Source: Podaxis mareebaensis (lineage: Eukaryota > Basidiomycota > Agaricomycetes > Agaricales > Agaricaceae). From it: DNA of 47,787 nucleotides. The position numbers and the translations under genes were made by a program. Every line of letters starts with the position of its first letter. The first letter of the stretch is position 1. The DNA lies in contig JAEUWP010000233.1 in the NCBI GenBank assembly GCA_018524725.1, positions 1-47,787 on the forward strand, written 5' to 3'. Below, piece after piece: positions 1-47,787 of the stretch. The notes beneath the pieces are model-generated. The model saw nothing but the letters and a program-made list of their open reading frames with translations. It did no database searches and was not told where the DNA came from.

Positions 1-164
1 TACGATTCAAAAGTGAAATGTTACACTCCTAACGTGGGTTGTTGCCATACATGGTAACCAGCGCTATGGGTTTTTGTTCTAAAGGACCTATGGGTTACGG
101 GGTTCGAGAGAGTTATGGGTTATGGGTCAAAATTCCCCGCGAACCAACTTGATGGAAAGAAATT

Positions 165-232
165 TCTATGGGTTATATGAGAGTATGGGTTATATGAGAG
201 TATGGGTTATAAGGGGTATGGGTTATATGGGA
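165..232. repeat. short degenerate tandem repeat (about 17-bp unit)
   Basis: About four imperfect copies of a unit reading roughly TATGGGTTATATGAGAG lie here, and looser TATGGGTTA copies extend back to about position 60. The segment sits downstream of the oxidase gene, which reads away from it. No coding pattern is visible, so it looks like a simple minisatellite. The rest of 1-504 holds no gene I can support. Confidence 0.6.
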
Positions 233-504
233 GACGACTGTATCTTCATATCGTTCAATGGTTTTCAGCTCACTTGTTTTTCACTCAGAAGGAGAGAAAA
301 AGACGTGGTATTTTTATATAACTAACAACTAACAACGGCTGAAGGGTCCTGTGTGTACTGGAAAATGAGTGACACACTACCCAGACATACGAAATGGGGA
401 ACAATAACTGTATCGAAGGATCATGGTAAAGGGTATATTGACCCGGAGGTCCTTAAACGAAAAAATGAAACCCAACTACGTTTCAAATTCAGTCCTTGAC
501 TCAA

Positions 505-3500
505 TTAGATACCGGGAAGAGTGAAGCCAGGAAGGTTGGGCCAGTTTCCAAGCTCAGCTGGATCACCACCGATCCGGACCCACCGAGCAACGGACGGCGT
601 AGAACCATCCAAGACGAACAACATGTGCCAGCCCGGAGGGGAAATGCCAGCATTAGGAGGTGCGGTGATAGTGCAGGTTGTACCACTGCAAGAGAAAGCA
701 GGGAAAATGGTACGCGCACCCATAGTATTTCCATGGGTACTTGACGTAGCTGTGAACGTTAAAGATCAGGGGAAAGGTTCTTAGAATATATTGCCTTCAA
801 AACTGACCTCCGATCAAAGAAATGCGCACGCCCGACATCGTGCCTTGGAACAAATGGACATTAGTGATGGTATATTTGCCGTCATAAGCCCAGTCACGAT
901 TTGGGAGATCGAAGGTAGGCTGTTTATTACCAGAAGCCAGATAAGGAGGGATGTAGACCTAGTTGTTAGAAAAACACGAGGTTAGAACCCAGCTGCCAAG
1001 CGGATCCACATAGCAAAGGGGATAGTATACCTCAATACGGAACTCCTCAGGGAAGATGTCGCTTTGAGGATCAGAACCAGAAATGAGAACGCGTCCATCA
1101 GGAAGGAGAGTAGCCTCGGAGTGATACATGCGGGCGATGTCCGTGTGATTGAGGATCGACATGCGCTGATTGCGTGGGAGGGTAGGATCGTACAAGACGG
1201 CCTCGAAGTTGGGATCACTGGCTAAACCAAATCCGGCAACACCCTGGTGAGCACCATTAATGATCATGTATGTACCATCTGGGAGGGCAACCATGCATGC
1301 AAGAACACGCTTCGAAGGCTGCGTAAAATCCGTCAGTTGACGTCATGTGCATGGAACCGTGGTACGAGAACACTGACCATGCGTTCAATAACCCATTTTG
1401 GTTCAGGGGCTTCAGGCTGGATGGTGACACAGTTATCATTGGCTTCTCCTCCGCCCTCGGTTGAACCACCGCAGATGAGGATTTCGAGAGGTTCAGTGTA
1501 GGGAGCGTGTTGGGGAAGCGGCATAGCTGCTCCCTCCAAAGGATATGTACGACCGGCGAGGAAATTGTTGACATTTCCGGGTATATTGGGCAACTCTTTG
1601 ATGGTATCGAAATTGACGGGTTCCAAAATACGTGCCTCATTCCAGTATCCTATGAAAATTGCGTTAGATCTTCATCAAGTTTCATTACGTCCAGCACTCA
1701 CCAACGAAGATGTTCTTGCTGGGAAGAATAATGACGAAAGGGTATAGGTTGTTGGGATCGGTCCTCTGGAGCCAAGGGAGATCGATGACAGTATCACCAC
1801 CCTCAGGTTTCGGCAACATTTCAAGGTTAGGTTGAGGACGGTCGTTGCTACCAATCTCGCCACCGATGACCAGAACGGAGCCATTAGAAAGGACGGCAGC
1901 AGTGGGATACCAACGGCCCCTCTAAAGTTAAGTTGTCAGGTTCTACCTGGATTGAAGTGAGTAGTTCGAAGCACCAACCTGGAGCTTGAGATTAGGAAAA
2001 TCCTCCTCCCAGTCGTTCGTGGAGTTGGTTCCGGGGACGCCGTCGGGAGTGAATAGGCGAACACCAAAAGTTGAGTCGAGGGACCATCCACCAACGTTGA
2101 GCTGTCGTCCAGCCTTGTCCGGGAGAATAACGCTACCGGCGCAGAAGACATCAGTCTTGAGGCCATGCATCTCACGCCATGCTTTGGAGAAATCAGAGGC
2201 TAGGCTAATATCAAGTTCATATGCACCAGTTGAGTTGGGGAAACTGGAGAACTGGGTATTGGCAATCAACGCAATCATGAACAAGAAGTGAAGGGACAGA
2301 CCCTGTGCCGTGTTTCTCGAGGAAGGTAACCTTGTTGTTGATACCGACTGTAGCGATTAAAGGAACAATAACTCTGTTGACATCGTGAGTACCCTATAAG
2401 ATGGTTCAATCATGCCACGCACCCAGGAACTGTAGTCCATCGCGGATGAGAAGGTTCAACACAAGCCCTTACTCAGTGACTCGACGAGCAACTTACCGAA
2501 GAACTGTAAAAGCTGAATCAGTCTCACACACGAATATGTGAAGAGGAACATGTACCTCATAGCGGCCTGTAACAGCGGGCTTGTGCCAGACATTGAGGTC
2601 ACCCTCCCAAGCGTAGTAGTTAAGACGGTTACCACCACCACAGAGGTGGGCCGGGTCACCAGGGCAAGGAATATTGCAGTCAGCCTCATCACCAATGATA
2701 CCGTTAGAGTCCGTGACATCAGTGATATCACCACAGACTACAGGAAAGAGTCAGTATAAGACACCCAGCTTTCATGTTTGGGTACGCACAGCATTGAATA
2801 CCAAACTATAGGTGGCCATCAACTAAGGAATCAAGTCTAAGGTCAAGAGCAGGACTAACCTCAACACCAGCAGCGGGATAGCCGTACTCTGCACAACGCT
2901 CCATGCAGACAGTGGCAGAATTGTTGGAAGGCCATTCAAGCATCCAAGGCAGTATGCGGCGACCTTCAGCCTCACTATAAAAAGGCGGTTACATCAACAT
3001 CCCAGTTCTCCCAGTAATGCAAAAAATAACCGTGGAACTCACTGCAAACATCCTATATACTGGAATTTACCAGGCAAGTCGGTCTTCTGGGAGGTCGGAA
3101 CGGGGAAGACAGTGAGGTCGCCCTTCGTATAAACAGAAGTTCGAGAAGGGCCACCGCAAGTCTCACTATAAAACCACCGTCGGAGCATGGACGGACAGAG
3201 AAGCTTAGTGTTACGTACCTAGAGTTACCCGCACACCCCATGTTACAAGAAGACTCATCAGCAATAACAGCGCCAGCAACAAGGTTGGGACCGCAGACTA
3301 AGCATGACAATCTAAGTATCAAGCATGCGGTAGAAGGATGATAAGCCTACAGCATTGAGCTAAAGAACAATGTCAACATCAGACCTGCAATCAAACGTGG
3401 AAGGAAAACTCACTAGAGAATTCGAGGCCAGCAACGGTGAAATTCTGAGCGGCACAAGTCTGGATACAAGTCTCGACGGTCATGCTCTGGCTATCGGGAA

Positions 3501-3921
3501 TTTGATTCTGGAGGATACGACCGTGGGCATTATCACTAGATAGCACTCTTCAGCTATTCGCGTCGGATGCGAATACATAGGAGACTTACACCCAACAGGC
3601 ATTGTATGCCCAACCGGTTGGCAGATTGTCAAGAACAGGGAAAAAAGTCGAAGGACCTCCGCCTCCGCCTCCAAGATTCGTTCCGGGAAGGTTCGTAGGG
3701 ATCGATTGCCGTCGATGGCGGATTACATTGCGACTTAAATGAGCGGACTGCGCATTCGCGACTAAGAACTGGTAGCACAACATTGGCAAAACCAGACGCA
3801 ATAGACGTTAGTACACGTTCATGACCGACGCCAACCAAAGCGAATGGCGATAACGGAGGATAGAACCTACAGGAGTGAAAGTTAAGGCCAAAGCCAACGA
3901 CGAAGGAATCAAGAGACCCAT
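505..3921 (-). CDS. copper radical oxidase (glyoxal oxidase type) with two N-terminal WSC domains
   Basis: A multi-exon secreted oxidase of the glyoxal/galactose oxidase family, which oxidises aldehydes or alcohols to give H2O2 outside the cell, often for lignin-degrading peroxidases. The start at 3921 gives a hydrophobic signal peptide ([15 protein letters not shown]). Next come a Gly-rich linker and a first WSC domain (GWAYNACWV, then [12 protein letters not shown], about 3.6-3.05 kb). A second WSC domain (about 2.95-2.55 kb) ends in [12 protein letters not shown]. The catalytic part shows the expected radical Cys ([12 protein letters not shown]), the cross-linked Tyr (GRWYPTAA), the Tyr-His pair ([16 protein letters not shown]) and the last copper His ([12 protein letters not shown]). 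The last exon ends in TLPGI at a TAA (505-507). At least ten introns interrupt the gene, and individual splice sites were inferred by eye. All recognised catalytic residues are present, so it is probably functional. WSC-bearing members are known in white-rot fungi. Substrate specificity cannot be read from sequence. Confidence 0.88.
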
Positions 3922-3977
3922 TTCTCGAAAGAAAGAGTGGGCGACGAGGAAACCAGAGGCCCTAGTCGAGGGAGGGT

Positions 3978-3983
3978 TTTATA
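3978..3983 (-). promoter_or_regulatory. TATA box of the copper radical oxidase gene
   Basis: The minus strand reads CTACTATAAAACCC here, about 57 bases upstream of the oxidase start codon. That is a normal spacing for a fungal TATA box with a short leader. Confidence 0.5.
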
Positions 3984-3985
3984 GT

Positions 3986-6960
3986 AGAATGGGGATGGGG
4001 ATCATTGAAAGACGATTGATATGTTCCCAGAGTCCGGATCCCGACTAAACACCTTCTTGGGTTGGACATGGCCCTGGGCATGAGGAATGTCTCAGTAAGG
4101 TAAATCAAACCTGCCTTGAGGGTGTGCTGAGGAAGGCACTAAAAATCAATCTTCCGAAGCTCGACGCAGTTGCTCGTCGCTTACGTTCTATGCTCGTTAT
4201 GCACATTTTGAGTTTTCTGGATGTCCAGAACAGGAAGCATGTAAGCGCCGAGCCCTGCGAAACCCTGATTAGCCCGAAATCGCGATAGAGTGAGGGACAT
4301 ACGGAATTTCACGATGGTTTTGAATCAGACGGGGATGATTATGGGATTTGGATGGATATACCAAGCAGTACGTCAACTGTAAGCAAGGATGGACAGCATC
4401 GAAATCATGCCGAGATGATACCGCCGGGGGTGAGCAATATGAAAGTATCGAGGAAGTCCACTACGGTAGCCGGGGGAAGACATGGTCCAACTTCATCGAT
4501 CATTTACTGATCGGGTCCCAGCCCCCCCCACCATTCTCTCATGACATCACTCAATGTGACAGAAGTCATATAAAATACCTCAAACAATACATATGAGCAT
4601 GGACAGGGGGACATGATATAGAACTCTGCCCTGCTCGACTCCTCCTTCGTACTATTATCCACACTGCCGGCCCATTCACTTCCCCCCCAGCTGGTTCCAC
4701 TGTTGTCCAGGTGCAGCCTCATAATAGTCTACCACATTTGTCAACATTTTCCTCTCCTTACTATCCAACGCCTTTTTAATGATTGTTAATCTACATAATT
4801 TCCACTTCGTTCATGTATACTACATTATCACTAATATATGTGGACGTGCCCCCTTCAATCCTACGTTTCGTGAGGAGTTCAAGGCCACGGTGCCGACGTG
4901 GAGCCTCAATTCAGCTGCGACACGGCCTTGACATTTGGGTGGCCAACTAATGATTCAGTTGACTTGTGCTCATCGGAACTGTTCTGACATGGCCATTTGT
5001 TAAGAGAGAATCCCAGAAATTTCATAACATTTACTGAAGCCATTTCTACATATGTGTGTGAGATTTCAATGGAAGATACACCACGAGGAAGGAGGAAGAG
5101 CATACACATCTCAAAAGTGGCCAAAAGGTGATCGATGATAGTACATCAATTCCAAGTTTACATCACTTTGGAGTTGTCCCAAACGAGATATACATGCAGA
5201 AGAATATTAACCACTGCGTCTATCACGGCCAGTAAAATATGTGAGAGGGGGGGATTACAGATGGTGTTACGCGGTTCCGGGACCCCAATCGCACTATCGT
5301 ATAAGGCAAGTTGTCAAACAAAGTTGGACCATGTACCACCGGCTTCCGTAGCCCACTTGATTTGATCAAAGATGGACGACATTCAAATAGGACGGTTCGG
5401 CATCTGGGATCTGTCGTTGTCCGCACCAAACATGAATAACCAAGGTTCCCGCGCGTGTAACCCGCAGACAGAGGCAAGACTTCGGATGTCGATCAGGAGG
5501 GATTGGAATGTCATACATCTAACAGCAAGAGAAGCGTTCTGTGCGACGCGGTTGCCAACTGGATGCGCTGGGATAAGGCAAAGGACGTGAGATAACGTCA
5601 GCGGTGGCTACGTTATCTAACATCGAACAATATAGTCATAAAGTGAAAGGTAATTTCTTGGTCTGCTTGCTAGTTGCAAGTGTTGAACAGGTCGTCTGTG
5701 GGGAATAGGATTTCTGTGGACCCTCATGGGGGGAGCCTTGGGATGGGCCGATTCGCGAGAAATTTTCTCTGCAGAGACTGCACCCATGTGGGAGGAAGAG
5801 CTGGATCATCTTCTTCCAGGTACGATTCACGCGAGGCGACACTTGACAGCGGTAAGTTGAATGATGGACAAAGGACCTAAAATGGTCGGCGTCGGGTTCC
5901 CAAAGCGAACAAGGAGGCATAAAACGGCGGAAGGGCAAGGGCAGCACCACTTGCGTTTTAGCTAGAGTTAAAATGGGTATGAACATGGGACAAGGGGCTT
6001 GTAAAGACGCGCGGGGAAGCTGAGGTATGGTTATCTTCATATTGTTCTTATGTTCGATATGCTCTATCTTGGTTCCACGATGGCCGGGACTTGACAAGTG
6101 CTCAAAGTTGCCATGCACTGGCATAGCACGAAGCTAACCCCACGTCTCGGGCGCGTAAGCATAGGTCCACGTACTACGGGCGAGGGAGCAAGATTATCGG
6201 CTGTCAATGACACTAATAATAATGCTTGAGCACTAGATCCCTCGAAAAGCCGCTCACAGTCATCATCGAAGACGACGACAGCACATGGCGGAGGACTACG
6301 CGAAATCACCACCGGTCTTGCTATGCCGAGAACTCGCTGTTTGAGAGGCGATGGAGGTTATTACGCGGATCTCACACACTTCAAGCTGCAAGCTTGATGT
6401 CTACGATATTCACATTTGCAGACTCAAGCGAGGGAATGACTTTCCAAAAACTGAGCGATTTTCGACCCTTTATGCTCTTTATGGTTTAGACACGGTTGAA
6501 AGGCAACATTGGTGGTGCAGTGTGCACAGTAAAAATGTGTGTAATTTGTGGTTTCGTGTATCTGAATGAGACAGAAATGCGAGCCTGCAGGCTTCGGAAT
6601 GCTCCGCGAACGTCGCCGCTAGAAAATAAAGAGTCAGTGACAGAAAGACGAAGATTCGCCGCAAATGTATCGGCGACATATGAATGGTTGCTTAGTCATC
6701 AAACATGTTCGGCGCAAACTCTAAATTGCGGCAGAGTGCTGGGTGTGTAGGTGGCACGTGTGTATTTTGCGGAGCACCCAGCATGTGCAGTAATCGATTG
6801 ACGCTCTGAGAGTGTTTTTCTGTGTTGTCTGAAGCGAATAAGTGTGTAAAGGCAACGCGGCAGGACAAACAAAAGGCGGAGTTAGACCAGCGGGGTCCAA
6901 ATTCACGCTCAAACGACCTCAAATTTCTCCTCCCGCAGATCTAACAGCCAGGTGAGCCAA
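3986..6960. other. intergenic region without a convincing gene
   Basis: No reading frame here has family-like composition or a consistent exon chain. Two short peptides resemble each other: minus strand 5,365-5,230 (SSIFDQIKWATEAGGTWSNF, then a stop, then LALYDSAIGVPEP) and plus strand about 4,470-4,510 (GKTWSNFIDHLLIGSQ). They may be remnants of a duplicated gene that I do not recognise. CpG content is normal, unlike the transposon block to the right. The last few hundred bases are the promoter side of the WOPR gene. Confidence 0.4.
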
Positions 6961-7045
6961 CTTTAAGTCTCTCATCAAAAACTTTATTATTCATTCTCAA
7001 TTATTCATCGATTTTAACTTTCTTCCCTCCTCGTCGTCGCCAACG

Positions 7046-7144
7046 ATGTCCAAACCAGCTTCAGCTCCATGTCAGGCGGCCAACATGGCACTTCCCAGCA
7101 GAACCCTCCCACCTGGACAGAGCCGCCGTGGTCCGGATGGATAG
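7046..7144 (+). promoter_or_regulatory. overlapping upstream ORF on the WOPR transcript
   Basis: An ATG 23 bases upstream of the WOPR start opens a 32-codon frame in another register. It runs past the main start and stops at TAG 7142-7144. If the leader begins upstream of it, it could lower translation of the main frame. The transcription start is unknown. Confidence 0.35.
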
Positions 7145-9015
7145 AGACCACTGGCGATGCGCTACTCATCCTCGAAGCCGCTCGCAGAGGCCTCATTCCC
7201 CGCGTCACCCGCCGTCTCGTCGACTCTGAACGCAAAATGATCACATCTGGTTCCGTCTTTGTCTTCGACGAGGATGAGAGTGGTATTAAGCGGTGGACCG
7301 ACGGATTCTTCTGGAGTCCAAGCAGGATTCTCGGCAACTTTCTCCTCTATCGCGAAACTGACAAGAGAGGGTCGAGTCACCGCAGCGGAAAGGATAGTGA
7401 CGGTAATGAGTACGATGGCAGCAAGAATGATTCGCCTGGACCTCTCAGTCGACCCAAGTCTGATCCTGGACACCCAGGTGTTGACAAGCAGAGCCAACGT
7501 ATGCTTGTAGGCAGTCTGACCAACAGTTCCAAGTTCAAGCCCGACGGCCTGATGAAAAAGGTGCGCACATCGCCCCTATCTTTCGCCTACACTTTCTTAC
7601 TAATTCAATGCAAACAGACATTTTCCCTGACGATTGATGGTGTCGCTCAGCACCTCATATCCTACTACAAAATCGAAGATGTCGAAAGCGGTCGCCTACG
7701 ACCCCCCTCCTCTCTCCCTGAACTAGCCTCACTCGAAATCAGTCCAGAATACCTCGATAAGACACATTTCCGGAACCCCCCAAAGGTGGAGATAGGTGCA
7801 GATGGGGTTCTCCGCTACAGAGGCGAAGCCGACGACATCGATACTTCCGCTTCTCTTCTCGCTGGACCTCTGACGGGTTTACCGCTTCTGTCTGATAAAC
7901 GTGAAGTTCCTGAGTCAGTCACCTCTAAGCGAGGACGTTATGGTCCATATGCACCAGCACCTGCAGCCAAACGTCCACGTAAAGGTACGAATACAAAGGC
8001 CCCACCCACGCCGACGGATCCCCAACAGTCCCAATCGCCACCATCTCAGCAAGATGTCATCAGTGCATCGATCCCTAGTCCCACCAATCCCCAGCACCAG
8101 CAGCAGGCACAGACAACGCAAGTGTACGCCGACCCAAATGCACCATCCACCTCTCCCATGGCGGCGGCTGCGCCAGCAGCGTCGTATCCCTCGTTCGGCG
8201 TAGCACCATACTATGGCTACGTGCAACCACCTCCGCATGTATCGGTGTATCCACCCCAAGCGCCTTACCCGATCTCACCAACGCAGCCGGTCCCACCACC
8301 GCCCACGCACCCAGCTCAATATGCCTATACAGGCTATCCAGTACCTGCTCCGGCTTCCGTCTCTCAGCCTGCGGCCCAAGCACAAGCTCCAACAACCAAT
8401 TCCGCACAAACGTCACCACCACCCTCTTCCGCGTCCGCGAACGCCCCCATTTCACCTTCCGACCCAGCCCACTCCCAAGGCCCACCACCGCCACCTATCG
8501 CCACAACCTCCCCGACCCAAACTCAACCTCAACCCCAGCCTGCACCACAAATGCAAATACAACCAGGATATTACCATCCCCCACCTCCATCACACCCCCA
8601 TCCGACATACTACACTCACGTTCCTCCCCCAGTAGCCCCACACGGACATCCTCATCCGCAAATGTATACACCCTATCCACCACCTCCGCACGCACCCCAC
8701 GCCCCGCCTCCCGCAGTCTGGGCTCCGCATCCGCATGGACCCCCGCCTCATGGTGTACCGTACGGAGCATACGCACCACCACCGCCACCACAGCCACAAC
8801 AGTATTCGTATAGTGTGTACGCTCCTGCTCCTCCTGGGGTACAACAACAACCGACGGCATACCAGCAGCAGTATGCTGCGCCACAGGGGTATATTGCCTA
8901 TGCGCAAAAGCCGGATCAGGGGCAAGCACAGCAGGGTGCAATCGAGGAGGAGAAATCGAACGGTGTAAGGCCGGGTGCGGAGGGAAGTGAAGAGGGAGGT
9001 GAGAGTGATGTGTGA
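7069..9015 (+). CDS. Gti1/Pac2 (WOPR-domain) transcription factor
   Basis: A DNA-binding regulator of the WOPR family (Gti1, Pac2, Wor1, Ryp1), which acts in the nucleus and controls morphological or developmental switches in fungi. The first WOPR half covers about residues 16-98, with WSGWIETTGDALLILEAARR and the signature RWTDGFFWSPSRILGNFLLY. The second half follows a charged linker and contains SKFKPDGLMKK joined to TFSLTIDGVAQHLISYY. A 57-base intron at 7561-7617 (gtgcgc...aacag) is in frame and has no stop, so unspliced translation looks continuous. Removing it restores the conserved KKTFSL junction and gives about 629 residues. From about residue 290 the protein is low-complexity, rich in Pro, Gln, His, Tyr and Ala, as in activation domains. 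I chose the ATG at 7069 because the WOPR domain begins soon after it. Confidence 0.9.
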   Translation: MSGGQHGTSQQNPPTWTEPPWSGWIETTGDALLILEAARRGLIPRVTRRLVDSERKMITSGSVFVFDEDESGIKRWTDGFFWSPSRILGNFLLYRETDKRGSSHRSGKDSDGNEYDGSKNDSPGPLSRPKSDPGHPGVDKQSQRMLVGSLTNSSKFKPDGLMKKVRTSPLSFAYTFLLIQCKQTFSLTIDGVAQHLISYYKIEDVESGRLRPPSSLPELASLEISPEYLDKTHFRNPPKVEIGADGVLRYRGEADDIDTSASLLAGPLTGLPLLSDKREVPESVTSKRGRYGPYAPAPAAKRPRKGTNTKAPPTPTDPQQSQSPPSQQDVISASIPSPTNPQHQQQAQTTQVYADPNAPSTSPMAAAAPAASYPSFGVAPYYGYVQPPPHVSVYPPQAPYPISPTQPVPPPPTHPAQYAYTGYPVPAPASVSQPAAQAQAPTTNSAQTSPPPSSASANAPISPSDPAHSQGPPPPPIATTSPTQTQPQPQPAPQMQIQPGYYHPPPPSHPHPTYYTHVPPPVAPHGHPHPQMYTPYPPPPHAPHAPPPAVWAPHPHGPPPHGVPYGAYAPPPPPQPQQYSYSVYAPAPPGVQQQPTAYQQQYAAPQGYIAYAQKPDQGQAQQGAIEEEKSNGVRPGAEGSEEGGESDV

Positions 9016-9700
9016 AGAGTGGTCGTGAGGCTGTCGCTTTAGGGTTCTGTGGATTTCTTTGGATCTCTTGTGGTCTTCTACTTGCCTATTTCGCTGTGTT
9101 ATATGGGTTTCGCTGGTCGCTGATTGAATTCGGTTTCGCATGTTTGGGGACGCTTGAGGGTATCTGTTGGTTCTTGGTAGATATTATTCGGTTGTTCGTG
9201 TTCTGTGCTGCGGTGTATGTGTGGATACTGGTGTTTTTCGTATCCCTGCTCTTACGGTGCTCATCCGCTAACATCCATGTCCTTGCCGCGTGCAACCGTT
9301 GTTACCCATGTTACCTGTTTTTTTTTCCTCTTCATTTGCTCCTTTGTTTCCTCTCATTTTCTTTGTTCGGTATTACCTCTTTTTCACCCAGATTATTTCA
9401 CAAGGCGGTTGAGGGTTTGTACATCAGTTATTCTCTGCTTGCAGGATACTTTCTCTTGGATTTCTCTTTGCAAAGTTCTTTCTTATGCACGTTTAATGCA
9501 GAGTGCGTCGCTATGAACTGTTGGGCACTTTGCTTTCATTTCACTTTCGGATTCCATTCGCAATCACTGTATTTGCTTGTTTCATTGCTAGTTACTATCG
9601 AATATTGAGGCCTGAGGCCCAAGATTTGATGCGGTTGTGTTTTGCACAATTAACATCGCTCTTCGTTCATTACGGTGCTCGTGCTCTTCTATGATTAATA
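9016..9700 (+). other. T-rich 3' flank of the WOPR gene
   Basis: A strongly T/TC-rich stretch follows the stop codon. It can be translated as hydrophobic peptides in several frames, but that comes from its base composition. It is most simply the 3' UTR and terminator region. I see no gene between 9,016 and 9,839. Confidence 0.5.
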
Positions 9701-9839
9701 CACGACTTGTGGTAGTGGTGGTTACGGATTCGGTGGTGTAGTGGTTCGCAATGATATCAGAACTTGGCGGATAGTAGTTGCACTTTACCTCCCTGTGAGC
9801 ACGACTGAACGAACTGATCAGTCAGTCAGTAACCTGCAC

Positions 9840-10823
9840 TCAACTTCCCTCGTTCTCTCCACCACCTTCCTCACTTTCAGGGTTTCGCTTCCTCCACAAA
9901 CTCAAACCCTGTTCGAACGTCTTGTTTGTCAACCCAGAGGACGATATAAGCTGGAACGTGACGCCCAGCTTCTCAACCTCCTTATTTCTATGCTCGTCAT
10001 CGAAGAATAACTGCGTCCAAGCACATTTTATACTCAATCCCTAACAGACCCTAGAAGGAAGATCAAGCTCGAAGACCCACCATCTCAGAGTAAGGTATCC
10101 CAGTTTTCTCATGTAATTTCTTGAAGTGGGTGATCTTGGATCCTGTTCGAACAAACAGCCACTTTATGAGTAACCCGTCGCGACGCATAGTTTCGCAAAG
10201 ATATACCTGGGTATATTTCAAGTTGATCAAAGAAATCTATGGCTGGTATCGGTTTGCTATCGTTCCCCTTCTTGTTCTTGTTCGTGGAGCTGCGAGAAGA
10301 GGTGGTGCTTGAAGGTGGGACGAGGAGAAGCCTGAGGGCTTGATAAGCCCTATCCGAGCAATGCCAATGCTCTGGTCAGCGACGGCAATGGGAGAGCGAA
10401 GCGAGGGAGGGACGTACAAGTCGGGTGCACTCGTCCTCGAACAAGCCGCTATGCATACGTCTGCTGCCTTGAGTCTGTGGAGGATCGAGGGCACGTCCTT
10501 GTAGAACGCGACCACGTCATTATTTCTATCGCAGAACGATAGACAGATGAATACCCCACACGATGATAGTGCGAGGCAAACGCACCTGTCGAGAACTTGG
10601 TTGACCTTATCGCCATCTCGATGTAATGGTCCTAGTGAACTCTTGTGTGAGCAGCTTGTGTGTTTCCTCATCAGATGACACACCGGTGACGTGTGTGTCG
10701 ATCCACAGATCCCACAATGTATAACTGTACGCAAAGTGAGTGGAGGAAAAAGTTCTGAGGAAGGACGGGTGCGTACTCGAGGTCGAACGCGACGAGTTGT
10801 GGGTACCTCGACGTGGAGGACAT
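9840..10823 (-). CDS. magnesium-dependent phosphatase-1 (MDP-1) family, HAD superfamily
   Basis: A small haloacid-dehalogenase phosphatase of the MDP-1 family (protein-tyrosine or sugar phosphatase activity is reported for the family). It starts at 10823 with MSSTSRYPQLVAFDL. The first intron splits the catalytic DxD motif: the GA of the second Asp codon joins a T in the next exon, giving FDLDYTLWDLWIDTHVTG. Later exons give DKVNQVLDR, then NNDVVAFYKDVPSILHRLKA with the Ser-containing motif CIAACSRTSAPDL, then DFFDQLEIYP, KITHFKKLHEKTGIPYSEM and finally LFFDDEHRNKEVEKLGVTFQ with the acidic Mg-binding motif. It ends at TGA 9840-9842. The whole chain splices with normal GT-AG introns and no stops, so the gene looks intact. 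A broken paralog lies at 14.1-15.4 kb. Confidence 0.87.
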
Positions 10824-12054
10824 GGAACGCGTTGAAGGCTATTGGTGACTAGTCGGGTGATCGGAGATACTAGGATTTGTGGAGCCCTATCATTTTCTGA
10901 AGCTGAACTCCATAACGTTATTGCAGTAATCCAGATACAGAACCAAGATTCAGGGAATAACACTACGCATTAGTAGGGCATTAGTAGGCCTTGGGACAAC
11001 GACTCAGAGACAAATGCAAGCGAGTGTGACCCCTGCCAGTGCAGGCCCCTACTCCGGCTTGCTGCCGCCTCCGCGCGTTAGGGGGACCTTCCCTTGCGGA
11101 CCTTGCCTGCTGGATGACAGAGTGCGCTGTGACGTTAATTCCCACACGAGAAACCCGAGTGGTGGGTGGTTTTCAACGTTATATGGCCAGGCCTTGAAGT
11201 ACTGTTATCTAGGGACGCCTATAAGCTCTCGGAATTGGTTGCAAGCCCCTGCCTCGATCTCAAAAGATGGGCCACATGGTGGGTGAAGTCAGTTGCTGCC
11301 GTGCTCGTGCCCATTACCTGGTGGTCATTGGATCTGGGTCATAGTAGTCACTACAGCCTTCCGGTTTCGTGACGGAGCTCAGCCCAATCCCCTGCCTGCC
11401 TTTTGCTCCCGAGCAACCAGTAGGATTGGAGTGTAGCGGTGATAGCTTGGCTCTGAGTGGCATCGTCCAGACGTTCAGTACTGTACGTAAAGTCTAAATC
11501 AAGCTGTGACAATATTGGGTGAAACAAGCGCGCGCTGCTGGTAAAGGTTCTTGCACCATGTTGTGTATAGAATAAAGAGACGTCACCGGCACGCGCGAGG
11601 TAGCCATGAGGAGTTATAGTGTCGTATGGGCGTTTGAAGGATGGAGATTGAGGGCTAAATACAGTAAGCGCCTGTGTAAGCTGAAATATTGACATCACCT
11701 AATAAATTCAAGGTCCTAACTTGTAAATATATCTCTGGAACGAAGCAAAACGACAGCGCTAGTGTGGAAGCCCACCCTATGGCCTCCGCTTCTCCCTCCC
11801 CAATTCCGCCGCTAACTTTCGATACAGACGGACATAAAATCAATAACATAGTTCAATCCATTAAATGCGTAGACGCTTTGGCCTTCTTTGGCCGGCATGT
11901 GCTGAAAGAGGGTTTACAGAATGCTTGGCAGCTCACTGGTTATCCTTCAAAGCTATTCTAAGCCACCTGAAGCCATATTTTGATAGTACTAAGATTATGG
12001 ACCTCGAACAAAAGACATAAGGAATCCGGGGCATCCGTGTGCGAGACCATCAAG
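10824..12054. other. intergenic; kinase 3' flank that is duplicated at 17.3-17.7 kb
   Basis: Nothing here is convincing as a gene. The part from about 11,590 to 12,050 resembles 17,310-17,740, with shared text such as GTCGTATGGGCGTT and CACCCTATG.CCTCC.CTTCTCC. On the minus strand the shared piece encodes a short peptide, PSFKRPYD or PSFQRPYD. It behaves as the 3' flank that was copied together with the kinase genes. Confidence 0.5.
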
Positions 12055-13349
12055 TTAGCAGTTTCCCAGGCCCAGTTTCTGTACCACGTCCTGCATAGTC
12101 ACTCGATCTTCTGGATTTGTCCTCCAACACTCTTGGAGAATGGGCCAGATGACCTCTTGTCCCTGGACAGATGGGACCGGACACCCAGGTTTTATTTGCC
12201 TCGCTGAAACATTGATGATAATCTGAGTGTCGACGAGGCCATCATATGGCACTCGACCTGTCCAGATCTGCATGGCATTTTAGTCAGTACAGCAATTGGG
12301 GAAGATGGTAATGTAACAAACCTCAAACGAAGAGAGAGCAAACGCATAGACGTCACTTTCTTTTGTCAGGCGAGCGTCCTGATCCCAAAGTTCCGGAGCC
12401 TGGTACCGACATGCACCAGCAGCCTTCGTCGCAGTAAATCCCTTGTAAGCAAGGTCTTTAGATCGACCGAAATCGCAGAGAAGCGGATTCCCCGAATCAC
12501 TGATAAGGATATTGTTCTGTCGTCAAGAACTCTTGAATACCTGAGAATGAATAAATAGAAGCCGGATGAGTCTACGCACTGGCTTGAGATCCCCGTGGAC
12601 TACATTCTTTCGGTGAAGGTACTCGAGACCTTTGGCTACGCCTCCCACCTGTCCAAAGCGGCCGCCGAATTCATATCTCAGCCGGGGTCTAACTTGATAC
12701 TCAATTTTAGAAAACGCACCATAATTAATTTATCGACTCCCGGGTGTTGTTTGAGATACTCAGAAATTGTGCCGTTTTTACAGTAAGGGGAAATGAGGGC
12801 GGGACAAGCAGGATTGCCAAATCCCTGCGCAAGGCCAAGGAACTTGAGAATGTTCGGGTGGTCCAGGTCTTTCCATGCTCGTGCCTCACGGTTCAAGTAC
12901 TTTCCAATAATCGATAGTGTCAGGCAAGACATCATTTGGAGTTAACTACGACTGACCCGTCGAGCAGCTTCAAGGTCTTCGTTCCTGTTGGCACCAATCA
13001 CCCGTAGGACCTTGATAGCGACCTTCGTTCGCTGCGTCATTCTTTGACTATTTTACTCCGTTAAGTAGCACACGTACCTTCAATGGCGGGCTGGTCCCCT
13101 TTTTGAACCATCCGATCCAGACATCGGAGAATGCGCCGCAGTGAGGGGGATTTGTTATATCCTGTTCACCACTGTGGCGCGTGACAGCCGCGGAGAGATC
13201 CTACAATGTTCCAGATGTACCTTTTGAATCGAAACGCGACGAGAAAAGATTAACAAGGAGCGTACAATGGTGGGATCCTCTATGAGGTCTTCCAGTTTCT
13301 GGATATGAGTGGGGGCCTCACCAGGAGCATTGGAGGTGGGAACGGTCAT
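12055..13349 (-). CDS. TKL-type protein kinase (kinase C of the cluster)
   Basis: A compact eukaryotic protein kinase of the tyrosine-kinase-like type that is expanded in Agaricomycetes. It starts at 13349 (MTVPTSNAPGEAPTHIQKLE). The spliced chain shows a Gly-rich loop (HCGAFSDVWIGWF), the ATP-binding Lys (TKVAIKVLRV), the hinge region (CPALISPYCKNGTISEYL), the catalytic loop VVHGDLKP-NNIL with HGD in place of HRD, DFGRS, and YQAPELWDQ. It ends in VVQKLGLGNC at a TAA (12055-12057). At least six introns have normal borders. All catalytic elements are present, so an active Ser/Thr (or dual) kinase is likely. The protein is little more than the kinase domain, with no visible receptor part or partner domain. 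Its substrate is unknown. Confidence 0.85.
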
Positions 13350-14127
13350 GGTCCAAGCCTGGTATGTGTGTTAATAATACGCCGGGATGTACCCATTACT
13401 GGACGGATGTCCATTTTTATAGTGTAGGGGACCAGTTGTCCATATGTGGAGATGCGTTGCTGTGGAGGGGGCGCTTGCGAGGTTGGGTTATCATAGAAGC
13501 AAGATGGGCGAAACGCGAGAGTGGAACGTGTTGCTTCCCGGGATCACAAGGATGATAACATGAGGTCTGTAAGCCACTTGCGTCAGAGAGCGATGATATA
13601 AGGATGCGTATTCTCACCAGGCCTATGCATGTCATGAGTTTCTAATAGTTGAGCGTCTATATCAGAACCGAGGCTTCGGAGCTGAATGATGCCACGACCC
13701 CGGGAGGGCAGTTAGTTTGCCAATGACTTCACTCGCCAAGTGAGATGCGCTATGTTGGTACCCACCATTGGTCTTCCGGTTTTCTCTCACACCACTTTAG
13801 CTATTGTACTGATCAAAACATTTGCTAGCAGACAGGTAAGTCAGAGACCTCAGACATATGGTTGCTTGTTCACCTTGTTCCGGCAATAGCCCTGCTATAC
13901 CTATCTCCTGCCCTAACGGCGGTCCTTCGGGAAATGGTAAATGAAATCCAAATTCACTTTACCACTAATGCAATGTCCGTCCATCCATGGTTCTATCTGG
14001 TTCTATCGCCCGCGGCCGTAATCAGCGCCTGGGGGGCGCCCTGACGGAGTCAAGGCTGCTCTCTTCCTTCCGAAATCGAGCATCCATCCAATTTTGGGTT
14101 GAGATCGGGTACGACCGAACCCACTCG
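13350..14127. other. intergenic between kinase C and the MDP-1 pseudogene
   Basis: This is the promoter side of kinase C (minus strand). No frame of family-like composition was seen, and CpG content is normal. Confidence 0.4.
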
Positions 14128-15390
14128 TCACTCGCTACTTGGCCTGCTACTTGTCCTCAATCCTCCCTGTTCAGGATGTTGCTTTCTGCACACAGCAAAG
14201 CTTTGCTCAAAAGCCTTATCCGCTAACCCAGAGGACGAAACAAGCTGAAATGCGACTCCCAGTTTCTCAACTCCTTCATTTCTATGCTTACCATCGAAGA
14301 ATAGCTGCGCCCCAAAATGCATATAATCAACTTCATGCCCACTTCCCAGTAGTCAGTGAGGGACTCCCACTTTGGAGTAGGGTGCCCCAGTCTTCTTACG
14401 TAATCCTTTGTGCAGTTGGATGCCAGACCCGGACCAATTTACCGCTGTCGCTTTGTATTTTAAGTAGCCTGCAGCGGGGCTAGCTGAATACCACTACCTA
14501 TCAAGGTGTCAGTAAAGGTATTCGCCCTAAGCTCTGGTATAAGTAAATGTATCCATGCATCCCTCGTGGATGGGCCTTTGTTCAGGTCTCCAATTCTGGA
14601 CGATCGAACTTAACCGCACACGCTTTTCGCCGGAAAACCCACATTTCTCGATTTGTTGTAGAGTCTTCCAAAACACGCGGACAAGGTGCGATCTGGGTGC
14701 CAGGTGGCCATGAGGAGATAGAAACTTGGTATCATATTAAGCGTCACCAACAATAGTCCAATATCTTCAAATGGTTCCAGTATTCCTAAGTGTTTCGCCT
14801 CAGGCGCTCGTTTGCTTGTGTTACCACTCTTTTTTGCGGCCAGGGTAGCCTCCTTCTAACCGAGACGTCAAATTGCAAGCGGCACTAACGCCAACACTAC
14901 CGACACCCCTAACGTGACAGGGCATCCGTACAAGAAGTAGACATGGTGGGCTTCCTAATACGTCCGTTGAGACAAGATCTTATGAGCAGTATGGCATTCA
15001 GACGGTGAACAAATTTCCACCAAGATGTAACGCACCCAGGACAAACCATCGTCATAATGGAGAGCTGGAGCAGGAAGCCAGCGTTTGTCTTGTCGGGTCA
15101 CACCATACAATGGAGCAGTGCAGTGTGCTTGCCTACGGGGGGATGCGAACCGTCACTAGCATAGGCAACGAGGTCGAAGCCCTATCTGAGTGGCCACCAG
15201 TTCCCTGATCGATAATGGCGAAGACACAACGAGTTGAGGGAGGGGAAGATGTATGGACCTGGCGCGCTCGTCCTCGAACATGCCGCTGCGCACCCATATG
15301 CTGCTTTGAGCCTGCAAAGGACCAAGGGGAACATCTTTGTCGAAAGCGAGTGTATCGTTCTTCCTGTTGTCAGTCACTGTGATGAAGTAA
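14128..15390 (-). pseudogene. MDP-1 phosphatase pseudogene (duplicate of the gene at 9.8-10.8 kb)
   Basis: Pieces of MDP-1 appear in the correct order on the minus strand. Near 15,370 there is a match to the central exon (NDTLAFDKDVP), after which the frame shifts. The next motif, LKAAYGCAAACSRTSAP, continues in another frame. Near 14,400 there is LRKKTGAPYSKV, and the last exon (14,310-14,128) reads LFFDGKHRNEGVEKLGVAFQ. The Mg-binding FFDDEH of the intact paralog is FFDGKH here, and the N-terminal DxD exon was not found. Frameshift, lost acidic residue and lost start make it a pseudogene. It lies between kinases B and C, as expected from duplication of a kinase plus MDP-1 block. Confidence 0.78.
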
Positions 15391-15862
15391 GGAATATATA
15401 AGTAGTGATGCGACAGAATGATCACAATCATTAAATGCTTGACATGTCTTATGTACCGCCGTCTGTGCAGCCACCCTGGTGAGCATCTGTTAGAATGACG
15501 AATACGCTTCGAGGCCACGCGCAGACAGCAACCGTGGCCCTTATTCCTCTGACTGTCCCTTAGACACACTATTTCCCTAACTACGAGATGTGCATGGTGC
15601 TATTCTCCGCGACGAGTTTTACATGTATGATTTGACCAGTTGGAAAGCATAGGCATCTTGGTGGCCCCTTCAACTGGAATGTTGAAAGGGCTTCAAACTT
15701 CTGTCCTCCAGATCTGTTACCCCTTGAAGAGAAATTACTATTTATGAATGGCATTCCTCGGAACGTCGAAACTCTGAGCTGAACAAAATATAAGATTCTG
15801 TTAAGGTGATGGTCGAGGCCTGAAAATCCCTCGTCCGCCTCGAGGAGCGAGGGAACAACAAT

Positions 15863-17082
15863 CACTGAGGAAGTTTAATTATCTCCAATCTCTCCACGAC
15901 GGACTCCATGTCTAATCTTTCCTCGGGCTCGCTCTTCCAACAGTCCTCAAAAAGCGCCCAAAGAAAGTCTGTTCCCACAGGAGCTGATTCCGGATACTCA
16001 GGTCTCGCATCCCTCATTACAATACTGAGGATAATGCTCGTGTCTTGATGGATATCATAGAAGGGCTGTAACCCCGTCCAGATCTGTGAAATCGTTAGCT
16101 AGAAGATTATTCAAAACGAGACATTGAGCCTACCTCGTAAGAGGTGAGTGCAAAGGCATACACATCAGTAGGCTTGTTAGGGCCAGTGCCCTGGAGAAGC
16201 TCTGCGGGTTGGTAGCGACACGCTCCAGCAGGTTGCGTGGTAAAACCACTCTTGGTGAGAATTTTGGAACGGCCAAAGTCGCAAAGGAGCGGACGGCCAT
16301 CATCATGAATGAGAATGTTGGACTTGAATTAGTGAGTAGGCAGTTAATACGAGACGGTCAGCCAGGCAAACGATTTGCTTACTGGTTTAACATCTCCGTG
16401 TATGACAGACATTTGGTGAAGATACTGTAGACCTTTGGAGACGCCTTTGATCTAGAAAAGAGTGAGTCGTGACCTCCCTGGAGAGAAGATAGCGGACAAC
16501 ACACTATATACAGTCTCGTATCGATATCTGGGTGCGTTCTAAGATAATCGTTGGCGGTTCCATTCTCGCAATAAGGAGAAATCAGGGCGGGGCAGCCAAA
16601 TCTTCCATGATCAGGTGCTAGACCAAGGAATTTGAGGACGTTGGGATGGTCCAATTGGTGCCAAACCGCCGCCTCTCTATTAAGATACTAGGGAGGAGGT
16701 TAGCAGGACTTTTAATTCGTTCATGAGAGATAATGACTCGCCCTTGTGATTCCGTTAACCACATCTTTCTCGCTCATCATTCGCAGTACTTTGATGGCAA
16801 CCTTTAGTGCCAGTGATCGACTCGAGCTGCATTGTATAGAAGTCCTTGTCATATACTCACTTTAACCTTTGTGTTGTCATCCTTCGTGAAATACCCAACG
16901 TAGATGTCTGCATAACCACCGCCGTGGTTGGGCTGAACGGAATCATCTTCACGCTGAATGCGCTTGCTGAGATCCTGAAAGAATGGATGGTCTTAGAGAA
17001 TGCCACAGCTAAGGATCGATCAACATACTGTGTACTTATCCATTTGGGTGGGTATAGTGGTCGGAGTAGGTTGCATGAGCAT
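15863..17082 (-). CDS. TKL-type protein kinase (kinase B of the cluster)
   Basis: A paralog of kinase C with the same exon plan. It starts at 17082 (MLMQPTPTTIPTQMDKYT). The Gly-rich loop is HGGGYADIYVGYF, the ATP-binding Lys is in VAIKVLRMM, and the hinge is CPALISPYCENGTANDYL. The catalytic loop is VIHGDVKP-SNIL, followed by DFGRSK. The activation segment ends in CRYQPAELLQ, so the usual APE reads PAE. It ends in ERLEIIKLPQ at a TGA (15863-15865). Introns have normal borders and there are no internal stops, so the gene appears intact. It differs from kinase C enough that the duplication is not recent. Substrate and regulation are unknown. The stretch 15,391-15,862 between it and the MDP-1 pseudogene shows no gene. 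Confidence 0.85.
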
Positions 17083-17309
17083 CCTGTCAGAGATATGGCG
17101 GACTTCTAATCTGTATGCACGATAAGGATATTATTCTTTGACATACCCAAGACGCTCACACCAGAGAGTTGAAGATTGGAAAGGAGATAGAGCGTCCAAG
17201 CAGGGATACTGGGCAGAACCGAGGACGCGCTGCTAGTGGAAATAATAGCTTAGGAACTTCATCGCACCCTGCGGGCCCCAGGACAAGGAAACGTTATCGG
17301 AAGACATGA

Positions 17310-17737
17310 GGCAGCCATGAGGCCCGAGGCGCTGGAGGATGTCGTATGGGCGTTGGAAGGAGGGGAAGTTCTACCCGGTAACTTAGCGCCTGTCCAGCGC
17401 CTTACGTTATCTCCAGGTTCTCAGTGCCACATATTTTTGGAGAGAAGCGAACACGTGAGAGTCCAACGTTGCAACATTCACCCTATGACCTCCACTTCTC
17501 CTTGCCTAATTTCTCCCCAACCTTCGATAACAGGTGGAGATGATCCTATGCCAAGGACTTGGATCGGCCAATCACTCAAACGCTTCAGCATTTCGGCCCC
17601 TTGAACCAAGGCAAACTGGAGGGGCTGACTGGCGGTTCGCCTAATTATCATTCAAGTCTCCCCAAATCAATGCAAGTCAGAGTTCCTGAGAACCTCGAGT
17701 TTATTGATCTCGAACAGAAGTTACAAAGAGTCAAGGA
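17310..17737. repeat. second copy of the kinase 3' flank
   Basis: This stretch aligns by eye with 11,590-12,050, including the PSF[KQ]RPYD-coding segment and the CACCCTATG...CTTTCGATA / CACCCTATG...CCTTCGATA segment. It follows kinase A as the other copy follows kinase C, so the two kinases and their 3' flanks were probably copied as one unit. Confidence 0.6.
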
Positions 17738-18586
17738 TTACTGCTCAAGCGCTTGCGGTCCATCCACGAGGTCCATCAATTTCTGTACTACTTCCTTCAT
17801 AGTTGGCCGGTCAATTGCGGCGGTCTCCCAACATTCCTGTAGGATGGGCCACATAATATCTTCACCATGGATGGGAGTGGTCGGGCGTTTTGGCTTTAGT
17901 TTGTTTGTTATAACGTGGGCGATAACTAGGTTTTCACTGAGGCCACCATATGGCTCTTCATTTGCCCAGATCTACGCCATGTCATACGATGATCGGGAAA
18001 AGGAAATAAGGCAAACCTTGAAAGAAGAGAGTGCAAATGCATAGACGTCAGTAGTGTTCGTTGGACCAGTTTCCTCGGCCAGTAGTTCCGGGGCTTGATA
18101 GCGGGCTGCACCAGCAGCTGCTGTTGCAGTAAAGCCGCGATAAGCGAGGTCCTTGGAACGGCCGAAGTCACAGAGAAGTGGATTCCCAGAATTGTCAATG
18201 AGGATATTGTTCTGTCACCAAAATATCTTAAATATATAGGAATCATGGTTAAAAGTTGAGTTTACTCACTGGTTTGAGATCCCCATGGACTACGTTCTCT
18301 TGATGAAGATATTCAAGCCCTTGGGCTATGCCTTTTACCTGTCCATTACACCGCCAAATTTGGAGATGATCAGGCATCTAAGCTGACAGTAAGTATTGTG
18401 AGACTCACCATGAAGATTCTATTGGACTTCGGATGATGCCCCAGGTATTCCATGATTGTGCCGTTCTCACAGTAGGGGGAAATGAGGGCGGGACAACCAG
18501 AGTGCCCATGACTCTGGGAGAGACCAAGAAATCTCAGGACATTGGGATGCTTTAGCTTGCTCCATGCTTGTGCCTTGCAGTTCAAA
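17738..18586 (-). pseudogene. TKL-type protein kinase missing its N-terminal exons (kinase A)
   Basis: The C-terminal four fifths of a third kinase: HLNCKAQAWSKLKHPNVLRF, the hinge CPALISPYCENGTIMEYL, the catalytic loop VVHGDLKP-NNIL, DFGRSK and YQAPELLAEE, ending in QALEQ at a TAA (17738-17740). The exons that should carry the start codon, the Gly-rich loop and the VAIKV lysine are absent. Upstream of the HLNCKA exon (acceptor near 18,587) the sequence passes into palindromic repeats and CpG-poor transposon DNA by about 18,640. The remaining exons have no stops, so the truncation is either recent or still tolerated. Without the ATP-binding half it cannot be an active kinase. A distant upstream exon outside the recognisable block is possible but not seen. 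Confidence 0.75.
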
Positions 18587-18644
18587 TGCTTTTAAACAAA
18601 GTCAGATAATGAGGGGGCAGGGGACTGATGTATATGGTTTATGA

Positions 18645-18702
18645 GACATACAACTAGCTGTATGTAGGGCATACAACTGGCTGTATGTAAGGCATACAAC
18701 CC
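18645..18702. repeat. 23-bp palindromic tandem repeat at the edge of the transposon block
   Basis: About two and a half copies, period 23 bp, of a unit containing CATACAACTAGCTGTATG or CATACAACTGGCTGTATG. Each copy is nearly self-complementary. The array lies exactly where the kinase sequence gives way to CpG-poor DNA. Confidence 0.7.
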
Positions 18703-18705
18703 ACC

Positions 18706-18931
18706 TACTGCATCTAAGTCCTTAATAGTAGTAGAGTTCTACTGTTCTGGGAACCTTAATAGGAGTAGAATTCTACTGTTCTGGGGACCTTAATAGGAGT
18801 AGAATTCTACTGCACTTAGGGCCCTAATGATAGTAGAATTCTACTATACCTTGGACCTTAATGGTAGTTGAATTCTACTGTTCCTAGGACCTTAATAGGA
18901 GTAGAATTCTACTGCATCTAGGACCTTAATG
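18706..18931. repeat. 34-bp tandem array with a perfect inner palindrome
   Basis: Six full copies (period exactly 34 bp from 18,720 to 18,923) plus partial copies at both ends. The unit begins CCTTAATAGGAGTAG and has GTAGAATTCTAC, a 12-bp perfect palindrome with an EcoRI site, at its centre. Copies 1, 4 and 5 carry point changes. There are no spacers, so this is a minisatellite and not a CRISPR array. Confidence 0.85.
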
Positions 18932-19500
18932 CATCAACAAATTGGCTTAAATTAGTTATTACATGTTGATTTATATAATTCATCTGAAGAATAAGATGGA
19001 CTATAACAGCTGGAAAAATATTTGATTGAGTAAGAAATGACATATAAACTTTTTGAAGGTATAGCATCATTTACAAAACCTTATATTGCCTTTCTTATCA
19101 CATACAAAACCTTTTATTGCCTTTCCTATCACACACAAAGGTTTTGCTTGGAGTATATCAAATACAATCATATTTTGAGGATATATAGATAAGAACAAGC
19201 AAATACTGCTAACTTTTTTACCTCAAAAACAGCTTATGAGAATTATCAGACACTGAAAGAAGACTCAGACTGGTGAAATAAGCTGAAAAATGATTTTTTT
19301 CAGATTTTTCCTAAGTACTTTAGTCTGGACTGGAAAATAAATTGCATTTTTCAAGCCAATGGCTTGATGGTTTTTCAAGAGTGAATTTCCTCCAGGATGT
19401 TCTCAATGAGATCTATCAATTGAGACTACATTCATAAATTTTGAAGAGCTTTGAAATAGTGTCTGCCCCAATAGCAGATAGGTCATATTCAATCACAGTA
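18932..19500. other. AT-rich, CpG-free sequence with no visible gene
   Basis: Low-complexity AT-rich DNA without a usable reading frame and with essentially no CpG. A short stretch around 19,075-19,140 repeats itself (CCTTTCTTATCACATACAAA / CCTTTCCTATCACACACAAA). It is probably relic transposon DNA that can no longer be classified. Confidence 0.45.
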
Positions 19501-19504
19501 TAGT

Positions 19505-19665
19505 GCTCAGCAAGATATGATGGCTCAACTGGAGGAGTGCTATGATTCTTCCAAGAGGTTCTGAGTTCAAATCCCAGTCTAACTAACTAATTGAGGGACA
19601 TTCTCTCAAATAGCTGAGTGGTGTGATGCTATTCCAGTAGGTTCTGGATTCAAGCTCTAGGCTAG
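19505..19665 (+). repeat. dimer of tRNA-like units (possible SINE head)
   Basis: Two successive stretches have pol III-type boxes with tRNA spacing. Unit 1 has an A-box-like TGGCTCAACTGG followed 28 bases later by a T-arm (CTGAG-TTCAAAT-CCCAG). Unit 2 has TAGCTGAGTGG and then CTGGA-TTCAAGC-TCTAG. In both, the usual TTCGA of the T loop reads TTCAA, the change expected from CpG decay. Neither folds well enough in the anticodon arm to be called a functional tRNA. A SINE derived from tRNA is the best guess. Confidence 0.4.
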
Positions 19666-19730
19666 TTAATTTTTGGTGTTTTTCATTGTTGCTTTTCTAT
19701 GAAAATTTACATGTATACATACATCCAGTA

Positions 19731-20015
19731 TGTTGGCTGTCCTTGCATACCCTGGTGTTATGGTCTCATCTATGTTTAGAACATACTTACTCAGCACACT
19801 GTTTCATCCTATGTTTCAGCCCCTTGCTACACCCCACCTTAGTCATCCACTGACTCATCATCTTGTTTCATCTATTCTTAGCTGTCCTTTCTATAGTATA
19901 TAAACCCTAGGTAGAGCACCTGTATTCCTTATGCTTTACTAACTAGTTTTTTCCCCTTTGCTCATCCTCAAGTCTTTGCCTAGTTGCAACCTGAGTTCAT
20001 ACAAAGGTTGTAACA
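19731..20015 (+). repeat. putative 5' LTR of the first gypsy element
   Basis: A 285-bp stretch starts with TG and ends with CA (TGTTGGCTG...GTTGTAACA). It contains a good TATA box (TATAGTATATAAACC near 19,892) and is followed by TTTGGTAAAGTG, a plausible primer-binding region. It lies just upstream of gag. No matching 3' copy was found, so the call rests on position and signals only. Confidence 0.4.
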
Positions 20016-20205
20016 TTTGGTAAAGTGTCACCAACTCACCTTGTAACAAGGAAGGCCCAACTAGGGGCATATACCAAGGCACAACCAGGTATGACACCAG
20101 TGCTCAACTAGAAGCAAGGCTCAGTGTATGAGTGGAAGCAATATTTGAAACAGTTGAGAAGGAACACCAGCACCATACAGCCTAGGACAGACCAGAGAGT
20201 CATTA

Positions 20206-21258
20206 GTGGCAGAATTTTCAGATGTTACAGAGAGCAAACACACCAATGATGAAGAGACCACTGAATCAGAACTTGAAGGCCAACTAGAACCTGCAGATGA
20301 AGAGCAACCAGAGGAATCAGCAGACAAAGAAGAGCCAGAAGAACTTGCAGATGAAGAAGAATCAGAACCAGTAGACAAAGAAGACATCAATATCAACATG
20401 GCTGAAGAAACAGCAGCAACTCAGCAGACAGGAGGGAAATCATTGGTCCCTGATCCAGGATTTTTTGATGGAAACAGAAGCCAGTTTGATGACTGGTGGA
20501 GGTCAATAACATTTTTCTTGAAGTTCAACAAGATTGATGAGGCTGACAGGAGGGCTGTAGCAGTACTCTCACAAATGAGAGGAGGAACCACAGGACAATT
20601 CACAAGCATGAAGCTCAACCAGATGGAAAACAGTGACAACACATTTGTGTGGGATACATTCTGAAAGGAAGTAGAAGCAACATTCAGGAATGAAGGGCAA
20701 CAAAGTGATGCAGAATGGAGAATTGAGACATACTGACAGAACAACAAGCACATGGCAGACTTCCTCATTGAATTTGATGTATTGAAGATGAGATCCAAGA
20801 CAGATGACAAACATGCCATATTCCTACTCAAGAAGAACACATGTTCAGACATCATCAAGACCATATTAGGATTCCTAATCAAGGCAATGCCTGAATCCTA
20901 CAAGCAATAGAAGGAGACCATCTTGAACATTGGCTTAGGATATGAAGCTGTTGAAACCCAAACCAGACACACAGGAACTGGCATCACATATGGAGGCATG
21001 GGTCAACCAATGGAGATAGGAAGGCAGATGATGCCCAACAACAAGGCACCACCCTGATGTTTCAAATGCAACATTATAGGGCACATCACCTAAGACTGCA
21101 AGAAGCCAGGAGGAAGAAGGTGCTTCAACTGTGGCAGAGAAGGGTACATCTCTAGAAACTGCAGAGCACCCAAGAAGGCATGCATCAGGAGCATGGAGGA
21201 GGAACAGGAAGGCAAGGAAGGATCAGAGCAGCAGGGTTTTTCTGAAGGCTCAGAGTGA
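20206..21258 (+). pseudogene. gag of the first gypsy element
   Basis: A capsid/nucleocapsid-type polyprotein. An acidic, Glu/Asp-rich N-terminus is followed by a capsid-like segment (FFDGNRSQFDDWWRSITFFL) and then two zinc knuckles near 21,060-21,165. The first reads CFKCNIIGHIT-stop-DC; the second, CFNCGREGYISRNC, has Tyr in place of the metal-binding His. In-frame stops occur near 20,663, 20,737, 20,909 and 21,056, three of them TGA. The true start is unclear because the frame upstream is also broken. It cannot make a full Gag protein. Confidence 0.8.
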
Positions 21259-21347
21259 GTGCAAACTCTCAAGCCATTGTATTTAAAGCTTCTTCTAGAC
21301 AATCATACATGATTCCTCAAAGAAGAAGTGGAGTGTGAGAACTCTTT

Positions 21348-24300
21348 GTGAAACCAAAGGTTCAGATACCCAGGAACAAGCAATGGAGACCAATGACACT
21401 GGTCAATTCCAAATGCACACACACTTGCATCACAAAGAAGGCAGTTGAGGAACAAGAGATACCAATGAAGAAGCTGGAGAAACCATTCAAAGTATACAAT
21501 GCAGATGGGACTCACAACAAGGGACAAAACATCATGGAATACATGGAATTAGAAATGGATATTAACAGACACAAGGAACAACTGGCAGCAGTCATCTCAT
21601 ACATTGATTCAGTGGACATATTCCTAGGACATGATTGGCTAGCACAACACAACCCTAAGGTCAACTGGAACAACAGACAAATCAGGTTTACAAGATGCCC
21701 ACTAGAATGCAAAATCAAACATGAAACCATCAATACACCAAGGCTAAGAAGGAATGGCACACAGGCACAGGAAGAGAAAATACTGGACAAAATGAAGGAA
21801 GTTAACTTACCAGAGTACATCAGAGGATACATGCACTTATTTAACAAGCAGAACTTCAACAAACTACCAGACTACACAGAATGGGACCACAAAATCAACC
21901 TCACTAAAGAAAGCCCATGAGAACTACTAGCCAAGGTGTACTCCATGACAGTCAAAGAGAAAGAGGAACTTCACAAGTTTATTGAGGAAAATCTTACATC
22001 AGGACAAATCTGACTATTGAAATCCCCCTATGCATTGCCATGCTTCTTCATCCCAAAGAAGGACAGATCCAAATGATTGGTACAAGACTATTGGAAACTC
22101 AACAGTGTCACAGTCAAAGACAAAACACCACTGCCATTAATCAGAGAGATCATCAACAAGCTGAAAGATGCCAAGTACTTTAACAAGCTGGACATCATTT
22201 GGGGATACAACAATGTGCACATCAAAGAAGGGGACAAGTGGAAAGCAGCATTCCTGACAAATGAAGGACTATTTGAGCCCACAGTCATGTTCTTTGGCCT
22301 ATGCAACTCCCCAGGCACATTCCAGAGAATGATGAACACAGTCTTTTGAGAGCTGTTACAGGAAGGGGTACTGGTCAACTATATGGATGACTTTGTCATC
22401 CCAGACAAGACACAGCAAGAACTTAAAGAATGAACAATATGCTTCCTGAAGATTGTGAACAAACACAAGCTATATTTCAAACAGTCCAAATATGTATTTG
22501 ATGTAAAGGAGATACCCATACTAGGAATGGTAGTAGGAGATGGAAAGGTCAAGATGGAAGAAGAAAAGATTACAGCAGTCAAAAACTGGCCCACTCTAAC
22601 CACAGTCAAGGACATTGAAAGCTTCCTAGGTTTTGCAAACTTCTACTGACAGTTCATCAAGGGCTTCAGTAACATCATGGGACTGCTACACAAGCTGAAG
22701 GGAGGTCAACCATGGGAATGGGGAGAAACTCAGAAAAATGCATTCAAGGAATTGAAGTGATGCATAACAGAAGAGCCAGTACTAGCACTCCCACAGGATG
22801 ATGGGAAATTCAGAGTGGAAGTTGATGCATTGAAATATGCCATTGGAGGAGTCCTATCACAAGAACAGGGAGAGAAATGGCATCCCATTGCATTCCTATC
22901 CAGAATACTATCATCAGCAAAATGCAACTATGAGATATATGACAGGGAGCTCCTTGCAATTGTCAAAGCACTAAAAATATGGAGACAGTATCTACTTGAA
23001 GCAAGAGAACCATTTGAAGTCTGGACTGACCACAAGAACCTGGAATACTTCCAATCCCCCTGATAAATAAATGCAAGGCAAATGCAATGGCACCTAAAAC
23101 TACAGGAATATGACTTCACACTAAAGCACATACTGGGAAAAATGAACACCAAAGCCAACATCTTATCACAGATCATGCACTTCAATGAAATAGAAGAAGA
23201 CAAGGAGGTCACAATACTCAAGGATACACTATTCCAATGACGACTCCATCAAGAAGAAACAATTGCAGAAGAAGTCATCCTAGAAAGAGGATTATTTGAA
23301 GTAAAAGGAGACAAAGAAATGCTGAGGGACATCAAGGGAGGCAGGAGAGAAACAATAGTGGACAAATGGTTGAAGGAAGAACCCAAAAGGACATGGGAAA
23401 GAGAGGGAGTCACATACTGAGATGGCAAAATCTATGTGCTGAACCACAAGGACCTATGGAGCAAGATCATGAAGAGGTATCATGACCCACCTGACATTAG
23501 ACACCCAGGATCCCACAGAATGATGGAGCTCATCAAGTGAATGTACTATTGGCCAGCAATGAAAGCCAATGTCAAGACCTATGTGTAGGGATGTGATAGC
23601 TGTCAAAGAAACAAAGCAATTCAACAAAAGAAAGCAGCCCCACTCCACCCCCTTGAAATGCCTGAGGAGCCATGGCATGAAATCAGCATTGACATGATTG
23701 GACCACTCCCAGAATCAAACAGAGCAGATGTGATCCTAGTCATTGTAGACAGGTTCACCAAAATGATCCAACTAATTGCAACAAACACCAACCTTGATTC
23801 CATGGGATTAGTAAAGATATACTGAGACCACATCTGGAAACTCCATGGCATCCCACAAAAGATTATCAGCAACAGGGGGCCACAGTTTGCATCAATATTC
23901 ATGAAGAACCTATACAAGGCAACAGGGACTGAGCAAGGACTATCAATGGCCTATTACCCCCAAACAGATGGACAAACAGAATAAGTCAACTAGGAAGTTG
24001 AAACCTTCCTATGAGCATATGTTGACTACACCCAAAATGACTGGACAGATTGGTTATCCACAGCTGAATTCCAGTACAATGACAAGATACACAGTAGCAC
24101 TGGAGAAACCCCATTCTTTCTAAACTATGGATGACACCCTTGGAAAGGAGACTTCACCACAGAATCACTGACACCATCAATCACAGAACTTCTCAAGAAA
24201 CTTACAGCATGCTGAACATGAGCCAGAAAGCTATTAGAAAGCAAGAGACAAGCCATAACAAAGCACTACAACAAAAGGAGAATGGCAAGCAGGGATTACA

Positions 24301-24765
24301 AAGAAGGGACCCAGGTGTGGCTCAAAGGAACAAACATAATGACAAATCAGCCAACAAAGAAGCTTGATCACAAGTGCTATGGACCCTTTAAGATACTCAA
24401 GAAAGTGGGACCAGGAGCATACCAATTGGAGCTACTAGAAGGATGGGTTATCCATGATGTATTCAATGAAGCATTACTAACACTATATCAACTGCTGAAG
24501 TTTGTGAATCAGCAAGCCAAACCACCACCACAACTGGAGCTCATTAATGGAGAAGAAGAATATGAGATAGAGGAAATTTGAGGACATTGCAAGAAAGACT
24601 GAGGAATACAGTACCTCATGCACTGGAAAGGGTACAGTAATAAACATGACACATGGATAGCTGAATCAGCACTCGAGAATGCTCAGGAGGTGTTACAGGA
24701 TTATCTCCAAAGGTTTCCTGGAGCAAAACCTATAAAGAGGAGGGGTAATCAATGGTTATAGCAAT
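21348..24765 (+). pseudogene. pol of the first gypsy element (PR-RT-RNase H-IN-chromodomain)
   Basis: Domains in order: aspartic protease (21.38-21.7 kb, active site reading TLVNSKCTHTC, with Asn for the catalytic Asp); reverse transcriptase (22.0-22.5 kb, QDYWKLNSVT, FGLCNSPGTFQRMMN, catalytic YMDD); RNase H (22.8-23.06 kb, YAIGGVLSQEQGEKWHPIAF); integrase zinc finger (23.45-23.6 kb) and core (IDMIGPLPES, then ISNRGPQFAS, with Asn for the second catalytic Asp); and a C-terminal chromodomain (24.55-24.7 kb, IQYLMHWKGYSNKHDTWI). More than a dozen in-frame stops, nearly all TGA, fall where relatives have Arg. The chromodomain would have directed integration to modified histones. The element is dead. 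Confidence 0.88.
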
Positions 24766-25796
24766 ACAACACCCCAAGCAAACTCAGACATAGATGCAGA
24801 CCAAAGCATCCAAACCTTTGTCCCTACCACCCCCCCCTATTGACACCCTCATCACCAACATTGAGCAGCAGTTAACAGACAACAACCCAGCCAAGCAATT
24901 CAAAAAGCATATACAACTAGCATGAGACATCATCCACCTTCAACAAGTTTACAACAACATATGAGAAGCCACTCAGTTATTTGCCCAAGTAGTCCAAGCA
25001 ACCATCCCACAAGTCCACAATTCAGCCAAAGGATCAGGACAAGCCACCCAGATGAACCAACACATCCACATCATCCTCCACAATGCCAACAACTACCTCA
25101 CATCTGACACAAGTGACTGATTCACCAGCATCCTAGTCATGGTGGCAGAACAGCTCTCCAAGCTCAGCATAACCAATGATGAAGAGAAGGAGAACTTTGT
25201 ATCCTGCCTTGTATCACTCACCCAAGGAAAAGACCCCTTTCCTCATGAACATCCAACTCCACAACCCACTCCACAATGCTATCCCTTGACAGACTCAGAA
25301 TCAGATGAAGAAGTTCCCACCATCAAAGAAGAGGTCATGCACCTCATCAAGTTCCTTACCCCTGAATGCATGGGTCCTGCTACAGTCAAGAAATGTGAAC
25401 CCCCAGTCCCATTCAAAACTCTGAAGAAAGATGGTGAGAAAGATGAAGAGTACTGGAGGAAGATCCTCCAGGTCCTAATTGAAGATCACAGCAACACCAG
25501 CACTACCTACTAAGGCACCATAATCCCCATGTATGGTGGAGGACCTGACTATGCCCCATTCTTCATTGCCTGAAAGAAAGCTACCAACCAATTCTTCATT
25601 GGCCCTAATATGAGGGACATTGCTCACAAAATCACCCATTGACTACAAGTCCCACTGTTATGTAGAGATGGTATGAATGTTGTCTCAGTGTGGAGAGATA
25701 CTGTCCTAAGACAACCCAACACTATTAAGTTCCTGATGTGGAATGCCCGTCCATTCTCTGGAGAGAACTAGAGGCTGGTTGGAAATCTTGCAGGGA
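24766..25796 (+). pseudogene. unrecognised ORF downstream of the gypsy pol
   Basis: A decayed frame follows the chromodomain and a purine tract (AAAGAGGAGGGG near 24,737). A run of eight C near 24,828 shifts the frame. After it the protein reads on for about 300 codons with scattered TGA stops. Visible parts are an amphipathic N-terminus, the open stretch 25,139-25,513 (VAEQLSKLSITNDEEKENF and an acidic TDSESDEEVPTIKEE), and a Trp-containing end near 25,730 (TIKFLMWNARPFSGEN). I do not recognise the family. It is either an extra gene of the retrotransposon or a fragment of another element. Its decay matches pol. Confidence 0.5.
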
Positions 25797-25799
25797 CTG

Positions 25800-26290
25800 C
25801 CTAGGGAGAGATACAACTTGTAAGGTTGCAGGCTACTCCATAGGTTTAGCTGTTATGCCAGTTATCCTGTCAGGGCAGGTAGAGCTCTCATACAGCAAGA
25901 AGATAGAGTGGAAGACAGTCCTTGCTATTCTCATGCTATGTACAAGTGATCATAAAGCTAAGTTCTACTTACTTTACAAGTTATCTAAATACTAGCACAA
26001 TTGCCATTCTACATGTCCACATTGAGAATCTCATAGTTACTTTGGTGTTTCTAATTATACTAGACTGAGCCTGAGGTATCTACAGAGAGGACTTATTATT
26101 ATACAATGTATCACCAAGCCTGAGTGCTAAACATAGTGCTACTTTGGAAGATCTGGGATAAGACTGAAGGTCAAGATAGAAGTTGAAACAAGGTGGATGC
26201 TTGGAGTCCAAGAGACAGAAGGACAGTCAGAGATAAGGAGGTGGGAATGAGGAGGACATAGCAATGATGGAAACAAGAGGATTGTAACAT
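25800..26290. other. CpG-poor sequence with no visible gene
   Basis: No reading frame, LTR or repeat could be assigned here. It may contain the degraded 3' end of the gypsy element. Confidence 0.35.
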
Positions 26291-26299
26291 CATCCCCTT

Positions 26300-26714
26300 T
26301 GTATGATTGAACTCTGGATCAATCTACCTATAACAGGTGTCAATCTCAGCAAGGCATCATTTCAACTGGTTCTGGATAGGGATGTTGTTCATAGTGACAT
26401 GGTGTCCTTTGGTTTGTTTTGTGACAGGATTGAAAGTGTACTCAGTAGTGGTATTTTCTAATGCTCCACAATCATGAGGGATGGGTCGAGGAATGAGAGT
26501 GAATGCATCTTCATATAGCATATTCTGTCATCCTCTTTGACCAAGAGTCAGAGCATTGGTGAGAAATTGGACACGCTTCTTGGCTTCTTCATATGTAGGG
26601 CCATTGATAGGGGATTGATATCGAGATGGGATGATGGGAGTCTGGGGACATTGAATACACTGCCAAGAGTGGTGATTTCATCCTTGACAGAATCGGCACA
26701 TGTGATTAGGACAG
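26300..26714 (-). pseudogene. fragment of an ORF with a CCHC zinc knuckle
   Basis: The minus strand encodes a peptide with the CX2CX4HX4C spacing of retroelement nucleocapsids (CRFCQG-stop-NHHSWQC), followed by SPINGPTYEEAKKRVQFLTN and more, with TGA stops at Arg-like positions. It is cut off on its upstream side by the poly-T tail of the LINE at 26,715. It is probably part of a retroelement gag but resembles neither gag in this window. Confidence 0.45.
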
Positions 26715-27130
26715 TTTTTTTTTTTTTTTTTTTTTTTTAAATCAACATTTATTGCAATAGACTAGCTACTACAAATGGGTGCACAATAGCAGTCCCAAGA
26801 ACCAAAACCTACAGACAAGAAAAGGAAACAGAGAGAGAAAGAAAAGAAAGAGAAAGAAGAATGAGGGAAGGGAGTGAGGGAGCTAGTGATGAGACAACCA
26901 ACACAAGATATAGTGTACAACTAATCAGACATAAAGAGAGGAAAGAGATGAATAGGAAGAGGTAGAGGAGAGATGGAGCTAGTGAGAGGCAAGCATACAT
27001 AAGAGAGAGAAGAAGAAAAGACCCTTTAGTGAATGTCAGGAGTGCCATGTAAGGCCAGCCTCTCTCGTCGAGTAAGCCGTCGAGTGTTGTAGTCCTCAAA
27101 AGTGATTGGTCCTTGAATCTGGTCAGTGAA
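26715..27130 (-). mobile_element. old LINE, 3' part (split by the KDZ element)
   Basis: A run of 24 T (26,715-26,738) is the poly-A tail of a minus-strand LINE. Next to it lies the same 3' UTR end as in the young LINE at 41.7 kb. Further right is the C-terminal coding end (DQIQGPIT, then RRERLALHGTPDIH and a stop). Homology stops abruptly at 27,130, where the large inverted-repeat element starts. The upstream remainder of the same LINE continues at 44,185. Confidence 0.85.
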
Positions 27131-27498
27131 CGGGTGCTGCAGTTGATTGATCAATCGGAGCAGTTAATATTAACAGTGAGTTGGTTCAGATTTCAGTTGT
27201 TCTCAACCTGGAACCAATCAACTGTTCAACAGTGAACCATTTACTTAGCCATTTTTAGTACATGACTAAATTTGATCACAAATGGATCATGAACCATTCA
27301 AAATATTGAACAGTTCACTTAGGCTAGATATGATTGCAAATGGATCATGAACCATTCACTTATGCCTTATGAACCAATCAAATATATCTGAACCATTTAT
27401 TTACACCCTGAACAGATGCATGAACAGATACATGGATGAATAATGAACAGCTGCATGAACAGATGCATGAACGGATCAACCATTTACTTATACTCATG
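27131..27498 (+). repeat. left terminal inverted repeat of the KDZ element
   Basis: About 330 of these bases match the reverse complement of 43,835-44,184, for example GGAGCAGTTAATATTAACAG and CTTAGCCATTTTTAGTACAT. The outermost 15 bases are poorly conserved. Inner parts contain repeated motifs such as GAACAGATGCATGAAC (near 27,410-27,465) and GAACAGTTCA-like palindromes, which could be transposase binding sites. Confidence 0.88.
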
Positions 27499-27766
27499 GG
27501 GAACGGATGCATGAACAGATCACTTAAGTTAGGACAAAGGATAGATGTATTTTAATCTCTGAAATCTATCCTAATAATATGATTGTGTATCCTTAGCGAG
27601 CATGTATATAGCAATCCAGACTGTCTACTACCCATGGTGAACCCTATCCAATCCATCACTTGGCTGTTGACTTGACATGTGTCGAATGTCAACTACAAAA
27701 TTTCAGTAAAGGAGGGAAAAAGGAATATATTACATACCTTGCTGGTACCTCACTGACTGTATGGCT

Positions 27767-29653
27767 TCATAAATTTCTGTGGGTACTAACTGCCAGGTGG
27801 GCTCCCCTTTCCCTCCAGCCCCTCTTGCCTACACTCTTGCTGGCGCGACTTCTCAACTTGGTTGCGACATCATCCTGCTCACTCAGTGTGTCCCTTAGCT
27901 CTGCCAGTGTGTCCCCCCACTCCATCAATGTGTCCCCCTGCACTGTCAACATGTCCCCCTGCACTGTCAATGTGTCCCCCTGCTCTGTCAATGTGTCCCC
28001 TTGCTCAACCAACATGTCATTTTCAATAGCTTGGCACACTACTTCAGCCAGAGTGGTAGGATGTGTGAGAATTGGGCTGTCCATCTCAACATCAGCATTT
28101 CCAAGATGTGGCCTACTGTTGTCTTTGGGCACTGGCAAAGCAGAAGCTGTAGGTGATAGAGGATGTGGTAAGGCAGATGTGGATGGACTGGCCAACAGAG
28201 GTGACTGATCCACAACATGTGGCAGTGCAATGCTAGGTGCCATAGAACTGTCAGAGGACGACTGTGTGGAGGGCTTGTCATCAGGGCCTGAGTGAGAAGA
28301 GCTGGCATCAGCTAGGGAAGTTGACTGCTCATGATAGGGAGTAAAAACAGTGGGATGTGTATTGCAGATTTCCATAACAAGGTCTTTGAGGAGGTCAAGA
28401 GAAGCAATCTTCTCTGGGTGAAAGGGGGACAGGGCTGCAAACTTGGTGTTAGGTACCAAATATGTCAATCGGCCTTCAAGAGTCTCCAATGCCTCCCATG
28501 GTATGTTACCTGCTGACTGAAGATTCCCATCACTTGACTCTAAATCTGCATCAATGAAAATTTCCATGGAATAGAGTTGAACTCACCCCAAGATTCTGTA
28601 ATAAAACGAAGAATGGTCCCATGAAGCTGTTTTGGAGTCATGTTCTCCAAGTCTTCTTCTTCAGAATAACCTGTGATACAAAGAATGAGAAATATGAACT
28701 CAACTTGAATGTGATTTAAGTACAAGTTAAAGTATGGGGTAAGATACGATCCACCAACCTTTTCAAGGCTGGGTAGCTCATTTGCCTGAAGCAGTCAACT
28801 AATTCCTGTGCATCACTATCATCTGCATCAATGGTGAGATTTGATGTCATTGAACTTTGAAGAACATTAGCAGTTACATAGAAAGGTGAAGCACCGAAAC
28901 TCACAAATCACCATCGATTTCTTGTGTGGGCATCCGATAAGCAACAGCGAAGAAGCAGATAACATTCCCAAGTTGACCAGGCTTCTTGCAGCCAAAGTGT
29001 TTTCCAATGGCAGTGCTGATCACCTGAGCCATTGTAGATTGTTGCCTAGGACAAAGTTATAAGCATAGATAATGGATAGATATATTCTAATGATACTTAC
29101 TCTTCAATGTTGTCAAGTGTTGGAATGGCCTTACAGTGAGCAGTCTCCTTGTCCACCATTGCCTTGTAACGCATTATGCCTTCCTGGGTTGCTTCTGCTG
29201 CCATCTTTTCCCTGGCATGATAATAATGCTTTAAATATGAACCGTGCATTTCAATGCCTTCCGAGAGCTTGAGTTGATTCATTTGCTTGTCGAGTAGGTC
29301 TTGCTTCTCCTTAGCCATTATATGGACCCAGGAGACTGCGCAAGTTGATGAGGAAGCTGAATACCCATCGTTATTCAGTTTTTGTTTCTGTCCAGAAGTT
29401 CTCATTCCATTGTGATTCCTCAGATAGTAGTTGACCACCTACCAAAGTAGTGCCAACAGTTAGCAACCGAGGCTGTTAACATAAGATAATTACTTACAAG
29501 AAGCAATGCTTTGTCAGCTGTACCAAACTGCTTGCTAAATGGATCCATAACATTCTTGCGAACCCATGCGATCTGGGCACCCTGTGGCTTCACGTCTTTG
29601 GACTTCTGGAAGATATTAAACTCAAACTGAAATGTGTTGATGAACCGCTTCAT
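27767..29653 (-). pseudogene. unrecognised multi-exon cargo gene with a heptad-repeat C-terminus
   Basis: A chain of minus-strand exons with good GT-AG borders. The first contains KRFINTFQFEFNIFQKSKDV and IAWVRKNVMDPFSKQFGTADK and joins to VVNYYLRNHNGMRTSGQKQK (intron at about 29,500-29,440). The next contains MAQVISTAIGKHFGCKKPGQ and YRMPTQEIDGDL. Then comes DADDSDAQELVDCF with an acidic segment. The last open stretch (28,567-27,767) is Ser/Pro-rich and ends in seven heptads of the type EQGDTLT/VQGDTLM, likely a short coiled coil. I do not recognise the family. Junctions around 28.57-28.9 kb are unclear, so the gene may be broken. Its position inside the inverted repeats marks it as transposon cargo. 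Confidence 0.5.
27885..28016 (-). repeat. 21-bp coding minisatellite (heptad repeats)
   Basis: Six to seven copies of a 21-bp unit (plus strand TGTCCCCCTGCACTGTCAATG and variants) encode 7-residue repeats on the minus strand. The period keeps the reading frame, so copy-number changes would not break the protein. Confidence 0.75.
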
Positions 29654-29659
29654 ATCCTC

Positions 29660-30600
29660 AGTCAGTCAGGCAGTGAGCGAAGTTGGTGTTGAAATACCAG
29701 GCATGGTGGATCGTGAGGTAGGGGTGTTGGGCATAGTGAAGGGCAGGAAATATAGTGGGGGATGGAGCAGCAAGAGGAGTAGGGGGAGCACAGAGGTGCT
29801 TGGTCACCTATAGCTTAAAAAGGTTTTCTTTGAAGAATCTTCAGTTATCTATGACTCTACATGGAGTGTCTCATGAAAACAGCAGACATGGTGAAATGAA
29901 CAGGATCTCAATAATCCTGTGGTGATATCTCAGCAACCATATATTTACTTGAATGGTGGAGACAATCATCCTGAAAAAAAATATATATATATATTCATGT
30001 GCTTGGTTGTGTCGAGACCTTCAGTTCTTCAGGCCATTCAATAGCATTTGTCTGTACATGTTAGCCCATGGATCTGGGGTGAAATCTCACAGGTCATTAG
30101 TTAAGTGCACTGTAAATTTGTTTTAATGGCAGAGACTACCATCTTGACAAACACTGTTCAATGCTTGGATGTGATGAGACTTTTTGTTCAGACTGGGCCA
30201 CTTATACTATCAGGTACAAGTTTATCGTGTATGATATCCTCGAACCAGATCTGACATACTTTGGGTGTTCTAGGTACATATTCTGACTATGTACTACTAG
30301 TAAAGTGGAAAGAAAATTTCTTGCAATTGAGACATGACACTGCCTTCAAAGCCATAAGACAAGCTAGCTTGATTCAATAAAATTTTGATACAATACAAAC
30401 ATTCACACACCTCCATTGACACAATCTTGATATGACACATTCAAAAGCAGTGTGCAAATGGTGAGCTCAAAGGTATCTTTCTGATGGCCTGACCTTCCAG
30501 AATGGTTACTCAAGGAAACAGTGGCAATAAGAAATATGGGTGAATACTAATCCAGGTGGCAGCAGGGAGCCCAGTGGTTGACTACTCAATAGCTCAGAAT
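29660..30600. other. region between two divergent cargo genes, with an imperfect direct repeat
   Basis: This segment lies between a minus-strand gene and a plus-strand gene. Two stretches (about 29,905-30,035 and 30,070-30,215) look alike: both run GATCT..., then ATCTCA..., then GG.GA.AC.ATC.TGA, then ATG.TTGG.TGTG. They may be a duplicated control region. No gene is visible. Confidence 0.35.
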
Positions 30601-30611
30601 ATAAAGCTTAC

Positions 30612-31676
30612 TTGACATATTGCTTGCAGCAGGGATATACCCATGTTGAGAAAATAGACTTGTCCAGAACAACGGTGAAGACGTATTATTGCCATGGATT
30701 GATGGTTCATATTGGCTGTTATGCCTTCGAGGTCGTTCATCTGATCACAGGGCTTAGATTTTTTGTCATAGTTGGATTAGTTATAAGGATCGTTTGCATG
30801 AAACATTTGAGTCCTCAGCTCTCAGCAAATAATGAATACCCCTACTATCCCAGTTTTCATCTGGAGTGTTGTATGTCACCACTAAGCTTCCCTCCATTTA
30901 TTCAACTGATTTGTTACCAGAAAAACAGTGGTCCCGACTTCTATGACATTTCCTTGACTGAGGGAAAGCTAGCTTTTGATGACAACTACAAGTTCTACCA
31001 GCACACCAAGTCCCCTTATGTTCCCTACGATCTATATGATGCACAGGATGGCCAATTTAGTCCCATTCCATGCCCACATACACAGACCATTGACCTGATC
31101 TACCAACCCTGCCTCCTCATCAAGAAAAGCGAACTCGAAGACTTTGAGTGCCTTGGGCTGCCCCACTACATTGACTCATTGCTTGATACAATTCACCATA
31201 TTATGGATCCTGATTCTATGGATGGCGAGCAGTGTGAGTACAAAGGAGGGGCAGCTGGCCTCCATTACAACTATGATGAGTATTTGGGTGACAGCAGTGT
31301 GGGGAACAATGAAGACCAGTGGTTCATTGAGGAGGTTGATGAAAATGACAGGGATGATGACTATATGGAGACAGACAAAGAAGAGAGTGGTGAAGATGGT
31401 GAAGATGACAATGAGTACGAGTATGGGGATATTGGGTCGGATGAGATTGACAGATTGAACAAGGACGCAGAATCCCTAAACAGCATTGTTGTGACTGGAG
31501 CAATGGTTGCTGATACCTCAGCCTCAGGGGGGAACCGCAGCACCCAAGAGATAATTGACTTGACAGGCACAGATGACAGTGACAACAGAGACGCTATTAT
31601 CATGATTACTGACTCAGAAGACGAGGTTCCATTTGTGGTTAACTCCGATGGTATTATAGACTTGACCCATTGAGCA
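30612..31676 (+). CDS. unrecognised cargo protein with an acidic tail and SUMO-interaction-like motifs
   Basis: This frame is open for 353 codons, an exception among the broken genes around it. The middle reads SGPDFYDISLTEGKLAFDDN and QTIDLIYQPCLLIKKSELED, and the family is unknown to me. The C-terminal third is strongly acidic. It contains IIDLTGTDDSD (near 31,550), IIMITDSEDE (near 31,595) and a terminal IIDLTH. A hydrophobic core IIDLT followed by acidic residues matches the SUMO-interacting motif known from proteins such as RNF4. The N-terminal third (about residues 35-110) looks like retained intron sequence, so the real start and splicing are uncertain. It stops at TGA 31671-31673. It lies inside the inverted repeats of the KDZ element. 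Confidence 0.5.
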
Positions 31677-31907
31677 CAGCTTGTATCTCAGACTAGTTAC
31701 ACAATGATATAGTTTGTTACCAATGCCCTGAGGAGCAGCACTTGCAGCCTGTGCTCTAGAACACTTTGGGGGTTGAGGTCTGCTGGGCAGTCCACAGGTG
31801 GCTGAGCATGAGCACCCAAATCCGCAGGTCTCAGGGCACTTGAAAAAGGTTGGTGTTCTGCAGAGATGGCAGTACCCTGGCCAACATTTCGTCTAACCCC
31901 AGACTTA

Positions 31908-32580
31908 AAAGCTTGGTCTCAAAAAATATATATTATACATATCATTTTATTCTATACAGGTATCTATGTGGAAGAGTGGAAAGAAGGAGTAAGGAGCAAT
32001 GGAGATATAGATAAAGGGACAGATCTATTTAGGGCAGGTGCAGTCACGTGCCATTCCCCTAACAAGAAATATAATACTTAATAATTTGCATCTGAACAGG
32101 GCAAGCTATTTGGCAAAGCCTTCACCCAGAAGGCTCTGCCAAATAAAACCATTGTGTGTAACTAGGTAGGTGATGCATTTATTTGGCAGAGCCTTCACAC
32201 AGAAGGCTCTGCCAAATAAAACGATTGTGTGTAACTAGGTAGGTGACGCATTTATTTGGCAGAGCCTTCTGTGTGTATACAAGTCTAGGTGAATGACATA
32301 TATATTTGGCTATGTTTACTGGTGCTTGCCCTAAACATATCGAACCCTTTATCTAACTTGACTCATTACTAGGGAACTCCTTTCATGACTACCATGAGCT
32401 ATAGAGAGCACCAAGCTATGATGTATGTAGTATTAGATATTCAAATAATGTGGCACAGTTTGAAATGATAAACACCTGGACATGAGACAAGCAGTATTCA
32501 TACACAAGACAACAAGGAACATACATATATCCATGTGCTAATCAGTTGTCAAATGGTCAGGGTCTGGAGAGGGTTTGATT
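31908..32580. repeat. first copy of a duplicated non-coding module with hairpins
   Basis: It aligns with 33,848-34,745 over most of its length. Both copies begin with TGGTCTCAAAAA and contain GGAAGAGTGGAAAGAAG and CCCCTAACAAGAAATATA, followed by hairpin repeats. Three hairpin units are here (32,107-32,145; 32,178-32,220, with perfect 18-bp arms TTATTTGGCAGAGCCTTC; and a half unit at 32,248). The module could be a promoter or a nested non-autonomous repeat. Confidence 0.7.
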
Positions 32581-33847
32581 CAGTGAGATAGCAGCCTAGC
32601 ACCTCCTGGCACTCAGAGTGCTATGCAACCGGCACCAGCCTCCCCAAGGATGGACCAAAAAGAAAAGAAAAGGTTGGAACCAAGCAGGATGCGATAGATC
32701 TGACAGCTGCCGAACTGGCTGGTGCCCCTCCCTCCAGAGGCTCCCCACCGTGGGACCAGGAATGCCCCAGCACCTGCCTGGGCAGTGTTGATGTACACAA
32801 CAGAGTCAACACTAAGGTGGGGAGAGACCTGATATTGACTGAAACCTGCTGGGAAGGGCAGGGGGTCAGAGTTGCTGATGTCAAGGATGTCTACAGTATC
32901 AAAGGTGGAGGGCCGCTGGAATTCGCAAGTGGGGGCAGAACTGAGGTTGCTAGCTTCAGAGTTCTTCAGTTTTATAGCTCCTCAGGAAAAAACAGGACTC
33001 TTTTTTCCATTCGGTGAACCCTCACTCAGGCATCAAAGACTGGGTGTCAAGACTAACTGTGGGCCCAATGTTGTGAACACAATTCTCAGGTATTCTATGC
33101 ATTTTACACTCAAAACAATGGGCATGTTTGGTGCCCAAATGAAAGTCAAACCTCAAAAAAGAGTTCTCAAAGCCAAGCCACTGCCCCTGAGGCATAGTGA
33201 ATTTTAGATATTATGTGCCATTATGTGTGTATTCTCTTCTTTATGTTCAACAGAACAGCGGGTCAGTCGGGTGGGACTTGATGCACCCAAGGCCAAAGTT
33301 CCTGATGGAGGAACCGAAGCTGTAGCCGAGGTTGGTGATGTGGCTAGTTATCTTGCCCAGTATCAGACCCTTACTTATTTGGAACCGAGTTTTTCTTTTC
33401 TTTTGGTCCACCCCAGGCCTCCCCCAATCCTTTGGCTAACATGTTGGTGGTCAGGTCAGGATTGGTTTTGGGTGCATCAGGTCCTGGCAAGGCAGGACAG
33501 TCTTGCCCCTAGGGTCTAACAATATGCATTTACCCTGCTGGATATTGAGCAGCAGGTGGATAGTCTAGACATCCACTGACATGTATTCCAATAAGTAATT
33601 GAATACACTCCTGTGCTTGTTTGGATCCCCTTTGCTTATGAACTTTTCGATTCTGGTATATACCCAGTCTGGAGTTGGGCTGTGCAGTAAAGTTGATGTG
33701 AAGACTCGGGCATCTATGCCTTTACGCCCAAAGAGAAGTGGAATTCTTCCACTCAAAACAGCCGAAGGGTAGTTGTAGATGCCTCTACTATGAGGACAAC
33801 CACCCATGAAGTCTTACTCAGGCAACTGTACGCTCATCACCACGAAA
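32581..33847. other. spacer between the two modules, with a weak inverted repeat
   Basis: The segment GGACCAAAAAGAAAAGAAAA near 32,652 recurs in inverted orientation near 33,400 (TTTTTCTTTTCTTTTGGTCC), with some flanking similarity. This suggests a decayed inverted-repeat insertion of about 0.9 kb. Short open stretches exist on both strands, but none shows a consistent gene. Confidence 0.35.
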
Positions 33848-34745
33848 GCCTGGTCTCAAAAACAAATATATATTATAAATATCACTTTATTTTATATGTG
33901 TATCTATGTGGAAGAGTGGAAAGAAGAAGTAAGGAGCAATGGGGAGATAGATAAAGGGATGGATCTATTTAGGGCAGGCATGGTCACATGCTTTTCCCCT
34001 AACAAGAAATATAGTACTTAATAATTTGTGTCTGGACAAGGCAAGCTATTTGGCAAAGCCTTCACCCAGAAGGCTCTGCCAAATAAAACCATGTATGTAA
34101 CTAGGTAGGTGATGCATTTATTTGGCAATGCCTTCACATGGAAGGTGCTACCAAATAAAACCGTGTGCACTAGGCATCTGCTTGACAATGCCTTCACACA
34201 GAGGGTGATGCCAAATAAACCCTGTATTGTATCATCTTACAATACATTTGTTTGGCAAGGCTTTCACCCGGAAGGCTCTGCCAAATAAGATCTCATATGT
34301 ACCAGGTAAGTACTTAGGTGATGCATTTGTTTGGTAAGGCCTTCGTGCAGAATGTGCTGCCAAATAAACTGCGTATGTATGGTAGGTGACATGGTTGAAC
34401 TTGTTTGGCAATGCCTTCACCCACAAGGCATTGCTAAATAATATTGTAGAATGAGGACAGCACAGTTATTTGGTCATATTTATGGCTGCCCACCCTAAAC
34501 ACATTGAAAGCTTTATCTAACTTGACTCGCGGTTGGGAGACTTCTTTTGCAACTATGACAATCCATTGTGTATCAAATGTCGTGGTACTCTATAGTAGTT
34601 CATTATACCCAAAATAAAATACACCAGATCAGTGCAACATACAACCTCTATATTCTATATTTGCAAAAAAGATATCAAACATTTGGATATAGTCAGGAAC
34701 ATGAGTCCCACATCAACCACCTGTCAATCAGTCAGGGCCTACAAC
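33848..34745. repeat. second copy of the module, with six hairpin units
   Basis: After the shared 5' part come six hairpin units at about 34,047, 34,118, 34,170, 34,248, 34,328 and 34,400. Each has the form TTTGGCA..GCCTTC, a loop of 4-5 bases, then GAAGGC..TGCCAAA. In several units a change in one arm is matched in the other. For example, the last unit has AATGCC paired with GGCATT where the perfect unit at 32,178 has GAGCC paired with GGCTC. The Spt5-like gene starts soon after this array. Confidence 0.75.
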
Positions 34746-34899
34746 GGATCACATACAGATGTCGTCAGATGCTCAGTCCACACAGCCCCTTCAGAAGTGT
34801 AGTACAGAACAGGCAGAACAGGTGGAGGTACATTAGAGTTCTGTATGTTAGATCCAATATAATGCTAATCAATGATATTTTGCTAGACTGCAGATGTGT

Positions 34900-37387
34900 G
34901 GAGCATGAAACAAAGATGTATCAATGGGAGGAGTTCAGCTCACAACCCATTTATTGATGATGAAGCTGAAGACAATGAGGATGAGGATGGGGAGGATGAG
35001 AGTGAACCTGGTGATGGTGAGTGATACTTAGAATGTTACAGCTCTGTAAGCCTAACATGATGCAGCTGATTTTATTGACGATGGAGGTATAAGAGAGTCC
35101 GAGGGCGATCCCATCTGTGTGCTTGAACATCAACTTGCTTGGGATCTCAGTGGGAATGAGAATGAGGGGGGCAATGGAGGCAATGCTTTCCTCACAGCTC
35201 TAGAGGAGAGATATGTCCATAATACCTCAAACCCTGTGCCAGCTACTCTGGACAAGTCAGCATCAGATGAATATAGTACTCATGCACCTCATGCAGGTGA
35301 TTGGCTGCTCTGGGAGGTTAGAGTCAAGGTAAGTCTTATTATTCTGGTAATGCTGTCTTGACCTGAACTCCTGAAATACAGATCGGAAATGAGGCAGTGA
35401 TGGTGTACCGACTCTACGAATGTTCATTGGCTGGAATGGCTTCACCACATGCAATGCCCAAGTCCATCTTTTTCAAATGCAACTTTCCTGGCCATGTCTT
35501 CATTGAGGCAGACACAAAGGATACTGTCTCACAACTCTGCAGAGGCATCAATGAAATTAAGTGGAGTAGAATAACAGTGGTATCTCATACTATTGGTATT
35601 GAGCATCTTTCTTCCCCACCTAACATGTTTGTTCCAAAGCCTGGAACATGGGTGCAACTTAACGATCCAGCCTTCTTAGGAGACCTGGCCTATGTTCTTG
35701 TGGCCAGCCCAAATAACGATGATATCAAAGTCATGACCTTTCCCTGTTTTACATACTGTCATGGGTTGGACACTTCTGAAGCTAGGCTCCAACGAGGATG
35801 CAAGTTGGAGTGACTAATATTCAGCCCAACAACTGCTAATGAACTCAATTCAAAAAACCCAGTCAACCATGTCTATGATCAGGATGGCCAAGTAACGGGC
35901 TACAAATATCTGGGTATGACATTCGATGTCTCTGGGTATCTGATCATGAGCACCCAAGACTATTTCCTTGCCGAAGCACAAGCCTCTCAGAGTGAGATCC
36001 AGCACTATAGCCAGTGCATCTCAATCCCACTGCTTGCACTGGCCAGGGCTGGGCATCAACTGGAACAGGCTGCTCTTTCCATGGGTGATTGAGTCATATT
36101 CACAGCCAGTAGCTTGAAAGGTTCAATTGGTCACATCAGGGAGATTGGCCCTTCCTCCACACATGTTGAGCTTCTCGACCAAAGTCTTGAGGCTGTTGAA
36201 GTGCCTTGGACAGAGTTACGGCATCACCTCCTTGTTGGAGATGTGGTCCAACTAAAATCAGGAGCACCTGGACAGCTTACAGGTGTTAAAGGTTGGGTCC
36301 TCAGTGCTGATGAAGGTGCCAATGCAGCCACTATCTTTCTAGTTCGCAATAAGGTGGGCTTTCAGCAGGTTTCTTTGAATAGGGCTCATGGATTGTATCA
36401 GACTGAAGTCACAGTCAAACTCTCAGATGTTGAATTGACAACTCTGGACTTCGACTTCAAACAAGAGATACTCAGAGGTACAAAGTCCTTTATGGAGACC
36501 AATATTTACGCAAAATATGTTGGCAACAAGGTTATGGCTGTTACTGGGCCCTACAAACAATACGTCAGGAGAATCACCTCTGTTAACTTCAAAGGGATGG
36601 CTACTGTAGAGTTCGAGGCAAAGGTGATTAATGTGAACAAGGTGGAGGAAATGGATATACACACACTCATGTTCATCATGTAAGTATTTTCAATTGGCAG
36701 TATTATCATTTAGTGCTCACTTGTACACAGCGAAGGTGAAGAATATCTCTTCAAGATTGACAATCTAGTCGAAGGAATCGAGCTCATGCCCACCCCCATC
36801 TGTATCCCTGGTTTTTCAAGACCTGCTCCAGAGGCACAACATAGCCAGACACCCCCACCTGACAGCACTGTCAATGTTGACCCTGCAGGAACTCCATGGG
36901 TCCCTGATGAGCAGGATCTCATTGAGTTAAGACTGGCAATATGTGAGTATTTTAGGGAATTCAAAAGGCGATTTTCAATTCTAACATCATATTAGCTCCC
37001 ACCCACTGGATCCCAAGAGTTCTTAAGCTCCTGGGTAGCTGCACCCATATTTGGCTCAGGATCACTGATACCACTCATTTTGAGGGTGGGCACTATGCCA
37101 ATGCAATTGGAGCACTGATCAACATCGAGGGGAACCTTTGCAAAATAGTCCTTAAGAACCATGGCAGCCTCCGCATAAAGGTGCCGTACATCTATGTGGA
37201 GAACATTCTGCCAAGCAAGGAGATCATTTGGCATAACTGTATCAACATTGAAGACAGTCCACACTTCAGAGACAGGCACTACCTCCTTGAGTATGCTCCC
37301 GACTTCTGTGGGGTTGGTGGTTTTGGACCAGCCAAGTACAGGGTCAAGAAAAGGTTGTGGACCTGTAAACTAGTGGCTTTCTCTTGA
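34900..37387 (+). pseudogene. Spt5-like transcription elongation factor paralog (NGN and KOW domains)
   Basis: The spliced plus-strand chain has the layout of Spt5, which binds RNA polymerase II and promotes elongation. An acidic N-terminus (EDNEDEDGEDESEPGD, about 34,950-35,020) is followed by an NGN-like domain joining DWLLWEVRVK to IGNEAVMVYRLYECS, with GHVFIEADTKDTVSQLCRGI. The first KOW domain follows (KPGTWVQLNDPAFLGDLAYV). Further KOW domains are at about 36.09 kb (SLKGSIGHIREI), 36.23 kb (VGDVVQLKSGAPGQLTGVKG) and 37.09 kb (GHYANAIGALINIEGNLCKI). It lacks the CTR-type repeats of true Spt5. TGA stops near 35,812 and 36,092 replace likely Arg codons, so this copy is broken. It lies within the KDZ element and is not the essential housekeeping SPT5. 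The exact start is unknown. Confidence 0.72.
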
Positions 37388-39160
37388 TTCACTGTCCTTC
37401 ATCACCTTGCTATTGCACTGCCTCTCATTGACTTGCAATTTGTATTCGATCTTTCTACAACCAATACATCAGCTTATTCTTCACAGTCATTTATTTTTGG
37501 AATGCAAGAAACTACCAGAAGTGGGACTCAGTGCTATTTCTGGAATCTACACCACAAGATCATTAAGATCTTGATCAGGGCCAATTTGATATTGATTCAA
37601 AATCTCAAAATCACGATCTAATGATGAGTCTCAGATCTACAAACACAAAATCTTGTTGAGACAGTGCAGAGATGGGGGGCACAGACTCAGTGACATGTCC
37701 CCTCTGTCCTGAACTCCCTCCTCCACCTCACCTCGAGTGATGAGTAAATGCAAGGCTGTGTTTTTCAAACTGCCTGAGGCAAAGCGACAGGCTGTCCACA
37801 TTGTCTATACTGGTGCTACAGGCTCTCAGACGATTGTTCAGACGTACAAGGTTGCAAATGCCAGTGTTCAGCCCATGGTAGCTAGCAACTCCCAGCCGGT
37901 GGAATGTCTTATTGATGATGAAAGGGATGATGAAGACAATGTTGAGGAGATTAATGTCCAGTGAAAAAAACAGGTACATGCATTTCTTCTCTGGGAGTTC
38001 TGAAAGCTCACTGTGCGAGTAGACTGCATATTCAAGGATTGAGACATTCTTACCTCATCTCAATGAGTTTCAACAGTGTTTCATGCAGCTCGAGACAAGT
38101 TCTGCAGTCAACAGCACATGTCCATCCTGCAATATGCTGCATTCCTCTAAATATCAATACACTGAGTGTTTTGACTCCTCAATTTTCTGCCAGACTTGCA
38201 TCATGTGCCAGCATCAATCACAGCCATTTCATCACATTCAACACTGGACTGGCACCCATTTTACCCAGGCAACACTTCACAGCCTTGGTCTGGTGATATA
38301 TCTTGGCCATGGTGGCAAACCTTGTTTGGCATCTAGTCTCAACAAGGAAGTAGTGATTGTTCACATTAATGGAATTCATAGACAATACATATGATTCTGT
38401 GATTGTAGGAATACTCCCCCCAATTATTCACAGCTAATGCTTGCACGACTATTCCCTGCTTCTATCAAAAGTCCATCAACTGCATTTACATTTCAACTCC
38501 TCGAGACCTTCCACCAGCACTCGCTCAGCTCAAAGATAACACCCTATGACTTCTTTGATGCACTCAAGAAGCTCACGGATCCAACTTTCCCACAGGAGGT
38601 TGAGGTGAGCACCTCCATTTTGTCCAGTGTTCGGGTCCTGACCAAAACTATGGTAGGATCGATATAAAGAGCTCATGGCAGTTATGCTCATTTGGCAGCA
38701 CTTGGCTGAACTTTGTCGCTCAGGCCAGGAACACAAGATTGACATTGAACTCCCATACTGATGACCAAAGTCCCTCACTATCCAATGCCCCACTTGTCCT
38801 GAGATAGGCTTTAATGTTCCTTTTGAGAAATTGGCAGAAGCTTTGGAATGTGACACGTAAGTGATCCAATCTAGCCGTTCAGTTGATCCATCACTGATAG
38901 TTGGGCAGGCACACACTAACCCTGTACCTAGCCCTTGATGGCAATTTTCGCTTACACCAAAAGAACAAGAATAATGATCCGGATAACATTCCCCTGAATG
39001 GGGGGAATGCATATTTTGTCAATATCCATGAGTTTCAACAGTTCCTGAAGCACTTCAACAAAGCAGCCACTCATGTGAGCACTAAATACCATGCTCTTGA
39101 CCTCTACTAAGGACATATTCTAGGAATCAACCTGCTCGAAGCTCAAGGCAGTGCATCAGC

Positions 39161-39175
39161 AAGAGATGATCAAAT
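39161..39175 (+). repeat. target-site duplication of the young LINE, left copy
   Basis: AAGAGATGATCAAAT here is repeated exactly at 41,727-41,741 after the poly-A tail. The first two A of the right copy cannot be told apart from the tail, so the duplication is 13-15 bp. Confidence 0.92.
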
Positions 39176-41427
39176 CCCTTCAATTCGGAGGAATTATTCA
39201 GCGCTCTACAGAAGACGCTGGTATATACGTTACTCATCTTGTTCGTACAGGTTGGAAACGCAAACTCAAAACCAGCGTCATCGCATTCGATGTCGCTCAA
39301 TTCTTCCCATCCACTAACCACTCCGTCCTCATCTCCACTCTTCGCCGCCAAGGCTTCAACTCTAATCTCGTTTCTTTTTTCTCCGATTATCTAAAGAATC
39401 GGTTCACCACTTACTCTTGGAACAATAACTTATCCCCAAAATTCCCTGCTTCCGTTGGTGTCGGCCAAGGCTCTGCCCTTTCCCCCATTCTCACTGCTCT
39501 TTCCCTTTCGCCATTTATGTACAAATTCTCCAACGATCCGCGTTGTAAAATAGTCTCTTTTGTTGATGATGGACTTATTGTAGTTCAATCGGACTCCTTC
39601 GCTACTAACTGCCGCCTTCTCTCACAGGTCTACAAAAACTGTGAAGAACACCTCAAACGCCTTGGATTTGTTCTCGAAAGAGACAAGACCGAGGCATTCC
39701 ATTTCTCCAACCGCCCCTCTCACGACCCCAATCCTCCCGTCACCATCGACGATTCCCTTACCATCCACCCCAAACCATTCCTCCGTTACCTAGGTTTCTG
39801 GTTCGACAGGAACCTATCCTTCAAAGAACATGTTCGCTTCTACGCCACTAAAGCCCTATCCACCGTTAGATGCATGCGAATGCTTGGAAACTCCGTCCGT
39901 GGCCTCTCTCCCCTACACAAGCGGCTCCTATACCGATCCTGCGTCGTCCCCATCGCCATCTATGGATTCCGTTTGTGGTTCAATCGCAACGCCAGGTACC
40001 GTGGACTAATCAAGTCCTTACAACGCATGCAACGACAAGCCGCCCTATGGATTACAGGCGCATTCCGCACCACTCCTACTGGTGGGGTTGAGGCCATTGC
40101 CGGTCTTATCCCCATCCAACTCCATCTCTTCAAACTAGCGAAACGTTGCTCCCTCCGATTCCACACCCTTCCCCCTTCCCACCCCTTGAAACTCCTCACA
40201 CGTAACATCAACCCCTTAGACGCGCGACATACTAAACAACGCTCTACGGCGCTTGACTTCGTCTCGGACGCTCAGCTGGTCACGGACCGGTTCCAGCGTC
40301 TTCATCCTAGCGCCAAACCTGGCCAGCGCCTGCTGGACTTGTTTAGCGATCAAATTAAATTCGTCGAGTGTCCCGACCCTTCGAAAGAGGGTGCCATGGC
40401 ACTTCATATCGCCAATGCCTCCCGCGCTCGAGACTCTGCTTTCACCTCCCCTGTTTCCCTCCTCGTAGCTACAGATGGTTCCGTCCCCACAAACCCTTCT
40501 CTTTCTGCCACATCCGCTTTTCTTGTCTTCAATTCTTCTGAAACTGACATTCTTTCCTCTGCCGTTCATCCCTGCGGTGAAGTTACCTCTTCTGACTCTG
40601 AATCGTACGCTCTCCGACTCGGCCTGTTTTCCTCTATCTCTCACTCTCAATCTCTGAACTCATCCTCGATCGTAGTTTTTACAGACTCTATCGCTTCAGC
40701 TAAACTTCTATTTTCTTATAGACCTCACAGCGCGCATCCGGACTCTATCGCGGTCGCTCCCCTCCTTCACTCCTGGCTCTCCTCCTCTCCTCTCAATCAT
40801 CTCCACTTTTGGTCCATTCCCTCATCCGCCAATTGGTCCATCCATCACAAGGCGCACACCCTAGCTAAATCGCTCCGCCTACCCAATCCACGTCGTCAAC
40901 CCATCCGCACTTCACTCGGTTTCGTTCGACATCATTACACCCAGAAATGCCTATCCTTATGGCAACAAAAGATGAACGATTCCTCTTACCGCGGTCACAA
41001 TTGGCTCCCACTAGTCAACCCCGCATCACAACCCCTCCAACCCAGGTACGCCAAAGGCGGTACTTGGCTAAATTCGCCCCTTGGGAAGAACGCCAACTTA
41101 TGCGCGCGCTTCACACGCTGCGTTACCAATCATGCGCCCATAGGCGCCTTCCGACAGCGCTTCTTCCCCGGGCGTCACATTACTTCCTGTGCATGCGGCG
41201 AGCCTCTTGAAACTCGTGACCATATCTTCGACGACTGCCCCCGCTTCCGATACCCAGTAGGATTACGCGATGGATTCTACTGGGTTATCCAATTCCTAGA
41301 CCAAAACCCCGCGGCATTTTCCTTCGCTGACCAAATACAAGGACCCGTCACCCAAGAGGAGTTCGCCACGCGCCGCCTCAACAGGAGAGAGCGACTTGCA
41401 AGAAATGGAGTACCCGATGTTCACTAA
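39176..41427 (+). CDS. LINE reverse transcriptase / RNase H, N-terminally truncated
   Basis: About 750 codons are open without a stop. The RT part begins at FGGIIQRSTEDAGIYVTHLV and shows SVIAFDVAQFFPSTNHSVL, GVGQGSALSPIL and the catalytic FVDDG. RNase H follows with its acidic residues in VATDGSVPTN, SDSESYALRL and FTDSIASAKL, and a basic/His end IHHKAHTLAK. The C-terminus has a CCHC zinc finger (SCACGEPLETRDHIFDDCP). The endonuclease and the first part of RT are missing because the copy is 5'-truncated, so it cannot move on its own. The open frame runs on upstream into KDZ sequence by chance. Its CpG-rich codon use contrasts sharply with its neighbours. Confidence 0.9.
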
Positions 41428-41728
41428 AGGTCTTCCCCCTCCATCATCACCCTGTATCATAGCTAGCTCCCTGCTCCTATCTCTCCTCATCTCTCCCCAA
41501 TCTCTTCGTTTCCTTTTCCGATTCGTTAAGTTAGCTTCTCTCTCTTTTCGTCTCACCTCTCTCGTGTATTTCGTATACTCTCACCTCTCTAGTTCTAAGT
41601 CTTCTCCCCCTTTTTTTTTTCGTTTCCTTTCTCTAGTTTCGGTATTGGGACTGCTATCGTGCACCCATTTGTAGTAGCTAGTCTATTGCAATAAACGTCG
41701 ATTTAAAAAAAAAAAAAAAAAAAAAAAA
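39176..41728 (+). mobile_element. young 5'-truncated LINE (Tad/jockey-like non-LTR retrotransposon)
   Basis: It starts inside the reverse transcriptase domain, has no endonuclease and ends in a run of 24 A (41,705-41,728). A 15-bp target duplication flanks it. Unlike everything around it, it is rich in CpG (seven in 40,201-40,260), so it arrived after most of the decay of its neighbours. The 3' UTR is 41,428-41,704. Confidence 0.92.
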
Positions 41729-41741
41729 GAGATGATCAAAT
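41727..41741 (+). repeat. target-site duplication of the young LINE, right copy
   Basis: An exact match to 39,161-39,175. Immediately after it the KDZ transposase continues with KFTNM and VVAVQCARHRF. Confidence 0.92.
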
Positions 41742-43834
41742 TCACAAACATGATATACAGTGGTGTGGTAGCTGTTCAGTGTGCACGACACAGGTTTTAT
41801 CAACCACAAGGCATTGTTGACCTTGTCCGAGGAGAATCATACATTTATTGATGCTCCCATATCAGAGTATATCTAATAAACTTCGCATTCAAGGTATGTA
41901 CGCACAGACTTTACTTTTGCCAGTGCCCTTGGCCCTGAAGCATTACACCAATGATGGATCATGCTCAGTTACAACATCTGGTGTCAATATTCAATAAACC
42001 TGAAGAAACGGATGGAACACCAGTTTCCTCAACTGAATCAGGTCTTTGATCACATAAGAGGAGCAATTCCAAAGATGCACATTCATGGGCATGGGGTAAA
42101 ATGCCAGCTCAATTGTTCCTTTTCGTATATGCCATACTCTGGAATGATGTGCAGAGAAGGTATTGAGAGTGCATGGGCAGAGCAGAACCATGCCACTGGC
42201 AGTACAAAGGAACAAAGCAGCAGTCATTGACATGATTCCCTCAATGACTTCAATGCATACTGGAACTGGACAAAGCTTCACTGACTCCATAAGTAACCCC
42301 CGTCATTATTGCAGACTTAATCTCAACATATATTTAGCCAAGTATTTGCTGTCTAGCTTCTACAAATATTGGGACGAGTATCAAGAGTGCAAGGAGCTCT
42401 TTGAAAAACTAACAAGTCGATTCAAAAAGGAGACTGTGAGCAAATGGGAGAAGATGACGGAGCTTCCTGTGAGGGACAAGGATGGGAGTCCACTCAGTGC
42501 CTATCAAGCTGCTGTGGTCGAAGGTAGGCACAATTTGATTTCAATTTGCATTGTCAGTCGAATTAACTGAACTATTTTGTAGTGCCTTCCCAGCCTGTGC
42601 AATCTGCCAAGCTTGTTGAACAAATCACCAATCAACAGGCAGCCGATGAGTGTCCCAGACTGATTCACCTGCTTGAGAAAGTGATTGAAATTGAATCATT
42701 GCAGTATGTTGGTTCAAGTATTTATTGTTTAAATACTGATCCATCCATTGGTTCAAGGTCCAAAGTCAAAGTACAGGCCTCATCAAAGCAGGCCAATCAA
42801 GAGGCACTGAGCCGTAATTGAAGCGACCTACTTAGAGTCATTGAATGGTGGAGATTGGGCATACATGAAATTTTCCCAAAGGCCCATGGGCATGCAAATG
42901 CTCTCAACCCCAAGGACGAAATCCTAGAGTTGCCATTGTCCTATACTAGCATCAAGGAGTGTCAGGAATTTGGTATGGAGGAATTGTCGAGATTGGAATA
43001 TGATCTCCAGTTGGGACAGGCATATGATGCAATCGATGACTTACAGTGTTCTATTCATATTTACAACATGTGCTGCAATGAGAAGAAGATTCAGGTCCAT
43101 GGCCAGCGACCAAACACTTGGGCTTGGACTATACTCACCTCCCTCCGAAACAATGCTCAGCTATGTGCAAGACAGTATGAATCAGCATATCAAGCTCTTG
43201 TCACACTTGGACTTCCAGCTAACTCAGAACTCAAACAACTTGACCAGAATGAGCTGTGGGGTAAGAACATGACTACTCTTGATCCCCTCAGTAGTTCAAA
43301 GCAAAAGGAGCCATGGTTCTGGGTGACAGGTAAGCCAAAAGATGCTTCAGAGGACGATTGGCAACTGGAATGTATGTGCCCTGTTCAGCTACCACATCCT
43401 ATCACTAACTATTTTCAGTGGATCGTGTCCGTTGGTTCTGTTCATGTGCCCTGCTTGATTGTGTGAGAGAAGAAGTGGAAATATTGCAAGCTGAACTCAA
43501 AAGGACCACTATTTCATTCATGTGAATGAAGGATATCTGGGTAGTCATCAGGGATCAGATGCTCAATGAGTTGACAGATAAGGATCTGGGCCATGGGTAT
43601 TGCAGCTTTGCTTATCGGCAGGCAGACATCTATTTGAAGCTGGCAAGATTTGCTCAGAATGCATGGGACAAGGCATATATACTTAGTGAGTAACCTGCAT
43701 TTACACAATATTGTTTCTGACAGCTGGTTTCAGCCAAACAATCCAGATCCTCTCCAGCTACCATGAAATGAATCACTGCCTGAACAGATGATCTGTGATT
43801 CAAACATAATCCTGTTATTGATCAGTTCATATAG

Positions 43835-44184
43835 CATGAGTAAATGGCTGATTCGTCCATGTATCTGTTCATTATTCATCCATGTATCTGTTCATGCATC
43901 CATTCAGGATGTAAATAAATGGTTCAGATATATTTGATTGGTTCATAAGGCATAAGTGAATGATTCATGATCCATTTGCAATCATATCTAGCCTAAGTGA
44001 ACTGTTCAATATTTTGAACAGTTCATGATCCATTTGTGATCAAATTTAGTCATGTACTAAAAATGGCTAAGTAAACAGTTCACTGTTGAATGGTTGATCA
44101 GTTCCAGGTTGAGAACAACTGAAATCTGAACCAACTCACTGTTAATATTAACTGCTCCAATTGATCAATGAGCTGCTACATGTG
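43835..44184 (-). repeat. right terminal inverted repeat of the KDZ element
   Basis: The reverse complement matches 27,131-27,498. Several differences are CpG in one copy and TpG or CpA in the other (for example CAATCGGAG at the left and CAATTGGAG at the right), so the two repeats were probably identical at insertion and decayed separately. Confidence 0.88.
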
Positions 44185-45790
44185 CAGTGAAGGAGAAAGC
44201 TGGCAGGTTTTTGTGAAGGAACTCGATGAGCCAAAAGATATTTGTATGAATACCATAAGGCCAATGGTAGAGGGGACAATGGTGGATGATGTGGTCCTGA
44301 GTCTCAAGTTCCTCTCCACATGGGCAGGAGGTGATATAGTGCCCTGGGAAGAAGTGCTGTCTAAGGGTGCTGATAGGCACATGGTCAGTCACACAGCAGG
44401 TGAAGCGTGTGCAAAGATTGGAGTCAGCTCCAAGGCCTGATGAGAGCCAAGTGCTGCCATTGGCATATTTAGGTTCCAGGGGTTGATCCACGGGGTTGGT
44501 AAAAGGAAGCCAGTTATGGCCTCGGTATTTGGGAACATTCATTTTTTGTCTCCAGAGAGAGAGACATTTAGTAGTGTAGTGGTTGTGAATGTAACCTAGA
44601 GATGTGCAGATGGGGAACCATGGATTGTTGGGTATGTGCAGCAACTTGGCGAGATTATGTGCTTGGAAGTGAACTGACCATTTTTTGGATGAGGGAACTG
44701 ACCAGAAGTGGATGTTATTGAGGGGGGAGGAAGACAACCACTCTTGGAGAAGAGGGATGACTGCTAAAGCATCCTTGTGAGCACTGTGGGGGCCATAGTT
44801 AAAAAGTAACTTTGCAGAGGAGATAGAGTCTGTAAAGAAAGAAATAGAGGAACAACTATGAGAGATAGCAAGAGAAATGGATGAAAAGAGACTGAGATGG
44901 ATGGCATACAATTTGGAGTCAGAAGAAATTACTTCCCCACAGGGGCAGACAGAAGAGGAGAGAATGTCAGAAGCAGAAGAACTAAAAACAAGAAAAGTGG
45001 AGGAGGTGGAGAGCCACGGATTGAGGGGGACAGAACCATTGGAAGAGACAACTAATGATACAGGAGATGAGAAAGACAAATCCCTAGCTACGTTAAGAGA
45101 TTGGATATATCTAGCTTTTACATTACTATCAGTGGGAGTAGGACATTGGTGAAAGTGGATTTGTGATTCAAAGTGGTCAACTAAATGCTGACTGGGCTTG
45201 GCACTTGGGTGAAGGCAGTTGAACTGATCCGAAACTAATTGGGCATCAGAAACAAAGTCTAGTGCTGTGGATCAGGTTTTGGTAGAGTGCATGTCAAGGG
45301 GGTCAATGTCACATGTGAGGATTTTGATTGGGTGGGAGGGAGGAAGAGTTTGGAAGCAAAGAGAGCAATGCTTGGCGAGTTTGAAGAGATGGAGTTGGAT
45401 GGGGATGAGGCCTGCAATGGCTTCCACTCCACCTGTGGGTGTGGTGCAGAATGCACCAGTGATCCATAGGGCTGCAGACCATTGCATTTGCTGGAGTTGT
45501 TTGATGAGGCCTTTGTATCAGCCATTGTGATTAAACCATAAATGAAATCCATATATGGTGATAGGAACTACACAAGACCTATAGAGGAGGCATTTGTGTA
45601 GGGGGGAGAGGCCTTGGATAGAGTTGCCAAGGAGGTGCATGCATTTAACTGTAGACAGCACCTTTGTAGAGTAGTATTGGATGTGTTCTTTAAAGGATAG
45701 GGCCCAATCAAAGTAGAAGCCCAAATATCGAAGATGATGTTTAGGTTTGTTATCCTTATCTCTGGAGGGTAGAGTCTTCCTTGGATGTTC
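44185..45790 (-). mobile_element. old LINE, 5' part (split by the KDZ element)
   Basis: Minus-strand homolog of the young LINE. From about 45,740 it reads LRYLGFYFDWALSFKEHIQY, MQWSAALWITGAFCTTPTGG, then an open RNase H and zinc-finger part (45,079-44,185). Arg residues of the young copy appear as Cys, His, Trp, Gln or stop. The RNase H Asp of VATDGS is Asn (VSSNGS), and the Glu of SDSES is Lys (SDSKL). It ends at PAFSFT, exactly where the left half at 27,130 resumes. The 5' end near 45,790 lies within RT and is approximate; no target duplication was recognised. Confidence 0.85.
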
Positions 45791-47550
45791 TAGAAACCCT
45801 GCTGAGGTTTTCTAGGATTTCTGACTTCAGGTTTTGAAGAGAGGAGTTGTCCAAACTGTTCCTGAAGTGCTGACAGCTGTTCTGCCATCTGACTTAAAGG
45901 ATCTTCTGGATGTACTGAAGTAGCTACTCTGGGTGGACCCATCCTAGATGAAGCTCCTCCTGTTTGGAGTGCAACTAGCTTCCTCATCTCTTCCAATTCA
46001 CTTTCTTGTCACCAAATTATTTCCATCTGTCTTTCAAGATAGTCATCTCTGGAATCCCTTTTGTTGTAAACATAAGAAGAATATCTGACTGGAGGTTGGA
46101 TTTCATCCAAGTCAGGGAAACCATCATCTGGAGGTGAGACAAACATATGTGCTGACTTAGCACAATAGTATTTCTCTACTCTCTGTGATATTGGTCCTTC
46201 TCCTGGAGGGATTGAACTTCCATCTCCATAGACTATATATCTTCTCTGAGGATCCCATCTTATCTTTCCTGCTTCTAAGTCTGCATTCTTCTTTGGACAT
46301 TCTTGAAGATAGTGCCCAATTTCACCACAGTACCTGCAGTTGCTATGAGCCTTGTGTTCCTGGCTCTGAGCATGAGCTGTCCTAAGAGCAGTCATGTTGC
46401 TAGTACTTTGGCTAATGTCTTGAGCTAGTTTATCCATCCAGGACTTAATATTCTTTTCCTGGATCAAAATCATATCTTTAAGATTGACCATCCCTTCTTG
46501 TAGAGATGCTATATCCCTAGCTATTCTGCTTTGAAGTTCTACAGACTCTGCCTTTGGCATTCTAGCAGTAGACTGCAAAGTACTTCTTTCTGAATGTTGT
46601 GATCTGACTAGTGTTTTACCAGTCACCAGGCTAGTGGCATGTTTAATCACTTCACTCAGTTCATAAGGATCTTCTTCTCTAAGTTCATCAGGCCTATTGA
46701 CCTGTCTAGTAGTCCCACTGATACTAAGTCTGGCATCTAGAGCTCTTTGGAAATCTCTACTGAGGGTAGAGGTGAATAATTCCACTAACTCTCTATTTGA
46801 AATGAGAGCTGGAGGCTTTAGACACTTATTAGCTTCAGTAAGGAACCTTCTCTTGAAAGTCAAGAGTTTATCTTCTTCATGAAGTTCAATACCAGAAAAT
46901 TCCTGACATATGTTCTTTAGTCTTCTGACTGAACCTTGTTCATGAGTAACAGTTTCAGGGAATTCCTTCTTGAGTCTTTCTTTGAAAGCCTCATAGTCCC
47001 CATCCTTGTACTCTGAGAACTCAATCTATTCTTCTCTTGTTTCTAGATCCACATAGGTCACTAGCCACTCAAGTTTTTCTTTATCATCAGTAATCTTACA
47101 GGATTCTAGCAGTCTTTCAACATGCCAGATGAAATTCCTGAGAGAATTTGGTCTGCCATCCCATGAAGGAGCTTCATGGGATAGTATATGAGGCATAGTA
47201 TAGTTTGCCATCTTTGAAGGTCTTTTCAAGTTTGAAAAAAGTTCACTTTGGTAAGAGAATGTGTCTATAGCAGCTGACACTCAGAAGGTAGCTACTTCAC
47301 ATTGCAAAGTGGAATTTGCAAGTTGAGTGTGTGTTTCTGCTAGCTGAGGTCTAGACTTTTGCTTAGGTGATGCTAAGGGTGGTACTAAACCAGCTTTCAC
47401 AGAATTTTGGGTTTTTCTTCAAGAGGCAGAAGCAGAACTGCCTGAGATAGTGGTCTTGGGCAGTTGCTTCAAGTTCTTTTCTTGAGACTTCTTTGGAGGT
47501 GGTCCAAAAGATGTCTTGAAAGGTTGCCTTTGAAGAAAACAAGTACTCCT
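45790..47550 (-). pseudogene. gag of a second Ty3/gypsy-type element
   Basis: A long minus-strand frame begins near 47,550 with a basic, Ser/Pro-rich N-terminus (SFGPPPKKSQEKNLKQLPKT). It continues through a capsid-like region (SHEAPSWDGRPNSLRNFIWH, DGDYEAFKERLKKEFPETV) and DFQRALDARLS to a zinc knuckle CRYCGEIGHYLQEC near 46,330. After the knuckle come PPGEGPISQRVEKYYC and a Gln-rich helix. Stops near 47,420, 47,281, 47,026 and 46,010 break it. Its protease and pol should lie to the left but are replaced by the old LINE. It is CpG-poor like the first gypsy element but belongs to a different family. Confidence 0.75.
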
Positions 47551-47567
47551 CTAATATCTGAACTCCC

Positions 47568-47592
47568 CCTCACAGTGGGCTCCAGATGTAGA
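47568..47592 (-). other. primer-binding region of the second gypsy element
   Basis: The minus strand reads CTACA, the likely LTR end, followed by TCTGGAGCCCACTGTGAGG. This resembles the TGGCGCCCACTGTGGGG-type primer-binding stretch common just inside fungal LTRs. The tRNA was not determined. Confidence 0.45.
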
Positions 47593-47787
47593 GGGTCAAA
47601 ATTAAGGTAGTAGTTACAAAAATGATGAAATACAGCTAAGTAGCTACTACTGTCCTCAAATGAGTTCTGGGGGACAATGAACAGAAAATAGAGGAGATTG
47701 GGGTTATGCAAAAGTGAAATAGAGCTCAGTGGACTGTCCTAAACAATCACAAGCTCAAGCTAAAGGCCTCTATAACAGCTGTGCCCT
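47593..47787 (-). repeat. 3' part of the 5' LTR of the second gypsy element (runs off the window)
   Basis: Non-coding sequence to the right of the primer-binding region, expected from the order LTR, primer-binding site, gag on the minus strand. The other LTR end lies outside the window, so LTR identity cannot be checked here. Confidence 0.4.

Follow-up and report, generated by a model that had tools for sequence, protein, structure and literature searches.

The window (the whole stretch of 47,787 nucleotides analysed here, from Podaxis mareebaensis) raises two questions: whether its block at 27131-44184 is a single KDZ transposon, as a first-pass annotation made from the sequence had proposed, and what a gene resembling the elongation factor Spt5 would do within such an element. 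The features on which the answers are based are collected in Table 1.

Table 1. Features of the KDZ element and of its target site in the window
Feature	Position	Strand	Remark
Target-site duplication, left copy CAGTGAA	27124..27130	.	identical 7 bp at 44185-44191
Left end and inverted repeat	27131..27460	+	322-nt core 27139-27460
Left gene block	27767..29665	-	exon structure approximate; 93% identical in C72
SIM gene, 363-aa open frame	30582..31673	+	two IIDLT SUMO-interaction-like motifs
Hairpin-repeat array (TATTTGGC...GCCAAATA)	32085..34442	.	
Spt5-like gene, five exons	34905..37387	+	NGN domain; putative acidic N-terminus and KOW-like domains
CxC2-KDZ transposase gene, 5' part	37740..39175	+	CxC2 38275-38586, one TGA; start codon uncertain
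15-bp duplication of nested LINE, first copy	39161..39175	.	second copy 41727-41741; C72 uninterrupted there
Nested LINE (reverse transcriptase, poly-A) in KDZ gene	39176..41726	+	foreign to original element
CxC2-KDZ transposase gene, 3' part	41727..43466	+	KDZ 41889-42266
Right end and inverted repeat	43855..44184	-	322-nt core 43855-44176
Target-site duplication, right copy CAGTGAA	44185..44191	.	

Ends, target site and copies of the element

The terminal inverted repeats, first put at ~350 bp, have arms of 322 nt each that are 94% complementary. The best complementarity in 500 shuffles of one arm was 38%, which rules out chance or mis-called repeats. The 7-bp target duplication was correctly identified, and both flanks of the element match one LINE-like element, of which a paralogous copy on another contig (C72:5857-7780, 79-83% identical) is continuous across the insertion site. 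The termini of the window copy read CG..TG. Of its 17,054 bp, 2,551 bp are a nested LINE that interrupts the KDZ gene. As this LINE cuts the transposase gene, the Spt5-like frame contains two stops and the sequence shows CpG decay (see below), the window copy is broken.

A second copy on contig C72 is ~94-96% identical to the window element and has both ends and the gene order in common with it. Thus, the gene set recurs inside matching repeats, as the first-pass annotation expected of a single element: both copies with both inverted repeats contain it, although in C72 the Spt5-like gene is reduced to its 5' part. No target duplication was recognised for C72. A more distant relative of 15.0 kb on contig C225, with ends at 17329 and 32326 and a 7-bp duplication (GCGATAA), has four blocks in the order and orientation of the window at a protein identity of about 28-59%, the transposase core being at 57-59% and the Spt5-like and SIM genes at about 28-33%. 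Its ends read CG..CG. A first scan found no inverted repeats in C225, C412, C48 and C113, and in a laxer scan of the same four the sole plausible end pair was a 52-nt stretch of C225 (83%). Since C72 and C225 share the gene order, the evidence supports reading 27131-44184 as a single KDZ DNA transposon over its whole length, which carries recurrent genes besides the transposase and to which the nested LINE is a later addition.

Genes of the element and their relatives

Both domains of the proposed CxC2-KDZ transposase pass their Pfam cut-offs. The KDZ domain (PF18758) scores 94.3 and 77.7 bits (cut-off 26.6) and the CxC2 domain ahead of it (PF18803) 117.7 bits (cut-off 27), the highest score among 16 genome matches. 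The KDZ matches contain in-frame TGA codons, which might suggest an altered genetic code; those inspected can be explained by introns and CpG decay.

The Spt5-like gene (exons 34905-35016, 35066-35328, 35382-36679, 36731-36942 and 36996-37387) was named appropriately, except that its two TGA codons, both in exon 3, break the frame. The NGN domain scores 32.0 bits (cut-off 22.4), and Spt5 chains from the PDB align with residues 9-437 (E 4e-12); RNA-directed DNA methylation 3 (8hyj) also matches the protein (E 5e-5). KOW5_SPT5 (19.4 bits, cut-off 27) and the acidic N-terminal region PF11942 (18.5 bits, cut-off 24.2) fall below threshold in this protein; KOW is above its cut-off of 22.3 in the Spt5-like proteins of C225 (30.3 bits) and C113 (27.8 bits). 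For C225, the frame is open across six modelled exons, with the start not found, and its NGN-KOW part is predicted with a pLDDT of 81; the best-matching PDB chain (E 3.8e-18) belongs to a Pol II elongation complex. One NGN glutamate is invariant in the alignments and is presumably an Spt4 contact. Read by eye, the window, C225 and P0003 sequences have no C-terminal repeats, which the host Spt5 carries at C166:106530-107069. In the tree, the Spt5-like proteins form a clade separate from true Spt5 (support 100/100), within which the window protein, on a long branch, groups with C113 (94/91) and not with the KDZ-linked C225. A homologue search with the window protein gave one match, and one with the C225 form gave relatives in Leucoagaricus and Leucocoprinus, both searches having scored only the ~8,000 candidates with most shared words.

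CxC2-KDZ is immediately preceded, on its own strand, by the Spt5-like gene in the window and C225 and by the tail of that gene in C412. Moreover, a single Leucoagaricus protein model (P0002) contains NGN (115-198), CxC2 (932-1024) and the start of KDZ (1100-1149). The four Spt5-linked KDZ sequences group together with support 80/79 in a tree without named reference transposases. The genes are also found apart from the element, which the first-pass annotation had named as a refuting case and which is partly observed: neither KDZ nor CxC2 is matched on C113 and C274, the contigs of two Spt5-like loci, and KDZ is not matched on C48, which holds a SIM-gene piece. The two Spt5-like loci, together with the grouping of the window protein with C113, count against an elongation-factor role within the element. 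So does the finding that, of 15 places with CxC2 across the genome, 12 are on contigs lacking an Spt5-like match, from which it follows that KDZ elements in general need no such cargo.

As for the remaining genes, the SUMO-interaction-like motifs and the heptad repeats are both present and carry little weight as arguments. Two IIDLT motifs lie near the C-terminus of the SIM protein (equalled by 0.06% of 5000 shuffles), and a looser acidic-flanked motif occurs three times (equalled by 2.7%). The SIM gene has relatives on C72, C48 and C225 and in a metagenome protein (P0019); the IIDLT motifs are absent from the C225 relative, which has only DLIVIGD at its end. No Pfam family was found for this protein, and its predicted fold has a pLDDT of 39. 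In the left gene block, the heptad-like repeats are encoded by a 21-bp tandem array (~27874-28018). The frames scanned there gave no Pfam family above its cut-off, and the relative in C225 amounts to one 50-aa match (42%, E 5e-8). A bacterial promoter and terminator scan of the hairpin array gave nothing beyond chance, and the 15 matches to its repeats found in the genome are all within the two copies of this element.

Decay and constraint

The window copy and the C72 copy differ at 495 positions, 479 of them transitions, and 418 of these transitions have a CpG context. With inserts counted, the observed/expected ratio of CpG is 0.37 and 0.17 for the two complete copies, versus 0.84 in window 1-18000. 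This CpG-centred decay would reflect cytosine methylation. Both copies have decayed despite their cargo, an observation that speaks against the cargo acting as an elongation factor for the element.

Constraint was assessed between C225 and C412 as third-position changes, with one-sided binomial p values against one third. In the in-frame comparison, 32 of 62 changes in the Spt5-like tail are at third positions (p 0.002), an excess equal to that of the transposase (CxC2 58/109, p 2e-5; KDZ pieces 38/77, p 0.003, and 43/89, p 0.002). The comparison of C113 with C274 (74 synonymous and 146 changed codons) is unusable for constraint, since the C274 locus has 11 stops.

Known systems and a possible role for the Spt5-like gene

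The closest described systems are Kyakuja-1_LB and Kyakuja-2_LB of Laccaria (Kojima 2025), KDZ elements whose full extent, both ends included, has been described and whose cargo is a TET/JBP dioxygenase (PMC12730594). With Kyakuja of Agaricomycetes, the present element shares, as far as the available part of that source describes it, the KDZ transposase, the 7-bp duplication and a cargo gene other than the transposase for which a role in expression is proposed. The 5'-CA..TG-3' ends of Kyakuja are both present in C72, and CA is found at the single visible ends of C178, C366, C268 and C412. Compared by description, the Laccaria elements differ in having no inverted repeats (~320 bp here) and in carrying TET/JBP instead of an Spt5-like gene (PMC12730594). 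In the genome studied here, none of the seven TET/JBP matches is on a KDZ-matching contig. Zisupton resembles our element in belonging to the KDZ superfamily and having inverted repeats, but makes 8-bp duplications (PMC12730594) and is ruled out by the 7 bp of the window and C225. In Pleurotus ostreatus, a CxC2 region is said to precede all intact KDZ genes, as it does here, but neither ends nor an Spt5-like gene are described in the available part of the source (PMC7641404), in whose text neither 'Spt5' nor 'terminal inverted repeat' appears. Thus, the first-pass view that no KDZ element had been defined end to end with an elongation-factor passenger is preceded by Kyakuja as regards cargo in general and agrees with the literature searched as regards Spt5, where no Spt5-like gene was found within a KDZ element; that search excluded Iyer et al. 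2014, the founding KDZ paper.

The cargo protein shares the NGN domain and, less clearly, KOW-type domains and an acidic N-terminus with Spt5 (the DSIF large subunit) and with SPT5L/KTF1, and differs from them in being transposon-encoded, in forming a separate clade and in showing no C-terminal repeat array. The plant paralogue SPT5L/KTF1 acts in favour of silencing and not against it (PMC3111484, as far as consulted), which also counts against an elongation-factor reading. In fission yeast, shorter Spt5 repeats enhance heterochromatin, according to the part of PMC10659198 available, and this would predict the opposite effect for an Spt5 without repeats.

Few ways are known by which transposons escape silencing, demethylating enzymes and anti-silencing proteins among them. 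The control of transcription or chromatin by cargo that the first-pass annotation suggested may take a further form here. We see roughly even chances that the recurrent Spt5-like cargo joins host RNA polymerase II and keeps elements of this kind transcribed against silencing. Because the pairing with KDZ recurs in C225 and Leucoagaricus, the gene likely helps the element to stay transcribed. Judging from the invariant glutamate, its product would bind host Spt4 and Pol II, and by having no C-terminal repeats it could escape the control that the host exerts through them. What the element gains would be polymerase passing through those of its own genes that are repressed, and the cargo would thereby counter silencing in parallel with the TET/JBP that other KDZ elements carry. 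More tentatively, and somewhat short of an even chance, a mushroom KDZ clade may have captured Spt5 and made of it an element-encoded elongation factor without repeats, which takes RNA polymerase II through the methylated genes of the element; the superfamily would then have a second means, besides TET/JBP, of opposing silencing.

Among the alternatives, it is possible though unlikely that the protein competes for Spt4 or Pol II with the Spt5 of the host and so weakens a co-transcriptional silencing step, with no direct drive of the element's own transcription. Keeping NGN and KOW-like domains while missing the repeats of the host protein would suit such a partial mimic, and in other organisms silencing involves Spt5 or paralogues of it (PMC10659198 and PMC3111484, both as available in part); but meddling with an essential factor would cost the host, and constraint reaches the last exons, so that more than the NGN domain is kept. 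We think it improbable that a single capture brought in the Spt5-like and SIM genes and that they have since been inherited as neutral passengers. Such passengers would explain the lower conservation of the cargo relative to the transposase core, the broken Spt5-like gene of the window and the relatives without KDZ on C113, C274 and C48, but at such divergence neutral genes would lose open frames and homology, whereas the modelled C225 exons are open and the Spt5-like tail shows the same third-position excess as the transposase.

About as improbable, or slightly more so, is a part in transposition itself, with the protein linking the transposase to transcribing polymerase and steering excision or insertion to transcribed chromatin. 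The position directly upstream of CxC2-KDZ and the matching order of the Leucoagaricus model would suit coordinated expression, but the window copy was inserted inside a LINE-like element and most CxC2 places have no Spt5-like match on their contig. Finally, unrelated genes might have been trapped between two repeat copies by successive insertions. Nested elements abound in the region and, by eye, C72 has two gypsy-like sets of frames inside its ends, but the window copy and the C72 copy are collinear up to their common ends and C225 keeps the order within its own ends and duplication, on which grounds a composite trap is rejected as highly improbable.

Were the Spt5-like protein indeed an elongation factor of the element, an Spt5 paralogue kept over long divergence would place escape from silencing at transcription elongation itself, and the gain of cargo would be separable from the transposase type in KDZ, with Spt5-like in one clade and TET/JBP in others. 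This idea is directly testable, since assays of Spt4 binding and Pol II association are standard and the C225 frame is open in its modelled exons. As to how the Spt5-like protein would be directed to the element, the hairpin array and the CxC2-KDZ protein are both candidates.

Boundaries and copies of the element

The block at 27131..44184 of the window had been proposed in the first-pass annotation to be a single transposon, and this proved to be real: inverted arms are present at 27139-27460 and 43855-44176 (322 nt, 94% complementary; 500 shuffles of one arm gave no more than 38%), and CAGTGAA stands directly outside both as a 7-bp duplication (27124-27130 and 44185-44191). The flanks belong to a single LINE-like element split in two; the label is based on 67% DNA similarity to a second LINE nested in the transposon, which has reverse transcriptase; a Pfam scan of the flanking frame itself gave no match. 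Within the genome surveyed (37 Mb, 429 contigs, the window being contig C23), a paralogous LINE-like copy (C72:5857-7780) aligns with the left flank up to the insertion site (83%) and with the right flank from this site onward (79%), with no element in between. It reads CAGCAAA where the window has the duplicated CAGTGAA, and is therefore a paralogous empty site rather than the same allele. The element totals 17,054 bp, or ~14.5 kb without the nested LINE.

Searching the genome with the left repeat gave six matches. Two belong to the window and three to C72, where one is a short second piece; the sixth spans 73 bp at the extreme end of contig C268. Two stretches of the window, 27133-35209 (apart from internal gaps) and 38518-44184 (minus the LINE), are collinear with the second copy, C72:9145-32540, at about 94-96%. 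In place of window 35209-38518 this copy carries 12.7 kb with two gypsy-like sets of open frames, recognized by eye. As a result, the Spt5-like gene survives there only in its first part, and so does only a portion of CxC2, the cysteine cluster ahead of the KDZ transposase domain. The 7-bp duplication was looked for at this copy and none was recognized.

Relatives of the window genes recur in the same order and orientation on contig C225, in a diverged element of 15.0 kb that ends at 17329 and 32326 and is flanked by GCGATAA on both sides. Two further copies, on C178 and C366, have left ends that read CATCAGTGGCAGC. C412 holds the 3' half of an element of C225 type (83%), with CAGGGATGGC as its right end and with the Spt5-like tail upstream of CxC2-KDZ. 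More matches to DNA of this family were found on C314, C216, C181 and C116.

Features of the element, of its diverged relative on C225 and of the Spt5-like loci on contigs without KDZ
Feature	Location	Strand	Description
Hairpin array	window 32085-34442		between SIM gene (two IIDLT motifs) and Spt5-like gene; about nine repeats
Nested LINE	window 39176-41726		2,551 bp, inside KDZ gene; poly-A tail, 15-bp duplication
Left gene relative	C225:19276-19422	minus	one 50-aa match, 42%, E 5e-8
SIM gene relative	C225:21676-21981	plus	28%
Spt5-like relative	C225:25044-25694	plus	29-33%
CxC2 relative	C225:27586-28233		33-48%
KDZ and downstream relative	C225, to 30340		31-59%
Spt5-like gene (L038)	C113:4705-7300		no KDZ on contig; open in exons modelled
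Spt5-like gene (L041)	C274:16943-20505		no KDZ on contig; 11 stops

The Spt5-like cargo and its association with KDZ

The Spt5-like gene of the window was modelled at 34905-37387 as five exons separated by four GT-AG introns of 49-53 nt, encoding 758 residues with two in-frame TGA. Its NGN match is above the Pfam cut-off, the KOW5 and acidic N-terminal matches are under theirs, and residues 9-437 match Spt5 chains of the PDB (E 4e-12). The fold predicted for the NGN-KOW frame of C225 (331 aa, 15-row alignment; pLDDT 81, pTM 0.55) has as best PDB matches Spt5 chains in Pol II elongation complexes (E 3.8e-18). TM-scores are no higher than about 0.35, with rmsd above 12, and the structural match is therefore one of domains and not of domain arrangement. 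A glutamate at position 42 of this frame, a putative Spt4 contact, is invariant in 15/15 rows. In a 13-row tree, seven Spt5-like proteins separate from six true Spt5, including the host's own (C166), at 100/100. For this tree P0002 (see below) was trimmed to 820 residues and the host sequence was assembled from four open frames; the window row was marked as a long branch. By eye, C-terminal repeats are present in the host Spt5 and absent from the window, C225 and P0003 proteins.

NGN has five matches in the genome, namely host Spt5, C23, C225, C113 and C274. Counting pieces, four of the six non-host Spt5-like loci adjoin KDZ (C23, C72, C225 and C412). Those on C113 and C274 sit in a common block of about 6.5 kb, on contigs (32 and 30 kb) that gave no KDZ or CxC2 match. 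Since the window protein groups with that of C113 in the 13-row tree (94/91), the KDZ-linked Spt5-like genes are not one branch. C113 also has large minus-strand open frames at 13724-18811 (L039), by eye RecQ-type helicase-like and C2H2/recombinase-like.

KDZ itself has 28 matches on 20 contigs. The three strongest of the 16 CxC2 matches, which fall in 15 places, are exactly C23, C225 and C412; the contigs of the remaining 12 places gave no Spt5-like match. In a tree built from 12 KDZ pieces (eight with loci from the genome-wide KDZ search, plus four), the Spt5-linked ones group weakly, at 80/79. TET/JBP has seven genome matches, none on a KDZ contig.

Outside the genome, the C225 Spt5-like protein retrieved 17 proteins at E <= 0.001 among 7,995 candidates scored. 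Three are from agarics (P0002 of Leucoagaricus sp. SymC.cos, and P0003 and P0004 of Leucocoprinus birnbaumii, known from contigs of 5.0 and 7.4 kb); the remaining 14 have the Spt5 set of Pfam domains (nine from named plants, one from the fungus Dispira and four nameless). A fourth agaric relative, P0001 of Leucoagaricus sp. SymC.cos, was found with the window query. P0002 combines in a single annotated model NGN (115-198), CxC2 (932-1024) and a KDZ piece (1100-1149) covering the first 48 positions of KDZ, below the Pfam cut-off; we read it as two adjacent same-strand genes fused by annotation.

CpG decay and codon constraint

The window and C72 copies were compared over 10,217 aligned positions in five blocks of at least 93% identity (two overlapping by 17 positions), lower-identity blocks being dropped. 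The copies differ at 495 positions; 479 of these changes are transitions, and 418 of the transitions are in CpG context. In 280 of these 418 the neighbouring base also differs, the pattern left when a CpG has lost its C in one copy and its G in the other. The other differences amount to 77 (0.75%), so the copies were near-identical at parting and CpG was then lost independently in both. The CpG observed/expected ratio is 0.37 for the window element and 0.17 for C72 (whole copies, inserts included), 0.21-0.32 across the hairpin array and gene blocks of the window with the LINE excluded, 0.64 for C225 and 0.84 for window 1-18000. We infer methylation-driven deamination as the cause. Because its ratio is 1.12, the nested LINE probably inserted recently, after the element had already decayed; nothing interrupts the C72 copy at this position. 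Adjoining the element, window 19000-26500 has a ratio of 0.01 and a retroviral-type aspartyl protease match (21339-21920), and is likely an old retrotransposon stretch, almost wholly CpG-depleted.

Codon constraint is seen between C225 and C412, where changes at codon positions 1/2/3 are in third-position excess in all four comparisons: 15/15/32 in the Spt5-like tail (p 0.002; 7/8/19 with CpG changes removed), 23/28/58 in CxC2 (p 2e-5), and 18/21/38 and 23/23/43 in two KDZ pieces (p 0.003 and 0.002). C412 now has stops in the Spt5-like tail, CxC2 and one KDZ piece. The C113/C274 pair was unusable as a constraint measure, given the 11 stops in C274.

Possible role of the cargo

KDZ elements known end to end with cargo are represented by Kyakuja, where the cargo is TET/JBP (PMC12730594), in contrast to the Spt5-like gene described here; no KDZ element with such a gene was found in the literature searched, the founding Iyer et al. 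2014 being outside its reach. For TET/JBP cargo in fungal transposons, Kojima proposes a function in removing silencing marks. On the favoured reading, the Spt5-like protein would bind Spt4 and Pol II and aid the element's transcription against silencing, acting one step after such mark removal. Two results from other systems point the other way: plant SPT5L promotes silencing (PMC3111484), and in fission yeast shortened Spt5 repeats favour heterochromatin (PMC10659198). Hence, the first rival to this reading is interference of the cargo with host Spt5, which we consider less likely.

The cores of the hairpin array are near-palindromic (TATTTGGC...GCCAAATA), and the three units tested fold far better than shuffles (z -7.9 to -10.7). 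All 15 genome matches found lie within the two copies of this element, in the window and on C72, and the repeats may serve as binding sites for a protein of the element. Elsewhere in the window, a 665-aa open frame on the plus strand (7018-9015) has a strong Gti1/Pac2 match and is likely a host transcription factor gene.
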